Shown piece after piece: positions 1 to 64,000 of a DNA stretch of 64,000 nucleotides. This stretch comes from an uncultured Sunxiuqinia sp. (GTDB taxonomy: Bacteria > Bacteroidota > Bacteroidia > Bacteroidales > Prolixibacteraceae). The stretch's first letter is position 1. The number at the start of each line of letters is the position of its first letter. Under the pieces are notes generated by a model. The model did no database searches and had not been told where the DNA came from. It was given only the letters and a program-made list of their open reading frames with translations. The position numbers and the translations under genes were made by a program. Location of the stretch: the NCBI RefSeq assembly GCF_963678245.1, contig NZ_OY782776.1, forward strand, positions 434,001-498,000. The letters are read 5' to 3'.

Positions 1-1
1 A

Positions 2-2083
2 AAACAGAATCGTAAAACAATTTCATTAAATGGAGAATGGCAGGTAGCGCAGTCAATTTCCGAGGACGAAATACCCAACGATTATACTAGTCATGTTCAG
101 GTTCCTGGCTTAATTGATTTGTCGACTCCTGCTTTTGACAGTGTTTATTCAACATCTCCGTTGCGAGATTATTTCTGGTATAAAAAAGAAATTAAAATTG
201 AAGGTAATGTTCCTCCGGTTGCTATTTTGAAAACGCACAAAATTGCATACGGACAAAAGGCTTTTGTGAATGGTCATTTTGTTGGAGAAAAGTTATATTC
301 CTATACGCCGAAGTTTTACGATATCGCAGAATACTTAAAAGGAAATGGAGAAACCAATGAGATCGTTATTCGGGTAGGAGCCAACACCGATGTTTTACCT
401 GATACAATTCCTTACGGGAAAGACAATGAGAAAATTCGATATACTCCCGGTATTTATGATGAGGTAGAATTGATATTAACGGACTATCCATATATTCAAA
501 ACGTACAGATCGTGCCTGAGATCGAAACAAACACCGTTCGGGTGGTTGCCTACCTGATCAGTGATCATGATGAAAACGTTCAATTGAAATATGAATTGTC
601 TGAGTTTAAAAGCGGAGCTGTAGTTAAAAATGGCAAGAGCAGGTCAAAATCATTAAAAGCAAATCAGTTGGATACGCTCGATTTTCGAATTCCTATCGCT
701 GATAGCCAACTATGGTCACCGGAGAATCCGTTTTTATATTCTATACATCTATCAACCGGATCAGATACAAAGAGTGTTCGCTTTGGGATGCGTGAGTTCA
801 GATTCGATCCGGAGAAAAAAGTCGGAATGCTTAATGGCAAACCTTATTACATGAGGGGAACTAACTTGGCTTTGCATCGCTTTATGGATGATACCGTTCG
901 TCATGATTTGTTGTGGAATAAGGATTGGGTGATTAAGATGCATCAAAAATTTAAGGACTTGCATTGGAATACCTACAGATATCATGTTGGCTTTGCACCT
1001 GATTTTTGGTACGATATTGCTGATGAAATGGGGTTCCTAATTGCTGATGAATATGCATTTTGGGGAATTTTTCTGGATGACACCGCCCGGGTGAATACCG
1101 GACAGCATGAACGTTATATGGCACCAACATTAGTAAAAGAATATACCGAATGGATGCACGAACGCTGGAATCATCCTTCAGTCGTTATTTGGGATGCACA
1201 AAACGAAACATTGTGGCAGGAGGTTGGTAAAGCGATCAATCAGGCGCGCCACCTCGATTTATCTAACCGCCCGTGGGATAATGGATTTTCTGCTCCAGCA
1301 TCTCCAACCGATGTAATTGAATCTCATCCGTATTTATTTCTTCATCCCTATTTTCTGGGGAATGACAAAGTTTCCCGGAACGGAATGTTATATGATGTTT
1401 TGAAAGGCGACTATATCGAGACTTTTAATGATCCAAATGAGTATCAATCGCCAGTCGACGGCGGCCGTTATCCAAATGCGATCATCAATAATGAGTATGC
1501 CTGGGTGTGGCTAACCCGAGACGGAAACCCGACCCCGCTGACAGAATGTGTTTATAGTCGACTACCCGAACTGGATACGCCTGAAAAACGATTGGAATGG
1601 AAAGCCAGAACTTTGGCGGCAAAAACGGAATATTGGCGTTGTCATCGTCAAATGGCCGGAGTGCTTCATTTCTGTGCCCTGACGAACAGCACCAATGCCA
1701 TGACAGGTGACGACTGGAAAGATGTCAAAAACCTGATTCTGCATCGCCCATTTGAAAAATATACTAAATCAGCTTTCGCTCCGGTTGGTTTAATGATCGA
1801 CTGGTGGTCTAATCACGCTAAGTCTGAAGAAAAAAAGTCTGTTTCAGTATTTGCAATCAACGATTTATATGAAAGCTATTCAGGTGATTTGAAATTTCAG
1901 ATTTTAAAGAACGGGAAGATTGTTTCCGAGTCCACGAAATCTATTAGCATTGATGAGGTTGGTCGAACAATTACTGACTTTGATATTGAAATACCTAAAG
2001 AAACAGGCAACTATCAGTTGAAGGCCAGTATTGATTCTAATGGAGAGGAAGTATCTAGTATTCGTGATATTAAAGTAGATTAA
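2..2083 (+). CDS. Glycoside hydrolase family 2 protein, 5'-truncated by the window edge
   Basis: The reading frame is open from base 2 and its first residues (SLNGEW, then VPGLID) are the usual N-terminal start of a GH2 sugar-binding domain, so the real start lies upstream; the TTG at 119 is not the start. The order seen is jelly-roll domain, Ig-like domain, TIM barrel and a short C-terminal beta domain. The acid/base is the NE pair in WDAQNET (Glu at about residue 402 of the visible frame, base 1205), and the nucleophile candidate is Glu in INNEYAW. GH2 enzymes remove terminal beta-galactose, glucuronic acid, mannose or other sugars; the specificity here is not readable. It heads a tight same-strand series of carbohydrate enzymes, with a gap of only 18 bp to the next gene. 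Confidence 0.88.
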   Translation, partial: KQNRKTISLNGEWQVAQSISEDEIPNDYTSHVQVPGLIDLSTPAFDSVYSTSPLRDYFWYKKEIKIEGNVPPVAILKTHKIAYGQKAFVNGHFVGEKLYSYTPKFYDIAEYLKGNGETNEIVIRVGANTDVLPDTIPYGKDNEKIRYTPGIYDEVELILTDYPYIQNVQIVPEIETNTVRVVAYLISDHDENVQLKYELSEFKSGAVVKNGKSRSKSLKANQLDTLDFRIPIADSQLWSPENPFLYSIHLSTGSDTKSVRFGMREFRFDPEKKVGMLNGKPYYMRGTNLALHRFMDDTVRHDLLWNKDWVIKMHQKFKDLHWNTYRYHVGFAPDFWYDIADEMGFLIADEYAFWGIFLDDTARVNTGQHERYMAPTLVKEYTEWMHERWNHPSVVIWDAQNETLWQEVGKAINQARHLDLSNRPWDNGFSAPASPTDVIESHPYLFLHPYFLGNDKVSRNGMLYDVLKGDYIETFNDPNEYQSPVDGGRYPNAIINNEYAWVWLTRDGNPTPLTECVYSRLPELDTPEKRLEWKARTLAAKTEYWRCHRQMAGVLHFCALTNSTNAMTGDDWKDVKNLILHRPFEKYTKSAFAPVGLMIDWWSNHAKSEEKKSVSVFAINDLYESYSGDLKFQILKNGKIVSESTKSISIDEVGRTITDFDIEIPKETGNYQLKASIDSNGEEVSSIRDIKVD

Positions 2084-2101
2084 CTACATAAAAAACAAAC
2101 T

Positions 2102-2959
2102 ATGAAAATTGCTATTAGTCTATTAATTGTGCTGTTCTATGTTGGTACAAGTTCATGCAATAGTCAAACCGTTGATAAAATGATCGAAAAGGAAACGTCA
2201 GAGCCAGGGGTAACGGATTTTCTAGTTAATGGAGGGTATCACCAGCCGTTCTACCTTGATAAAACCAGTTCACCGTATGGTTATTATTTCTTTACACCTT
2301 CAAGTTCATTGAACTCTGATGAGAAATATCCCTTGCTGATTTTTTTACATGGATATGGTGAGCGGGGAAATAGTAAAACTACGCCAACTGATTTGGAAAA
2401 AGTCCTAAAACATGGTCCTCCAAAAATGATTAAAAACGGGACATGGAAACCTTCTGTTGAGATGTTTGTGGCTTCACCGCAATGCCATGGAGACTGGTGG
2501 AATCGTGATTTGGTGAAGCAGTTTGTTGAATATCTGATGGATTCAAATAATCAGATTGATACCAGTCGAATTTACCTTACCGGAATAAGTATGGGCGGTT
2601 TTGCCACTTTTGATCTGCTTTGTTCATTTGGTGAAGCATCTCATATTGCCGCTGCTGTGCCAATTTGCGGGAAAGGTGAATTGAGTGACGAAGGGAATGA
2701 AAATTTATCAAAGATTCCGCTTTGGGTTTTTCACGGTGATGCTGATGGAACGGTTTCTCCTGAATATTCAAAAACCATTGTTCCAATGATTAATGAACTC
2801 AATCCCCCGGTTCCAGCTAAATTGACTATCTATCCCGGAGTCGGACACGACTCATGGACTGTAACATACAGTGGGTCTGGGATGGGAAGAAAAGATACCA
2901 CCTATGATGTATTTGATATAGATATTTATACCTGGATGAACCAATTTAAGAAGCAATAA
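2102..2959 (+). CDS. Secreted alpha/beta-hydrolase, CE1-like esterase lipoprotein
   Basis: The 285-residue product starts with a lipoprotein signal peptide (lipobox ending TSSC). An oxyanion-type HGYGERG segment, the nucleophile elbow GISMGG (Ser163), an Asp in HGDADG and a C-terminal His in GVGHDSW give the complete catalytic triad of a phospholipase/carboxylesterase (dienelactone-hydrolase or CE1-like) fold. Such enzymes in polysaccharide loci remove acetyl or feruloyl groups. Gaps of 18 bp and 11 bp to its neighbours suggest one operon with the GH2 and GH172 genes. Which ester it cleaves cannot be told from sequence. Confidence 0.85.
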   Translation: MKIAISLLIVLFYVGTSSCNSQTVDKMIEKETSEPGVTDFLVNGGYHQPFYLDKTSSPYGYYFFTPSSSLNSDEKYPLLIFLHGYGERGNSKTTPTDLEKVLKHGPPKMIKNGTWKPSVEMFVASPQCHGDWWNRDLVKQFVEYLMDSNNQIDTSRIYLTGISMGGFATFDLLCSFGEASHIAAAVPICGKGELSDEGNENLSKIPLWVFHGDADGTVSPEYSKTIVPMINELNPPVPAKLTIYPGVGHDSWTVTYSGSGMGRKDTTYDVFDIDIYTWMNQFKKQ

Positions 2960-2970
2960 AATTAAAGTAT

Positions 2971-4101
2971 ATGAAAAAGTTTCTTGTACTAATTCAAATC
3001 ATTTTAGTTTCATGCGTAGTAGCAAATGCGCAATCACTTTTTGAAATGCCTGCCGGAGTTAAGACCCGTTGGACGAGTGCAGAAAACTGGAAAGGAGAAA
3101 AAGGGAAAGGTGGGATAACCAATGGTGGACGAAAAGGATCACCCAGCTTTGTGTTTAATAACGGCGAAGTGAAAACACTTGCCGAAGTTTCCGAAAGCAG
3201 TGGAATAGTGAGACGAATTTGGCTTACTATCGACGACCGGTCTCCAGAGATGTTGCGCGGTATTAAAATACAAATGTTCTGGGATGGAGCCTCAACTCCT
3301 GCAGTTTCTGCTCCTTTGTCTGATTTTTTTAACCAGGGACTGGCAAGGATGAGCCAATTTGAAAATGCTTTCTTTTCAAGTCCCGAAGGGAGGAGTTTTA
3401 ATTGTTACATTCCAATGCCTTTTCGCGAAAGCATGAAGATTCAGGTTGTTAATGAATCAGGAAAAGATTTGTATAAGTTTTACTATGAAGTTGATTATAC
3501 CCTTGGTGATAAGATTGATGATTCTGTTCTATACTTCCATGCCATATTTAATCAACAAAATCCAACAATTTTAAAAGAAGACTACCGCATATTACCGCGA
3601 GTTGAAGGAAAGGGACGATTTTTAGGAACCAATATCAGTGTTGTGGCTAACGATATTCAGTACACTCGTGCCTGGTGGGGAGAAGGTGAAGTGAAAATAT
3701 ATTTAGATGGCGATGAAAAGTACCCAACTCTTTGTGGAACAGGAACTGAAGATTATATTGGAACAGGCTGGGGACAAGGACAATATGATAACCTGTATCA
3801 GGGGTGCACAGTTGCTGACGAATCTAAGTTTGAATATGCGTTTTATCGCTACCATAAGCCAGATCCTGTTTATTTTTATGAAGACATAGAGGTTACTATT
3901 CAGCAAATTGGCTACGCCGGAAAAAAGGACAGAGAAAAGATGAGGCTGTTAAAAGTGCCAATATATAAAACAGGTGAAAATTTGGAGGCAGTTGATTTTG
4001 ATAAACAAGAAGGAGATTTTCTGTTTGAACGTACCGATAATGTTTCGTCTTGCGCCTATTTTTATTTGGATTCACCGGAATCACCCTTAAATGTTCATTA
4101 G
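2971..4101 (+). CDS. GH172 (DUF2961) family glycosidase
   Basis: The 376-residue product has an N-terminal signal peptide (cleavage near VVANAQS). It carries the DUF2961 hallmarks: a WTSAENWKG-type N-terminus, SPLSDFF-like and FNCYIPMPF segments, and the GTGTEDYIGTGWG motif, whose Glu260 corresponds to a catalytic glutamate of the family. DUF2961 is now GH172, with characterised members acting on alpha-D-fructofuranosides, difructose anhydride or D-arabinofuranose. Length is normal for a single-domain member. It lies 11 bp after the esterase. The remnant of another glycosidase follows directly, so the original operon was longer. Confidence 0.88.
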   Translation: MKKFLVLIQIILVSCVVANAQSLFEMPAGVKTRWTSAENWKGEKGKGGITNGGRKGSPSFVFNNGEVKTLAEVSESSGIVRRIWLTIDDRSPEMLRGIKIQMFWDGASTPAVSAPLSDFFNQGLARMSQFENAFFSSPEGRSFNCYIPMPFRESMKIQVVNESGKDLYKFYYEVDYTLGDKIDDSVLYFHAIFNQQNPTILKEDYRILPRVEGKGRFLGTNISVVANDIQYTRAWWGEGEVKIYLDGDEKYPTLCGTGTEDYIGTGWGQGQYDNLYQGCTVADESKFEYAFYRYHKPDPVYFYEDIEVTIQQIGYAGKKDREKMRLLKVPIYKTGENLEAVDFDKQEGDFLFERTDNVSSCAYFYLDSPESPLNVH

Positions 4102-4123
4102 TCAGCAAACTAAACGTGGATAA

Positions 4124-4264
4124 CTAATTAGAATTTTGAGGCCTGCACATTGTGCCGAAATAATTCAGAAAGACGAAGAAAAGTGGTTTATAAGTCACTC
4201 AGGATGGGCTCTGGGAGGTGTTTGCCTTGCCCTTTTATTTTGGAGTGATAATGATAAATTGTAG
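4124..4264 (+). pseudogene. C-terminal remnant of a GH43/GH32-type glycosidase
   Basis: An open frame without a start codon runs from a stop at 4121 to a TAG at 4262. Its translation contains RPAHCAEII, KWFISHSGW and GGVCLAL, followed by LFW; this resembles the last blade of five-bladed beta-propeller glycosidases (HAPEII..KWYISH..GVYLAPL). There is no upstream part of such a gene, since the GH172 gene ends at 4101. I read it as the surviving end of a deleted gene. The family assignment comes from motif memory only. Confidence 0.5.
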
Positions 4265-4273
4265 TTAAAAAAG

Positions 4274-5515
4274 ATGAAACAAATAATAGCGGTAGTAATT
4301 GGATTGGCTATAATAAGTTCGGTCGGATGTTCAATTTCTTCAAGCAAAAGAAAGGATAAGAAGATGACGAAATCTGCCTATGAAGAGGAAACTTATGGCT
4401 TTGATATGGCATTTTTTAAAGCACACAATTTAAATTGCCTTGAATTAACCGATGGCACTGGCGCCGGAGTACTTGTTTCTCCAGAACTACAAGGTAGAGT
4501 GATGACAAGTACAGTGAACGGCCCGAGTGGCAATAGTTTTGGGTGGATTAATTATGACTTGTTTAAGTCTGGAAAATTAAATGAGCAGTTTAATCCGTTT
4601 GGCGGCGAAGAACGCTTTTGGTTAGGACCAGAAGGGGGACCATTCTCTATTTACTTTAAAGAAGGTGCTGAGCAGGTTTTTGAAAACTGGAAGGTTCCGG
4701 CGGTGATAGACACAGAACCATTTGATGTCAAAAAACAAACAAAAGGAAGTGTCACGTTTGAAAAAAATATGCAGGTTGTAAATGCCTCAGGATTTAAATT
4801 TGAAGTTGGCATTGAAAGAACGATTTCGTTGATGTCAATCGATCAATTGGAGTCTGAATTAAAAATGGAGATTCCTGATGAATCAGTGAACGTGGTCGTC
4901 TATCAATCGGAGAATAAAATTACCAATGTTGGCAATCAGGCCTGGACAAAAGAAAATGGATTACTTTCCATATGGTTGCTTTGTATGTTCAATCCTTCAC
5001 CAACAACTACTGTCTTTATTCCATTTAAAGAAGAAGGTGACGGAGTAGTCGTAAATGACGAATATTTTGGTAAAGTTCCAGCCAACAGGTTAATTGTTGA
5101 AGAGGGAATGGTTTATTTTAAGATTGACGGTGAATATCGTAGCAAAATTGGTATTCCACCATTTAGAGCAAAGGAAATTTGCGGAAGCTATGACTCTAAA
5201 AAAAAGGTTTTGACTTTGCTTTGGTGTTCATTGCCAGATGAACCAAAAGAGTATGTGAATTCCAATTGGGGAGATCAGGAAGATCCATACAGTGGTGATG
5301 CTGTTAATTCATACAATGATGGGCCTGTTGATGGTAAAATCATGGGCCCATTCTACGAGATCGAAACGTCTTCACCCGCAGCAGATCTTCAACCCGGTCA
5401 GTCGCTAGTACATAAACAAAGAGTTATTCATATTCAGGGTGAAGAATCAGAACTAACAAAGATTCTACAGTATGTAATTAACGTGGATATAGAAACAATT
5501 AAATCTAATTTTTAA
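4274..5515 (+). CDS. DUF6786-like secreted lipoprotein
   Basis: The 413-residue protein has a lipoprotein signal (SSVGC lipobox near residue 20). The conserved-looking block contains YGFDMAFFKAHN, QGRVMTSTVNG, FGWINYDL and NPFGGEERFWLGPEGG, a pattern I associate with the DUF6786 family of Bacteroidota, which is frequent beside glycosidases. The fold looks all-beta, similar to aldose-epimerase or galactose-mutarotase supersandwiches, but no catalytic residues can be named. It follows the glycosidase remnant and precedes the SGNH hydrolase on the same strand. Function is unknown; a sugar-binding or epimerase-like role is conjecture. Confidence 0.65.
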   Translation: MKQIIAVVIGLAIISSVGCSISSSKRKDKKMTKSAYEEETYGFDMAFFKAHNLNCLELTDGTGAGVLVSPELQGRVMTSTVNGPSGNSFGWINYDLFKSGKLNEQFNPFGGEERFWLGPEGGPFSIYFKEGAEQVFENWKVPAVIDTEPFDVKKQTKGSVTFEKNMQVVNASGFKFEVGIERTISLMSIDQLESELKMEIPDESVNVVVYQSENKITNVGNQAWTKENGLLSIWLLCMFNPSPTTTVFIPFKEEGDGVVVNDEYFGKVPANRLIVEEGMVYFKIDGEYRSKIGIPPFRAKEICGSYDSKKKVLTLLWCSLPDEPKEYVNSNWGDQEDPYSGDAVNSYNDGPVDGKIMGPFYEIETSSPAADLQPGQSLVHKQRVIHIQGEESELTKILQYVINVDIETIKSNF

Positions 5516-5583
5516 TTATCGATGGAAAACGAAGATAAACCAGAAGGGATTTTACTCCCATTTATACCATAACCGATTTTATT

Positions 5584-6252
5584 ATGAAAAAAAATATCAA
5601 AAAGTTCAGTTTGTTATTTGTTGCCGTATTAATTTTCGCAACCAACATTGCTTTTGCTCAATATGATCCTGAAGTAAAATGGGGACCATCAATCGCTAAT
5701 TATGAACACAAGGATTCTATTGCGATGCCTGAACCGGGTGGAATTCTTTTACTGGGAAGCTCTTCATTTACCATTTGGCAAGATGTTCAGGATTATTTCC
5801 CGGACAAAAACATTGTGAATCGCGGTTTCGGCGGTGCACAAATGAGCGATATCCTTCACTTTAAAGAACGCTTGATTTTGCCATACAAACCCAGCCAGAT
5901 TGTTGTATTTGTTGGAGGTAATGATTTAGCGGCAGGCGATGATCCGAAAACGATCTTCAGGGAAGGTAAAGAACTGGTGAAATGGACAAGAAAACAGTTT
6001 CCGGATGTGCAATTTTCATTTTTATCAATGAAACCGAGTCCCAAAAGGTGGGAGCTAAAAAATGATATGCTGGAACTAAATAATATGCTCATTAAACGCG
6101 CCAGAAAAAAATATATTGATTACATCGATATCTGGAATCCGATGCTGGTTAACGGTGAGCCGGTGAAGGAAAATTATTTAGACGATTTACTTCACCTGAA
6201 CAGCATGGGGTATAAAATTTGGCAAAACGCCATGAATCCTTACCTGAAATAA
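5584..6252 (+). CDS. SGNH/GDSL-type hydrolase
   Basis: The 222-residue protein has a signal peptide cleaved after a residue string ending IAFA. The SGNH blocks are present: block I GSSSF with the nucleophilic Ser, block II Gly in RGFGGA, block III GGND, and block V DLLHLNSMGY with catalytic Asp and His. Such enzymes are acetyl-esterases or platelet-activating-factor acetylhydrolase-like proteins, and in polysaccharide loci they usually deacetylate oligosaccharides. The protein is the usual length for a single domain. It sits between the DUF6786-like gene and the sulfatase, 36 bp before the latter. Confidence 0.88.
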   Translation: MKKNIKKFSLLFVAVLIFATNIAFAQYDPEVKWGPSIANYEHKDSIAMPEPGGILLLGSSSFTIWQDVQDYFPDKNIVNRGFGGAQMSDILHFKERLILPYKPSQIVVFVGGNDLAAGDDPKTIFREGKELVKWTRKQFPDVQFSFLSMKPSPKRWELKNDMLELNNMLIKRARKKYIDYIDIWNPMLVNGEPVKENYLDDLLHLNSMGYKIWQNAMNPYLK

Positions 6253-6288
6253 CTTATACCACTCAATAATCGTAAAAAAACAGTTTCT

Positions 6289-7677
6289 ATGAAAATTAAT
6301 GTACTCATATTATTGTTCGCAATTTTTATTTCAATTTCAGCTTGTACTGTATCCGAGGAAAATAAGAATACTCCACCCAACTATGTTGTTATTTTTTGTG
6401 ACGACATGGGCTATGGTGATTTGGGGGTTTATGGCCATCCTACCATTCGAACTCCGAACCTGGATAAAATGGCTGATGAAGGTCAGAAGTGGACCAACTT
6501 CTATGTTTCCTCATCAGTTTGCACACCGAGTCGTGCAGGAATTATGACTGGGAGATTGCCAATACGAAACGGTATGTGCAGCGATAACCATCGGGTTATT
6601 TTCCCTGAATCAAAAGGCGGTCTGCCTGAATCGGAAATCACATTTGCTAAAATTCTTCAGCAAAATGGCTATGCAACCGGTATCATTGGAAAATGGCATT
6701 TGGGGCACGAGCCACAGTTTTTGCCAACAAGCCATGGATTCGATTATTTCTACGGATTAAAATACAGCAATGACATGGATCGCGATCCAAACATCGATTA
6801 TTGGGAATCGTGTAGATATCCTGAACAGGAATATTTTCAGATATCACTTTATCAGAATAACGAAATTATTCAGGAACAGGCTGTTCAAACCGAATTAACT
6901 AAAAATTACACACGCGAAGCAGTGGCTTATATCGAAAAGAATAAAGAAAAACCCTTTGCTCTTTACCTGGCACACGCCATGCCGCACGTTCCGCTTTTTC
7001 GCAGCGAAGAGTTTGAAGGAGCCAGCAAGAGAGGCCGTTATGGAGATGTGATAGAGGAACTTGACTGGAGTGTTGGGCAGGTGTTAAAAGCCATAAAAGA
7101 TAACGGATTGGCAGATAACACCATTGTGGTATTCACTTCTGATAATGGCCCATGGCTAACATTCGACACACATGGAGGCACTGCCGGATTACTAACCGGA
7201 GGTAAAGGTTCTACTTACGAAGGAGGAATGCGTGTTCCGGCTATTTTTTGGGGGCCGGGTATTGTTAAGCCCGGAGTTGTTATGGAAATGGGATCTACGC
7301 TTGATTTATTTCCAACGTTTTGCGCCCAAAGCGGAATTCCTTTACCGCAGGACCGAATCTATGATGGGAATGACCTTACTCCGCTACTTCGTGGAGGAAA
7401 TGAGCCGGTACGGAACGAAATTTTCTATTACAGAGGAACAAAAATATATGCTGTGAGAAAAGGAAAATACAAGGCGCATTTTCTGACTAAATCAGGCTAT
7501 GGAGGTGATCCTTTAGTGGATCATGAAACTCCATTACTGTATGATCTGGAGGTTGATCCTTCTGAAAAATTTAATATTGCAGATAAATACCCAGAGGTAA
7601 TTCAAGAGATTAATGCACTGGTAGAAGCTCACAAAAAAACATTAAAACCTGTAACCAATCAACTTGATTTGTATTAA
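6289..7677 (+). CDS. S1-family sulfatase, formylglycine type
   Basis: The 462-residue protein begins with a lipoprotein signal (ISISAC lipobox). The metal-binding DDMGYGDLG segment, the sulfatase signature C78-T-P-S-R82 followed by AGIMTG, GKWHLG, and TSDNG all match S1 arylsulfatases; Cys78 would be converted to formylglycine by a maturase not seen in this window. The C-terminus (LYDLEVDPSEKFNIAD) is typical. It presumably removes sulfate esters from the polysaccharide attacked by the neighbouring glycosidases. The exact S1 subfamily, and therefore the position of the sulfate, cannot be assigned here. Confidence 0.92.
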   Translation: MKINVLILLFAIFISISACTVSEENKNTPPNYVVIFCDDMGYGDLGVYGHPTIRTPNLDKMADEGQKWTNFYVSSSVCTPSRAGIMTGRLPIRNGMCSDNHRVIFPESKGGLPESEITFAKILQQNGYATGIIGKWHLGHEPQFLPTSHGFDYFYGLKYSNDMDRDPNIDYWESCRYPEQEYFQISLYQNNEIIQEQAVQTELTKNYTREAVAYIEKNKEKPFALYLAHAMPHVPLFRSEEFEGASKRGRYGDVIEELDWSVGQVLKAIKDNGLADNTIVVFTSDNGPWLTFDTHGGTAGLLTGGKGSTYEGGMRVPAIFWGPGIVKPGVVMEMGSTLDLFPTFCAQSGIPLPQDRIYDGNDLTPLLRGGNEPVRNEIFYYRGTKIYAVRKGKYKAHFLTKSGYGGDPLVDHETPLLYDLEVDPSEKFNIADKYPEVIQEINALVEAHKKTLKPVTNQLDLY

Positions 7678-7707
7678 ACGAAGAGTTTGATTCTTAAAAA
7701 TATAGAA

Positions 7708-9438
7708 ATGCGATTCTACATTCCATTATTGGCAGTTGCTTTTATCATGATATTGGCTGGCTGCGATCAAAAGCAAGCAACTAAAAAAGAAACAATTAAA
7801 ACATTTTGCAATCCATTGGATCTGGACTATCGTTTCCAATTGGAAGGTCCTTCGCGGCGTGAGGCAGCAGACCCAACCGTAGTTTATTTTAGAGATCGGT
7901 ATTATTTGTTTGCTTCAAAGACAGGAGGCTACTGGCATTCAACAGATTTGGTAGAATGGAGTTTTGTAGAAACAAATCAAATACCCACGGAAGAATATGC
8001 GCCAACGGCCATTGATATCAATGATACACTTTATTTTCTGGCGTCTTCCAGAACCAAAAGTACACTTTATAAATCCGGAGATCCTTTGTCAGGAAAATGG
8101 GAGATAACCAGAGATTCGTTGGACGTTGCCGTTTGGGATCCGGCATTCTTTTTAGACGATGATAAACGTTTATATCTGTATTGGGAATGTTCGCACAAAT
8201 TACCCATCAAAGGAATTGAACTGGATTATAAAAACAACTTTGATACTATCGGACATCCGGTAGATTTTATTCTGGCTAAAACAGATGAGCATGGATGGGA
8301 AGTTCCCGGAGATTATAACGAACGAATTAATAATCATCCGTGGATAGAGGGCGCCTGGGTAAACAAATATAAAGGGAAATATTATTTACAATATGCCGGG
8401 CCCGGAACTGAATATAAAAGTTATTCTGATGGGGTATATGTCGCAGAATCGCCACTTGGCCCTTACAAAATTGCAAAACATAATCCGTTTGCATATAAGC
8501 CTGAAGGTTTCGCGGCAGGTGCTGGTCATGGAAGCACATTTAAAGATAAATTCGGAAATTATTGGCATGTTGGAACAATGAGCATTTCGGTAAAACATCC
8601 GTTTGAAAGGCGGATCGGGCTATTCCCAACTTTTTTTGATAAAGATGGGGAGTTGTTTTCAGTAACCAAATTTGGCGACTTTCCCATTCAAATTCCGGGG
8701 ATAAAAGTCGCGTCGTTTGATGATGTTTTTCCGTCGTGGATGTTACTTTCCTATAACAAACCTGTACAAGTTTCATCAGAAATTGATTCGCTTCCCGCCT
8801 CAAATATGGTAAATGAGGATATCAGAACTTATTGGTCGGCTGAAACGGGAAGCGATAAAGAATGGGCGGTGATTGATTTGGAGCAAAACTTCGATGTTTC
8901 TGCTATTCAAATCAACTTTGCGGAGCATGAAACCAAAATTTACGGCAGGCCCGACGCCGTGTTTCATAGGTATACAATCGACTATTCTGTAGATAATAAT
9001 AATTGGGAAGTTTTGATTGATCAGTCTCAAAATCAGAATGATCGTAGCCATCCATATTTTCAATTACCTCAAAAGGAGAATTGTCGTTATCTGCGTATTC
9101 GTAATATTGAAGTACCTGATGGAACTTTTGCAATTTCTGGTTTTCGGGTATTTGGAAAAGGAAATGGAGAACAACCTGACGTAGTTTCTGATTTCAATAT
9201 CGTTCGAAAAACGGACAGAAGGAGTGTCTCTTTAAAATGGGAAAAAGTAGCAGGGGCTGATGGATACAACGTTATTTATGGCACCGATAAAGAAAAATTT
9301 TACCACAACTATCAGGTATATGGTGATACATCGGTAACAATTAATAGCTTGAATACCAACCTATCTTATTATTTTAAGATTGAGCCGTTCAATGAAAATG
9401 GGGTTGGAGTAAGTGAGCTCATAAAGTACGTCGAATAA
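7708..9438 (+). CDS. GH43-like beta-propeller glycosidase with discoidin (CBM32-like) and FN3 domains
   Basis: The chosen start is ATG 7708, which gives a clean lipoprotein signal with lipobox ILAGC; the in-frame TTG 21 bp upstream is less likely. The N-terminal five-bladed propeller shows the GH43 triad: Asp55 in EAADPTV, Asp144 in VWDPAF and Glu214 in WIEGAW. Residues of about 345-480 look like an F5/8-type C (discoidin, CBM32-like) domain (YWSAETGSDKEWAVIDL, CRYLRIRN), followed by a fibronectin type III domain (about 485-575). GH43 members act on xylosides, arabinofuranosides or galactosides. The accessory domains suggest binding to galactose-like or branched glycans at the cell surface. 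Confidence 0.88.
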   Translation: MRFYIPLLAVAFIMILAGCDQKQATKKETIKTFCNPLDLDYRFQLEGPSRREAADPTVVYFRDRYYLFASKTGGYWHSTDLVEWSFVETNQIPTEEYAPTAIDINDTLYFLASSRTKSTLYKSGDPLSGKWEITRDSLDVAVWDPAFFLDDDKRLYLYWECSHKLPIKGIELDYKNNFDTIGHPVDFILAKTDEHGWEVPGDYNERINNHPWIEGAWVNKYKGKYYLQYAGPGTEYKSYSDGVYVAESPLGPYKIAKHNPFAYKPEGFAAGAGHGSTFKDKFGNYWHVGTMSISVKHPFERRIGLFPTFFDKDGELFSVTKFGDFPIQIPGIKVASFDDVFPSWMLLSYNKPVQVSSEIDSLPASNMVNEDIRTYWSAETGSDKEWAVIDLEQNFDVSAIQINFAEHETKIYGRPDAVFHRYTIDYSVDNNNWEVLIDQSQNQNDRSHPYFQLPQKENCRYLRIRNIEVPDGTFAISGFRVFGKGNGEQPDVVSDFNIVRKTDRRSVSLKWEKVAGADGYNVIYGTDKEKFYHNYQVYGDTSVTINSLNTNLSYYFKIEPFNENGVGVSELIKYVE

Positions 9439-9465
9439 TATGTTTGTTTCTAATAAACCTTTACA

Positions 9466-11928
9466 ATGAAACTACTTCGGATTTTTATTTATTTCTTCCT
9501 TGTGATGCTTCAGGTTTCATGCCTTTCGGATAAAGAAGAGCAGGGCGGAAAGCAGATTGCATTTGTTGCCCCGGAAAATAATTCGCGCATGAGGCTTTTT
9601 GATGATGGATGGCGTTTTTCAAAAACAGACGGTGAAGCAGCAGTTTTGCCCGGTTTTGATGACAGCTCCTGGAGAAAGCTTGATTTACCGCATGATTGGA
9701 GTATTGAAGATTTGCCCGAGGGAGAAGGAGTTGTTGGGCCATTTTCAAAAGAAAGCCCTGGAGGAATGTCAACTGGTTACACCATTGGAGGAACGGGTAT
9801 TTATCGAAAAACATTTAGCATTTCAGAAGAAGACGTCAACAAAATCTTCACTATTTATTTTGATGGCGTATACATGGAATCTGATGTATGGATTAATGGA
9901 CAACATCTGGGTTTTCACCCAAACGGATATACCCCATTTTATTATGAAATGACCGACTATTTGAATATTCCGGGAGATAACGTTTTGGTGGTGCGAGCCA
10001 GGAATATTGGAGAAAACAGCCGTTGGTATTCCGGTTCCGGTATTTACAGACATGTTTGGCTTCGGGTAACTGATCAAGCTAATATTCCGGTTTGGGGCGT
10101 TAAACTTACTACTTCAAATGCTAACAAGGAATTGGCTACGATCCATTCAGAAATAAAAGTTGATAATCTTTCACAGACTGATATTGATGTAAAACTAAAG
10201 AATTCAGTGTACTTTAGAGATCAGTTTACAGGAATTACTAAAGAGACAGAGGTCTCGGTTTCTGATAAATCACAACAAACAATAAGCTCTGACATTACAA
10301 TAAGTTCACCCAGGCTTTGGTCCTTAGAATTTCCGAATCTATATACTTTGAAAACAGAGATTATTCAGGATGAACGAGTAATTGATGTCGTTGAAACCAA
10401 GTTTGGTATTCGAACATTGGAATTCTCACCAGTAAAGGGATTTTTACTAAACGGAGAGTCTGTAATTCTAAAAGGAGGATGTCTCCATCACGACAATGGT
10501 ATTCTTGGAGCAGCAACTTTTGATCGGGCAGAACAGCGCCGGGTTGAACTAATGAAAGCCAATGGTTTTAACGCCATTCGTACCAGCCACAATCCTCCAT
10601 CACAACAGTTTTTAGATGCTTGCGACCGATTGGGAATTTTGGTTATGGATGAAGCTTTTGACCGTTGGGAACATCCCAAAAGACCAAATGATTATCACCG
10701 CTTTTTTAAGGAATGGTCAAAAAAGGATATTCAAAGTATGGTGCTTCGCGACCAGAATCATCCGTCCATTTTTGCATGGAGTTACGGAAATGAGATATAC
10801 GAGCGGGCAGATACTTCCGGCATTCGCATTGCAAAACAACTAATTGCTGCAATAAAGGAAGTTGATACCAGCATACCAGTTACCCAGGCTATTTGTGGTT
10901 TTTGGGAATTTAAGGACAGGCAGCGTCCATGGTCTGATTCAGAACCTGCTTTTGGGTTGATGGACATTCACGGATATAACTATAAGTGGCAAGAATATGA
11001 AAACGATCATGCTCAATTCCCGGAGCGCGTCATGGTTGGTACAGAGTCATTTGCCATGGAAATGTATGAGAATTACCAAATGGCTGTTAATAATCCGTAC
11101 GTGATTGGCGATTTTGTATGGACCGGAATGGATTATCTGGGAGAAGCAGGTATCGGGCAGGCATCGCTGGATTCAGTTAATATGGCTTATCCTTGGTTTA
11201 ATGGTTATTGTGGTGATATTGATCTGATTGGGTTTAAGAAACCCCAGTCGTATTACCGTGATTTGGTTTGGGGAAGAAGTCAACTGGAGATTGCTGTTGA
11301 AGCACCTGCACCGGAAGGACATAAATGGGTAATTAGTGCGTGGGGCTGGCGTAATGAATTGCCAAGCTGGAATTGGTCTGGACAGGAAGGTAAATCATTG
11401 GATGTATATGTTTATTCGCAGGCTGAAAAAGTTGAGCTTAAACTGAATGAGAATCTTATTGACACACAATTGTCAACCGATACATCAAAATATGTATTCC
11501 ATTTTAAAGTTCCTTATGAGAAAGGAAAACTTAAAGCATTAGCATATTCTGGTGAAAAATTGATTGCTGAGAAGTCAATTGAAACAACCGGAAAAGCGTC
11601 ACAAATAAAGCTTATCCCTGAACGACAAACTGTCACTTCTAATAAAAATGACTTGGCATATATTCAGGTTCAACTGGTTGATGAAGATGGTCTGTTAGTA
11701 ATGAACGACGATCAAATTGTACACTTTACGGTTGTGGGTGATGCCCAGATACAAGCCGTTGGAAACGGGAACCCGAAAGATATGAAAAGCTTTCAGTCCG
11801 GCAGTTGTATGACTTATTTAGGTCGATGTATGGCAATTATACGGCCAGAGGGAAGAGAGGGGAAATTAACTGTTACTGCCAAATCCAAATCTCTCGAATC
11901 TGATGGAATTGACGTAATGATGAAGTAG
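9466..11928 (+). CDS. GH2 beta-galactosidase-like enzyme with DUF4982 and Ig-like C-terminus
   Basis: The 820-residue lipoprotein (lipobox LQVSC) has the full GH2 architecture: sugar-binding domain (FDDGWRF, LPHDWSIED), immunoglobulin-like domain, TIM barrel, then DUF4982 and a C-terminal GH2_C5/Ig-like domain. The acid/base is Glu443 in YGNEIY and the nucleophile is Glu527 in VGTESF. Members with this layout are annotated as beta-galactosidases, but some are beta-glucuronidases or act on other beta-glycosides. It is the second of three GH2 genes in the window and follows the GH43 gene by 27 bp, so they are probably co-transcribed. Confidence 0.92.
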   Translation: MKLLRIFIYFFLVMLQVSCLSDKEEQGGKQIAFVAPENNSRMRLFDDGWRFSKTDGEAAVLPGFDDSSWRKLDLPHDWSIEDLPEGEGVVGPFSKESPGGMSTGYTIGGTGIYRKTFSISEEDVNKIFTIYFDGVYMESDVWINGQHLGFHPNGYTPFYYEMTDYLNIPGDNVLVVRARNIGENSRWYSGSGIYRHVWLRVTDQANIPVWGVKLTTSNANKELATIHSEIKVDNLSQTDIDVKLKNSVYFRDQFTGITKETEVSVSDKSQQTISSDITISSPRLWSLEFPNLYTLKTEIIQDERVIDVVETKFGIRTLEFSPVKGFLLNGESVILKGGCLHHDNGILGAATFDRAEQRRVELMKANGFNAIRTSHNPPSQQFLDACDRLGILVMDEAFDRWEHPKRPNDYHRFFKEWSKKDIQSMVLRDQNHPSIFAWSYGNEIYERADTSGIRIAKQLIAAIKEVDTSIPVTQAICGFWEFKDRQRPWSDSEPAFGLMDIHGYNYKWQEYENDHAQFPERVMVGTESFAMEMYENYQMAVNNPYVIGDFVWTGMDYLGEAGIGQASLDSVNMAYPWFNGYCGDIDLIGFKKPQSYYRDLVWGRSQLEIAVEAPAPEGHKWVISAWGWRNELPSWNWSGQEGKSLDVYVYSQAEKVELKLNENLIDTQLSTDTSKYVFHFKVPYEKGKLKALAYSGEKLIAEKSIETTGKASQIKLIPERQTVTSNKNDLAYIQVQLVDEDGLLVMNDDQIVHFTVVGDAQIQAVGNGNPKDMKSFQSGSCMTYLGRCMAIIRPEGREGKLTVTAKSKSLESDGIDVMMK

Positions 11929-11971
11929 AAATTATTGTTTTAAAATAAATTCAAAGAAAAAAAAAGAGTAT

Positions 11972-13207
11972 ATGGAGATTAACATTAAAGGACTTTTTCA
12001 AAAAGTACTATTTGTAGCTTTTATCGGGATATTCACCTTGAATGCAAGTTGTACTGATAAAAAGAAAAGAGATATTGAGCAGGTTATTAATGATGCGTTA
12101 AATAAATCAGTAAGTCAGAGTCTTTTGATGGCCGAGAAATATGCAGATCAACCTCTGGTTTTGCCAAGGTCGTACATTGATGGAGAAATGACTACCTCTG
12201 ATTATGGCTGGTGGTGCAGTGGTTTTTTCCCTGGGGTGTTATGGTACTTATATGAGGATAGAGGTGACGAAGATTTGCTAAAATACGCCAAACAATATAC
12301 AGCAAGAATAGAAGATGCCAAGTACATGACAAGTAATCACGATGTTGGGTTTATGTTGTATTGCAGTTATGGAAATGGCTTGCGAATAACTGGAGATACC
12401 ACCTATAACGAAGTTCTTCTAACAGGAGCTAAATCGTTATCAGAGCGTTACCACGAAAATATGGGATTAATTAAATCGTGGGATTTTAATGAAAAAATCT
12501 GGCAATATCCCGTGATTATAGATAATATGATGAACCTGGAATTGTTGTTGTGGGCATCGAAGACTTCAGGTGATAGTACATTTAAGCATATTTCGGTATC
12601 GCATGCTGATAAAACAATGAGTAATCATTATCGTCCGGACTATAGTTGTTATCACGTGGTGTCGTACGATACCATTACTACTGAGCCGCATAAAAAACAA
12701 ACGTTTCAGGGGTATAGCGATGAGTCATCCTGGAGTAGAGGACAGGCTTGGGGATTATACGGCTTTACTTATATGTACCGCGAAACGAAAGAGAAAAGAT
12801 ACTTGGATCAGGCTAACCGGATAGCATCTTATTTACTGAATCATCCAAATATGCCAAAGGATTATATTCCCTATTGGGATTTTGATGCTCCCAACATTCC
12901 AAACGAAGAGCGTGATGCATCTGCAGGGGCATTGATTGCTTCAGCATTAATCGAGTTAAGCAGTTATGTCGAAAAGGATGCCGCTGATAAGTATTTGACT
13001 GTTGCAGAAAAGCAGATTCGGACACTGGCTTCGGATGAATATACCGCGAAAGTGGGAGAAAACGGCAATTTTATTCTGATGCACAGTGTTGGCTCCAAAC
13101 CTCACAACTCCGAAGTTGATGTCCCGTTGACTTATGCCGACTACTATTATGTAGAGGCGCTTGTGAGGTATAAAAAAATGATGGAGAAAACAGCTCAAGA
13201 TAAATAA
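11972..13207 (+). CDS. GH88 unsaturated glucuronyl hydrolase
   Basis: The 411-residue lipoprotein (lipobox LNASC) is an (alpha/alpha)6-barrel protein with the GH88 landmarks: WCSGFFPG, Asp124 in SNHDVGF, Asp184 in IIDNMMNLE (the two catalytic aspartates of the family), and DESSWSRGQAWGLYG. GH88 hydrolyses the 4,5-unsaturated uronic acid left at the non-reducing end after polysaccharide lyase cleavage, by hydration of the double bond. Its presence therefore implies a uronic-acid substrate and a lyase elsewhere, since no PL gene is in this window. It lies between GH2 and GH3 genes. Confidence 0.92.
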   Translation: MEINIKGLFQKVLFVAFIGIFTLNASCTDKKKRDIEQVINDALNKSVSQSLLMAEKYADQPLVLPRSYIDGEMTTSDYGWWCSGFFPGVLWYLYEDRGDEDLLKYAKQYTARIEDAKYMTSNHDVGFMLYCSYGNGLRITGDTTYNEVLLTGAKSLSERYHENMGLIKSWDFNEKIWQYPVIIDNMMNLELLLWASKTSGDSTFKHISVSHADKTMSNHYRPDYSCYHVVSYDTITTEPHKKQTFQGYSDESSWSRGQAWGLYGFTYMYRETKEKRYLDQANRIASYLLNHPNMPKDYIPYWDFDAPNIPNEERDASAGALIASALIELSSYVEKDAADKYLTVAEKQIRTLASDEYTAKVGENGNFILMHSVGSKPHNSEVDVPLTYADYYYVEALVRYKKMMEKTAQDK

Positions 13208-13278
13208 TAAGCTTGGTAAATATGGGAGACATAGGTTAGTCCCAAGTTTATAAATATAAAACAACTAAAATAATATCA

Positions 13279-15555
13279 ATGTTTAAGAATATATTTTCGG
13301 CTATTATAATCATTGACCTTGTTATCATCAGTTCATCAGCAATCATGGCGAAAGGGGATGATGTTCCGAATAAAGTAGAAGATTTGATATCGAGAATGAC
13401 CTTGGAAGAAAAAGTTGGTCAATTACAACAGTATTCGAGTCGATGGGCAATGACAGGCCCTGTTCCTGATGGAGCGGTGGCGCAAGAAATGTATCAAAAC
13501 ATAAAAGATGGATTGGCCGGTTCTATGTTGAATATAGCTGGGACTGAAGCCACCCGAAAAGCGCAAGAGATAGCAGTGAATAACAGTAGGCTTGGAATTC
13601 CTATGATTTTTGGATTTGATGTTGTTCATGGATATAAAACCATATTTCCAATTCCGTTGGCTGCGGCTGCGAGTTGGGATGTTGAAGCTGTAAGAACCAG
13701 TGCGAGTGTTGCAGCAAAAGAGGCTGCCGCTGATGGTTTGCATTGGACTTTTGCTCCAATGGTTGACATTTCGCGCGACGCACGTTGGGGACGTGTAATG
13801 GAAGGCGCAGGCGAAGATCCTTATTTAGGATCTGTTATGGCAAAGGCTCAAGTTGAAGGTTTTCAAGGCGGAGATTTAGCTAATGAAACTACCATCGCCG
13901 CATGTGCCAAGCATTTTGCAGCCTATGGCTTTGTTGAAGGTGGTCGCGACTATAACATAGCTGATATTGGAGAGTCAACACTGAGAAATGTCGTTCTTCC
14001 TCCTTTTAAAGCATGCGCAGATGCGGGAGTTGCTACATTTATGAACTCGTTTAATGAAGTTGATGGAGTACCAGCGACTGGCAATGCTCATTTACTGAGA
14101 GATGTTTTAAAAGGCGAATGGGAATTCGACGGCTTTGTTGTTTCTGACTGGGCTTCGATTGATGAAATGCGTTTTCATGGAGTGGCTGCCAATAAAAGTG
14201 AAGCCGCCCTTTTAGCGATCACAGCAGGTTCTGACATGGATATGGAAGGACATTGCTATTTCCCAAAACTTATTGAAATGGTCGAAAGTGGAGAGGTCGA
14301 TGAGGCATTGGTTGATGATGCAGTTCGGCGAATTCTGACCATTAAATTCAGGTTAGGCTTGTTTGATGATCCATACCGATACTGTAATCAAAATATCGAA
14401 GAGGTTTTCCTTAGCGCTGAAAACCTTGAAAAAGTCCGTGATGTGGCTCGAAAAAGCATTGTTTTACTAAAAAATGAAAATCAATTACTGCCTTTAAGCA
14501 AAGAAAATAAGAAAATTGCGGTTATCGGCGATCTGGCCGATGACAAAGACACTCCCTTGGGAAACTGGAGAGGAAAGGGCGGACGAAATGTGGCGGTTTC
14601 TCTGCTGGAAGGGATTCAGGATGCGGTGGGAAACAAGGATCTTGTAACTTTTGAACGGGGGCCTGTTTTTGCAGAAAACCTGCCTAAATTTTCAACTCTG
14701 GTACAAATTAATGAAACAGATCGAACGGGAATAACCGAAGCAATAGAAGCTGCTCAAGACGCAGATGCGGTTGTGTTGGCCTTAGGTGAAAACTGCTTCC
14801 AGTCCGGCGAGGCAAGAAGTCAGTCCGAAATTGGCTTAAAAGGTCTTCAGCAGGAGTTGCTCGAGGCCGTTTGTGCCGTGAATAGAAATGTTGTCGTTGT
14901 ATTAATGAATGGTCGGCCGATGGCTATTAGTTGGATGGCAGAGCATATTCCGGCTATCGTCGAGTCCTGGCATTTAGGATCGGAAGCAGGAAATGCAATT
15001 GCAGACGTTTTATTCGGAGATTATAATCCTTCGGGAAAACTCCCAATGTCCTTTCCTCGCTCTGTTGGGCAATGTCCGATATACTACAATCATAAAAACA
15101 CGGGTCGTCCGGCAGAGAGTGAAGAAGATTATATGTTTACGACCAGGTATGTCGACGAAAAAGTTAGTCCACTATTTCCATTTGGCTACGGACTTAGCTA
15201 TACAACTTTCGACTACTCAGGACTGGAACTAAGTGATCAGGATATAAAGAAGGGCGATACACTGAAAATTGCAGTTAAATTGAAGAATACAGGAGCAATG
15301 GATGGAGCTGAAGTGGTTCAGCTTTATATTAGAGATTTGGTTGGAAGTGTGACTCGACCGATAAAAGAGCTTAAGGATTTCAAAAAGGTCTTTCTAAAGT
15401 CAGGAGAGACAAAAAGAATTGAATTTGAATTAACAGCAGATGATTTGACATTCTATACTAAAAAAGGAATTTGGGAAACTGAACCTGGAGAATTTCATTT
15501 ATGGGTGGGAACAAACTCACAGCAAGGACTCCAAACTAAATTCTATTTGAAGTAA
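13279..15555 (+). CDS. GH3 beta-glucosidase/xylosidase (BglX-like)
   Basis: The 758-residue protein has a signal peptide and the standard GH3 layout: an N-terminal (beta/alpha)8 barrel, an alpha/beta sandwich, and a C-terminal fibronectin type III-like domain (about 660-755, with KNTGAMDGAEVVQLYI). The nucleophile is Asp290 in VVSDWAS. Other landmarks are KHFAAYG, MNSFNEVDG and PFGYGLSYT. Family members remove terminal beta-glucose or beta-xylose; BglX-type is the closest description. A terminator-like hairpin lies 10 bp after its stop codon. Confidence 0.93.
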   Translation: MFKNIFSAIIIIDLVIISSSAIMAKGDDVPNKVEDLISRMTLEEKVGQLQQYSSRWAMTGPVPDGAVAQEMYQNIKDGLAGSMLNIAGTEATRKAQEIAVNNSRLGIPMIFGFDVVHGYKTIFPIPLAAAASWDVEAVRTSASVAAKEAAADGLHWTFAPMVDISRDARWGRVMEGAGEDPYLGSVMAKAQVEGFQGGDLANETTIAACAKHFAAYGFVEGGRDYNIADIGESTLRNVVLPPFKACADAGVATFMNSFNEVDGVPATGNAHLLRDVLKGEWEFDGFVVSDWASIDEMRFHGVAANKSEAALLAITAGSDMDMEGHCYFPKLIEMVESGEVDEALVDDAVRRILTIKFRLGLFDDPYRYCNQNIEEVFLSAENLEKVRDVARKSIVLLKNENQLLPLSKENKKIAVIGDLADDKDTPLGNWRGKGGRNVAVSLLEGIQDAVGNKDLVTFERGPVFAENLPKFSTLVQINETDRTGITEAIEAAQDADAVVLALGENCFQSGEARSQSEIGLKGLQQELLEAVCAVNRNVVVVLMNGRPMAISWMAEHIPAIVESWHLGSEAGNAIADVLFGDYNPSGKLPMSFPRSVGQCPIYYNHKNTGRPAESEEDYMFTTRYVDEKVSPLFPFGYGLSYTTFDYSGLELSDQDIKKGDTLKIAVKLKNTGAMDGAEVVQLYIRDLVGSVTRPIKELKDFKKVFLKSGETKRIEFELTADDLTFYTKKGIWETEPGEFHLWVGTNSQQGLQTKFYLK

Positions 15556-15564
15556 ATCGAAATG

Positions 15565-15590
15565 GATCAGATTAATAATCTGATCTTTTG
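15565..15590 (+). terminator. Intrinsic terminator-like hairpin after GH3
   Basis: A perfect 9-bp stem (GATCAGATT / AATCTGATC) with loop AAT is followed by TTTT. It sits just past the GH3 stop codon and could end the transcript or reduce read-through into the FAD oxidoreductase gene 80 bp further on. Confidence 0.6.
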
Positions 15591-15670
15591 GTTGTGATGT
15601 ATAGTGTTAGGTTTTTGATAAGTGAATCTTATATATGGAATAGGAGTGATAATTCCAATAAAATAATTTA

Positions 15671-17332
15671 ATGAAAATGAATTGGATGAAAAGGCTTTTT
15701 TCAATACTATTTTTACGTTTTTCTGTTGTTCTATTTCTAATGCTGGGATTGTCCTCATGCCAACGGGCTGAAAACGGCAACGAGGCTGATATCATCGTTT
15801 ATGGTGGAACTTCTTCCGGATTGGCCGCAGCGATACAGGCAACGCGAATGGGGAAGTCTGTTATCGTTCTTGAACCATCCTCCAGAATGGGGGGGCTGAC
15901 AACTGGTGGGCTAGGCCAGACCGATATCGGTAAAAAACAGGCAATTGGAGGTATTGCGAGAGAATTTTATCAGAATATTCGACAACATTACGACAATCCG
16001 GATAACTGGAAATGGCAGGATCGGTCGGAATATAAAGATGGAGGACAAACCAAAACTGAGGAAAACGAGGATGCGATGTGGACCTTTGAGCCTTCAGCGG
16101 CTTTAAGTGTATTTCAGCAGATGGTAAACTCAGAAAATATTGATATTCGCTATAATCAACGGCTCGATCTGAATGAAGGAGTTGTGAAAGAACATGGAAT
16201 GATTGTATCGATCGCCATGGATAATGGTGAAGTGTTTCAAGGAAATATGTTTATTGATGCAACCTACGAAGGCGATCTGATGGCAAAAGCAGGAGTGTCT
16301 TATACCTTTGGGCGGGAAAGTGTCAAACAGTATGGCGAATCTTTAAATGGCGTACAAACTGAACGAGCGACACATCATCAATTTAAGGATGGCGTTGATC
16401 CTTATGTTCGAAAAGGAGATCCAGAGAGCGGACTGTTGAAAAATGTTTTTAAAGAAGCTGGACAAGAAGGCAGTGCCGACAAAAAAATTCAGGCTTATTG
16501 TTTCCGGATGTGTTTAACTGATGTGCCGGAAAATCGAATTCCGGTTGAGAAACCGACTGCTTACGATGAGCAAGAGTATGAGCTTTTGTTTCGAGCTTTC
16601 GAAAACACCGATTTATGGCCTCTGTTTATCATGTCTAAAATGCCAAACGGAAAAACGGATTCGAATAATTATGGCTGTTTTTCATCAGATTATATCGGAA
16701 TGAATTACGACTATCCTGAAGGAGACTATGAGACCAGAGAGGCAATTATTAATGCGCATAAAAACTATACGCTGGGATTATTGTGGACTTTGGCCAATCA
16801 TCCGCGTATTCCTCAAAAAATAAGAGACGAATATAAAAAATGGGGGTTGCCAAAAGATGAATACATTGAAACAGAGAATTGGTCGCCACAATTATACATT
16901 CGTGAAGCCCGCCGTATGGTTAGCGACTATGTGATGACGCAACATCATTGTACTCAGGATTCGATTTCCGCAGATATGTCAATTGGTCTTGGAGCATATA
17001 CGATGGATTCTCACAATGTCCAACGATATGTTACAAATGACGGTTTTGTAAAAAATGAAGGGAATATAGAAGTTGGAGGTTTTGGCTCCTATCCAATTGA
17101 TTACCGTTCAATTGTTCCTTCAAAAGAGGAATGTCGTAATCTGCTTGTGCCTGTTTGTTTAAGTGCAACGCATATTGCTTTTGGTTCTATCAGAATGGAA
17201 CCTGTTTTTATGGTATTGGGGCAGTCTGCTGCAACAGCTGCTAGTTTGGCGATTGACAGTCAGGTGAGTGTTCAGGAGGTCGAATATCGTCAGTTAAGAA
17301 AAAGATTGGTCGACGATAAACAGCGGCTTTGA
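15671..17332 (+). CDS. FAD-dependent oxidoreductase (PF12831-like)
   Basis: The 553-residue lipoprotein (signal with lipobox LSSC) starts its mature part with a dinucleotide-binding fold, ADIIVYGGTSSGLAAAI, then VIVLEPSSRMGG and GGLGQTD, the pattern of FAD-dependent oxidoreductases of the PF12831 group. A second FAD-contact region is FIDATYEGDLMAKAGV, and the C-terminus has MEPVFMVLGQSAATAA. Such secreted flavoproteins are common in Bacteroidota polysaccharide loci, sometimes labelled xanthan-lyase-like, but their reaction is mostly unknown. It is the last intact gene before the decayed junction at 17.3-18.5 kb. Confidence 0.85.
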   Translation: MKMNWMKRLFSILFLRFSVVLFLMLGLSSCQRAENGNEADIIVYGGTSSGLAAAIQATRMGKSVIVLEPSSRMGGLTTGGLGQTDIGKKQAIGGIAREFYQNIRQHYDNPDNWKWQDRSEYKDGGQTKTEENEDAMWTFEPSAALSVFQQMVNSENIDIRYNQRLDLNEGVVKEHGMIVSIAMDNGEVFQGNMFIDATYEGDLMAKAGVSYTFGRESVKQYGESLNGVQTERATHHQFKDGVDPYVRKGDPESGLLKNVFKEAGQEGSADKKIQAYCFRMCLTDVPENRIPVEKPTAYDEQEYELLFRAFENTDLWPLFIMSKMPNGKTDSNNYGCFSSDYIGMNYDYPEGDYETREAIINAHKNYTLGLLWTLANHPRIPQKIRDEYKKWGLPKDEYIETENWSPQLYIREARRMVSDYVMTQHHCTQDSISADMSIGLGAYTMDSHNVQRYVTNDGFVKNEGNIEVGGFGSYPIDYRSIVPSKEECRNLLVPVCLSATHIAFGSIRMEPVFMVLGQSAATAASLAIDSQVSVQEVEYRQLRKRLVDDKQRL

Positions 17333-17342
17333 TAGTGTGAAT

Positions 17343-17520
17343 TTATTTGAATCCCAACTGAATTACAGCTGACCGCTTTCTGTAAATTTCCGAAGATTCT
17401 CCTGTTTCTTTTCGAAAAAGATGATGAAAATTACTGGGGCTTTCAGTGCTGTATTCGACGGCGTCCACCGTAGCCCTACTGTTTCTAATAAATTGGCAAT
17501 TTGTTGGATGATGGACTTTA
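17343..17520 (-). pseudogene. Remnant of an AraC-family regulator (C-terminal HTH)
   Basis: On the minus strand, the frame ending in TAA at 17343 reads EYSTESPSNFHHLF, then RKETGESSEIYRKR. This matches the second helix-turn-helix of AraC/XylS proteins (GYSSPSNFSRVFKKETG..PSEYRK). The preceding piece, IANLLETVG, lies in another frame just upstream, so there is a frameshift and no start. The remnant overlaps nothing else and stops just before the tmRNA-type terminator. Confidence 0.5.
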
Positions 17521-17522
17521 AA

Positions 17523-17556
17523 TAAAAAGCCCTCCGTCGCTATAGCTCTGGAGGGC
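17523..17556 (-). terminator. Intrinsic terminator downstream of the ssrA 3' fragment
   Basis: On the minus strand the stem GCCCTCC / GGAGGGC (7 bp, 14-base loop) is followed by TTTTT. It lies 4 bp after the 3' end of the tmRNA-like fragment, which is exactly where an ssrA terminator is expected. Confidence 0.75.
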
Positions 17557-17560
17557 GAAT

Positions 17561-17582
17561 GTGGAGCTGCCGGGAATCGAAC
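17561..17582 (-). other. ssrA: tmRNA (ssrA) 3'-end fragment, probable att site
   Basis: The minus strand reads GTTCGATTCCC then GGCAGCTCCAC, 22 bp. The T-loop (TTCGATT) plus the acceptor half CAGCTCC and AC tail match the 3' end of tmRNA, whose acceptor starts GGGGCTG and ends CAGCTCCACCA. The T-stem partner upstream is absent, so this is only the last part of the gene. Duplicated 3' ends of ssrA are a well-known att core left by tyrosine-recombinase elements. The intact gene is not in the window. A tRNA gene with the same acceptor is the alternative source. Confidence 0.65.
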
Positions 17583-17812
17583 AATACTTTCTTTTTAGTT
17601 GTAATTCAGTGAATTATAGTTGGCGGTTTTTCCTTGTTAACCGATTTGTTCACCAGCTTGATTTTTTTCATAAAATTTGACTGCTTTTAGTATGGTTTGA
17701 ATATCTCTCTATACCTATTTTCTCTCTATTTTATTTCAAGTTCAGTCAATGCACTAAATTCTTTTTCTCTAGCTCTTTTTGAGATAACGCCATTATTTTG
17801 ATCCAAAAAACC

Positions 17813-18180
17813 TTACCAGAAGGGCAATCTTTTTATCAGGTATTTCAAGTGTTTTTTTGCCAAGGTATGATGAATTAAATACCGGTGGGGTCTTCCGTTT
17901 CCATCTTCAAATGGATGGATGAAAACAAATTCAAAAGCAATAATGGAACCCTCCAACACAGTATCGAATTCATTTTCTACTAGCAGGTTGTTTGTTCCTA
18001 TTGAGCCATTATTCAGTGATTCAATATCTTTCCATTTTGCTGAGATATGTTCTGGTAAAGTTTCTTCTGTGGTTTTGTTATGTTCATCTACAAAACCACC
18101 CTTTTTGTAAAATCCCATCTCTATAGATAGGGTATCTTCGATTACGATGTTGTATCTTTTTTTTGATTTTTGGTAATCAA
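17813..18180 (-). pseudogene. Fic-domain protein remnant
   Basis: The minus-strand frame carries the Fic core HPFEDGNGRPHRY (HxFx(D/E)GNGRxxR) and, before it, DTLSIEMGFYKKGGF and NNLLVENEFD, typical of the C-terminal part of Fic/DOC proteins. The frame is open upstream of the ATG at 18118 (DYQKSKKRYNIVIED), yet there is no real N-terminus, and after YLIHHTLAKK the sequence becomes KYLIKRLPFW and stops, where a longer helical domain is expected. Fic proteins transfer AMP or related groups to target proteins. The motif is preserved, but the gene is truncated at both ends. Confidence 0.7.
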
Positions 18181-18214
18181 TTGAATATCAATAATGAAAA
18201 AAATAATCAAATAA

Positions 18215-18446
18215 TGTTTTGGATAGTATCCTTTGTCTGCAACTAATTTCCCGAAGATTTTGTCATGAAAGTTTTAGTTTTTCAGCGGCTCACGATCGTC
18301 CAAATTGCCGTGAGTAAAGAGAAAATCAAGAATTTTTCCTTTATCATTGATTACAATGTGCAGTTTGAACCCGAAGAACCACCCAATCGAGCATTGGTCC
18401 TTCGCAGCCAAATGAAAAAGGGCATATTTGAAAACCTCATGGTCAG
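18215..18446 (-). pseudogene. IS982-family-like transposase remnant
   Basis: The minus strand translates to IGWFFGFKLHIVINDKGKI, HGNLDDREPLKN, a stop at about 18274, then NFHDKIFGKLVADKGYYPK. This is the DDE-domain core of IS982-type transposases (GWFYGFKLH..INDKGE..DDR.P..GKL.GDKGY). Neither terminal inverted repeats nor the ends of the transposase are visible, and the frame has an internal stop, so the element is dead. A small plus-strand open frame over the same bases is only its shadow. Confidence 0.65.
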
Positions 18447-18721
18447 GATGGTAAATACACCGACATTAATGCAAAAACAAATAATTGCTTAAATGCCTAA
18501 TTCAATCAGATTTTATCATGAAACAATATAGTGCTTTGATTATTAGTGTAATACTGCCTTTAGGGAAGCTGTCGGTTGTTTTTATAACGATAAATCTTCA
18601 TATTTGGTGCACTTTTATAATAATATCGTAAAACGAATTAGAGGGAGAACTAAATCACTTTTGTACTATTTTTGTTTTGTGTATCACTTTTCAATGTGAA
18701 AGTGAAAATAAATAATAATTG

Positions 18722-19324
18722 ATGGCCTATCTCAATAATAATATTGATAAGGAGTGTTGGGAGAGTTTTATAGAAGGCGAAGAAAATGCTTTTTCTTCGA
18801 TTTATAGAAAAAGTATGGATGACTTGTATTCCTACGGCCTAAGCAAAACCTCATATACTGATATTATTGAAGATACTATTCAGGATGTTTTTATTACTCT
18901 TTTTAACAAAAGGCATCTGTTAGATCCATCGCAAAATTTACAAGCCTACCTTTTTAGATCCTTTCGAAATATGCTTATTGAGCGTTTACGCGAACGATCC
19001 CGCAAAGAAGAGTTTGTTTATAAACATGCAACAGTTGATGCCGAATCAGCTCTTGAAAATATAGAGGACGCTATTATTCGAACCGAAGAAAGTGACAAGT
19101 ATTTTAAGCTTATCTCAAAGTGCATGGCTTCACTGTCTGATCGGCAACGAGAAGCCGTTTATTTGAAATATACCAGCGGCTATAGCTACGAAGATATCTC
19201 TGAAATTCTCGAAATAGATGTTGCTTCTTCGCGCACATTAATCTATCGGAGCATAAAAAAAATAAGAGAGTTGTTAGGGCGAGAGGTGATCGTCTTTTTC
19301 CTCTTTATAAAAAAAATCCAATAA
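18722..19324 (+). CDS. ECF-type RNA polymerase sigma factor
   Basis: The ATG at 18722 is chosen over the TTG directly before it, giving 200 residues. Region 2 is seen as FSSIYRKSMDDLYSYG to RSFRNMLIERLR (about 20-85) and region 4 as SLSDRQREAVYLKYTSGYSYEDISEILEID (about 138-170), the layout of sigma-70 ECF factors of the Bacteroidota SusC/D-linked type. It is followed at 111 bp by its FecR-type anti-sigma factor, then SusC with an STN domain. The expected role is to switch on this locus when the receptor signals substrate binding. Upstream I saw a TATTTTTG at 18667 but no matching -33 element. Confidence 0.93.
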   Translation: MAYLNNNIDKECWESFIEGEENAFSSIYRKSMDDLYSYGLSKTSYTDIIEDTIQDVFITLFNKRHLLDPSQNLQAYLFRSFRNMLIERLRERSRKEEFVYKHATVDAESALENIEDAIIRTEESDKYFKLISKCMASLSDRQREAVYLKYTSGYSYEDISEILEIDVASSRTLIYRSIKKIRELLGREVIVFFLFIKKIQ

Positions 19325-19434
19325 TTTATTCTTGATATTATCTGATTTATAGTGCTTTATATAGAGAGTAGTTTTTTTTCTTCTTTTTTTGTCTATAAAG
19401 TTGTACCAACACCGTAAGTAAGATAAATAGACCA

Positions 19435-20658
19435 ATGAGATTAAAGGGAAAAATAGTGTTTGAAGAATTAATCCAGGATGATCAGTTTGTCCTGGATATT
19501 TCAGATGCAAGAACATCTGGAGAATCAATATCAGAATTAATCAGCCAACATCCTGAACAGAAAGACGTAATCTTGTTGGCAGTTGAGTTTATAAGGTTTA
19601 ATAATTCTCAACAGAAAAATGTTTCCTACCAATATCGCGAAGAACTGCTTTCTTCAATCCTTAAGGAGATAAATAGTAGTACCGTTAAACCTTTGAAAAA
19701 ACGTAAACTTTATCGACTGAATGCTCTGTCTCGAATAGCAGCTATTGCAATTATCCTGCTTTCGGTTGGTTATTGGGGGTATGTTGAGTACAACAAAGAT
19801 ATCTTCGAGGATTTTAAGCAAACATTAAGTGAGAATTATATTGAAGAAGGCAGTTCTAAACTGATCATGTCTGATGGTTCGGAATATATCTTGGACGATG
19901 AACATTCGGAAGTAATATATAAAGACAATGGCAAAAAGATTCTTATCAATACAGAAGAAGGAGATAAAGTACTCCTAAATACAAGCGAAAAAGTAAAATT
20001 CAACCAGTTGGTTGTTCCTTTTGGAAAAATGCAAAGGTTGTTGTTGAGTGATGGCTCTTCGGTAGTCGTTAATTCTGGAAGTAAGTTAATTTACCCTGCC
20101 GAGTTCAGTGGAAATTCACGAAAAGTTTTTCTTGAAGGTGAGGCTTTCTTTAAGGTGACGAAACGCGAAGATAGAATGCCCTTTTTAGTTGAAACAGAAA
20201 ATATCGACATTAAGGTGTTGGGTACTGAGTTTAATGTCTCGGCTTACGCTAGCGACAAAGAGATTTCTACAATATTGGTCACCGGGAAAGTTGAGGTATC
20301 ACAAAAAAATAGATTATTAAACAATCCTGAATTTGTTTTAAGCCCGGGGCAGGCATGTTTTTACAGTGTCAATGAAGAATCTTCGTTAGTAAAAGAAGTA
20401 GATACAGAAAATTATGTGGCCTGGATGAAAGGGTACCTTAAGTTTGAAGATCAAACGCTTGAAAATATTGTTCGAAAATTGAAGCGGTATTATAACCGCG
20501 AAATCATAATAGAAGACGAGCAATTTGCCAATATTATTATCTCCGGAAAATTCGCTCTTTCTGAAGATTTCAATTCTGTTTTGTATAACCTGAGCAAGCT
20601 GTTAAAAACCAACATAACGACTGATGGAAACGATGTAGTAATTATTAACCAAAAATAA
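19435..20658 (+). CDS. FecR-type anti-sigma factor
   Basis: The 407-residue protein has an N-terminal cytoplasmic part that would hold the sigma factor, one transmembrane helix (AAIAIILLSVGYWGYV, about residues 101-117), a periplasmic FecR domain (SDGSEYILDD, VVPFGKMQRLLLSDG, VEVSQ) and a C-terminal DUF4974 domain (YLKFEDQTLENIVRKLKRYY, about 325-407). It transmits occupancy of the outer-membrane SusC partner to the sigma factor encoded just upstream. Order and spacing match trans-envelope signalling loci of Bacteroidota. Confidence 0.93.
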   Translation: MRLKGKIVFEELIQDDQFVLDISDARTSGESISELISQHPEQKDVILLAVEFIRFNNSQQKNVSYQYREELLSSILKEINSSTVKPLKKRKLYRLNALSRIAAIAIILLSVGYWGYVEYNKDIFEDFKQTLSENYIEEGSSKLIMSDGSEYILDDEHSEVIYKDNGKKILINTEEGDKVLLNTSEKVKFNQLVVPFGKMQRLLLSDGSSVVVNSGSKLIYPAEFSGNSRKVFLEGEAFFKVTKREDRMPFLVETENIDIKVLGTEFNVSAYASDKEISTILVTGKVEVSQKNRLLNNPEFVLSPGQACFYSVNEESSLVKEVDTENYVAWMKGYLKFEDQTLENIVRKLKRYYNREIIIEDEQFANIIISGKFALSEDFNSVLYNLSKLLKTNITTDGNDVVIINQK

Positions 20659-20699
20659 GAAGATATGATAGAAAACACTAATTGAACCTAGAAAAGAAA

Positions 20700-20727
20700 A
20701 CCGGCAGATGTTGGCGCATCCACCGGT
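20700..20727 (+). promoter_or_regulatory. Stem-loop between fecR and susC
   Basis: ACCGG / CCGGT (outer 5 bp), a symmetric CA/CA internal loop, then GATG / CATC with loop TTGGCG form a compact hairpin 50 bp ahead of susC. No U-run follows, so it is not an intrinsic terminator. A processing or mRNA-stability element that uncouples susC expression from the regulators is the likely role (inference). Confidence 0.5.
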
Positions 20728-20776
20728 AAATTCTGTGATTAAAATGAATGTCTAATATTTTAACCATTACAAATTT

Positions 20777-23700
20777 ATGAAAAAAAAATTGAATGGATGG
20801 AGGAGTTACAGCTCCTTCATTAAAATCCTTTGGGTAATGAAACTAACTATACTGATAATTTTTGTTTCTCTTGTTAGTGTTTCTGCCTCCACGTATTCGC
20901 AAAGCACAAAGTTTACTGTTAATGCAAAAGATGCATCAATTCTTGAAATTTTTGAAGATATTGAAGTTCAGAGTGAATTTGTGTTCGTATATCAAAATGA
21001 GACATTAGATAACAACAACAGGTACAACATCGATTTAAAAAACTTGACCGTTGATGAGATTCTTGAGATTTTACTAAAGGATTCAGGTACAACTTATGAA
21101 ATCAATGATCGGCAGGTAATCATTACGACCAAAGATAGTATTCCGGCAAAAAGAAGCAACCCGGATTCAGGAAAAGGAGATGTCGATCAGCCCAAAAGAC
21201 TAACGGGGACAGTCGCAAATAAAGATGGTGAACCGATTCCTGGTGTAACAGTTTTTATCAAAGGAACAACGCAAGGAACAATTACCGATCTGGATGGAAA
21301 TTTTTCAATTGCAGATGTACCTGAAGATGCGATACTCTCAGTTTCATTTATTGGGCTGAAGTCTCAGGAGATTTCAGTTGCCGGAAAGAATAACTTCAAG
21401 ATAACCATGCAAGAAGATACAGTTGGCATTGAAGAAGTTGTGGCAATTGGTTATGGTGTTATAAAAAAGTCTGATTTAACAGGCTCAACAACATCTGTTA
21501 ATGCTGATGATTTCAATAATGGGGCAATTATGGCTCCTGAACAGTTGATGCAAGGTAAAGTATCAGGCGTAAACATCACATTAAACAGTGGTGAACCGGG
21601 TGCAAACTCTGTTGTGCGTATCCGTGGTGGCACCTCCATTACGGCAGGTAATGATCCGTTGTATGTAATTGATGGTTTCCCTGTGGCGTTTTCAAGTGCG
21701 AGTTTTGAAAAAGCCGACGAAGATAGGATGCCATCATTAGCGAGCAATCCACTTAATATGATTAATCCTTCTGATATTAAGTCGATCGACATTTTAAAAG
21801 ATGCTTCGGCCACTGCTATTTATGGCTCTCGCGGAGCAAATGGTGTGATTTTAATTACGACTAAAAGCGGACAAAAAGGGAAAAGTCGTATTGAGTATGA
21901 TTCGTATGTATCGGTTTCTTCAGTTCGTAAAAAGATTGATTTACTTAGTGCTGACGAGTTTCGGAATTATCTGAATGCGAATCAAAATACGATTGGCGAT
22001 TGGGACGATGGTGGTGCAAGTACCGATTGGCAAGACGAAATTTTCAGAACAGCACTTTCTCATTCTCATAATTTTGCCTTGATTGGGGGAGGTGAAAAGA
22101 CAAATTACCGTGCTTCTTTAAATTATACCAATCAGGAAGGAATCATTATTTCTTCCGGGCTGGAAAAGATTGTTGGAAGAATCAACGTCAATCATAAAAC
22201 ATTAAATGATCGACTTTCTGTTGGTGTTAACCTGACCAATGCAATGCTCACCAATGATAATTCAGCAAATACAGAATCAGCCAAAGGTGATTTAACTGGT
22301 GGCGTAATTCGTGACGCATTACGTTATAATCCAACCTTTCCTGTAAAAAATAGCGAAGGAGAATACACTTTCCGTTCTGTTTTTAATCAAAACCCGGTAG
22401 AACAAGCCGAGATGATTGATGATGACACGGAAACTTTCCGTTCATTAGGCAATGTGACAATAGACTATAAAATCACGAATGATTTAAGTTTCAATGGAAA
22501 TGCTGGTTTTACTAAAGAGTTTGTTGAACGAATGTATTATGCTCCAAAGGCCAGTAAAATTGGTGAACCATTTGGAGGACGAGCTTCACATGAAACACGA
22601 AATAATATCTCAAAATTATTGGAAACCAACCTTAAATATAATAAGCAATTTAAGGAAAAACACACAATCGATGCATTGCTGGGATATTCGTATCAGGATT
22701 TTAATTACCGAGGAACTTTCGTTCGTACGGAAAAGTTTATTTCAGATGCAACTTCGTATAATAATTTGGATGGAGGCTTGGTTTACGAACAACCAAGTAG
22801 TTATCGGTCGGGTAACCGCCTGATTTCATTTTATGGAAGATTAAACTACAACTACGATAACCGTTACCTTATAACAGGATCATTAAGAAGAGATGGTTCT
22901 TCGCGTTTTGGTGACAACAATAAATGGGGACTTTTCCCTTCGGCAGCACTTGCATGGAGAATTATTGAGGAAGATTTTATGAGTTCGTTGGAAAATGTGA
23001 GTAACTTGAAATTGAGATTAGGATATGGTGTTACTGGAAACCAGGAAATAGGAAATTACCTGTCGTTGCCTACATTAAGCGCCGGAACCGATAAATATAT
23101 TTTCGGAGGTCAAGTGGTTACTGCCGTTGGGCCTGATCAGTATTACAACCCCGATTTAAAATGGGAAACAACAGCCCAGGTAAACCTTGGTCTTGACTTT
23201 GGATTTTGGGATAACAAATTGAGTGGTACTATTGATCTTTATAAAAAGACAACCACCGACCTGTTGTTACGATTTAACGTTCCGCAACCTGCCGTAGTAA
23301 ACACAACTGTTGCTAATGTTGGCGAAGTGCAGAATAAAGGATTTGAACTGGAATTAAACGGACTTTTGGTGAATACCGATAAGGTTCGCTGGAACTGGAA
23401 TGCGAATATCAGTCGAAATGTAAATGAAGTGAAGAGTCTTTCAAATGAAACATGGAAAACCGAACGCATTTTTACACAAACAATTCCGGCGCCGGGCTTC
23501 ACTGGTGTGCAAGCACAGATTATTGAGCCTGGAGAGTCAATGGGGAGCTTTTACGGTTATGAGTACATTGGTATTGACGAAAATGGGGTGCAGCAATACG
23601 AAGATTTAAATAATGATGGACAAATCTTGCCTAAAGACGATCGCAAAATAATCGGAAATTACAATCCTGATTTTATTTATGGTTTTGGCTCAACATTGAA

Positions 23701-24100
23701 ATATGGGAGGTTTAACTTTGACGCATCTTTTAGAGGGGCATATGGAATGGATGTTTTGAATGCCACAGGAATGGATATTGAAAGTGTTTCGAAATTGCCT
23801 GGTTTTAATACCACTCATAATGCTATAGAAGAAGGTTTAGCTTATGGCGAAGCCACTATATATTCAAGTAAGTGGGTTCAGGATGCATCTTTCTTGCGCC
23901 TTGAAAACTTAACTGTTGGCTATGATATTGATGTTAATCGGATTGAATGGATTAATAAAGCAAGCATTTACCTTACCGGGCAAAATTTATTCGTTTTAAC
24001 GAAATACGATGGATATGATCCTGAGTTGAGTAACGGATTGGATATGACAAATTATCCGCGCCCTCGGAATATCTTGTTGGGTGTTCGGGTATCATTTTAA
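20777..24100 (+). CDS. SusC/RagA-family TonB-dependent outer-membrane transporter with STN domain
   Basis: The 1107-residue protein has an extended signal peptide, an STN signalling domain (about 45-120, FTVNAKDASILEIFEDI), a carboxypeptidase-D-like regulatory domain (about 140-220, GTVANKDGEPIPGVTV), a TonB plug (VAIGYGVIKKSDLTGS, IRGGTSITAGNDPLYVIDG, ATAIYGSRGANGVILITT) and a C-terminal beta barrel ending in VRVSF. It imports large oligosaccharides together with SusD. The STN domain marks it as a signal-transducing receptor working with the FecR/ECF pair encoded upstream. It is followed by susD after 33 bp. Confidence 0.96.
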   Translation: MKKKLNGWRSYSSFIKILWVMKLTILIIFVSLVSVSASTYSQSTKFTVNAKDASILEIFEDIEVQSEFVFVYQNETLDNNNRYNIDLKNLTVDEILEILLKDSGTTYEINDRQVIITTKDSIPAKRSNPDSGKGDVDQPKRLTGTVANKDGEPIPGVTVFIKGTTQGTITDLDGNFSIADVPEDAILSVSFIGLKSQEISVAGKNNFKITMQEDTVGIEEVVAIGYGVIKKSDLTGSTTSVNADDFNNGAIMAPEQLMQGKVSGVNITLNSGEPGANSVVRIRGGTSITAGNDPLYVIDGFPVAFSSASFEKADEDRMPSLASNPLNMINPSDIKSIDILKDASATAIYGSRGANGVILITTKSGQKGKSRIEYDSYVSVSSVRKKIDLLSADEFRNYLNANQNTIGDWDDGGASTDWQDEIFRTALSHSHNFALIGGGEKTNYRASLNYTNQEGIIISSGLEKIVGRINVNHKTLNDRLSVGVNLTNAMLTNDNSANTESAKGDLTGGVIRDALRYNPTFPVKNSEGEYTFRSVFNQNPVEQAEMIDDDTETFRSLGNVTIDYKITNDLSFNGNAGFTKEFVERMYYAPKASKIGEPFGGRASHETRNNISKLLETNLKYNKQFKEKHTIDALLGYSYQDFNYRGTFVRTEKFISDATSYNNLDGGLVYEQPSSYRSGNRLISFYGRLNYNYDNRYLITGSLRRDGSSRFGDNNKWGLFPSAALAWRIIEEDFMSSLENVSNLKLRLGYGVTGNQEIGNYLSLPTLSAGTDKYIFGGQVVTAVGPDQYYNPDLKWETTAQVNLGLDFGFWDNKLSGTIDLYKKTTTDLLLRFNVPQPAVVNTTVANVGEVQNKGFELELNGLLVNTDKVRWNWNANISRNVNEVKSLSNETWKTERIFTQTIPAPGFTGVQAQIIEPGESMGSFYGYEYIGIDENGVQQYEDLNNDGQILPKDDRKIIGNYNPDFIYGFGSTLKYGRFNFDASFRGAYGMDVLNATGMDIESVSKLPGFNTTHNAIEEGLAYGEATIYSSKWVQDASFLRLENLTVGYDIDVNRIEWINKASIYLTGQNLFVLTKYDGYDPELSNGLDMTNYPRPRNILLGVRVSF

Positions 24101-24133
24101 TTTGCCAATAATAGAAAAATTAGATTTTGAATT

Positions 24134-25645
24134 ATGAAAAAAATAAAAATAATATTATCCGTTTTCGTATTGTTTATTGGTTCGGCTTGCACCGATCTTG
24201 ACGAGACTTTATATGATCGTTTGGGTGCAGGCAACTTCTTTCAAAATGAAGAAGAAATAAAGGCAGGTTTGGCCAATGTGTATTACCGTTTAATGGCCTC
24301 GCATAACTGGCTGTTTGCTTGGCAATTGCAGGAAGTTACGACTGATCACGGCGAAGTTCCGACACGGAATAATGGTGGTTGGTACGACGGAGGAAAATAC
24401 ATCACCGCAACTACACATACCTGGGACGCCACGCAAGAAACAGTTAATAACGTATATAGTGGATTGTATTGGACAATTGCAGCAACAAATACATTTATAG
24501 AAACCATTCAGGTAGCTCAAAAAGATATCGACGGATTGGAACCAATTGAAGCAGAAGTGAGGGCAATTAGAGCTTGGAGTTATTATGAACTTTGCGACTA
24601 TTATGGCAATGTACCTTTAGTCACTGTTTCGAAACTGGATCAGCAAAATCTACCAACCAACAGCACACGTTTGGCCGTGTTTAATTTTATTGAGGAAGAG
24701 TTGCTTGCAGCTGCCGAAGTCCTGCCATCTGTGAATGATGTGAGTCGTTCAGATTATTATCCACGTATTTCAAAAGAAACGGTTTGGGCGATGCTGGCTC
24801 GCTTGTATTTAAATGCAAAAGTTTACTCCGGTACAGCACGTTGGGAAGATTGTATTGATATTTGTGATAAAATTATTAGTTCAGAAGCTTTTCAACTGAC
24901 ACCAAGTATTTGGGATAGTTTTGTCCCCGAGAATGAAGATTCTCCTGAAATTATTTTCGGTATCTCTTATAGCAATAAAGATATTACAAATGGTTCAACA
25001 GGAAGTAACTACATTAATCAATTAGGTCTACATCCGCTATTGCAGCAAAAATACGACTTGCCTTTTACACCATGGGGAGGTCCGCGGGTAGGAGGAGATC
25101 ATTACAAAATTTATGATGATGCTGATTTCCGAAAATCACTTATTTTGTCAGGAAAACAATATTCTTCCAGTGGCGAATTCTTATTCGAAATTCTTCCTTT
25201 GGAACATATGAACAATGCTCATCCAGACGAAGGCCTTATTAGTGTGAAATATGTTCCCGATCCGGAACAAATTGGCGTTTCTGGGCGGAATGACTTGGTG
25301 ATGATCCGATATGCCGAAATTCTTTTAAATAAAGCTGAGGCAATATTACGTTTAGGGGGAAGTGAGAGTGATGCCGTTGATCTTGTTAACGAGGTGAGAG
25401 AAAGAAACTTTACACCATATGTTCCATTAACATCGATTACTCTTGATGAAATTTTAGAGGAAAGATCGCGCGAGTTTTTGTGGGAATGTAACTATCGCAC
25501 CGATTTAATTCGTTATAACAAATTCTTGAGTAACACGTATAAATTTAAACCCGAACCAACTACAGAATCTTTTCGGACTGTCTTCCCGATACCGCAAAGC
25601 GAGTTGGAGTCAAATCCAAACCTGGTTCAGAATCCAGGATATTAA
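24134..25645 (+). CDS. SusD/RagB-family surface glycan-binding lipoprotein
   Basis: The 503-residue lipoprotein (lipobox IGSAC) contains the tetratricopeptide-rich SusD fold: an N-terminal AGNFFQNEEEIKAGLANVYY block, ELCDYYGNVPLVT, WAMLARLYLNAKVY, and the C-terminal VNEVRERNF and ERSREFLWECNYRTDLIRYNKF blocks typical of the family. It caps the SusC barrel and binds the glycan on the cell surface. A strong hairpin with a T-run follows its stop, separating the SusCD part from the downstream enzymes. Confidence 0.95.
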   Translation: MKKIKIILSVFVLFIGSACTDLDETLYDRLGAGNFFQNEEEIKAGLANVYYRLMASHNWLFAWQLQEVTTDHGEVPTRNNGGWYDGGKYITATTHTWDATQETVNNVYSGLYWTIAATNTFIETIQVAQKDIDGLEPIEAEVRAIRAWSYYELCDYYGNVPLVTVSKLDQQNLPTNSTRLAVFNFIEEELLAAAEVLPSVNDVSRSDYYPRISKETVWAMLARLYLNAKVYSGTARWEDCIDICDKIISSEAFQLTPSIWDSFVPENEDSPEIIFGISYSNKDITNGSTGSNYINQLGLHPLLQQKYDLPFTPWGGPRVGGDHYKIYDDADFRKSLILSGKQYSSSGEFLFEILPLEHMNNAHPDEGLISVKYVPDPEQIGVSGRNDLVMIRYAEILLNKAEAILRLGGSESDAVDLVNEVRERNFTPYVPLTSITLDEILEERSREFLWECNYRTDLIRYNKFLSNTYKFKPEPTTESFRTVFPIPQSELESNPNLVQNPGY

Positions 25646-25650
25646 TACTG

Positions 25651-25695
25651 AAAATACAGATGCTTTGTTTTTTAGGCATCTGTATTTTTTATTTT
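25651..25695 (+). terminator. Strong intrinsic terminator after susD
   Basis: A perfect 13-bp stem (AAAATACAGATGC / GCATCTGTATTTT) with a 12-base T-rich loop and a trailing T-rich tract lies 6 bp after the susD stop codon. It should end or strongly attenuate the susCD transcript. Confidence 0.8.
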
Positions 25696-25725
25696 AATTT
25701 CATAAAGAACATTCATCAGTTTTAG

Positions 25726-26273
25726 ACCAGATTGTTTTATGTTTTTCTTATTAGTGCCGAACTTTTTGACTGCGACTAGGAAGAACTTCAAGATGCAGAT
25801 TATCCCGATTCTATGCTTTACATCCCGACCTCTTATTCGGGAATTTATAAGGTTGCCGAAGAACTGGATATGGTAAGTATACCAGCCGATAGCGGATCAT
25901 CTTGTTATTATTCTGACGATACAAACGCTACCTTGGAAATTCCTCTTGGCATTTACCGTGGCGGAATTAATCTTGCTGGTTCTTTTGTAGTTTTTATTAC
26001 GGCCGATACCGACACGGTTACGCAGTTAATTAGCTCCAGTGAATTGGATGGAACAACTATTTTACCTGAATCTGCTTTTTCTATTCCAGGTGAAATGGAA
26101 TTGCCAGCAAAAAAGAATCGGTAAAATTCAATTTAAACGTAGATATGAATTTTAGAAATAGCCACCAAAGCGAAAAATTTGCAATTGATATCGGAATTGC
26201 CAGCAAAGAGGTAGAAATTAATTCTGAGCTAAAAACAACGATTGTTTTCCTTGATCCTGCTCAGATTGAGTAA
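25726..26273 (+). pseudogene. Broken DUF1735-domain surface glycan-binding lipoprotein
   Basis: In one frame the sequence reads a degraded lipoprotein signal (ISAELFDCD), an in-frame TAG at 25777, then EELQDADYPDSMLYIPTSYSG, as in the DUF1735 proteins that follow SusD in many loci. The frame continues to a TAA at 26122, but adding one A to the A-run at 26109-26114 restores ESVKFNLNVDMNF through to FLDPAQIE and a stop at 26271. There are thus two independent lesions, a stop and a 1-base deletion, and no usable start codon. The intact protein would have been a small glycan-binding lipoprotein beside SusD. Confidence 0.7.
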
Positions 26274-26372
26274 GCAGGTAAATTTATAAATTAGAATAAG
26301 TATCTTTTATTTCAGCAGAAAATAAAAATTGTTTGTTTTTTCTGCACATTAACCTATAATAAACTCGTAATT

Positions 26373-28409
26373 ATGCGCCGGAATTGGTCATTCTTTTGTT
26401 TTATTTCTCTTTCCATTATTCTGCTTTTTTCGTTTGCTACAACGAGATTATCAGCACAAATAACGCCAAATGAAGCACCGTTTTTTGGTGCCCAAATTTT
26501 TATTGAACCGGGACAAACTCCCGAACAAATCGATAATTGGTTTCAAATTTTAAAAGAAAATGAAATGTCGGTTTGCCGTATCAGGATGTTTGAGTCGTAT
26601 ATGAAAGATGAAGATGGCAATTGGGATTACACTTTGTTTGATTATGCATTTAAATCGGCAGAAAAGTACGATATAAAGATTTTAGCTACGCTGTTCCCTT
26701 ACACTGAAAAAACAGATATTGGTGGTTTTAAATTCCCGCACAACGAGGCTCATTTAGACTCAATTGAAACTTTTATCGATAACGTAGTAAGTCACTTCAA
26801 ACAATACAGTTGTTTAATTGGCTGGGTGTTAATTAACGAACCCGGGCAAACATCGGTTCCTGTTAATTCTTTTGCTGAAAAAAGGTATAAAGAATGGAGT
26901 AAAGCCAATCCGCTTATCGACTATACCAAGGATGGTTACCCGGTACTAATGGACTTGCGGAAACAGCGTTTCCAGATGGATTACAATACCTGGTACCTGC
27001 AATGGCTTGCTAACGAAATACGAAAAGTTGACCCCGAAACCCATTTGCATGTAAATAGCCACGCGATTTTTGATAATGCCCCACAATATGATTTTCCTGC
27101 GTGGCGAAAATTTCTGACGAGTCTCGGAGGTTCAGCACATCCCAGCTGGCATTTTGGTTATTTCAACCGGAAACAGTATGCATTGGCAATGGCTGCAAAT
27201 AGCGAAATCATTCGTTCCGGCGCAGGAAATCTGCCTTGGATAATGACCGAGATTCAGGGTGGAAATAATACCTATAGTGGCTCAGCCCCATTTTGTCCAA
27301 CAGCCGACGAAATTACCCAATGGCTTTGGGTTACCCTTGGTGCTGAATCAAAAGGTGCAATATTCTGGTCGTTAAATGCCAGAGCTTCCGGAATAGAGGC
27401 TGGCGAATGGGCAATGCTTACCTTTCAGGATAAACCTTCTGAACGCTTAATTGCAGCTAAAAATGTAGCTCAATCAGTGAAGAAACACGAAACACTTTTT
27501 GCAAACGCAAAAGAATTTAATAGCGGAATAAATGTGTTGTATGTGCGAGAAGCGATGTGGGCAGAGGAAGCAATGGAACGCCCATCGAAGCAAAATTATA
27601 CAGGAAGGCAACGCGGCGCTGTAATAAAATCGGTATTGGGGTATTACAAAGCTATTTCTGAACTGGGGCTAAATTGTGCATTAAAAGAAATTAGCGAATT
27701 TGATTTCCAAAAGGCGGATTATTCGGGAGAGGTTATTGTGCTTTCTCATCAGTTGTCTCTGCCCTCTAAATATGCTCACGCCTTAGAGAATTTCGTTAAA
27801 AAAGGCGGTACTCTACTGGTTGACGGTTTAACTGCTTTTTTCGATGAGAATCTGCATTGTACTGCCCTTAGTTCTTTCCCTTTTAGATCGCTGTTTGGCG
27901 GAGAAATCAGCGAATACAAGCTGGTTGACAATGTATTTAATGTTGAACTCGCCAAAAACGAAATACCCGCTCATTTATGGCAGGGAAACATCGCAATTAA
28001 TAAATCAGCAAAAACCATCTCCGAAGATCAAAAAGAAATATATGGAGTTCAGAACGAATACGGAAAAGGAAAAACAATTTGGGTTCCTTCGTTAATGGGG
28101 TTGGGAAGCTGGATTACCGGAAATAATGCAGCTTTAAGCGACTGGCTTAAAGATTACCTGCCTCTGGAAAAGCAACCAGTTTATTTTAGTCTCCAAATGG
28201 ATGATGTTTTAATGAGAACGATGACCAGCGGAGAAAAACTGATTACCATTTTGGTTAATAAATCAGGCGAAGAGAAAAATATCCCACTTGTATTTCAAAA
28301 CAAAGAGTTAAGTCCCAAACTCATTTTCTCAAATCATAAGAATAAAATGATGAATAAATCATCTGTAAATATAAAAGCAGAAGAAACATTGGTGATTGAG
28401 TGGGAATAA
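26373..28409 (+). CDS. GH42-like clan GH-A glycosidase (beta-galactosidase-like)
   Basis: The 678-residue secreted protein has a signal peptide (cleavage near LSAQ), a TIM barrel with the acid/base pair Asn155-Glu156 in WVLINEPGQ and a nucleophile candidate Glu293 in IMTEIQGG, then a Rossmann-like glutamine-amidotransferase-type domain (VLSHQLSLPSKYAHALENFVKKGGTLLVDG) as in the trimerisation domain of GH42. GH42 beta-galactosidases share this layout, and so does GH164 (beta-mannosidase), so the specificity is open. It starts the enzyme part of the locus after the SusD terminator. Confidence 0.75.
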   Translation: MRRNWSFFCFISLSIILLFSFATTRLSAQITPNEAPFFGAQIFIEPGQTPEQIDNWFQILKENEMSVCRIRMFESYMKDEDGNWDYTLFDYAFKSAEKYDIKILATLFPYTEKTDIGGFKFPHNEAHLDSIETFIDNVVSHFKQYSCLIGWVLINEPGQTSVPVNSFAEKRYKEWSKANPLIDYTKDGYPVLMDLRKQRFQMDYNTWYLQWLANEIRKVDPETHLHVNSHAIFDNAPQYDFPAWRKFLTSLGGSAHPSWHFGYFNRKQYALAMAANSEIIRSGAGNLPWIMTEIQGGNNTYSGSAPFCPTADEITQWLWVTLGAESKGAIFWSLNARASGIEAGEWAMLTFQDKPSERLIAAKNVAQSVKKHETLFANAKEFNSGINVLYVREAMWAEEAMERPSKQNYTGRQRGAVIKSVLGYYKAISELGLNCALKEISEFDFQKADYSGEVIVLSHQLSLPSKYAHALENFVKKGGTLLVDGLTAFFDENLHCTALSSFPFRSLFGGEISEYKLVDNVFNVELAKNEIPAHLWQGNIAINKSAKTISEDQKEIYGVQNEYGKGKTIWVPSLMGLGSWITGNNAALSDWLKDYLPLEKQPVYFSLQMDDVLMRTMTSGEKLITILVNKSGEEKNIPLVFQNKELSPKLIFSNHKNKMMNKSSVNIKAEETLVIEWE

Positions 28410-28455
28410 ATACGAGATATATCAAGAGAGAAACCAATAAAAACAATTCTGACAT

Positions 28456-30060
28456 ATGAAAAATATCTTATTAGTAATATTTATTTTTTTCGGCAGTGTA
28501 ACAATGCTATCTGCCGCAAAATTTCAAACAAAAATAGAACCACTTGCCGGCGAAAAATGGTATGGCGCCTATACTGCCCAAGCTTGGCCCAATACACCTC
28601 TAAATAAAATTCAATTCCAACCATTTGAGGCCAATTTTGAGAAAACTGATTTGGCAACTGAAAACCTCGGAAACCAAGCTGCGCCATTTCTGTTATCGAA
28701 TATGGGGCGTTACGTCTGGAGTGATGAACCGTTTGCTTTTGAATTCAAAAATGGAATTCTGATACTCCATTCTGATGCTGAAAAAATAAATGCTGTAAAC
28801 GCCGGAAAAACGTTGCGCGAGGCTTATCGGGCAGCTTCACAAAAGCATTTCCCGGCATCGGGGAAAACCCCAAATCCGCTAATGTTTAAAATTCCACAGT
28901 ATAATACATGGATTGAGCTGGGAACAAACCAGAACCAGCAAGATGTAATGAAATATGCAGAGAATGTATTGAAGAACAATTTTCCTCCCGGCGTTTTTAT
29001 GATTGATGATATCTGGCAAAAGTACTATGGAAATTTTGAGTTCGATGCTGCTAAATTTCACGACCCCAAAGGAATGGTCGATTCGCTACATGCTGAAGGT
29101 TTCAGGGTAATGTTGTGGGTTACGCCATTTATAAGTGCTGATAGCAAAGAGTTTCGTTTTCTGGAAAAGAATGGCGGTTTGGTGATGAATACACAAACAA
29201 ATTCGCCGGTTTTAATAAAATGGTGGAATGGCTATAGTGCCTGCCTCGACCTCTCTAAAAATTTCGCATTTAGCTGGCTGAAGAAGAACCTAAAAAGCTT
29301 ACAAGACTTGTACAGTATTGACGGTTTTAAATTTGATGCTGCCGATTTTCATTTTTACACGGATTATCCTACAAACACAAGCGGAAATTTGCAGTCTGAA
29401 TTATATGCTAAATTGGGAACAGAGTTTGGGTTTAATGAATTCAGAGCCTGCTGGAAAATGGGAAATCAACCCTTAGCCCAGCGTTTACAGGATAAAGCTT
29501 ACTCCTGGGATGATTTAAATCTATTAATTCCAGATATGATTTCGGCCGGATTAATTGGGCACCCGTTTACTTGCCCCGACATGATTGGCGGCGGTTTAAT
29601 TCAGACTTTCGAGAATATTGATTACAACAAATTTGACCAGGAACTGATGATTCGCTCGGCTCAATTACAGGCGCTAATGCCCATGATGCAGTTTTCGGTG
29701 GCTCCATGGAGAGTTCTTGACAAAAAGCACTTGACCTTGTGCCGCAACGTGGCTTTGCTTCATGCTAAAATGGGAGATTACATTTTGGCATTGGCCAAAC
29801 AGGCAGCAAAAGATGGTGAACCTATAATCCGGCACATGGAGTATGTCTTTCCGCATGAAGGATTCGAAACTTGCAAAAACCAGTATATGCTGGGCGATGA
29901 ATACTTGGTGGCGCCAATGATTAATAAAGAGAGAAGGCGTGAAGTGAAACTTCCGAAAGGAAAGTGGATTGATGAACGGGGCAAAAAATACAAAGGTGGC
30001 AAAACGGTAACTATTGATGTTCCTTTAAGCAGGCTTCCTTATTTCAAATTGCAGAAATAA
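28456..30060 (+). CDS. GH31 family alpha-glycosidase
   Basis: The 534-residue protein has a signal peptide and a GH31 barrel. The nucleophile Asp294 lies in DGFKFDAADF and the acid/base candidate Asp375 in CPDMIGGG. Further landmarks are FMIDDIWQ, FRVMLWVTPF and YLVAPMINKERRREVKLPKGKW at the C-terminal beta domain. It is shorter than classic alpha-glucosidases, similar to the alpha-galactosidase or sulfoquinovosidase-like branches. The substrate cannot be fixed from sequence. It lies 46 bp after the GH42-like gene. Confidence 0.88.
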   Translation: MKNILLVIFIFFGSVTMLSAAKFQTKIEPLAGEKWYGAYTAQAWPNTPLNKIQFQPFEANFEKTDLATENLGNQAAPFLLSNMGRYVWSDEPFAFEFKNGILILHSDAEKINAVNAGKTLREAYRAASQKHFPASGKTPNPLMFKIPQYNTWIELGTNQNQQDVMKYAENVLKNNFPPGVFMIDDIWQKYYGNFEFDAAKFHDPKGMVDSLHAEGFRVMLWVTPFISADSKEFRFLEKNGGLVMNTQTNSPVLIKWWNGYSACLDLSKNFAFSWLKKNLKSLQDLYSIDGFKFDAADFHFYTDYPTNTSGNLQSELYAKLGTEFGFNEFRACWKMGNQPLAQRLQDKAYSWDDLNLLIPDMISAGLIGHPFTCPDMIGGGLIQTFENIDYNKFDQELMIRSAQLQALMPMMQFSVAPWRVLDKKHLTLCRNVALLHAKMGDYILALAKQAAKDGEPIIRHMEYVFPHEGFETCKNQYMLGDEYLVAPMINKERRREVKLPKGKWIDERGKKYKGGKTVTIDVPLSRLPYFKLQK

Positions 30061-30171
30061 TAGTTTTTTCTGCCAGTAAACAGTTTCTAAGTTTTTTAGG
30101 AAATAATATACGATTAACGAATTGAATCGAGGAACTTAGTAGTTCCATTTTAACTGACAATAAAATTCAAG

Positions 30172-31539
30172 ATGAAAAGTTTTTTTCTGATTATTAGCTT
30201 CTTTTGTTCAATTTTAATATTAAATGCACAGCAGAGCTGGCAAGGAAAATCTGTTGATTTTTCGCATGGTGATTTAAAGGTTTCCGAGAATCATCGCTAT
30301 CTTGTACATGCAGATGGCACACCGTTTTTATATTTGGGAGATACTGCCTGGGAACTCTTACACCGTTTAAGTAAAGACGACACGAAATTGTACCTGGAGA
30401 ATCGTCGTTCAAAAGGCTTTACCGTTATTCAAACCGTGATATTGGCGGAGCCCAACGGATTGACAGCTCCAAATGCAGAAGGGGAAACACCATTGCTCGA
30501 CAACGACCCCACGAAACCCAACGAAGCTTATTTTAAACATGTCGATTGGGTATTGCAAAATGCAGCTGAAAAAGGCTTGTACGTTGGTTTGCTGCCCACC
30601 TGGGGAGACAAAGTGGACAAACAGTGGGGAAGTGGCCCCGAAATATTCACGAAAAAGAACGCAAAGAAATACGGTCGCTGGTTGGGTAAACGTTATGCTT
30701 CGTTTCCAAATGTTATTTGGATAATTGGCGGCGACAGAAAGGGAGGAGAAGATAATTTTGCGATCTGGAATGCGATGGCAGAGGGAATAAAATCGAAAGA
30801 TAAACACCACCTCTTAACATATCATCCGTCTGGCGAATCTTCATCTTCTGAATGGTTTCATCACTGCAACTGGCTTGATTTTAACACCTACCAAAGTGGC
30901 CATGCAAAAGAAGATTATGCAATTGTGGAGAAAATGCTGGGGCATGATTATAATTTAAAACCGGTGAAACCTGTTATGGATTCGGAACCGCGTTATGAAA
31001 ATATTCCTAAAAATTTTAAAAAGGAAAATGGCGTGTTTAGTGCTGCTGATAGCCGGGAAATAATGTACCAGAGCTTATTGGGCGGCGCCTGCGGACACAC
31101 CTACGGATGTAACGAAATATGGCAAATGTACAGCCCCGGATTTAGCCCGGTAATTGATGCTTTTGTGCCATGGAAAGAGGCACTGGATTTTAAAGGTGCA
31201 CAAGCTGTACTTTTCGCCCGAGAGCTGTTTGAATCCATTGATTTTACAACAATTCAACCAGCTCCTTCTTTGTTGCTCTCTGGAAATAGTGATTACAAAG
31301 ATATGGCAGTGGCAGCTATCGGAAAAGATTTTGCGATGGTTTACTTGCCCAATGGAAATCGAGTTTCAATAAATCTTGAAAAAGCATTTCAAACAGAGTC
31401 GGTAAAAATGTGCTGGTTTAATCCACGAAATGGCGAATATTCTAATCCTTGGAACGAAAAGGTTATCGGAAATTTTGAGGTTCAGCCTCCTGTTCCAGGT
31501 GAAGGCACTGACTGGTTGTTGCTGATTAAAAAGAAATGA
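30172..31539 (+). CDS. GH140-like (DUF4038) glycosidase, apiosidase family
   Basis: The 455-residue protein has a signal peptide (cleavage near LNAQQ) and the DUF4038 barrel: YLVHADGTPFLYLGDTAWELLHRL, ENRRSKGFTVIQTV, Asp188 in IIGGDRK and Glu272 in VMDSEPRYE, matching the acid/base and nucleophile positions of GH140, plus a small C-terminal collagen-binding-like domain. The founding GH140 enzyme removes apiose from rhamnogalacturonan II. Related DUF4038 proteins occur in other loci, so apiose is a hint rather than proof. It sits between the GH31 and the esterase genes. Confidence 0.85.
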   Translation: MKSFFLIISFFCSILILNAQQSWQGKSVDFSHGDLKVSENHRYLVHADGTPFLYLGDTAWELLHRLSKDDTKLYLENRRSKGFTVIQTVILAEPNGLTAPNAEGETPLLDNDPTKPNEAYFKHVDWVLQNAAEKGLYVGLLPTWGDKVDKQWGSGPEIFTKKNAKKYGRWLGKRYASFPNVIWIIGGDRKGGEDNFAIWNAMAEGIKSKDKHHLLTYHPSGESSSSEWFHHCNWLDFNTYQSGHAKEDYAIVEKMLGHDYNLKPVKPVMDSEPRYENIPKNFKKENGVFSAADSREIMYQSLLGGACGHTYGCNEIWQMYSPGFSPVIDAFVPWKEALDFKGAQAVLFARELFESIDFTTIQPAPSLLLSGNSDYKDMAVAAIGKDFAMVYLPNGNRVSINLEKAFQTESVKMCWFNPRNGEYSNPWNEKVIGNFEVQPPVPGEGTDWLLLIKKK

Positions 31540-31599
31540 ATTTTTACTTTTTTTGGTTGAAGTAAGATTATCAAAATATCTGTTTCTCAAATTTTAGTT

Positions 31600-33546
31600 A
31601 TGAAAATGAGTCAAATTAAACTTTTTACCCCTCGTTGCTCCAAAGTTGTAATTCTTGCTTTTTTACTTGTATTTCAACTGAATTCTTTTGCTCAGAAACT
31701 GGAGCTTGCTTCCATTTTTGGCGATAATATGGTATTGCAACAAGGAATGAATGTTCCTGTGTGGGGAAAATCAGCACCGAACAGTACTGTGAAAATTGAT
31801 TTTGCAGGTTTTGTTTATGCAACAAAAGCAGATACGTTGGGGAAATGGATGGTAAAAATGCCACTGTTGGATTATGGCGGACCGTTTACCATGAATGTTT
31901 CTAGTGAGGACACAATTGTTTTTCAGAATGTAATGGTTGGCGAAGTTTGGCTAGCTTCTGGTCAGTCGAATATGGAGTATCAGATGAAAAACGGAGTGGG
32001 GCCAAACACCAAAGAAGTTATAGAGAATGCGGACTTTCCCGAAATCCGGTATTTTGATGTGCCACGCGAAACAAGTGTAGTGCCGTTGCAAAATACGAGT
32101 GTTGCCAGTTGGCAATCGATTACGCCTGAGTCGGTAAAAGAATCATCGGCTGTGGCTTACTTTTTTGCCCGTGCGTTACATCAGGATAAAAACATTGCAG
32201 TGGGTATTATCAATTCATCGTGGGGAGCAACAAGTGTTGAAGCCTGGATTAGCGCCGAAATGCTGAAAACTCATCCTGATTTTGTTAACGAGGTGAAAGC
32301 GCAGAACAAAAATCAAGAAGCATGGAAAGCTTATGTGAAACAGAGCTGGCGAAATGACGCATCGCGCGACAGTATTGCTCAAGCTTCTACAAATGGCTTA
32401 GACATGGGAGTTCATACTTTGAAATATCAGCCAACAGATTGGAAACATGTTGACTATCCTGTTGATTTTGGAAAAGCCGGTTTAAGTGGTTTGTGGGGAG
32501 TTGTATGGTTTCGGAAAAACTTTGAATTGGATAGAGACGACATCGCAAAAGAAAATACACTGTCAATCTACATTCGCGCCAGAAAAGCTAGTTTGTATGT
32601 TAACGGTACAGAAGTGGAAACGAAGGAAAATATTGATGGACAACTTGCAATAGAAGTGCCGCAAAAGGTACTTCAAAAAGGAAAAAATGTACTGGCAATT
32701 CGGTTGTATTGTCATTGGGGAAGTGGATTAATCGGGAAAGATAACAGTGAAGTCTCGCTTAATAAAGCTGTTTCTTTGTCTGGAGAATGGCTGTTTAACT
32801 CCACCATTGAAACAAAACTTCCACAGTGGCAGGACTATTACACGCAATTATCTGTACAGTACAATGGTCGGATTGCACCAATAATTCCTTACGGAATAAA
32901 AGGAGTTATTTGGTATCAGGGGGAGGCAAATGTGGGACGCGCTCAGCAATACCAGTCACTTTTTCCGCTTCTTATTAGCGATTGGCGAGTGCGCTGGCAG
33001 GAAGGTTACTTTCCATTTTTATTTGTACAATTGGCCAACTACGGACAAAAACAAACGGAGCCGGAAGAAAGCAGTTGGGCTGAACTTCGTGAGGCTCAAA
33101 CGGAAACGTTGAAATATCCAAAAACTGGAATGGCTTGTATAATTGATATCGGCGAAGCAAGCGACATTCATCCGAAAAATAAAATGGATGTTGGGAAACG
33201 TTTGTATTTAGCTGCCCGAAAAGTAGCTTACGGCGAAAATATTGTTAGTTCCGGTCCAACTTTTGAATCGATGGAAGTGGACGGAAACAAAGTGAAAATA
33301 CATTTTTCTTCAACCGGGAAAGGTCTTGAATTCAGAAATGAAAATTTACCTTCCGGCTTTGCAATTGCCGGAGAAGGTCATGCCTTTGTTTGGGCAAAAG
33401 CCAGAATTATCGACAATGAAACGATTGAAGTTTGGTCGTCTGAAATAGAGGACCCCACAGCAGTGCGTTATGCCTGGGGCGATAATCCAGACGCTAATCT
33501 TTACAACAAAGAAGGATTACCTGCTGTTCCGTTTAGAACAGAATGA
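31600..33546 (+). CDS. Sialate O-acetylesterase-like (SASA) esterase
   Basis: The 648-residue secreted protein has a signal peptide, an N-terminal beta domain, and the SASA/SGNH core with Ser123 in ASGQSNMEY and WYQGEANV. A GH2-type sugar-binding domain is inserted in the middle (WGVVWFRKNFELDRDD, LYVNGTEV), a common arrangement in Bacteroidota members. The C-terminal catalytic block is ASDIHPKNKMDVGKRL with Asp and His. Such enzymes remove O-acetyl groups from sugars, and in plant or algal polysaccharide loci they act as general acetylesterases (CE20-like); there is no sign that sialic acid is involved here. Confidence 0.87.
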   Translation: MKMSQIKLFTPRCSKVVILAFLLVFQLNSFAQKLELASIFGDNMVLQQGMNVPVWGKSAPNSTVKIDFAGFVYATKADTLGKWMVKMPLLDYGGPFTMNVSSEDTIVFQNVMVGEVWLASGQSNMEYQMKNGVGPNTKEVIENADFPEIRYFDVPRETSVVPLQNTSVASWQSITPESVKESSAVAYFFARALHQDKNIAVGIINSSWGATSVEAWISAEMLKTHPDFVNEVKAQNKNQEAWKAYVKQSWRNDASRDSIAQASTNGLDMGVHTLKYQPTDWKHVDYPVDFGKAGLSGLWGVVWFRKNFELDRDDIAKENTLSIYIRARKASLYVNGTEVETKENIDGQLAIEVPQKVLQKGKNVLAIRLYCHWGSGLIGKDNSEVSLNKAVSLSGEWLFNSTIETKLPQWQDYYTQLSVQYNGRIAPIIPYGIKGVIWYQGEANVGRAQQYQSLFPLLISDWRVRWQEGYFPFLFVQLANYGQKQTEPEESSWAELREAQTETLKYPKTGMACIIDIGEASDIHPKNKMDVGKRLYLAARKVAYGENIVSSGPTFESMEVDGNKVKIHFSSTGKGLEFRNENLPSGFAIAGEGHAFVWAKARIIDNETIEVWSSEIEDPTAVRYAWGDNPDANLYNKEGLPAVPFRTE

Positions 33547-33662
33547 TATTAAAGAAAACTGGCGGAATATTTTTTATTTAAGCATTAACTTCCCAGATGT
33601 GAGTTGGTAAGCTTTTTATACATCTTTGTTTTTGAATTGAGAAAGACTATATTAAACTTAAT

Positions 33663-36365
33663 TTGATGAAAATTATTCTTTTATTTTTATTTATTTTCTT
33701 GTATTACGCTGGATTAAAGGCCCAACCAGCCTCTTTTCAAGTTACGAAACTTCGTTGTGAGTACCTGGAAAATCCGCTTGGTATTGATTGTCAAAACCCG
33801 CGTTTTACTTGGCAGCTGGAGAGTGGAGAAGACAACCTGATGCAATCTGCTTACCAATTGTTCGTCGGAACCGATTCGGCAGAAGTTGCAAATGCAAATG
33901 CAAATGTCTGGAACTCCGGAGTGGTGATTTCAGGAACAATCCCGGCAATCTATTCTGGCAAAAAACCAGAAGCTTTCACGAAGTATTATTGGGCTGTGAA
34001 AATTCAGGATGAGCAGAGAAACTGGTCTGCTTTGTCGGAGGTCGCCTCGTTTGAAACTGGCATGATTGACCAGCAAAACTGGCGTGGATCCTGGATTTCC
34101 GACACGCATGACTTTAATATAAAAGCGGCTCCCTATTTTCGCAAACAATTCGAATTAACAAAAAAAATAGAATCAGCCCGTGCTTACATTGCTGTGGCTG
34201 GCTTGTACGAACTGACCTTGAATGGAGAGAAAGTAGGAAAACACCGTCTCGATCCTATGTACACGCGTTTCGACCGACGTAGTTTGTATGTTACTTATGA
34301 TATCACAAGATTTTTAAGCGGCGGTGAAAATGTCGTTGGTGTGTTGTTGGGGAATGGCTGGTACAACCACCAATCAACTGCCGTTTGGTATTTCGATAAA
34401 GCTCCGTGGCGTGCTCGTCCCAAGTTTTGTATGGACATTCGGATTACTTATGAAGATGGTTCAACAGAAATTATAGAGAGCGGTGCCGACTGGAAGACCA
34501 AATTGAGCCCGGTCGTTTTTAACAGTATTTATACGGCAGAGCATTACGATGCCCGAAAGGAAATTCCGGGTTGGAATGAGCCTGGTTTTGATGCTTCCAA
34601 ATGGCGGGGGGCCATGCTGACGAGTTCACCTTCTAAAAAAATTGTTTCACAAGCCATGGTTCCTGTTCGGAATGTTTTGGAGATTCCGCCGAAAAGCATT
34701 AATAAGTTAGACAAAAATACCTATTTATACGATTTTGGACGGAATATCTCGGGAGTGACAAAATTTCAAGTAAAAGGAGACGAGGGAACGACCGTTCGCC
34801 TGATTCATGCTGAACGGTTGGCTGATAACGGCCATGTGGATCAATCCAATATTGATGTCCACTATCGTCCAACTGATGATTCGGATCCTTTTCAAACCGA
34901 TATTGTAATTTTAAGTGGAAAGAAGGAAGACATGTTCATGCCGCGCTTCAATTATAAAGGATTTCAATATGTTGAGGTCACTTCAGACAAGCCACTAGAA
35001 TTGTCGAACGAGAATTTGACGGCTTACTTTATGCATAGCGATGTGGATTCAGTGGGGTATATTCAGTCATCGAATGCAACGTTGAATAAAACCTGGCAGG
35101 CTGCGAACAGTTCCTATTTGTCGAACCTGTTCGGGTATCCTACCGATTGCCCGCAGCGCGAAAAAAACGGTTGGACAGGCGATGCACACATCAATATAGA
35201 AACCGGCTTGTATAATTACGATGCCATTACTGTTTATGAAAAGTGGATGGCTGACCATCGCGATGAACAGCAGCCAAATGGGGTTCTTCCAGCAATTATT
35301 CCAACTAGTGGCTGGGGATACACTTGGGGCAATGGCCCCGATTGGACGAGTACCATTGCTATTATCCCGTGGAATATTTACCTCTTTTACGGAGATACAA
35401 AGATTTTGGAAGATTGCTACGATAATATCAAGCGATATGTGGACCATATTAATGAGTTGTATCCGGACGGAATTACGGACTGGGGGCTCGGCGACTGGGT
35501 GCCGGTCGGATCGGTTGCTCCCAAGGAATTTACATCAACAGCATACTATTATGTTGATGCCACTATCCTGGCAAAAACAGCTGAGATTCTGGGGAAACGA
35601 AAAGATGCAGAAACGTATTTTATGTTGTCCGATAAAATAAAAACAGCTTTAAATGACAAGTACCTAGATCAAGAAAGTGGAATGTATGGAAGTGGCCTGC
35701 AAACCGAATTGAGTTTTCCGTTGCAATGGGATTTTGCGCCTGATGATGTGGTTGAAAAAGTGGCCGCGAACTTAGCAAAAAGAGTAGAAGCGGATAACAA
35801 GCATATTGACGTTGGATTACTGGGCACAAAGGCTATTTTAAACGCTTTGAGTGAAAACGGCTATGCTGATCTGGCCTACGATGTGGCAGCGCAGGAATCT
35901 TACCCTTCCTGGGGGTGGTGGATTGTAAATGGAGCTACTACCTTTTTCGAAAACTGGCCTCTGGATGCCCAAAGCGATATTTCGATGAACCACATTATGT
36001 TTGGCGAAATCAATGCATGGTACTATAAAGCATTAGGTGGAATCTTTCCAGATGAAGAAAGTCCCGGATTTAAAAATGTGATTCTGAACCCCAACTTTGT
36101 TGCCGGACTTGATCGTTTTGAAGCTAGTCACGAAGGTCCTTATGGTGAAATTATTTCAGCTTGGAAAAAGTCGCTTGAAGGAATAGAATATAAAGTTCAA
36201 ATTCCGCCGAACAGCAGTGCTGTGCTTATTCTGGACGCATCAGAGTTAACTGAAAGCGGGAAAGATATTTCAGAAAATGAAAGTATTAAAGTTGAAGAAA
36301 ATAATGGAAATCGGTTGAAACTTCAACTGAAATCGGGAACCTATTCTTTCAACCTAAAAAAATAA
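33663..36365 (+). CDS. GH78 alpha-L-rhamnosidase
   Basis: The 900-residue secreted protein shows the complete GH78 layout: an N-terminal FN3-like domain (LRCEYLENPLGIDCQNPRFTW is the Bacon/alpha-L-rhamnosidase N domain), carbohydrate-binding beta domains, an (alpha/alpha)6 barrel, and a C-terminal beta sandwich. The catalytic block has Asp495, Glu500 and Asp507 in DCPQREKNGWTGD, and the distal Glu763 in TTFFENW. It removes terminal alpha-L-rhamnose, which occurs in ulvan, rhamnogalacturonans and some bacterial polysaccharides. It follows the esterase by 116 bp and precedes the NodB-like gene by 21 bp. Confidence 0.93.
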   Translation: MMKIILLFLFIFLYYAGLKAQPASFQVTKLRCEYLENPLGIDCQNPRFTWQLESGEDNLMQSAYQLFVGTDSAEVANANANVWNSGVVISGTIPAIYSGKKPEAFTKYYWAVKIQDEQRNWSALSEVASFETGMIDQQNWRGSWISDTHDFNIKAAPYFRKQFELTKKIESARAYIAVAGLYELTLNGEKVGKHRLDPMYTRFDRRSLYVTYDITRFLSGGENVVGVLLGNGWYNHQSTAVWYFDKAPWRARPKFCMDIRITYEDGSTEIIESGADWKTKLSPVVFNSIYTAEHYDARKEIPGWNEPGFDASKWRGAMLTSSPSKKIVSQAMVPVRNVLEIPPKSINKLDKNTYLYDFGRNISGVTKFQVKGDEGTTVRLIHAERLADNGHVDQSNIDVHYRPTDDSDPFQTDIVILSGKKEDMFMPRFNYKGFQYVEVTSDKPLELSNENLTAYFMHSDVDSVGYIQSSNATLNKTWQAANSSYLSNLFGYPTDCPQREKNGWTGDAHINIETGLYNYDAITVYEKWMADHRDEQQPNGVLPAIIPTSGWGYTWGNGPDWTSTIAIIPWNIYLFYGDTKILEDCYDNIKRYVDHINELYPDGITDWGLGDWVPVGSVAPKEFTSTAYYYVDATILAKTAEILGKRKDAETYFMLSDKIKTALNDKYLDQESGMYGSGLQTELSFPLQWDFAPDDVVEKVAANLAKRVEADNKHIDVGLLGTKAILNALSENGYADLAYDVAAQESYPSWGWWIVNGATTFFENWPLDAQSDISMNHIMFGEINAWYYKALGGIFPDEESPGFKNVILNPNFVAGLDRFEASHEGPYGEIISAWKKSLEGIEYKVQIPPNSSAVLILDASELTESGKDISENESIKVEENNGNRLKLQLKSGTYSFNLKK

Positions 36366-36386
36366 AAAACGAATAAAATTAGTAAA

Positions 36387-38075
36387 ATGAAAAAGGGAGT
36401 CTTTATTGGATTATTGTTGCTAGGGGGAGTTCTATTTTATACATGTTCAATGCCCAAAGAAGAAAAGAAACCTGTTGAAGTGAAGGCGGATGGTAAACCC
36501 AAAATTGTGAATATTATTAATTTTATTCGTTTACTAGAGCCCCGGAGCAAGAAAATAACTGAGGATGTGCTTTACCAAACAGTAGTAAAACAGCTTGAAA
36601 TGATGCAGGAGTATAATTTGAGAGGTACTTTCTTACTGCAATACGATGCTTTGCTTGATTCGAGCTATCAATCGCTTTTGAAAAGTCTTCCCGATAGTCT
36701 GTATGAAATAGGAGGGTGGTTCGAGATTCCGCAACCGTTGGTTGAAAATGCGGGGATTAAATGGCGTGGCCGTTACCCTTGGGACTGGCATGCCGATGTG
36801 GGATTTTCTACCGGTTATTCTCCCGAAGAGCGTGAGAAACTTGTGGATGTATACATGGAGGATTTTAAAGAGATTTTTGGTTACTTCCCGAAATCGATGG
36901 GCTGTTGGTTTATTGATGCGCACTCGCTGAAATACATGTACGATAAGTATGGAATTGTGGCCTCTTGTAATTGTAAAGATCAGATAGGAACCGATGGTTA
37001 CACTATGTGGGGGGGATACTGGAATCAGGGCTACTATGCAAGCGTAAAAAATGCATATATGCCTGCTCAGAATTATGAAAACCAGATTTCGGTCCCCATT
37101 TTTCGTATGTTGGGTAGCGATCCTATTCATCAGTATGATAACGGGCTCGGAACCAGTCATCAAGGAGTTGTGTCATTGGAGCCGGTGTATGGCGATGCAG
37201 GTGGCGATTCAACATGGGTCAACTGGTTCTTCAAGCATTTTGTTGAAGGAGAATGTCTGGAGTATAATTATGTGCAAGTTGGACAGGAAAATTCATTTAC
37301 CTGGAACAATATGAAGAAAGGTTTTGAAATTCAGATTCCGTTGCTTGCTCAGTTGCGGGATGAAAAGAAGATAAAAGTGGAAACGCTTTCCGAATCGGGT
37401 GAGTGGTTTAGCAAAAAATATAAAATTACCCCAGCAACATCGGTTACTGCATTAAATGATTTATCTGGTAGCAATCAAAAAACCGTATGGTTTAACAGCC
37501 GATTTTACAGATCCAATTTGCTTTGGGATAACGGAACGCTTCGTTTTCGAGATATCCATATTTTTGATGAGGATATGGCTTCATCGTATTTAACCGAAAG
37601 AGCGATATCCAACCAATGTATTTACTTTACACTGCCATTTGTTGACGGTTATTGCTGGAGTTCGGCAGAAACAACTGCCGGCTTGTGGTTTAAAGCCGAA
37701 AAAAACAGACAGGAGATTCTTTTGAATGGGGAAAAGCTTACGGCTACCGAAGCAGAAGATGGAACCTTGATAGTGGTTTGGAAATTGGATGACGAACTAG
37801 GTACTTTTAGTATCCATTTTGATGAAAATAGCATGAGAATTGATTTTGAAGGTGACGACGATATCAACTGGTATCTGGCTTTAAATACTGCAGAAAATAG
37901 GGAGTTGCCTTTTTCTTCGGTAAACGGCAAAAAAGTAGAGCTGGAGTTTGAAAATATCGATTATGAAATAATTGCTGAAAAGGGTAAACTGCTGATTTCT
38001 GAAAAGTATAATATTCTTCAGATCCTTCCTGATCGTAACAGCATGGTGTTGAATTTATCAGGAGTAGGTATCTGA
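36387..38075 (+). CDS. Secreted NodB-like (polysaccharide-deacetylase superfamily) protein of unknown role
   Basis: The 562-residue lipoprotein (lipobox FYTC) has an N-terminal region resembling a distorted deacetylase or GH57-type barrel: TFLLQYDALLD, YEIGGWFEIPQPLVE, YPWDWHADVGF and FGYFPKSMGCWFIDAHSLKYM, followed by a beta-rich C-terminal half. It may belong to the DUF3863/DUF3864 group, but I cannot confirm this. Aromatic residues and an Asp-His pair (WHADVG, FIDAH) could form a metal or sugar site. It is 21 bp downstream of the rhamnosidase and probably co-transcribed, so a role on the same glycan is likely. Confidence 0.55.
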   Translation: MKKGVFIGLLLLGGVLFYTCSMPKEEKKPVEVKADGKPKIVNIINFIRLLEPRSKKITEDVLYQTVVKQLEMMQEYNLRGTFLLQYDALLDSSYQSLLKSLPDSLYEIGGWFEIPQPLVENAGIKWRGRYPWDWHADVGFSTGYSPEEREKLVDVYMEDFKEIFGYFPKSMGCWFIDAHSLKYMYDKYGIVASCNCKDQIGTDGYTMWGGYWNQGYYASVKNAYMPAQNYENQISVPIFRMLGSDPIHQYDNGLGTSHQGVVSLEPVYGDAGGDSTWVNWFFKHFVEGECLEYNYVQVGQENSFTWNNMKKGFEIQIPLLAQLRDEKKIKVETLSESGEWFSKKYKITPATSVTALNDLSGSNQKTVWFNSRFYRSNLLWDNGTLRFRDIHIFDEDMASSYLTERAISNQCIYFTLPFVDGYCWSSAETTAGLWFKAEKNRQEILLNGEKLTATEAEDGTLIVVWKLDDELGTFSIHFDENSMRIDFEGDDDINWYLALNTAENRELPFSSVNGKKVELEFENIDYEIIAEKGKLLISEKYNILQILPDRNSMVLNLSGVGI

Positions 38076-38404
38076 TGCGTTAGCGATTACAGCGAAGATG
38101 AAAGAATGAAAGGAGCAAAGTTGTGTTGAGCTTTTCAACAGGGAGAGACGGTTCCCAATCTTATTATTGCCGATGGTGCTTTTTTTCGCTCAAGGGAGAT
38201 TGTATAGCAGTGATATCGGAATGAATATTGCTAATTGAACGGTAAGAATATCATGAAATTTATTTTTTCTATTATGCTAATTTATTGTACGATTTTATAT
38301 CAACAAAAGCTGATCGGTTAGTGATAGTACAGCTAAAGTTGAAGGAAAATGGAAAAATACCCGGTAACATTTTATGGCACTAATTACTAGGTTGAAGGGG
38401 CAAA

Positions 38405-38531
38405 ATCAATTTTCTCATGGGGCACCGAGCTTTCAAGTACGGCAAAGAACTACGCCATATTTTTAGAGATGTATCTCAATGGCGGAGAATACAATGGAGT
38501 TAGAAAAATTCAAGAATATACAAAAAAATAA
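38405..38531 (+). pseudogene. Remnant of a beta-lactamase-family serine hydrolase
   Basis: The frame ending at TAA 38529 reads FSWGTELSSTAKNYAIFLEM then YLNGGEYNGVRKI, which matches the part of class-C beta-lactamase-like serine hydrolases around GLSSTAKDYA.F..MYLNGGE.NGKRILS. Neither the catalytic SxxK motif nor a start is present. The preceding stretch (38076-38400) has no gene. It may contain a further scrap, VPNLIIADGAFF, that recalls the C-terminus of GMC oxidoreductases. Confidence 0.5.
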
Positions 38532-38533
38532 AA

Positions 38534-39045
38534 ATGGATAAAGCAGAAGAACTTGAAAAAATGATAGACCACTCCGTCTTTCAGCCCACTACGACAGATG
38601 AAGATTTGAAAAGAGGGTGTGAAGTGGCAATAAAATATAATGTTGCTTCGGTTTGGGCAAAACCAGATATGGTTCCATTAGCCATAAATCAGTTAAAAGA
38701 CAACAATGTTCTGGTCGGTCGCGTTATTGGTTTTTTTGCAAGAAATTCAACAACCGAAGCAAAAGTTATTGAAACGGAAAAAGCCTGTAAGGATGGTGCA
38801 GTTGAAATCGACCTGGTAATCAATATAAGCAAAGCCTTGCAAGGAGACTGGGATTATGTCGACAAAGAAATTGATGCGGTTACACAAGCATGCCACAAAA
38901 ACGGCGCAATTGTGAAGGTAATGAGGGATTGCTTGCCGTTCAAAAGGCAGGATCCACCCAGCGTGGTGGCACAGCACTGACGCTATCAAGGCAGAGGCGG
39001 TTCTCAGGTTTGGAAAAATAACTAAATCCGTATTGAATTTTATAT
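38534..39045 (+). pseudogene. deoC: Truncated deoxyribose-phosphate aldolase (DeoC family)
   Basis: The intact-looking N-terminal 130 residues (EKMIDHSVFQPTTTDEDLKR, NVASVWAKPDMVPLA, GAVEIDLVINISKALQGDWDYVDKEI, CHKNGAIVKV) are DeoC-like. After IVKV the sequence turns into MRDCLPFKRQDP and stops at 38978, where the family needs about 90 more residues including the Schiff-base lysine. A DAIKAEAVLRFGK-like piece in another frame at about 38978-39020 may be the rearranged C-terminus. The usual GFPHG is GFFAR here. It is almost surely non-functional. DeoC-type aldolases in such loci handle deoxy-sugar phosphates. Confidence 0.75.
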
Positions 39046-39070
39046 TTTTACACTTAAAAAAACTCAAAAA

Positions 39071-41659
39071 ATGTTACCAAGAATTAAAAGGTTGGTTGTT
39101 GTAATAGGTACACTGTTATTATTATGGGGATGCCAGCAAAATGAAAAAGATTTTGCTCTTATGGTTCAAAAAGAAATTAATGAAGACTGGACATTCCGGC
39201 AAGTTGGCGAAGCAGAATGGCTTCCCGCCATAGTACCCGGTACGGTGCACACCGATTTAATGAAAAATGGAAAAATAGAAGACCCGTTTTACCGGCTCAA
39301 TGAACATGATGTGCAATGGATTGACAAAACAGACTGGGAGTACAAAACCATTTTTGAGGCTGATGAAAGCATAATACACAGCGACAGGGTGCAACTCGAT
39401 TTTAGAGGCTTGGATACCTATGCGGATGTTTTTGTAAATGACACACAGGTTTTGCAGGCCGATAACATGTTCCGCGAATGGCAGACTGATGTCAAAGAGT
39501 TTCTGAAGCAGGGTGAAAACGAATTGCGTATCATGTTCCGATCGCCTATTAATAAAGGCATCACAAAGTACGATGCTCAGGGATTTCAAGTTCCCGTTTC
39601 CGACAATGATTTAGCAGAAATCGGGCAGGTGGAAGGTGGTAAAAAGGTAAGCGTTTATACCCGAAAGGCCGGCTATCATTTTGGCTGGGATTGGGGGCCT
39701 AGACTGGTCACAAGTGGCATCTGGCGGCCTGTTTACCTTAAAGCATGGAATGAAGCCAGTATTGAGAATCTGCAAATCATTCAGCACGAAGTATCGAACG
39801 AAAAAGCCATATTCACGGCAGTTTTCGAAATCGAAGCCGAAGAAAGGAATAAAGTGTCGCTATCGGTTTTAAACAACGGGACAACACTGGCGACAACAGA
39901 TGTAGAGCTAAAGGAAGGAACGAAAAAATATGAGGTCGATTTCGTGATTCAGAACCCGAAATTGTGGTGGACCAATGGTTTGGGTGACGCACATTTGTAT
40001 AACATCACCGGTGAGCTGAAAACCGGACAGGGAACCATTTTCGAAGAAACCCGGATTGGAATCCGCACACTGGAGCTGGTTCGCAAAAAGGATAAACAAG
40101 GGCGTTCATTTTATATCAAACTGAACGGGCACCCTGTTTTTATGAAAGGTGCAAACATCATTCCGAATGACATATTCCTGCCGCGTGTAACCGCCCAAAA
40201 CTACCGTACAATGATTGAAACAGCCAAGGAATCGAATATGAACATGCTGCGAGTTTGGGGTGGCGGTATTTACGAAGATAATACTTTTTACGATCTGTGT
40301 GATGAAAATGGGATTTTGGTTTGGCAGGACTTTATGTTTGCCTGCGCCATGTTCCCGGGCGATAGCGCTTTTCTCGAAAATGTAAAGCAGGAAGCCGTCG
40401 ACAATGTAAAGCGGTTGCGAAATCATCCCAGTATTGCGTTGTGGTGCGGAAATAATGAAATTCTTGCAGCTTGGTACGGATGGGGCTGGAAAGAGCGCGA
40501 AGAGGCCAAAAGCAAAGAAAATGCAGATAAAATCTGGCAAGCTTATGTGAATATTTTTCATAAAATCCTGCCGGAAGTTGTGGAGGAACTCGACCCCCAA
40601 CGCAGTTACTGGGGCTCCAGTCCGTCGTCAGGACTGGGTATTCCGGCTGATTTGGCGAATGGCGACGAACATTACTGGGGCGTTTGGTGGGGAAAAGAGC
40701 CGTTTTCTACCTACGCGACGCATCTTGCGCGCTTTATGAGCGAATACGGTTTCCAGTCGTTTCCAGAAATTTCTACTGTACGGAAATATGCCGAACCCGA
40801 AGATTACGATATTTTTTCGGATGTGATGAAGTCGCACCAGCGGTCGTCCATCGGAAACGGGACCATCGAATATTACATGTTGCAGGAATACCAGCAACCC
40901 AAAGATTTTGAATCATTCCTTTATGTCAATCATGTTCTGCAGGCAGAAGGCATCAAATTTGCACTGGAAGGCCATCGCCGGGCAATGCCTTTTTGCATGG
41001 GCAGCCTGTACTGGCAGTTGAACGACTGCTGGCCGGTGGCTTCGTGGAGTTCCACCGACTATTACCAAAAATGGAAAGCCCTTCAGTACTACGTAAAAAA
41101 AGGGTTTGAGCCGTTGTTAGTGAGCCCGTACATCGAGGGACAAAAGCTTAAAGTTGGTATTGTTAACGACCGCCTGGAAAAAGTAAACGGTCGGCTTATC
41201 CTGAGACTGATGGATTTTAACGGGCAAGTGGTTTGGAAAAAAGCTTCACCGGTAGAAATTCCGGCCAATTCGAGCCAGGATTATTTCAATGAAAATGAAA
41301 AAGAGTTTTTAAGGGGGAAAGACACCCGCAACCTACTTTTTTGTGCTGAACTTGTTGAAAATGACGAGATAATGTCCCGCAATATTTTCTTTTTCAGGCC
41401 ATTTAAAGAACTGAATATTCCGCGATCCGAAGTAGAATACTCTCTTGAAAAGAGAGATTCCGGTTTCAACATTCATCTGAAAACCGGTAAACTGTCCAAA
41501 AACGTCTACCTGCAGATTGGTGATGAAGAAGGATTTTTCTCCAATAATTATTTCGATATGCTTCCCGGCGAAAGTGCAACCGTTAACCTGGAAACCGGAA
41601 TTTCTGAAGCAAGGCTGAAAGAAGTATTGACACTGCGGACACTGGATGGTGCATTTTAA
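39071..41659 (+). CDS. GH2 beta-mannosidase-like enzyme
   Basis: The 862-residue lipoprotein (lipobox LLWGC) has the beta-mannosidase form of GH2: an N-terminal VPGTVHTDLMKNGKIEDPFY block, WEYKTIFE, GYHFGWDWGPRLVTSGIWRPV, a barrel with the acid/base Glu463 in WCGNNEIL and nucleophile Glu558 in FMSEYGFQSFPE, and WQLNDCWPVASW near the end of the barrel. This pattern is typical of exo-beta-mannosidases (ManA type). Its codons look more GC-rich than those of the genes before it. It is the last enzyme of the locus and stands behind two decayed genes, so it may have its own transcript. Confidence 0.9.
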   Translation: MLPRIKRLVVVIGTLLLLWGCQQNEKDFALMVQKEINEDWTFRQVGEAEWLPAIVPGTVHTDLMKNGKIEDPFYRLNEHDVQWIDKTDWEYKTIFEADESIIHSDRVQLDFRGLDTYADVFVNDTQVLQADNMFREWQTDVKEFLKQGENELRIMFRSPINKGITKYDAQGFQVPVSDNDLAEIGQVEGGKKVSVYTRKAGYHFGWDWGPRLVTSGIWRPVYLKAWNEASIENLQIIQHEVSNEKAIFTAVFEIEAEERNKVSLSVLNNGTTLATTDVELKEGTKKYEVDFVIQNPKLWWTNGLGDAHLYNITGELKTGQGTIFEETRIGIRTLELVRKKDKQGRSFYIKLNGHPVFMKGANIIPNDIFLPRVTAQNYRTMIETAKESNMNMLRVWGGGIYEDNTFYDLCDENGILVWQDFMFACAMFPGDSAFLENVKQEAVDNVKRLRNHPSIALWCGNNEILAAWYGWGWKEREEAKSKENADKIWQAYVNIFHKILPEVVEELDPQRSYWGSSPSSGLGIPADLANGDEHYWGVWWGKEPFSTYATHLARFMSEYGFQSFPEISTVRKYAEPEDYDIFSDVMKSHQRSSIGNGTIEYYMLQEYQQPKDFESFLYVNHVLQAEGIKFALEGHRRAMPFCMGSLYWQLNDCWPVASWSSTDYYQKWKALQYYVKKGFEPLLVSPYIEGQKLKVGIVNDRLEKVNGRLILRLMDFNGQVVWKKASPVEIPANSSQDYFNENEKEFLRGKDTRNLLFCAELVENDEIMSRNIFFFRPFKELNIPRSEVEYSLEKRDSGFNIHLKTGKLSKNVYLQIGDEEGFFSNNYFDMLPGESATVNLETGISEARLKEVLTLRTLDGAF

Positions 41660-42306
41660 TTCTCTAATACTTACAATTATAAATAGTAAAATTAAATACT
41701 GGATGGAATGCTAAACAAAGAAGTTATTTACAGCGAACAAAACAATAGTAAAAAAGGAGTAGTATAATTAGGACTTGATCCTTAAAATAAATAACAAAGA
41801 AGATATAACTACTTCTTAATTAGTCAATGTTGAGTATGCTTAGGTGTATAGCTCTGACCATAATTTATCGGAACCGGCATCATAATCTTGATATGTTGAA
41901 GAAGTCAATGTTTTCATGTGTACCTTGGGCGAACGTGGCAAAATGTCTCTTTCTGCATCCTGCCTTTTTAGCATGTTGAATATCGGGGTCGCTTGCCATT
42001 TCTCTCATTCATGCCGAATATGAGTATTATGCGAAAAAATACAGTGGTTTTATGCGCAAGCATATGGAAGGAGTTGGCTGAATGCACTCGGGTGAATTAG
42101 TAAAATGATGCCAAGGTATCGGGCGCAACCATTAATGCAAATGAGCAGTTATAAATTCCATTCCTTTGTCATTTTACGCTGAAGCGATTTTTTGAGGGTT
42201 CCTAATCGTTACGCATTCTTATCCCGGTGATCCAACCCTCTGGGGGTTCAATTCCCCAAGTTGCCAACAGCCGGATCGGCCAAGTTAATAAAAAAAACAG
42301 ATAGCA
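41660..42306 (+). other. Non-coding spacer, probably decayed sequence
   Basis: Nothing here passes for a gene on either strand. A T-arm-like piece (GGGGGTTCAATTCCCC) at 42236-42260 resembles the 3' half of a tRNA, but no 5' acceptor or anticodon arm is found. Short open stretches such as HAEYEYYAKKY do not match a family I know. Confidence 0.4.
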
Positions 42307-43635
42307 ATGGAGTTATATATGAGGAGTAAAATACAGAAGAGGCAAGCGATACTGCTTTTGTTCCTGTCGCTTCTTCTTGCCCAAGCTGGTTTTGCACAGG
42401 CGTGGGCATATGAAAATATAGACAATGACAAGATTGGCGGCAGATTACCGGGTTCTGCCGACTTGAAAATACCGGAAGCGCATCTTTCCGGTGCAGCTGA
42501 TTCCTTTTTCTTTTCGCGGCGTCTTTTTCACCGGGTTGGCTTAGAGGCCCGGCCCGGTTATATTTTCCCGACCAATCCTTTCCTCAGGGGAGATAATGCA
42601 TCCATGGAGCCGATCAACAGCTTCCTTGCCACACATCTGAAATATTCGTTCCAATTTCATTCCAACACGATGGGCGGCCGTATTTTTAGGGAGGCATACC
42701 AGGGGATCGGATTAGCTTGGTATTCCTTCAGAGAAAAGGAACAGTTGGGAAATCCGCTTACGCTTTACCTGTTCCAGGGAGCACCAATCAATCGATTTAA
42801 CCGAAAGTTGTCGCTGAACTACGAGTGGGACTTCGGCCTGTCGTTTGGATGGAAGCCTTACGATTATGAGGATAATATTTACAACGTCATGATCGGCTCT
42901 AAGGTAAATGCTTATATCAACGTAGATTTATACCTGAGCTGGATGCTTTCGCGGCAATTTGATATGAACGGTGGGATTACTCTTTCTCATTTTTCCAACG
43001 GAAACACCAAGTTCCCAAATGCAGGACTGAATACCACAGGTTTAAGCCTCGGGGTGACCTATAATTTTAGCAGAGAAGATTTTTCCGGCATTGATCCTTC
43101 GTATCAGCCTCGTATTCCGGAGTTCCCACGTCACGTCAGTTACGACCTCGTGCTTTTCGGATCCTGGAGCCGAAAAGGTGTCGTTTTTGGGGATAAGATG
43201 GTGGCGTCGCCTGTCGCATACATGGTTGCGGGATTTAACTTTGCTCCGATGTATAATTTCGGATACAGGTTCCGTGCAGGGGTATCGGTTGACGGGGTTT
43301 ACGATGGCAGTGCAAACGTTTATACGGAAGATTACATAATAGGAACCCGACAGGAGTTTTTCAAGCCAGCATTCAGTAGGCAGTTAGCCCTTGGAATATC
43401 TGGCCGGGCAGAATATGTCATGCCCTATTTTACCGTTGGTGTGGGTATGGGGGTTAACGTTCTTCACCGAGGGGGGGACCTCAAGGCGCAATACCAACTG
43501 GTGGCCTTGAAAATTAAAGTTAGCCGAAGATCATTCATCCACATCGGATATAATCTCAAAGATTTCCATGATCCTAATTTCCTGATGTTGGGTATCGGCT
43601 TTCGGTTTAATGATAACTCCCCATCCTTTCCATAA
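42307..43635 (+). CDS. Acyloxyacyl hydrolase / PagL-like lipid A deacylase
   Basis: The 442-residue protein has a signal peptide (cleavage near GFAQA) and a beta-barrel-like body. The HFSNGNTKFPNAGLN segment carries the His-Ser-Asn pattern of the PagL/acyloxyacyl hydrolase family, an outer-membrane barrel that removes a 3-O-acyl chain from lipid A, and FGLSFGWKPY and YINVDLYLSWMLSRQF fit the surrounding strands. It is longer than PagL itself (about 150-190 residues), as are the Bacteroidota members. It stands alone between two gene-poor stretches. An ATG at 42322 (MRSKIQK) is an alternative start. Confidence 0.75.
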   Translation: MELYMRSKIQKRQAILLLFLSLLLAQAGFAQAWAYENIDNDKIGGRLPGSADLKIPEAHLSGAADSFFFSRRLFHRVGLEARPGYIFPTNPFLRGDNASMEPINSFLATHLKYSFQFHSNTMGGRIFREAYQGIGLAWYSFREKEQLGNPLTLYLFQGAPINRFNRKLSLNYEWDFGLSFGWKPYDYEDNIYNVMIGSKVNAYINVDLYLSWMLSRQFDMNGGITLSHFSNGNTKFPNAGLNTTGLSLGVTYNFSREDFSGIDPSYQPRIPEFPRHVSYDLVLFGSWSRKGVVFGDKMVASPVAYMVAGFNFAPMYNFGYRFRAGVSVDGVYDGSANVYTEDYIIGTRQEFFKPAFSRQLALGISGRAEYVMPYFTVGVGMGVNVLHRGGDLKAQYQLVALKIKVSRRSFIHIGYNLKDFHDPNFLMLGIGFRFNDNSPSFP

Positions 43636-44687
43636 AGTTTCCCGTGCTGGCAGTCTGGATCTTTATAAATTGAAATTTGTAATCACCAAAAGAGAAAGTG
43701 GGCTGTTGCGGATAATCCGGGACAAACCGCGCTCTCATGCCTGGTAATTGGTTAGTTTTTTGTCTAGCACAGGTCACAAGATTGTATGCTTCACTTATGT
43801 TTTTTCAATGGGTTGGCTTTCCGGATTTTCCAAGATAAGTTACCATTCTGGTATAATATAACGGAATGTAATTTCACCCTTGCGTAGGTTTGGCTATACC
43901 CGGGTGGAAGCTTGGCTTCCTTTTGGCGGATTATGGATGGCACTGGAATGACAACAAAATCAGTAGGAGGGCTTCACCATCACCTCTGAACCGGAAACAC
44001 CGTCTGAATATGATTTAGAGCGTTAAAGAAGGATCGGACTAGGGGCAAAATGAGGATACGATAGACCTTAACGACTTCGGAGGCTTGAGCAGTGTAGCCA
44101 AACCTCTTGAGCAAGGCGCTCACAATGTGGGTGACAAGTGCCGTGATTTAGGTGCTTTCATGCAAGCCACTTTCGCTAATCACAAATCATTTCAATTCTA
44201 TAAGAAACGCTGGTGCTTAGGAGTTCTCTATCACCTAAAAAAACAAATGCTACTTCCATGGATCTCTTATTCCATATCAAGTACAACTGCTGTCAAAAAT
44301 AATTTGGAGTGGAGGTAGCATAGAGAAATGATTTGCCCACGAACGATGCTGGCGAGGAATAATCCCCATTAATAGGGATTGTCTCCCGGTATTCAAGAGT
44401 TTACTTTTGTCCTCAGAAGATTGATGAAAACAGATGATTCTTTTAAAGAAAACAAAAAAAAACAGAGAGACAGGTCTGTTAACTCTAGTAGATAATCAAA
44501 TAATAGCTGTGTTGAGATCAATAGAAATGGAATTGTTTTCAGTTTCACAAGCAGCTTTCATTGAACTGGAAAAGAAAGGGTATTTGCCTGGTCGCAAAAT
44601 CGTTTTCATACAAGTTGCATCATGTTAAATTCCCATTTTTTTCAATCTATAAGATAGAATAAGTATAAATAAGAATAGTATTTTACA
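43636..44687 (+). other. Gene-poor spacer of unknown content before the Xus-like operon
   Basis: About 1 kb without a recognisable gene. Two short plus-strand frames, 44085-44318 (77 codons) and 44434-44628 (64 codons), lack family resemblance, plausible leaders and neighbours in register. A 6-bp hairpin (AATCCC / GGGATT) at 44361-44380 has no T-run. The last 60 bp before the receptor gene are AT-rich and may contain its promoter, but no clear Fur or -33/-7 element could be assigned. Confidence 0.35.
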
Positions 44688-47117
44688 ATGTCTGAAATGG
44701 CCAAATACTCCCTAATCGTATTCTTTTTGACCGTCGTGTCAGTTTATGGTCAAAACACTAAAGACAGTTTTGTTTTTGGCAAAATAACTTCTGAAGATGG
44801 CAGTCCGTTGGTTTTTGCCACGGTCGCAATCAATGGTACAGCGCTTGGGACACTGACTGACGAACAGGGGAGATATGAAATTTCCGCCCCGTCTTATGGG
44901 AAGCATAAAGTTTTCGTTTCATTCATAGGTTATGGCAAAGCCTCGAAAAACATCGAAACAAGTCCCGAAGAAAATCGGGTAAAACTTGATTTTGTCCTTA
45001 AAGAAAGTTCTGAAAACATAGACGAAGTGATTGTTAGCGGAAAGTCCAGGAAAACGGAGCTTGAGACCCAGGGGTTTGCCATGAATGCCGTTGAGACGAA
45101 AGAAATGAGTTTACGCAGTGTGCAGGCCAACGAATTATTAAACACAACAGCAGGTGTGAAAATTCGCCAAAACGGAGGATTGGGCTCTAATGTGGAGTAT
45201 TCGTTAAACGGCTTATCTGGAAGTGCCGTTCGCATTTTTATTGATGGTATTCCCATTTCAACCTACGGTTCTTCATTCAACCTAAACAGTATTCCTCCCT
45301 CAATGATCAAGCAGATTGAGGTTTACAAGGGAGTGGTGCCTGGTCATTTAGCAGATGATGCATTGGGTGGAGCCATTAATATTCAGCTTCATAAAAAGGC
45401 AAGAACCAATTTCAATGCTTCCGTTTCTTACGGGTCATTCAATACTTTTCAAGCAAGTGTGAACGGCACTTATCGCTTTGATAAATCAGGCTTAACTGTA
45501 AAGACTTCGCTTTTCCATAATTACTCGGATAACGATTATAAGGTCTCGGGCAGAAGTGTTGTGGTCACTGGTTTAGGCGGTGTGCAAACCCCTATTACAG
45601 CCAGAAGGTTTAACGATGCCTACAGATCTACCGGCGGTATGGTACAAATTGGTTTTACCGACGTAAAATGGGCCGATCAATTTTTTGTTGGAGTTACCGG
45701 GTCAGACGACTATAAAGAAATTCAGCATGGAGCCTTTATGACCATTACCCCTTATAAGGATCGGTTTATGGAGTCGGATGCTTTGTTGGCCAACCTGAGC
45801 TATCAAAAAACTGATCTTTTTATCCCCGGATTGGAATTGAAAGTGAACGGTTTGTATGGTAAACGTAACCGTGATTTAATCGATACGCTAGCCTGGGCTT
45901 ATAGTTGGAACGGGGAAAGGGCCATCGACTTCAGGGGCAATGAATACCAATATTCCTGGGGATCGCAGCAAGAAGGAGGCCCTACACTGTCTAAAATTAA
46001 CCGAAACGTATCGTCCATTCGATCAGGTCTCTCATACGCCATCAACGACAATCACCGAATTTTGCTGAACCACGTTTTCAGTGGAATTGAAAGGGAGGAT
46101 AGTGATGAATTGCGATCGGTACTGGAAAATACATTCAAAGGAACAAGAGATCTGCGCAAAAACATCTATTCTTTGACCTACGAATTTAATGTCTTTGAGA
46201 ACAGGTTAAAAACCAGTTTGTTTGGGAAGCATTATCAACAAAAAACAACCAGTGTTGATCCCGCTATTGAAACAGATGCTGACGGAAATAGCCAGATCAT
46301 AGATGAAGTGGTAAGCAGTAATAAGGAACATGACGGATTTGGTTTTGCCTTGTCTTATGCACTTATAACCAATGTTACGTTGCTGACCTCGGCAGAAAAG
46401 GCGATACGCCTTCCAAATGAAACTGAAATCTTTGGTAATGATGGGGACAACGTAGTGGCCAATTCAAGCATCAATCCTGAACAAAGCAACAACTACAACC
46501 TAGGATTTCGCCTGGGAACCTTTACCCTTCAAAAGCACAATTTTGGGATTTCGGCCAACTTCTTTACACGTAATATCAAGGACAGGATTGGCTTGCCCAT
46601 CGAAACATCACTTAACGTGAATGATGAACTCATTCTGTATGTGAACCAAGGAAGTGGTACCTCCAAAGGTGTTGATGTACAGTTGGATTATAGCTATAAC
46701 CATAATTTTGGACTTAACTTCAATATCTCGCGCTTCAATTTAACTGTTGAAAACAGAGGAGTTGAAATTGATGTCCCGAACACGCCATTTTTCACAATGA
46801 ACGGAAGCCTGAGGTATTCCTTTAAAGACTTCATACAAAATGACAGCCGCCTAAACCTCTTCTGCTCATTCTACTTTACGGAGGAGTTTTCATATCTGGT
46901 TCCACAGGGATCGAACACGGTAGGGGACGACTTTTTTAAAGTGCCCGAACAATTTACTCAGGATGCCGGGCTGAGTTATACATTCCCGAACAACAGGTTT
47001 ACTATGAGCTTTGACGCCAAAAATATACTCGATAAGCCAGTGTACGACAATTTATCGGTACAAAAAGCCGGAAGGGCTATTTACTTGAAATTAAATTATA
47101 CAATTAATTCTTTTTAA
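44688..47117 (+). CDS. TonB-dependent receptor, XusA-like siderophore transporter
   Basis: The 809-residue outer-membrane protein has a signal peptide, a carboxypeptidase-D-like N-terminal domain (GKITSEDGSPLVFATVAINGT, about 27-115), a TonB plug (IDEVIVSGKSRKTE, LLNTTAGVKIRQNGGLG, VRIFIDGIPIS, IEVYKGVVPGHLADDALGGAINI) and a barrel ending in LKLNYTINSF. It lacks the SusC-specific repeats. It is followed after 19 bp by a DUF4374 lipoprotein, the arrangement of xusA-xusB in Bacteroides, where the pair takes up foreign iron-siderophores. The assignment by context is strong; the ligand is not known. Confidence 0.85.
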   Translation: MSEMAKYSLIVFFLTVVSVYGQNTKDSFVFGKITSEDGSPLVFATVAINGTALGTLTDEQGRYEISAPSYGKHKVFVSFIGYGKASKNIETSPEENRVKLDFVLKESSENIDEVIVSGKSRKTELETQGFAMNAVETKEMSLRSVQANELLNTTAGVKIRQNGGLGSNVEYSLNGLSGSAVRIFIDGIPISTYGSSFNLNSIPPSMIKQIEVYKGVVPGHLADDALGGAINIQLHKKARTNFNASVSYGSFNTFQASVNGTYRFDKSGLTVKTSLFHNYSDNDYKVSGRSVVVTGLGGVQTPITARRFNDAYRSTGGMVQIGFTDVKWADQFFVGVTGSDDYKEIQHGAFMTITPYKDRFMESDALLANLSYQKTDLFIPGLELKVNGLYGKRNRDLIDTLAWAYSWNGERAIDFRGNEYQYSWGSQQEGGPTLSKINRNVSSIRSGLSYAINDNHRILLNHVFSGIEREDSDELRSVLENTFKGTRDLRKNIYSLTYEFNVFENRLKTSLFGKHYQQKTTSVDPAIETDADGNSQIIDEVVSSNKEHDGFGFALSYALITNVTLLTSAEKAIRLPNETEIFGNDGDNVVANSSINPEQSNNYNLGFRLGTFTLQKHNFGISANFFTRNIKDRIGLPIETSLNVNDELILYVNQGSGTSKGVDVQLDYSYNHNFGLNFNISRFNLTVENRGVEIDVPNTPFFTMNGSLRYSFKDFIQNDSRLNLFCSFYFTEEFSYLVPQGSNTVGDDFFKVPEQFTQDAGLSYTFPNNRFTMSFDAKNILDKPVYDNLSVQKAGRAIYLKLNYTINSF

Positions 47118-47136
47118 TAACTTAATTATAAATAAC

Positions 47137-48471
47137 ATGAAGTACAACTTTTTAAATATTAGAACTTTAGCCTATGCGTTTGTAATAGCCGTGCTAGTGG
47201 CTTCTTGCAGTAGCGATGACGATGATATTATCAATAAACCTGATCCTACAGATACAAGATGGATTACAGTGGCTGCAGCCCGAATGGGCGAAAACCCAGG
47301 AGATGGAAACGGGGGAACTTTAATCTATGCGATTGACAGCGAAGAAGCGAAAGACCCAACAGTGTCCATTGAACCTTTTGACAATGGATTTATCGTTCCT
47401 TCAAACCGAACTGCCCGCTTGCAATCTTCAGAGGACGGTAATACCATCTTCAATATCAGTTACGCCGGTGATACTGGTGGTAAATATACCAAATATACGG
47501 TAACGGGTGGACAGAACTTTACTCAAACAGGTACCGAAGTCAGCATTGCTCCCTACGTGGGATCTGCTCCCCGATGGATCAAGCTTTTTGATGGAGACCA
47601 AACGGGGTCTGCTGTATATGTTTCCACAGAACACCAATTTGACGAAAATGATAGCTATGTTCGTACTGAGGCTACCATGGGTGTTTTAACTTTAGATTTG
47701 GTTAATTCACAAATTAATGAATTCCAGGAACACAGTATCGCTTTAAGTGCTGAAGAAGAAGCCAATGGTTACTATATTTCCAGGATTGATATGCCTGTAT
47801 TGAATGCGGCTGGCGATAAACTTTATATTGGAGCACGTTTGAGTAAGGTAGACCCTGCAACTGCGGAAAGAGACAGCGACTACGAAATTTTAGGATCAAA
47901 AACCATTGTGCTGGATTATCCGTCCTTATTGAACCCTTCTGTAATTACTTCGACTTTGGGACACGGCAACACCAACGGTTACCGCAGCATCAATGCCTTC
48001 CTGTACAACGGAAGCGTTTATCAAGCCAACCAAGGAGATCCGCAAGGCTCCTATATTCTAAAAATCGATGCGGACAACGAATATGACGATAGCTACGACT
48101 TTAATTTGGACGAAGCATTAGGTGTAGAAGACGCTTACATCCTTGCCTGGAGACCTGCTTCCAACGGAAAAGCCGTTTTAGCTTACCGCCACGCCGGCTC
48201 TGAAGAAGGAGTGGCAGGAGCTCAGGGATTTTTTGCGTTGATTGATTTGGAAGCCAAAACTGCTGAAAAAATCGATGACATACCTTACGACCCCGATTTT
48301 TATTTGTTCCAATACCAAGGGTTTGCTGTTGTTGGAACAGAAATTTATGTGACTCAGGCCCCTGTTGGCGAAAACGGAAACATTTTCGTCATCGACACAG
48401 AGACTGGAGAAGTAACCAAGGGAGCAGAATTAGTTAATGCTCAAGGAAGCCACTTTATCGGAACATTCTAA
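47137..48471 (+). CDS. DUF4374 lipoprotein, XusB-like siderophore-binding protein
   Basis: The 444-residue lipoprotein (lipobox LVASC followed by an acidic SSDDDD stretch that could serve as a surface-export signal) has the DUF4374 beta-propeller pattern: RWITVAAARMG, GGTLIYAIDSEE, SFLYNGSVYQANQGDP-like blades and a terminal VIDTETGEV. XusB of Bacteroides thetaiotaomicron is a surface-exposed DUF4374 lipoprotein that binds ferric enterobactin and hands it to XusA. Here it follows the XusA-like receptor directly. A hairpin then separates it from the ankyrin gene. Confidence 0.85.
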   Translation: MKYNFLNIRTLAYAFVIAVLVASCSSDDDDIINKPDPTDTRWITVAAARMGENPGDGNGGTLIYAIDSEEAKDPTVSIEPFDNGFIVPSNRTARLQSSEDGNTIFNISYAGDTGGKYTKYTVTGGQNFTQTGTEVSIAPYVGSAPRWIKLFDGDQTGSAVYVSTEHQFDENDSYVRTEATMGVLTLDLVNSQINEFQEHSIALSAEEEANGYYISRIDMPVLNAAGDKLYIGARLSKVDPATAERDSDYEILGSKTIVLDYPSLLNPSVITSTLGHGNTNGYRSINAFLYNGSVYQANQGDPQGSYILKIDADNEYDDSYDFNLDEALGVEDAYILAWRPASNGKAVLAYRHAGSEEGVAGAQGFFALIDLEAKTAEKIDDIPYDPDFYLFQYQGFAVVGTEIYVTQAPVGENGNIFVIDTETGEVTKGAELVNAQGSHFIGTF

Positions 48472-48497
48472 TCTTTTTAAGCTATAAGTTGAATGAA

Positions 48498-48530
48498 AAG
48501 CGCTGTGGAAGATTTTCCTCCACAGCACTT
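48498..48530 (+). terminator. Hairpin between the DUF4374 and ankyrin genes
   Basis: GCTGTGGA / TCCACAGC forms an 8-bp stem with a 9-base loop, extended outward by AAG / CTT across one mismatch, and is followed by a short run of T (TTTT). It lies 30 bp after the DUF4374 stop. It may partly terminate transcription so that the receptor genes are made in excess over the downstream reductase genes (inference). Confidence 0.55.
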
Positions 48531-48574
48531 TTCCACTACAAAATATCTTTAAATAAATAGAAATAGAATCAAAA

Positions 48575-50080
48575 ATGAAAATACAAACTTTAAAGTTCTT
48601 CTTTTTCGGAATAATCACCTTCCTGTCAGCTTTTGCAAGTATGGCACAGGGCGGTGAACAAAATCCGTTTATGGACAGAGACTACTGGGCCGCTCATCCC
48701 AGTCTTGCCGATATTGAGGCCAAAATTGCGGAAGGGCATTCGGTTACTGAAGCCAACAGAGGCGGTTTTGATCCCATCACCTTTGCTATCTTTGGAGGAA
48801 ACCCCGTAGCCAGTATCGACCATCTTATTGAAAAGGGAAACGATGTAAACAGACGCACACACGATTCAAGAACCTATATTTTTTGGGCCGCTTCCCGGGG
48901 AAATCTGGCGCTTATGGAATATTTGGTAGAGAAAGGAGCCCGAACCGATTTAAAGGATTCGCACGGATATTCTTTGACTCAGTTTACTGCTGCTTCGGGC
49001 CAAAGCAATCCGAAGATTTACGATTTTCTGATTGAACATGGAGCAGACTTAAAGAACGAAAAAGACCACCATGGTCGCAATGTACTTTTAGTGGCCGCGT
49101 CAAGGATGAAGAATCTGGACTTAATTGATTATTTCATTAGTAAAGGGCTTAGTTTAAATACAACCGACGACCATGGCAATGGCATATTTAATATTGCAGC
49201 TCAGGGTGGAAACACTGACGTGCTGAAAGCTCTGGTAGCCAGAGGAGTTTCCACGGAGAAGAATTCCCGAACCAACGAAAATGCCATTCTTTTTGCCAGT
49301 AGAGGTGGAAGAGGCAGTAGCAACAGTTTAGCGGTTTTTCAGTATTTGGAAGGATTGGGATTGGAGCCCAACATCACTTCAACCGATGGAGTAACGCCAT
49401 TGCACAACCTTTCCCGGTCTGCTGACGACCTGGCAATCTATCAGTATTTTATCGATAAAGGAGTAAACCCAAATACGTTTGATAAAGAAGGGAACACGCC
49501 ACTTTTGAACGCCGCGTCACGCAACAAATTGGAGGTCGTTAACTTTTTGGCCGAGCAGACAGCGAATATCAATCATACCAACAATGAGGGGCATGCTGCA
49601 TTAACGTCTGCCATTCAGAGTAATAATGCTTCGGTCGTCGCTTATTTGATATCAAAAGGAGCCCAAACGAATATTTTGGACAAAAAGGGAAATAACCTAG
49701 CTTATTATCTTTTTGAAACACGTGGAAATCCCCGCGATTTTGATGAAAAAGTGGCCATATTGCGCGAAGCAGATTTCGATTTCAAAAAGCGGCAAGCCGA
49801 CAACAGTACCATGTGGCATTTGGCCATTGCTAAAAACAATTTGGGACTGCTGAAAAAAGTTCAGGATTTTGATGCCGATATCAATGCAAAGGATGAACAA
49901 GGAAATACTGCTTTGCATTATGCGGCCATGAAATCGAGCGATGCAGAAATACTTAAGTTTTTGATCGCCAATGGTGCCGATATTAAATTAACCACCGAGT
50001 TTGGAGAAACCGCTTATGACCTGGCTCAGGAAAATGAACTGCTGAGCCAAAACAATGTGAGTTTAGAATTTCTAAAGTAA
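48575..50080 (+). CDS. Secreted ankyrin-repeat protein
   Basis: The 501-residue protein has a signal peptide (cleavage near ASMAQG) and about a dozen ankyrin repeats of roughly 33 residues, for example GNLALMEYLVEKGARTDLKD, LIEHGADLKNEKDHHGRNVL, LLNAASRNKLEVVNFLAEQ and NTALHYAAMKSSDAEILKFL. No enzymatic domain is seen. Export indicates a periplasmic scaffold rather than a cytoplasmic one. It is 10 bp before the DUF2271 gene and shares an operon with it and the PepSY reductase, so it probably organises or protects that electron-transfer system. Periplasmic ankyrin proteins such as AnkB of Pseudomonas assist haem enzymes. Confidence 0.88.
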   Translation: MKIQTLKFFFFGIITFLSAFASMAQGGEQNPFMDRDYWAAHPSLADIEAKIAEGHSVTEANRGGFDPITFAIFGGNPVASIDHLIEKGNDVNRRTHDSRTYIFWAASRGNLALMEYLVEKGARTDLKDSHGYSLTQFTAASGQSNPKIYDFLIEHGADLKNEKDHHGRNVLLVAASRMKNLDLIDYFISKGLSLNTTDDHGNGIFNIAAQGGNTDVLKALVARGVSTEKNSRTNENAILFASRGGRGSSNSLAVFQYLEGLGLEPNITSTDGVTPLHNLSRSADDLAIYQYFIDKGVNPNTFDKEGNTPLLNAASRNKLEVVNFLAEQTANINHTNNEGHAALTSAIQSNNASVVAYLISKGAQTNILDKKGNNLAYYLFETRGNPRDFDEKVAILREADFDFKKRQADNSTMWHLAIAKNNLGLLKKVQDFDADINAKDEQGNTALHYAAMKSSDAEILKFLIANGADIKLTTEFGETAYDLAQENELLSQNNVSLEFLK

Positions 50081-50090
50081 TTGAACACAT

Positions 50091-50588
50091 ATGAGTAAAA
50101 CAATAAAACGGACTTTATCAATTTTGGTACTTGCCCAGCTTTTCCTTTCACCTTCTTTTGCGCAGGCTTCGGCAACGGTGTCTTACAAATGTATGATACA
50201 AATGGCAAACTATACGGGTGAATACGCTTATGTAGTTGTTTCGCTAATGAATCCCAACGGTGATTATGTAAAAACATTATACATGCAGGGTGATGATCCC
50301 GAATGGTATCCCGACCTTAAAGATTGGTGGGCATTCAGTCATCCTATAAACGAGGATATTGATGCTGTTACCGGAGCAACAGTTGGAAATGGCGAACGAA
50401 ATATTATCTCTTTGGTTGTTGATGCTTCACAAATTGACAGCGGGTTTAAAATACGTTTCGAGTCGGCTGTCGAAAATCAGGAATATCATAAAGTTGATGC
50501 CGAAATAGAGCTAAATTCTGCCACCATCAGAAACAAGGTTGACGGAAAAGGTTATATCCGCTATATCCGTATGATACCAAATTCGTAG
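50091..50588 (+). CDS. DUF2271 domain periplasmic protein
   Basis: The 165-residue protein has a signal peptide (cleavage after SFAQA) and a single DUF2271 domain: YVVVSLMNPNGDYVKTLYMQGDDPEWYPDLKDWW and DIDAVTGATVGNGERN. The VTGAT segment resembles the (S/T)GAT sites to which ApbE attaches FMN, and DUF2271 genes are known to occur beside PepSY reductases and flavinylated proteins. No ApbE gene is present in this window. It is 3 bp ahead of the PepSY reductase gene, so translational coupling is likely. It probably carries or shapes electrons on the periplasmic side (inference). Confidence 0.8.
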   Translation: MSKTIKRTLSILVLAQLFLSPSFAQASATVSYKCMIQMANYTGEYAYVVVSLMNPNGDYVKTLYMQGDDPEWYPDLKDWWAFSHPINEDIDAVTGATVGNGERNIISLVVDASQIDSGFKIRFESAVENQEYHKVDAEIELNSATIRNKVDGKGYIRYIRMIPNS

Positions 50589-50591
50589 GTT

Positions 50592-52787
50592 ATGATTTTT
50601 TCGATATGGCGTAATAGCCATCTAATGCTAGCCTTAGTGGGCTCCTTGTTTTTATTGGTCGCTTCGGTTACTGGTGTGATTTTGGCTGTTGAGCCAATAT
50701 CGAATAAAATACGCTCATACGATATCGACCATGCAGAAGAACTTACTCTGGCCGAGACATTAGCGAATTTGAATGCGCAATACGATGAAATCCTGTCAAT
50801 CTCGAGAGACCGCAACGGTTTTGTTAGTGTCTTGGCAATTATTAACGGAGACAATGAGCAATTCTATGTAAATCCTTTTACCGGAGAAAATCTGGGGCCA
50901 CCAATTGAAAAAGCACGCATTTTTCAATTTGCCACCAGTTTACACCGTTCGTTGTTTCTTAAAGCACCCGGTCGTTTTCTCATCGGCCTTGTATCTTTTT
51001 TACTATTTCTGATTGCTGTATCGGGTATTGTACTTATCGCCAAACGGCAGGGTGGGGTTCGCTATTTTTTTGCGCCCGTGGTTCGCGAAAACTTTTCTCA
51101 GTTTAACCACGTTGTTTATGCCCGCATTACTTTATTGCCCATTATTGTTTTATCATTGACCGGCTTGTACTTGTCGTTACTGCGTTTCAACCTAATTCCC
51201 GAGGAAAAGATTGTTCACGAAGTAGATTATGATTCGCTGACCGATGAACCGAGTATCTCCCTCCGAAATTTCGAATTTTTCAACACCACTAGGTTGGGAA
51301 CGCTTACAAAACTAGAATACCCTTTTTCAGAATTTGTAGAAGACTACTATACCATCCGTTTAAAGGACCGTGAGGTTTTATTGAACCAGTTTAACGGAGA
51401 TATTATTGCAGAAAAGGAATACCCTTTGGTCACGATGGCTTCATCCTGGGCTACTGTTTTACATACTGGAGAAGGGAACATTGTTTGGAGTGCCATATTA
51501 GGAGCAGGAAGTCTTGCCATTCCTTTTTTAATGCTCACGGGCTTCATCATTTATTTTAAAAGACCAAGGATTCGAATCAAAAACAAATATGCCCGGAGCG
51601 AATCCAGCCATATTGTATTGGTAGGTACTGAGGGAGCTACCACACTGCAATTTGCACACGAATTTCATCGGCAACTGCTAAAAGCCGGTATAAAAAGTTA
51701 TTTAGGGTTGATGAACGACTATAGTCAGTTCAGGAAAATGCAACAACTCATCATTTTTACAGCTACTTACGGGCAGGGAGAACCTCCGGCCAGTGCCAAC
51801 CGTTTCAAAGAATTAGTGACAAAGAATATCCAAACGCAGCCATTCTCCTTTTCGATTATTGGATTTGGTTCTACCGCATATCCAAATTATTGCCAGTTTG
51901 CCTACGAAGCTTTTTCTTTGTTAAAGAACCTACCAAATACAGATAGTTTGGGCGAAGTACACACCGTGAACAACCATTCTTTTGAAGCTTTATCGAATTG
52001 GGTGAAGCTTTGGGCACAAACAATGGAACTAAACCTTCAGCTTGAAAAACCCAAAATAAGGCTTCCTAAGAATCCTGTTTCTGATTTAGAAGTTTTAGAC
52101 CGTGTTGACTTTGAAAAAGAGAATACCTTTCTACTCACACTAAAAAATACCAACGGAGCAAAGGTTGTTTCGGGCGATCTTTTGTCGGTAATTCCTGAGG
52201 ACGATCCACGAGAACGACTTTATTCTGTCGGAAACTTAGGGAACAACACCTTGGCCATAAGCGTAAAGAAGTATCATGAGGGAATTTGTTCAACCATGTT
52301 GGGGCAACTCGAAAAAGGAAATGTACTATCCGCAGGCATTGCCAGAAACCGAGACTTTCACCTTCCCAATAACTCAAAAGAGGTTGTGCTCATTGCCACC
52401 GGAACTGGCATCGGGCCTTTTCTGGGAATGATGGCTACCAACACCGCCAAACGAAAGATGCACTTGTACTGGGGCGGCAGGTCTCCTGAATCGCTTCATT
52501 CTTACAGAGCTTATATCAATGAGGCACTCAGGCAAAAAAGGCTCCATCGGTTTATTCCTGCCTATTCCCGTGCGCAATCCCAAAAAGTTTATGTGCAACA
52601 TCTGATTAAAAATGATGCAGATCGGTTTGCCAATGTTTTAAAGAAGGGAGGCTGCGTGATGATTTGTGGATCAATTGCTATGCAGCGCGAAGTAATGAAA
52701 GAACTGCATAGCATTTGTAGCAAATATTTGAAAAAGGATCTGAGCCACTACCAAAATCGAAAACAGATTTTGATGGATTGTTATTGA
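50592..52787 (+). CDS. PepSY membrane protein fused to flavodoxin and NADPH reductase (XusC-like)
   Basis: The 731-residue protein starts with a PepSY/PiuB-type membrane part with four helices (about 12-36, 130-153, 181-201 and 304-323). A flavodoxin-like domain follows (about 340-480, VGTEGATTLQFA, FTATYGQGEPPAS), then a ferredoxin-NADP reductase unit (about 495-731) with FAD site RLYSVGN and NADPH site ATGTGIGPFLG. Such a protein would pass electrons from cytoplasmic NADPH across the inner membrane, most likely to reduce ferric iron released from siderophores. Its position after a DUF4374 lipoprotein fits the XusC role. It ends the operon. Confidence 0.88.
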   Translation: MIFSIWRNSHLMLALVGSLFLLVASVTGVILAVEPISNKIRSYDIDHAEELTLAETLANLNAQYDEILSISRDRNGFVSVLAIINGDNEQFYVNPFTGENLGPPIEKARIFQFATSLHRSLFLKAPGRFLIGLVSFLLFLIAVSGIVLIAKRQGGVRYFFAPVVRENFSQFNHVVYARITLLPIIVLSLTGLYLSLLRFNLIPEEKIVHEVDYDSLTDEPSISLRNFEFFNTTRLGTLTKLEYPFSEFVEDYYTIRLKDREVLLNQFNGDIIAEKEYPLVTMASSWATVLHTGEGNIVWSAILGAGSLAIPFLMLTGFIIYFKRPRIRIKNKYARSESSHIVLVGTEGATTLQFAHEFHRQLLKAGIKSYLGLMNDYSQFRKMQQLIIFTATYGQGEPPASANRFKELVTKNIQTQPFSFSIIGFGSTAYPNYCQFAYEAFSLLKNLPNTDSLGEVHTVNNHSFEALSNWVKLWAQTMELNLQLEKPKIRLPKNPVSDLEVLDRVDFEKENTFLLTLKNTNGAKVVSGDLLSVIPEDDPRERLYSVGNLGNNTLAISVKKYHEGICSTMLGQLEKGNVLSAGIARNRDFHLPNNSKEVVLIATGTGIGPFLGMMATNTAKRKMHLYWGGRSPESLHSYRAYINEALRQKRLHRFIPAYSRAQSQKVYVQHLIKNDADRFANVLKKGGCVMICGSIAMQREVMKELHSICSKYLKKDLSHYQNRKQILMDCY

Positions 52788-52877
52788 AATATTCAAAAGA
52801 TTTCCCAAACCATGTTAAAACAAAACCAAGTTCATCGGTTATAATAAAACGTTCCCTGATTGGGTGTTGGATTAAGC

Positions 52878-53127
52878 TACGGATCGCGAACTTCCTGATA
52901 TGAAATAGGATCATTTTTAACGGCTTCTTTTCCGCGGAGCCTGCTTACGGTATGCGCTTTCAGGTCTGTTTCGGTGTCGGGTTTGACCAGCCAGAGGTTC
53001 TTCTCTTTTTCGGCCTCCGATTCCATGTTTTCCGTTAGCTAGCCATCGATGGCATCATCCGGAAGAATTAGCGGCATCCGGGGGGCCTCAATCTTTGGAT
53101 TATTGTGGATCCTTTTCATGTCTTGTT
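52878..53127 (-). pseudogene. SRAP (YedK/HMCES-like) peptidase remnant
   Basis: The minus strand reads KRIHNNPKIEAPRMPLILPD, DAIDG, a stop at 53039-53041 (where a Trp is expected), then LTENMESEAEKEKNLWLVKP and VSRLRGKEAVKNDP, ending at 52878. RIHN..RMP.IL P...WL is the C-terminal signature of SOS-response-associated peptidases, which crosslink to abasic sites through an N-terminal Cys2. That N-terminal catalytic part is missing here. Confidence 0.65.
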
Positions 53128-53192
53128 TTCAAGATCAAATCGAGTCAGTTTGCATTAGTTTAGGCTTTGAAATAGAGATGTTTATTTGTGTC

Positions 53193-53392
53193 TTAATAGT
53201 TATATGTTCCTTCCGGTAAGTTCACAAGTTGATAATGCCCGGTTTCATCAGTAACAGTCTCCATAGTAGTTCCTTTTACTGAAATACTAGCAAATGGTAA
53301 ATGTTCGTCGTTGGAAACAACTTGTCCAATAATACTGGCGTCGGTTTTTAGTTTTTGTGCATTGCTGAAATAAATAAAAAAAATACTAAGAT
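53193..53392 (-). pseudogene. N-terminal fragment of a TonB-dependent receptor
   Basis: The minus strand encodes the end of a signal peptide (IFFIYFSNAQKL) followed by IIGQVVSNDEHLPFASISVK and TDETGHYQLVNLPEGTY, a carboxypeptidase-D-like regulatory domain as found at the start of TonB-dependent receptors, and then a stop at 53193. No ATG in frame and no plug or barrel remain. It is a dead fragment. Confidence 0.65.
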
Positions 53393-54013
53393 AATTTATG
53401 TTGTTTTTTTATGTTTTATTAATCATTTGTTTATAAAGACAATGTTTAAAGTATAGTATGAGTAAAGCCCAAAACCGCAGAGATAAGACAAGAGTTTTGA
53501 AGCATGTACACACTATCCTTCTCTCTAACTATTAATGTTGTTTTATGCTAACTCTGAAACAATCCCAAATATCACATGTCATCTTCTTTAATCTCTATCA
53601 AAGAGATTATGTGCAACCCTGAGATATATTTTCTCCTTTTTGGGAATATTAGAATTCTAAAGGGCTATAAAAATTGTGTGTAAATAAAATTTGGGTTATT
53701 GATTCTTCTGGAGATGCTCGAGTCGAAAAATTGAAAACGGAAAGATTATTAATGCGAATAGTTATCCTGCAAAGCAATAAATACTCTTAACATCTTTCAA
53801 AATACTGTCCCTAACACAAAAATACCAATGAAGCAAAACAATTGTAGATTATAGCAATACCCAAAATCATTTTTGGACAGTTTTAACCACCTGTTTGACC
53901 TGCATTTCATAATGTGTAAAACAAGATATTACTTTAATGAAATGAAATCCCGATAATAATGATTTTATATAACCAGAATTCGAGAAATTAGTAATAATCC
54001 AATTAATCTAAAG
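53393..54013. other. AT-rich spacer without recognisable features
   Basis: No open frame of note, no hairpin with a T-run and no family match on either strand. It separates the plus-strand Xus-like operon and the decayed genes from the convergent minus-strand zinc cluster. Confidence 0.5.
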
Positions 54014-54502
54014 TTATTTCCTTAGGATCTTAATACTTAATCCTTTTTGCACCTCCCAACCAGTTTTATCAACCAGCCTAATAAGAAAATGGTAATCGCC
54101 TTCATCAAATTTACCTTTGCTGTTGCCATCGGGAATAATAATTTCCTGCGAAGTTTGGTAAGCATCTAATCCTTCGGGAATGTCATACTCCTCAATTGAG
54201 AGGTAAGGATTTACCGGTTCCTTCACATCTCCCAAATTACACTCAGTAACTTCTGTACTGTGTGAATGATGGTCGAAATTATTGTGAATATCGATGCTAA
54301 AAGATCCCAATTCCACATTGTCGGTGAATAGCATATTTAAAGTAAAAGGTTCTCCAAAATATAAAGTATCACAATTTGTTGGGAATGCATCGGTAATTGT
54401 CAAATCTATTTCCGGATCCTGGTCATCAATCTCTTTATCGTTACAGGTTGCAAAAACAAAAAGTACAAATAATAGTCCCGAAATTATTCTTAAAGTTTTC
54501 AT
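54014..54502 (-). CDS. DUF4625-like lipoprotein with His-rich segment
   Basis: The 162-residue lipoprotein (lipobox FATC) shows a DUF4625-type layout: an acidic linker (DKEIDDQDPEIDL), a beta-sandwich of FGEPFTLNMLFTDNVELGSFSID, a metal-ligand-like HNNFDHHSHSTE stretch, and the closing GDYHFLIRLVDKTGWEV. Proteins of this group occur beside TonB-dependent receptors in Bacteroidota and may present metals at the cell surface. It is the last gene of the minus-strand zinc cluster, 69 bp after a paralogue, and shares the same domain type. The function is inferred from context. Confidence 0.7.
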   Translation of the reverse strand: MKTLRIISGLLFVLFVFATCNDKEIDDQDPEIDLTITDAFPTNCDTLYFGEPFTLNMLFTDNVELGSFSIDIHNNFDHHSHSTEVTECNLGDVKEPVNPYLSIEEYDIPEGLDAYQTSQEIIIPDGNSKGKFDEGDYHFLIRLVDKTGWEVQKGLSIKILRK

Positions 54503-54516
54503 GATAGTTGAATTAA

Positions 54517-54551
54517 ACAGAGTGGAAATTCAGGAATGACTTCCACTCTGT
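54517..54551 (-). promoter_or_regulatory. Intercistronic 11-bp hairpin between the two DUF4625 genes
   Basis: ACAGAGTGGAA / TTCCACTCTGT is a perfect 11-bp stem with a 13-base loop. On the minus strand it is followed by only a short T-run, so it may be an attenuator or mRNA-processing element that sets a different level for the last gene. Confidence 0.5.
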
Positions 54552-54571
54552 ATTGGATTAAAATTATATTT

Positions 54572-55372
54572 CTATTCAATCAGGTCGATATGGGCGGAAA
54601 CCACTTTTTCATTCTCCTCTGAATCAAGGATAACTATCTCTACGTGGTATTCACCGAGGGGTGCCGAAGCATCTATTGAAATGGTCTGGCTGGCTGAAGC
54701 AGATGTCAGTCCGTTAAAACCATCAGTGAATTCACTATCCATGAGTTTTACTTCGTCCTCTTCGTTGCCACTTTCCGGATGGTTATGAACCTCAATGCTG
54801 TACTTTGCCAGTGTTCCTTCTGTTGCCGAAGCATCAAAAGAAATAATGAATGAACCACTCGCTTTTGACACGTCATGCTCTCCGCCATTGATGGAAAGAT
54901 TGGAAACTTCAATATTTGATTCTTCTTCCAGAATTTCCAGTTCTTCTTCATAACTCACCTGGTTACCTGCCATATCTGTAACTATAAAATGGAAATGATA
55001 GTGCCCAGGCTCGGCTTGTTTTCCTATCTCAATGTGCTTATGAAAAGTGGGATCTATTACTCCATGAAACTCTTCAGTGTAGGTAGAATCGTACGACCAT
55101 TCTTCATGATCTCCTTCATGTTCATGGTCCCCTTCGGGATGTATTTCTACATGAATATAATCAACTTTCCCTTCCGCCTTTATTTTTGCTTCAACATGCA
55201 TATTTCCTCCCTGTTGTACAGTATGACTGTTAGGGTTTTCATGGCCACTTCCGAACTCGATACTCTCAATTACTGGGGGCGCTACTACATCGTCGTCATC
55301 GTCACAAGATGTAAAGAATAGTGTACTGGACGCTATAAAAATTAACGTCATCGTTTTAATTGCTGTTTTCAT
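54572..55372 (-). CDS. Two-domain DUF4625 lipoprotein, His/Glu-rich
   Basis: The 266-residue lipoprotein (lipobox FTSC, then DDDDD as a possible surface-export signal) holds two beta domains of DUF4625 type (about 30-140 and 150-265). The first carries many ligand residues: HVEIHPEGDHEHEGDHEEW, HKHIEIG and GHYHFHF; the second has HNHPES. Such His/Asp/Glu clusters suit divalent-metal binding. The gene lies 34 bp downstream of the TonB-dependent receptor and reads in the same direction, so the product may capture zinc for that receptor (inference from context). Confidence 0.75.
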   Translation of the reverse strand: MKTAIKTMTLIFIASSTLFFTSCDDDDDVVAPPVIESIEFGSGHENPNSHTVQQGGNMHVEAKIKAEGKVDYIHVEIHPEGDHEHEGDHEEWSYDSTYTEEFHGVIDPTFHKHIEIGKQAEPGHYHFHFIVTDMAGNQVSYEEELEILEEESNIEVSNLSINGGEHDVSKASGSFIISFDASATEGTLAKYSIEVHNHPESGNEEDEVKLMDSEFTDGFNGLTSASASQTISIDASAPLGEYHVEIVILDSEENEKVVSAHIDLIE

Positions 55373-55406
55373 AATACTTATTTTTTAATAATTACTTTTC
55401 ATTTTT

Positions 55407-57818
55407 TTACTTGATATTTTTACTGAATGGAATACTAACATTTAATACAAAATTACGCCCGGCTTCGGGCACGTTTATCAGTCGGTAATAACTGGTGTGA
55501 TTAAAATATTTCTGGTTGAATACATTCTGAACCTGAAACGCAACCGCAATACTCTCGTTTCCAATATTTACCTCTCCTCCCAACGACATATTAACCAACT
55601 GGTAGCCTTCGGTTTTTTCTTCTGGCGGAACAATCCGATTTTGAGAGGCAACGAGTTTGTAATCAACCGATAAATATGGATTTTTGATTTTACTTGTATT
55701 TTCAGGCGAATATTTCAGGTTGAATAGTAAAGATGCCGGAGGTGAAAACGGCAGGGTAAAACCTTCCTTTTCCCCCGAAAGTTGTTCAGAATAAACATAT
55801 TCCCCTATAACTCCAATTGTTAGTGGATTGAACAGGTTGTAATGCGAATGAATTTCCCCGCCAAAACGAAGTACTTCACTTTGCATGTAATAAAACTTCT
55901 GGTTTCCGTTTCCATACAAACGATCGTGTTCAGATGTAGGATTCAAATAGATATAATTCGGGAAATAATTCAGAAAGGGACTAACGCCGACTGCAAAATT
56001 CCCCGTATTGTATTCTCCTCCCAAATCCAGTTGGTAAGAAACTTCGGGTGATAAATCCGGGTCGCCAACTTCGTAACTGAAACGATGATAATTTACCCCG
56101 TTGGCAGCTAATTCTTTTGCAATTGGCATCCGGAAACTTTTCCCGAAATTGGCTTTCAAACTCACATTTTCCCAGTTCTGGTTAAAACCTACCGACCACG
56201 AAATGTTACTGAAGTTTCTCGATATCTCCGGAGCACGCTGAAGATAATTCCAGACAGTATCTCCTTCAATTTCCTCCGGACTCGGAAACCAGTCGGAATA
56301 CGCCTCGCTGTTTATCCTTCCGTAATCGAAACGCACACCCGCCTGTAAAATACTGTTTGGAGTCAGATAATATTTCCCCAACACAAAGGCTCCCGCAGTA
56401 ATTTGTGTGAACGATGGAATAATAAAACCACGTCCGCTAACTTTATTATCCTGAAGTTCTGTATTCAGTCCGCCCGTTACATATAAATTAACAGCAGGTT
56501 TAAAAGAAATCTTCACATTACCGGAATATACATTTTTATCAAACTGCCGTTCCAAATCCGATGGAAAAGACAATGAATCGGGCGAAACAGCAGGCATGTA
56601 GCCGTGGCTAACATACTGGCTCCGCTCTTCCCTGAAATTGTTCTGAAAACCAAGCTCCATTTCCAAATCGAAGTTGTTTCCGTGCCATTCACTTTTATTC
56701 GTGATTTTAAAATGGTTCACTTCCTGAAAAGGATACTGGATATCGCGGGCAGAACTGTCGTGTAACTCTGCATCTACGTTGCGTGGTTCCAGCCCGTGCG
56801 CATTGGCAAAGAAACCACTTTTAGTATGTAGATTGCTGAAGAAAAAACGGGTTGACAACCGCTTCCCGATGGCGCCAAACGAAAAGTGAAAATTCTGTTC
56901 GTTTCCTGCTGTATTCCTGAGGTGATTCTTATACAAGGCGGCTTTATACGAGTAAATATCTACACTGTCGGTTGGTACACGGTAGTCTCCAAAATCGAGT
57001 AAGGTAACGCGCCCGGTAAAATAGAGCGCTTTCCGCCGGGCAAAGATATCGACAGAAGTTCCTAGCAAATTGTTATTGCTTTTTCCGGTTAAATCAACCG
57101 AACCGCCAAATGAATTTTCTGCCGGAACATCCAACTGTTTAATATCGATAACGCCGCCAATGGCATCTGAACCATACATTAGTGATGCAGGGCCTTTTAT
57201 CACTTCCACACGGTCAACTGCATATTGGTCAATTTCAAGACCATGGTCTTGGCCCCACTGCTGGCCTTCGTGTTTTATCCCGTTTTCAGCTACTACAATC
57301 CGGTTAAAACTCAAACCGCGAATTACAGGTTTCGACTGACCGGAGCCAATACCAATTGTACTTACACCAGGAAGCCTTTCCAGCGATTTCATCAAACTCC
57401 CCGAAAGGTTCATCTTTACAAAGCGGTCGTTCACAACTTCCACATTTCGCGAGTCTTCCCTGTTTTTTGTTTGCGCATAGTTATCTGCCACAACAACTTC
57501 GTGCAAAGTCATTACCGAAGGCTGCATTTTTATGCGGATATGCTGCGAAACAGGAATTTCGATGGTATCAGTGAAGGTTTTATACCCAACAAAAGAAACA
57601 TCGAGGATATAAACGCCCGTTTCCAGCGCAGAGAAATGAAAGTTGCCGTTTGCATCCGTAACTGTTCCTGTTTTGCCCGGAGTAATCACAACTGAAGCTC
57701 CGGGTAACACATGCCTGTTTTCATCGGAAACCGTTCCCGATAATTTATATAAATTCTGGCTATTAACTGCTGTAAATAATGTAAGCACAGCAATAAAAGC
57801 CATACAAAGCTTTCTCAT
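55407..57818 (-). CDS. TonB-dependent receptor, probably for zinc
   Basis: The 803-residue protein has a signal peptide, a carboxypeptidase-D-like domain (GTVSDENRHVLPGASVVIT, about 28-110), a plug domain (LHEVVVADNYAQTKN, LPGVSTIGIGSGQSKPVIRG, VIKGPASLMYGSDAIGGVID) and a barrel ending in VSIPFSKNIK. It contains some His/Asp-rich loops but no dense His track. Its location downstream of a Fur-family regulator and beside His-rich lipoproteins, ZIP and COG0523 genes makes a ZnuD-like zinc receptor the best guess; another metal or metallophore is possible. Confidence 0.85.
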   Translation of the reverse strand: MRKLCMAFIAVLTLFTAVNSQNLYKLSGTVSDENRHVLPGASVVITPGKTGTVTDANGNFHFSALETGVYILDVSFVGYKTFTDTIEIPVSQHIRIKMQPSVMTLHEVVVADNYAQTKNREDSRNVEVVNDRFVKMNLSGSLMKSLERLPGVSTIGIGSGQSKPVIRGLSFNRIVVAENGIKHEGQQWGQDHGLEIDQYAVDRVEVIKGPASLMYGSDAIGGVIDIKQLDVPAENSFGGSVDLTGKSNNNLLGTSVDIFARRKALYFTGRVTLLDFGDYRVPTDSVDIYSYKAALYKNHLRNTAGNEQNFHFSFGAIGKRLSTRFFFSNLHTKSGFFANAHGLEPRNVDAELHDSSARDIQYPFQEVNHFKITNKSEWHGNNFDLEMELGFQNNFREERSQYVSHGYMPAVSPDSLSFPSDLERQFDKNVYSGNVKISFKPAVNLYVTGGLNTELQDNKVSGRGFIIPSFTQITAGAFVLGKYYLTPNSILQAGVRFDYGRINSEAYSDWFPSPEEIEGDTVWNYLQRAPEISRNFSNISWSVGFNQNWENVSLKANFGKSFRMPIAKELAANGVNYHRFSYEVGDPDLSPEVSYQLDLGGEYNTGNFAVGVSPFLNYFPNYIYLNPTSEHDRLYGNGNQKFYYMQSEVLRFGGEIHSHYNLFNPLTIGVIGEYVYSEQLSGEKEGFTLPFSPPASLLFNLKYSPENTSKIKNPYLSVDYKLVASQNRIVPPEEKTEGYQLVNMSLGGEVNIGNESIAVAFQVQNVFNQKYFNHTSYYRLINVPEAGRNFVLNVSIPFSKNIK

Positions 57819-57865
57819 AAAACTTGTGTAATCAAAATTATAACTAAAATGGAGGAGAGATTGTG

Positions 57866-58204
57866 TTAAGATAAAAAAGGAGGTGCCCGCGGGGAAGTGT
57901 GAAGAATTACTTCACAAGGGAAAAAATTCTGAGTTTTCTCAGGCTTCAACTCATTCAGGAGAATTTCAGTAAATGAGATATTGAATTCATCGGGCAGGTT
58001 GGTGACCGTAAATTCATATTCGCAAACATAACAATGTTCGTTATTTTGAACAACCGGGCTACACGATTCTGTATCATGATGAAAACCGACAGAGCAATCG
58101 TGTTTGTGCCTGTGGTGCCCGATTATGTGAGCAGGCTGGTAAACTATTGGTAAAAGGAATACCAGTAAAAAAGAAACAGCGATATGTTTTCTTACTTTAT
58201 ACAA
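57866..58204 (-). CDS. Small His/Cys-rich exported protein
   Basis: The 112-residue product has an N-terminal signal or anchor helix (HIAVSFLLVFLLPIVYQ). A dense metal-ligand stretch follows: HIIGHHRHKHDCSVGFHHD, then CSP, HCYVCEY. The C-terminal third (PDEFNISFTEILLNEL) is ordinary. No family is recognised. Its position is 3 bp after the Fur-family gene and 47 bp before the receptor gene, inside the same minus-strand group. A periplasmic metal chaperone or sensor is a reasonable guess. The ligand density is visible; the role is inferred. Confidence 0.65.
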   Translation of the reverse strand: MYKVRKHIAVSFLLVFLLPIVYQPAHIIGHHRHKHDCSVGFHHDTESCSPVVQNNEHCYVCEYEFTVTNLPDEFNISFTEILLNELKPEKTQNFFPCEVILHTSPRAPPFLS

Positions 58205-58207
58205 TTC

Positions 58208-58615
58208 TTATTTCGAACTTTTACAGTTACTACACACACCTTTAATAATTATTTCGGTTTCGCTGGCTTCAAAGCCCTGCGGAACCTGAGGCTCCTCAAC
58301 TGAAACATCATCAAGACAAATTACACTATCACATTGTTTACAATAAAAATGTGCATGGTTGTTTTTATGAGTAATGGAATTATCCAATGCATATTTCACT
58401 ACCTGATTGTCCACCACAATTTTATGAATAATCCTTTTTTCGAGAAGCGTTTTGAATGAACGGTAAAAAGTTGTCCGGTCAAAATTACTGCTTAATTTAT
58501 CCTTTATGTCATTTTCTGAAAGCGCATGCCCCGATTCAAGCATCATTGATAATATGCCTTCCCGGCAAGCGGTTCGCTTTAATTTATGTACTTGTAAAAT
58601 CTCCAATGGTTCCAT
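58208..58615 (-). CDS. Fur-family transcriptional regulator, probably Zur
   Basis: The start ATG at 58615 (MEPLEILQ, 135 residues) is preferred over the one at 58645, because the longer start lies inside the palindrome that is probably this protein's own operator. The winged-helix part (GHALSENDIKDKLSSNFDRTTFYRSFKTLLEKRIIHKI) is followed by the Fur dimerisation domain with metal-site residues HAHFYCKQCDSVICL and CSNC, two Cys pairs for structural zinc. The neighbours (ZIP, COG0523, His-rich ABC, TonB receptor) point to zinc sensing rather than iron. Confidence 0.85.
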   Translation of the reverse strand: MEPLEILQVHKLKRTACREGILSMMLESGHALSENDIKDKLSSNFDRTTFYRSFKTLLEKRIIHKIVVDNQVVKYALDNSITHKNNHAHFYCKQCDSVICLDDVSVEEPQVPQGFEASETEIIIKGVCSNCKSSK

Positions 58616-58629
58616 AAAACAAAGGTAAA

Positions 58630-58650
58630 TGCAATATTGTTGCAAAAATA
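58630..58650 (-). promoter_or_regulatory. Putative Zur operator overlapping a -7 promoter element
   Basis: TGCAA-TATTG-TTGCA at 58630-58644 is a perfect 5+5 bp inverted repeat. On the minus strand it directly abuts TATTTTTG (58643-58650), which fits the Bacteroidota -7 consensus TAnnTTTG, and lies 15 bp before the regulator's start. Repressor binding here would block transcription of the regulator and of the small protein and receptor genes behind it. The site was recognised by symmetry and location, not by a known logo. Confidence 0.6.
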
Positions 58651-58716
58651 ATTAAATAGTTATACAATGTTGAATACTTGTGTGACTTTTAACAAAATAG
58701 ACTCTTACTAATTAAC

Positions 58717-59181
58717 CTATTTAATCTTTCGAACAAATTCAACATCGTCAACAATGTAAATCAAATGTTCTTCATCGGTGTTATTCAACCTTAACTTTCC
58801 TTTTATAGCGATATAATCGTCGGTTTTAAGCTTCCTGAATTTATCCATTTCATCTTTCTTGATGTTCATTTCAACTATTGTTTCAATACCCGCACCAGAA
58901 CAAAAAAAGCACATGGATGAAGGAGCGCGAGATAAAACGAAAATATAGCCTGTCATGTCGCCCGGAAGGTAAAATCCTTCAATGGCGATTTCTTTCCCAT
59001 TGATTTCTTCCAGTTTATCACCAAATTTTGCCTTTGGCAACATGGCCTGATATTTCAAAGACAAGCGGTATTTTACTTTTACATCATTCAGAAACAAATC
59101 CCAAACAGTATCATTATCTAATGTTTGTCCGATACTGTTAAAAGAGAGAATACAAAATAGAATTACACCAATAAACTTCAT
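58717..59181 (-). CDS. DUF3299-like exported protein
   Basis: The 154-residue protein has a signal peptide (cleavage near SIGQT). The core IEGFYLPGDMTGYIFVLSRAP and SSMCFFCSGAGIETIVE resembles DUF3299 proteins, which have an OB-like fold and a conserved cysteine region. Its stop is 4 bp after the ABC permease gene, so they share a transcript. A comparable set (ABC ATPase, FtsX-type permease, DUF3299) forms a Zur-controlled operon in Pseudomonas aeruginosa. The biochemical role is not known; the two Cys residues might hold a metal or a disulfide. Confidence 0.65.
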   Translation of the reverse strand: MKFIGVILFCILSFNSIGQTLDNDTVWDLFLNDVKVKYRLSLKYQAMLPKAKFGDKLEEINGKEIAIEGFYLPGDMTGYIFVLSRAPSSMCFFCSGAGIETIVEMNIKKDEMDKFRKLKTDDYIAIKGKLRLNNTDEEHLIYIVDDVEFVRKIK

Positions 59182-59185
59182 TTGT

Positions 59186-60589
59186 TTAAATCTTGCTTAA
59201 AATAAAATGAATATCTGTTTTATACGCTTTAATAGCCGGGAACAGCGATGCCAGCGCCCCAACGACAAAACAATATACCAATAACAATAATTCTTTTCCG
59301 CTTATTGCCTGTATTCCCGAAAAGCTAATTGCTGATATTTGCGGCAATACCAGCCAAATTATCCTTGAAATAACGATTCCGGCCAGCCAGCCGCCCAACG
59401 ATAAAATCGTTCCCTGAGAAAGCAGCAGAAACATTACTTTGATGCGGGAAGCGCCGAGTGCTCTTAACAATGCTACTTCGTAAATACTTTGGTTGAGCGT
59501 GTTGGTTAAATGAATTAAAATATTTAAGCCGGAAATAACAATTATTATCCACGCCAGGATTTTAAATGTTTCTATTCCGTAGCCTAAGAAGCCCATCAAA
59601 CGGTTTAATTCGAGTGCCGGAGAAGCAGCCTGCATATTTGTATTTTCGTTGATAATACGTGGCAAAGATGCAATGGCTATCGGACTGCGTGCAAATACCA
59701 AAAGTGCTGTAATCTCACTTGAAGGGTCATCGTCTGATTCCTGGAGAATTCCTTTATAATCGTTGTATGCCCGAAGCTCTTCTTTTGAAATATCTTGTTG
59801 ATGTTCAATTTTGTACAGTGCAGAATCAAGCAAAGCACTATGAACATGTTCTTCTTCAGCATGATGATGATGTTCTTCCTCCTCTTCCACATGCTCGTCG
59901 TGATGATGTTCTTTTGCTTCTGCTTCTTCATGATGATGCTCTTCGTCTTTTTCTGCTCCCTCATGGTGGTGGTGGTGCGCATGTACTTCCCAAACGCTTT
60001 CAACAGGAGTAAGAATAAGCCGGTTGGTCACTTTTTCATTTGGAGCCATTATCCCAATAACAGTATATTTATCTTCATCATGATGGTGGCCTGATTCGGT
60101 AAAGCCATGAACGCCTGTAAATAAATCGCCAATTTTCAAACCTGTTTTGTCGGCAACCTCAGCACCAATTACTACATCCATCGGTTTTGAAAACCACTTT
60201 CCTTCCTTCAGTTTACATTCATATAAATCGGGATACGATTTTTCTGTTCCTACAATGCGGTAACCTTTGTAGTTATCTCCCAAAGCCAGCGGAATGGCAC
60301 TTTTTACCATTGGGTTTGATTTTATTTTGTTGGCTTCTTCCAAACTAATATTTCCGGTAGGAACGTCGGCCTGAAAAACAGAAGAAAGTATTAATTGCAA
60401 CGGGCTTCCTTTGGCTCCAACAACCAAATCTACCCCAGCAATATTTTGTCGAAAGTTCTGTTCAAAACGCTTCTCAAACCGGAATATCAGCGAAATAATG
60501 GTAACTCCTATGGCAAATAACAGCAAGCTTAAAAATGTATTGAAAGGTTTAGCGGTTAATTTTGCGATACTTAATTTGAATATATTCAT
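59186..60589 (-). CDS. FtsX/MacB-type ABC permease with a long His-rich loop
   Basis: The 467-residue inner-membrane protein has one N-terminal helix, a MacB-type periplasmic domain and three C-terminal helices (about 345-367, 389-420 and 436-458). Inside the periplasmic domain, residues of about 200-252 are almost only His, Glu, Asp and Ala (HHHHHEGAEKDEEHHHEE, EHHHDEH, EEEEEHHHHAEEEH), with another HHHDED at about 165. The start overlaps the ATPase gene by 4 bp. FtsX-type permeases drive mechanical work or lipoprotein export and do not usually import metals. The His loop strongly suggests zinc sensing or handling. Confidence 0.88.
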   Translation of the reverse strand: MNIFKLSIAKLTAKPFNTFLSLLLFAIGVTIISLIFRFEKRFEQNFRQNIAGVDLVVGAKGSPLQLILSSVFQADVPTGNISLEEANKIKSNPMVKSAIPLALGDNYKGYRIVGTEKSYPDLYECKLKEGKWFSKPMDVVIGAEVADKTGLKIGDLFTGVHGFTESGHHHDEDKYTVIGIMAPNEKVTNRLILTPVESVWEVHAHHHHHEGAEKDEEHHHEEAEAKEHHHDEHVEEEEEHHHHAEEEHVHSALLDSALYKIEHQQDISKEELRAYNDYKGILQESDDDPSSEITALLVFARSPIAIASLPRIINENTNMQAASPALELNRLMGFLGYGIETFKILAWIIIVISGLNILIHLTNTLNQSIYEVALLRALGASRIKVMFLLLSQGTILSLGGWLAGIVISRIIWLVLPQISAISFSGIQAISGKELLLLVYCFVVGALASLFPAIKAYKTDIHFILSKI

Positions 60590-61227
60590 TTTCGCGATGG
60601 TTTTAAGTAAAGAATATTCCCGAATTGTTTTTTGATTCGGGAATCGTGCGTTGCAATTAACAATGTAAGCTTATGCTCCGACGAAACTTTCTGCAAAAGC
60701 GTAATAAACCGCGTGCAATTGTTATCGTCGAGGCTTGAAGTTGGCTCATCGGCAAATAAAGCCAGGGGTTTATTTACCAGCGAGCGGGCCACCGAAAAAC
60801 GCTGAAGTTCGCCCTGACTTAGTTCCGAAGGATATTTATTCAACAATTTCGCTATTTCCAACTGCTCTGTTAACTGAGAAACATAATCCGGGTCTTTTGC
60901 CCCGCCTGCCAGCGTTTGGGCTATCAGCAAATTTTTATTCATACTGATGTCTTCAATAAACAAGTGCTTCTGGAAAATAAATCCAAAGTTTCTTCCACGA
61001 AATTCGTCCAACTTATTTTGCTTCAGTTTGCAAATGTTAGTATTGTCAACTACTATTTCTCCTGAAGAAGGAGACAATATTCCTGCAAGCAAATGAAGCA
61101 AAGTGGTTTTTCCGGAACCGGAGTCGCCAATCATCGCCATTTGTTCGCCCGAGGCCATTTCCAAATCAGGAAAATTCATCTCAGAACCTCGCTTGTATTT
61201 AAACTTTATATTTTTGGTTTTTATCAT
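60586..61227 (-). CDS. LolD-type ABC transporter ATP-binding protein
   Basis: The 213-residue ATPase has Walker A GDSGSGKTTLL, signature LSQGELQRFSVARSL, Walker B LALFADEPTS and an H-loop (ATHDSR). It resembles LolD/MacB-class ATPases that pair with FtsX-type permeases. It overlaps the permease gene by 4 bp at its 3' end and the ZIP gene by 4 bp at its 5' end, giving strict translational coupling of the three. It energises the His-rich permease encoded next. Confidence 0.92.
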   Translation of the reverse strand: MIKTKNIKFKYKRGSEMNFPDLEMASGEQMAMIGDSGSGKTTLLHLLAGILSPSSGEIVVDNTNICKLKQNKLDEFRGRNFGFIFQKHLFIEDISMNKNLLIAQTLAGGAKDPDYVSQLTEQLEIAKLLNKYPSELSQGELQRFSVARSLVNKPLALFADEPTSSLDDNNCTRFITLLQKVSSEHKLTLLIATHDSRIKKQFGNILYLKPSRK

Positions 61228-62030
61228 TTTGTATGATTTAAGATTGTATGAACAGAATGAGTTGTTTCGTGCGTATGCGTGTGCGAATGGCTGCCGCTTA
61301 ATGAATGCATTAACACAAGTCCCAAAAAAATAAATGCAAACTGGATTATATTTTTACGAATAGATTTCTCTTTATTAATTTCGGGGACAAGGCTACTACC
61401 TGCTAGATAAATAAAGCCACCGGCAGCTACTGGCAAAACATACACTGAGAGCGAACTGATAATTGAACCTGCCCATAAGGTTACAACCGCGCCGGCAATT
61501 GCTGTTATTGCCGACAGAAAGTTAAACCACAATGCTTTTTTTCGTTTAAAACCTGCGTGAATTAACACCCCAAAATCACTGATTTCCTGCGGAATTTCGT
61601 GCAAAATTACTGCAAGTGTTGTGGTTATACCAATTTCGGGAGAAGTCATCCACCCGGCGGCGATTAAAATACCGTCAGTAAAATTATGCAGTCCGTCGGT
61701 AACCAAACTAATGTAGCCAAGGGGCATGATTTTAGTATCATTTTTAATTTTGTGATTATGGTTTACATGAACAACTTTTTCAATTCCCAGCATCACTAAA
61801 AATCCGGCCATTACGAGCATTCCAACCATTTTTCCATCATGAAAAACATGAAACGATTCGGGTAATAAAACGAAAAACGAATTTCCAAACAATGTTCCAA
61901 TTGCGAAACTAATTAGGATGAAAACAATAAACTCAGTTTTTATTCCTTTTAATGCTACGATTACAATTCCTGATAATGACAAAATACTTACCAGCACAGT
62001 GCTGGCTATTGCTGATATCCAAATTTCCAC
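61224..62030 (-). CDS. ZIP-family metal transporter
   Basis: The 268-residue membrane protein has eight predicted helices. The ZIP metal-site helices are recognisable: helix 4 DGLHNFTDGILIA (His and Asn/Asp ligands) and helix 5 AVILHEIPQEISDFG (His, Glu, Glu), plus a His-rich C-terminus (HSHTHTHETTHSVH). ZIP proteins move zinc or other divalent metals into the cytoplasm. It is coupled by overlap to the LolD-type ATPase and lies 19 bp after the COG0523 gene, within the putative zinc operon. Confidence 0.92.
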   Translation of the reverse strand: MEIWISAIASTVLVSILSLSGIVIVALKGIKTEFIVFILISFAIGTLFGNSFFVLLPESFHVFHDGKMVGMLVMAGFLVMLGIEKVVHVNHNHKIKNDTKIMPLGYISLVTDGLHNFTDGILIAAGWMTSPEIGITTTLAVILHEIPQEISDFGVLIHAGFKRKKALWFNFLSAITAIAGAVVTLWAGSIISSLSVYVLPVAAGGFIYLAGSSLVPEINKEKSIRKNIIQFAFIFLGLVLMHSLSGSHSHTHTHETTHSVHTILNHTK

Positions 62031-62049
62031 TTTCTTATTTTTTAAAATT

Positions 62050-63252
62050 CTAAACAGGCCACTGGTCTAAAAACTCGTGTGTTTTTGTTTCCATTCCGCG
62101 AATTTCTTCTTCGGTACACAAACATTCTTCCAGGTCTGCCCGTATTGCGTCCTCGTCCATGTTTTGTCCAATTAGAACCAATTCGGTTTGACGGTCGCCA
62201 AAACGTTTGTCCCATTTTCCCATAATGTATTCTTCATTTTGCTGAAAAGCAGGATGTTGGTTGCGTTCCAGTGTACTTAATGAAGCCCACCAAACTCCTG
62301 CACGGTCGGCTTTTATTGAACCACCGGCCTGGCTCCAGCTAAAAGCCGCTTCCGGACGCGAAGCCATCCAAAACAAACCTTTACTCCGAATAATGGATAA
62401 ATCCCAACCTTCGTTAAGGTATTTCCAGAAACGTGCCGGATGAAAAGGACGCTTTTCCCTGTAAACGAAAGATGCAATTCCGTACTCTTCAGTTTCCGGT
62501 ACGTGTTCCTCTTCCAACTCTTTTATCCAGCCTGCCGATGTGGACGCCTCGTAAAAATCGAATTTCCCGGTATTTACGATTTCATCAATTTCAACTTTAC
62601 CATGTGAAGAAGTGAGTATTTTTGCTCCGGGATTTAATTTATGAAGCACACTTTTTAGTTCTTCCAATTTTCCCGGGCTAACCAAATCTACCTTATTTAT
62701 AATAATGACGTTAGCAAATTCCACCTGATCTGTCAGAAGATTCACAATGGTTCTTTCGTCGTTCGGATCATCGTCATTCATTTCGCGATCTCCGATGGTA
62801 TCCAAACTACCAAAATCCTTTTCAAAATTAAGCGCATCAACTACGGTTACCATAGTATCAATTTTTGCCCACTTTGTTAAATCAATACCCAAATCTTCAA
62901 AAGGATAAGTAAATGTTTGGGCGATTGGCACCGGCTCGGCAATTCCGGTTCCTTCAATTAACAAATAATCAAATCGTCCCTGGCGGGTTAGTTTTTCAAC
63001 CTCTTTAACCAGGTCTTCACGCAGCGTACAGCAAATGCAGCCGTTGCTCATTTCAACCAATTTTTCTTCGGTGCGTGAAAGCACATTTTCATTTTCAACC
63101 AATTGCGCATCAATATTGACTTCGCTCATATCGTTCACAATAACAGCCGCTTTCAGGCCATTTTTGTTGTGCAGGATGTGATTTAACAAGGTTGTTTTTC
63201 CGGCTCCAAGAAAACCGCTTAAAACTGTAACAGGCAATTTATTTGTATTCAT
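62050..63252 (-). CDS. COG0523 (CobW/ZigA-type) GTPase metallochaperone
   Basis: The 400-residue protein has a P-loop [15 protein letters not shown] at residues 11-25, the conserved CxCC metal site in [11 protein letters not shown], the switch region EGTGIAEP and NKVD, and a C-terminal CobW_C domain ([12 protein letters not shown]). COG0523 GTPases deliver zinc (or cobalt) to client proteins under zinc limitation and are usual members of Zur regulons. It reads 17 bp after the upstream membrane protein and 19 bp before ZIP. Confidence 0.93.
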
Positions 63253-63269
63253 ATATTTTCGAATTTGAG

Positions 63270-63911
63270 TTAATTAATATTTTTTAATAGTTGTGCCTTA
63301 TTAACACTTCCCTTCATCCATAAAAGCCAGTTTAACGAGGCAAGCATACATATATTGGCAAAGCCCAGGTAAAACAGCCACAAAGGAGTTCCAAACAAAT
63401 AAATCATTGGGATCCAATAACTGAAAATGCTCCAAAATGATGACATGCAAATTGGACATTGAATAATTGGTTTTCTCAGGTATTTGTTAACAACGAACAC
63501 TTCATCTGTTTTATACAATCGAAATGAACCATCTTCGTTTTGGTCAATTAAAATCTTTGCGTCAAGTTGATACAATGTATTTTCAAGCATTTCGGGTGTC
63601 GCAACATCGCCCTGATTGTTCAACCTGATAATTTCGCCGTCAACCGAGAAGTCAAAGTCAGGCCTCACACGTTTCATCTGTTTTAATAAAATTTCCAACT
63701 GTAACCCGACGTAGTAAACAGGCACTTGTTTTGTTCTTGTCAGAAATTTGAAAAGCGGGTATAACAGCATCTCGCTGTCTTTATCTTTTCCGTTGGGAAG
63801 CTTCTCTGTCCCGCCGTCGGCAGCTATTCTCACACCAAGAATAAATAGCGATTGTAATAATACATAGCCAACCATCGCTACAACTGCAAAAAATAAATTC
63901 TGAAATTCCAT
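63270..63911 (-). CDS. Uncharacterised membrane protein
   Basis: The 213-residue protein has one N-terminal helix (about 5-25) and two C-terminal ones (about 158-177 and 181-198) with a soluble middle part ([18 protein letters not shown]). [11 protein letters not shown] motif just ahead of helix 2 could bind a metal or form a disulfide and recalls DUF1360-type membrane proteins. No family is certain. It is the first gene of the minus-strand group, 17 bp before the COG0523 gene, and its upstream 89 bp (to the window edge) should hold the operon promoter. Confidence 0.5.
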
Positions 63912-64000
63912 ATATTAAAAGAGTTTTGTTTTTAAACTATATTTTCACTTATAACATTAGCTGTAACATCATCTCTTAAGTCACTTTTGCGATTTATTGT

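Follow-up and report, generated by a model that had tools for sequence, protein, structure and literature searches.

A copy of the ssrA 3' end beside a polysaccharide locus of an uncultured Sunxiuqinia: probable relic of a displaced ssrA island

A stretch of 64,000 nucleotides from an uncultured Sunxiuqinia species (the window; it lies on contig C10 of an 11-contig genome totalling 4,872,389 bases) contains, between two polysaccharide loci, a short piece that resembles the end of the tmRNA gene ssrA. The piece raises the question of whether an element integrated at this place and brought a polysaccharide locus with it, as the sequence-only reading had proposed, or whether an ssrA end formed elsewhere was moved here. 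We regard the second answer as the better one. The feature would be the right end (attR) of a former tyrosine-integrase element of ssrA, parted from its left end by a later rearrangement, and we give this reading a probability of about 0.62. The features of the window are as follows.

119–17332, plus strand: left-hand polysaccharide locus, in a context shared with contig C8 of the relative G003
17346–17462, minus strand: 3' fragment of an AraC-family regulator gene (last 39 amino acids), 72% identical to residues 249–287 of the whole 287-residue AraC of G003
17463–17519, minus strand: remaining native downstream flank of ssrA, cut off after the first half of a second hairpin motif, GGGCTACGGTGGACGC; in L138 and L139 a whole motif of this kind is present downstream of the ssrA core
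17520–17556, minus strand: predicted native ssrA terminator (hairpin 17529–17556, T-run 17520–17528), assigned by folding and by like hairpins after ssrA
17561–17582, minus strand: core, 22 bp that repeat the ssrA 3' end (T arm in part, acceptor half, AC) and are identical to C1:439200–439221
17635–17654, minus strand: arm-like repeat GGTGAACAAATCGGTTAACA, 52 bp before the core, found in the same place at two right ends of G003 and at two int2-type left ends
17696–18181, minus strand: Fic-domain gene remnant in several pieces, same sense as the core, at most 73% identical to the intact Fic of the G003 ssrA element
18151–18465, minus strand: IS transposase remnant (DDE_Tnp_1_3)
18719–25645, plus strand: start of the right-hand polysaccharide locus, with ECF sigma factor, FecR, SusC-like and SusD-like genes
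26373–41659, plus strand: enzyme genes of the right-hand locus (GH42, GH31, apiosidase-like, esterase, alpha-L-rhamnosidase, GH2 and others)

The core, its terminator and the element side

The minus strand from 17582 to 17561 reads GTTCGATTCCCGGCAGCTCCAC, and this is the sole such site in the window at up to three mismatches. The form of an ssrA 3' end had been noticed in these 22 bp from the letters alone, and all 22 equal the end of the intact ssrA gene of the same genome. A genome-wide search placed that gene at C1:438824–439223 (tag GENNYALAA; the sole match to the tmRNA model above the family cut-off), where it ends in the same 22 bp at C1:439200–439221. In the window, ARAGORN found no tRNA or tmRNA gene, and Rfam reported no family at its gathering score in the scar region or elsewhere in the window. 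Therefore, no other part of ssrA was found there, as had been stated earlier, and a complete tmRNA gene in the window was rejected. The observation of the scar is thus confirmed. An ssrA or tRNA lacking the 22 bp, or relatives with the same fragment and no island, had been named as findings that would speak against the proposed integration; the 22 bp are common to the scar and ssrA, and none of the six genus relatives shows the fragment at this place.

The GC hairpin and T-run that follow the core (17529–17556 and 17520–17528) fold with −17.0 kcal/mol (z −4.07), and one of 200 shuffled sequences folded as well. A like hairpin stands directly 3' of the complete ssrA in L150, a metagenome-assembled genome named Bacteroidetes bacterium RI_134, and also 3' of the ssrA 3' ends in L138 and L147, in both of which the sequence examined ends within ssrA and ARAGORN named no tmRNA. 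These sequences came from a pattern search with 18 matches, 12 of which fell within unrelated sequence and were discounted as chance matches; the six of use are L134, L135, L138, L139, L147 and L150. The second motif, GGGCTTCGGTGGATGCAATCCACC or alike, follows further downstream in L138 and L139, and the window keeps its first half, stopping at the junction with the araC fragment. Within this genus, only this genome and the third core of G003 showed the native hairpin, and other sequences come directly after ssrA in G001, G002, G004 and G006. In another genus of the same family (g2), nine genomes have a two-mismatch match to core plus hairpin. Judged from these sequences, the hairpin of the scar is the native ssrA terminator, and the proposal that the original terminator was kept agrees with this.

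Two further genomes, G039 and G040 (stretches L027 and L029), have a second ssrA core with hairpin 106–107 bp after the ssrA core, and because of this arrangement the hairpin was considered as part of a small mobile unit. The idea was dropped in view of L150, L138 and L147, where the hairpin comes straight after ssrA, which is complete in L150 and represented by its 3' end in the other two. In G039, a frame starting MYYVYILKCSDN (read by eye) comes after the second core and hairpin, and we take it to be like the start of a GIY-YIG nuclease.

The minus-strand order of fic remnant, arm-like repeat, core and native terminator puts the element to the right of the scar, on the side that had been predicted. 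The arm-like repeat precedes the CARCTCC motif by 63–65 bp in the window and at cores 2 and 3 of G003; at the int2-type left ends, in G003 as well as in the present genome, it follows the core by 102–104 bp. The pattern was derived from the very sites at which it was then found; shuffled patterns gave 0.45 matches per pattern at up to four mismatches in six sources. It is missing at three of the six right ends examined, those of element 1 of this genome (see below), Mangrovibacterium marinum and G001 (best 8, 8 and 9 mismatches), which by this sequence mark are right ends of another kind. Fic-domain genes of roughly 510 residues adjoin ssrA or an ssrA core in this genome, G002 and M. marinum (L016:15417–16949, L058:16584–18122 and L063:18266–19792).

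The ssrA arrays of this genome and its relatives

A tyrosine integrase had been expected beside the intact ssrA, and an intact copy of 430 residues begins at C1:439457, about 235 bp downstream, with three Pfam integrase domains (arm-binding, SAM-like and catalytic). It belongs to a 23-kb element (element 1) with restriction-modification-like genes, assigned by eye, and a fic gene that adjoins a second core at C1:462203–462224. A broken integrase of the int2 type follows at about C1:462.5 kb. With up to three mismatches, a 21-bp core pattern has three sites in the whole genome, namely ssrA, C1:462204–462224 and the scar; a third core on C1 was not found in this search, and the reversed pattern gave no match genome-wide. 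At up to six mismatches, no further core was found in 727,732 bases of this genome, the scope to which the exclusion of cores with four or more mismatches applies. Two sites at tRNA 3' ends appeared there, one of which (L015) was called a tRNA by its likeness to the tRNA-Pro of L060 and L063. Weak matches to the tmRNA model, below the cut-off, occur elsewhere in the genome (L002–L007), three of them on C4 at a spacing of 157 bp. The C1 stretches sampled for tRNAs, as a sign of core chromosome, contained one tRNA-Arg, near C1:922 kb. When C1:462–481.9 kb was compared with five relatives (E 1e-30), G003 matched in its integrase and core stretch and otherwise in short repeats of up to about 300 bp only, and G001 gave one 173-bp attR match.

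Integration at ssrA would rebuild the gene on the integrase side, and its former last 22 bp, together with the former terminator, would end up at the opposite end of the element. The order of fic remnant, arm-like repeat, core and native terminator at the scar points to such a pushed-out end. For a tandem pair of elements, three cores are expected, with the native terminator after the last. The array beside ssrA consists of a core, element 1 with its intact integrase, a core, and the left end of an int2-type second element with its broken integrase. The third core of this genome, with the native terminator, is the scar; therefore, by type and count, the scar is likely to be the missing right end of the int2-type element. 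The two ends lie on different contigs, and their link, drawn from the same type and count, is likely. A later rearrangement would have split the right end from the left, with one breakpoint cutting araC beside the left-hand polysaccharide locus, and the right-hand locus probably moved along as cargo of the island. The feature is now a relic, with no adjacent integrase, a broken fic gene and no partner core in the nearby stretches examined.

G003 is the closest of the six genus relatives by the genes adjacent to ssrA, with four of five proteins 95–97% identical and one 80%. Its array begins with ssrA at C38:76.8 kb, a broken int2-type integrase, an intact fic gene, the arm-like repeat and a decayed core 2. 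Next come an int1-type left end, whose integrase is broken, then a polysaccharide locus, a fic remnant and the arm-like repeat, and the array ends in a decayed core 3 with a like terminator at C38:122.1 kb. The cores 2 and 3 have five and six mismatches. This right end (fic remnant, arm, decayed core and like hairpin) thus stands 45 kb downstream of its own ssrA in the same orientation, and it aligns with window 17524–17848 over 0.3 kb at 68%. In M. marinum, ssrA and the distal core both have CATCTCC, not CAGCTCC, and the distal core is therefore the old end of its own ssrA; a fic gene makes up nearly all the DNA between the two. G001 has ssrA at C46:12.5 kb and a two-mismatch core at C46:32.07 kb, followed by int1-type left-end sequence and not by the native terminator. 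In G002, a fic gene and a gene of 738 residues come after ssrA, with one sulfatase-like gene about 10 kb further on; in G004 the 738-residue gene stands alone, and in G005 the contig is short.

The genes beside core 3 of G003 lie at C1:314–321 kb in this genome in the opposite orientation, and this part of the chromosome was therefore reshuffled between the two species. In the five other relatives, too, the met genes beside core 3 do not share a contig with ssrA, so that either order may be ancestral.

The left junction and the competing explanations

On the left, about 98 bp of native ssrA flank directly abut the araC cut, and the junction lies within 17458–17463. The left-hand polysaccharide locus is conserved in G003 in blocks of 79–88% identity (C8:60–103 kb), where the whole araC (287 residues) is kept beside it, and the DNA homology ends at window 17456–17458. 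No core was found near the matching place in 52 kb of G003 C8 at up to six mismatches, apart from one unlike site 39 kb away. G003 C8 is not a clean empty site, since it has the whole araC and no core, and the junction is not at a core. A tyrosine integrase does not by itself produce foreign DNA that starts with the ssrA flank instead of the core. Because the foreign DNA begins in this way, we consider that the scar was displaced by a later event and that no integration took place at this site; the transfer of a piece of the ssrA island is more likely. When the rest of araC and its pyruvate-formate-lyase-like neighbours were sought in 727,732 bases of this genome, only the 39-residue araC piece was recovered, and the reciprocal junction was not found in the same bases. 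On G003 C8 there is also another araC copy, whose cut is only a few bases away from that in the window and which continues into different DNA (L122:3340–3570 and 5620–5850, compared with window 17300–17530). The closeness of these two cuts counts against the displaced-attR reading.

The displaced segment may have come ready-made from the ssrA island of a related strain and been joined to araC by illegitimate or IS-aided recombination, with no internal rearrangement. IS transposase remnants adjoin the right-hand locus, and its first 3.3 kb (18719–22000) gave only short matches to like genes in the six genus relatives, both of which would suit a donor strain. However, the count of three cores and the orphan int2-type left end at the ssrA of this genome fit an internal split, and we consider an outside donor unlikely, although it is the strongest competitor of the displaced-attR reading.

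An assembly error, in which the distal end of the ssrA array was misjoined to the left-hand polysaccharide locus, is improbable. In its favour, the genome is a draft of 11 contigs, with the partner ends on different ones. Repeats are the usual site of misjoins, but a 68-bp query from the scar was matched in full at its own place alone, no other of the own-genome matches listed covered the araC fragment, and no second close copy of the junction sequence was seen in this genome.

Integration in place, with the right-hand locus as an ssrA-type island inserted at this site, was the original suggestion. The site has the core, the arm, the fic remnant and the native terminator, and the parts of the right-hand DNA that were compared gave no close match in G003. 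As expected of an ssrA island, the native terminator lies beyond the core, and ssrA with a tyrosine integrase is found at the other end, but on a different contig. The two ends are on C1 and C10 and not on one segment, so that at least about 564 kb separate the scar from ssrA (438.8 kb in the left part of C1 and 125.7 kb in the right part of C10). Integration here also needs an ssrA 3' end as its target, and no other part of ssrA was found; the left border is the cut araC and not a core. The claim that site-specific integration brought the polysaccharide locus to this place is therefore not supported, and this explanation, already largely refuted, is very improbable. Last, an origin of the 22 bp by chance or from a tRNA is practically negligible and was rejected, with 0.00 copies expected in the window (100 shuffles), only ssrA-type sites matching genome-wide at up to three mismatches and no tRNA among the three matches.

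The right-hand locus and known ssrA islands

To the right of the single core of the window come the fic remnant, the transposase remnant, sigma factor, FecR, SusC and SusD. The enzymes of the right-hand locus (26373–41659) may, from their predicted families, point to a pectin-like substrate. In G003, a locus of sigma factor, FecR, SusC and SusD lies between cores 2 and 3, and the fic remnant alone separates the sigma factor from core 3. In G001, sulfatases, SusD, SusC, FecR, the sigma factor and one more sulfatase lie between ssrA and the two-mismatch core. Because polysaccharide loci sit between ssrA cores in these two relatives, it is plausible by analogy that an ssrA island formerly carried the right-hand locus. 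The sigma factor, FecR and SusC of the window and G003 are only about 30% identical; therefore, the two loci differ, at a like position. The DNA-level comparison with relatives covered the window up to 22000 and from 42001 to 62000. Window 42001–62000 (E 1e-40) had no match in G003 or G004 and two matches of about 280 bp in G001, and C10:498–512 kb had none in G003, in a run without positive control. No conjugation gene was found among 38 window proteins in a general, not dedicated, Pfam scan.

Different loci are found at ssrA in three of the seven genomes, G001, G003 and, by inference, this one, and in all three the sigma-factor/SusCD end faces the distal core, with one sulfatase gene between in G001. 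We tentatively suggest, at somewhat less than even odds, that polysaccharide loci dock repeatedly at the ssrA 3' end in this genus of the Mangrovibacterium family and that chromosome rearrangements then carry loci and attR ends elsewhere. If polysaccharide loci do ride at ssrA in this family, the tmRNA gene would offer an easy way to trace swaps of digestion genes. A displaced attR with its native terminator is a readable footprint of both the element side and a later chromosome break.

At tmRNA genes, tyrosine-integrase islands rebuild the gene at attL, leave its old 3' end at attR and have the integrase adjoining ssrA. The layout here is the same, but attR is detached from attL. The scar is a real attR relic of an ssrA island, later displaced, and a single relic of this sort is ordinary in kind. 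Among the matches listed by a literature search for polysaccharide utilization together with tmRNA, no title is on the subject, and the match for Prolixibacteraceae polysaccharide utilization and mobile elements concerns, by its title, another family.

Two known systems are close to the present one. Dehalococcoides has tandem islands at the ssrA 3' end, with a short direct repeat of this end as the boundary of each, and they have a serine recombinase and all their direct repeats within 100 kb downstream of ssrA (PMC3146451). The present case resembles them, as they are described there, in its tandem array, its direct repeats of the ssrA end and, probably, its accessory metabolic genes as cargo. 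It differs in that the integrases are of the tyrosine family, one repeat is on another contig and its flank is cut. In gut Bacteroides, polysaccharide utilization loci are found on integrative conjugative elements (PMC8845570). The association of a polysaccharide locus with an integrative element is common to both, whereas the window showed no conjugation gene among the proteins scanned, the host belongs to the Mangrovibacterium family and the target is ssrA. Tandem islands with ssrA repeats and polysaccharide loci on integrative elements are both already known kinds (PMC3146451, PMC8845570).
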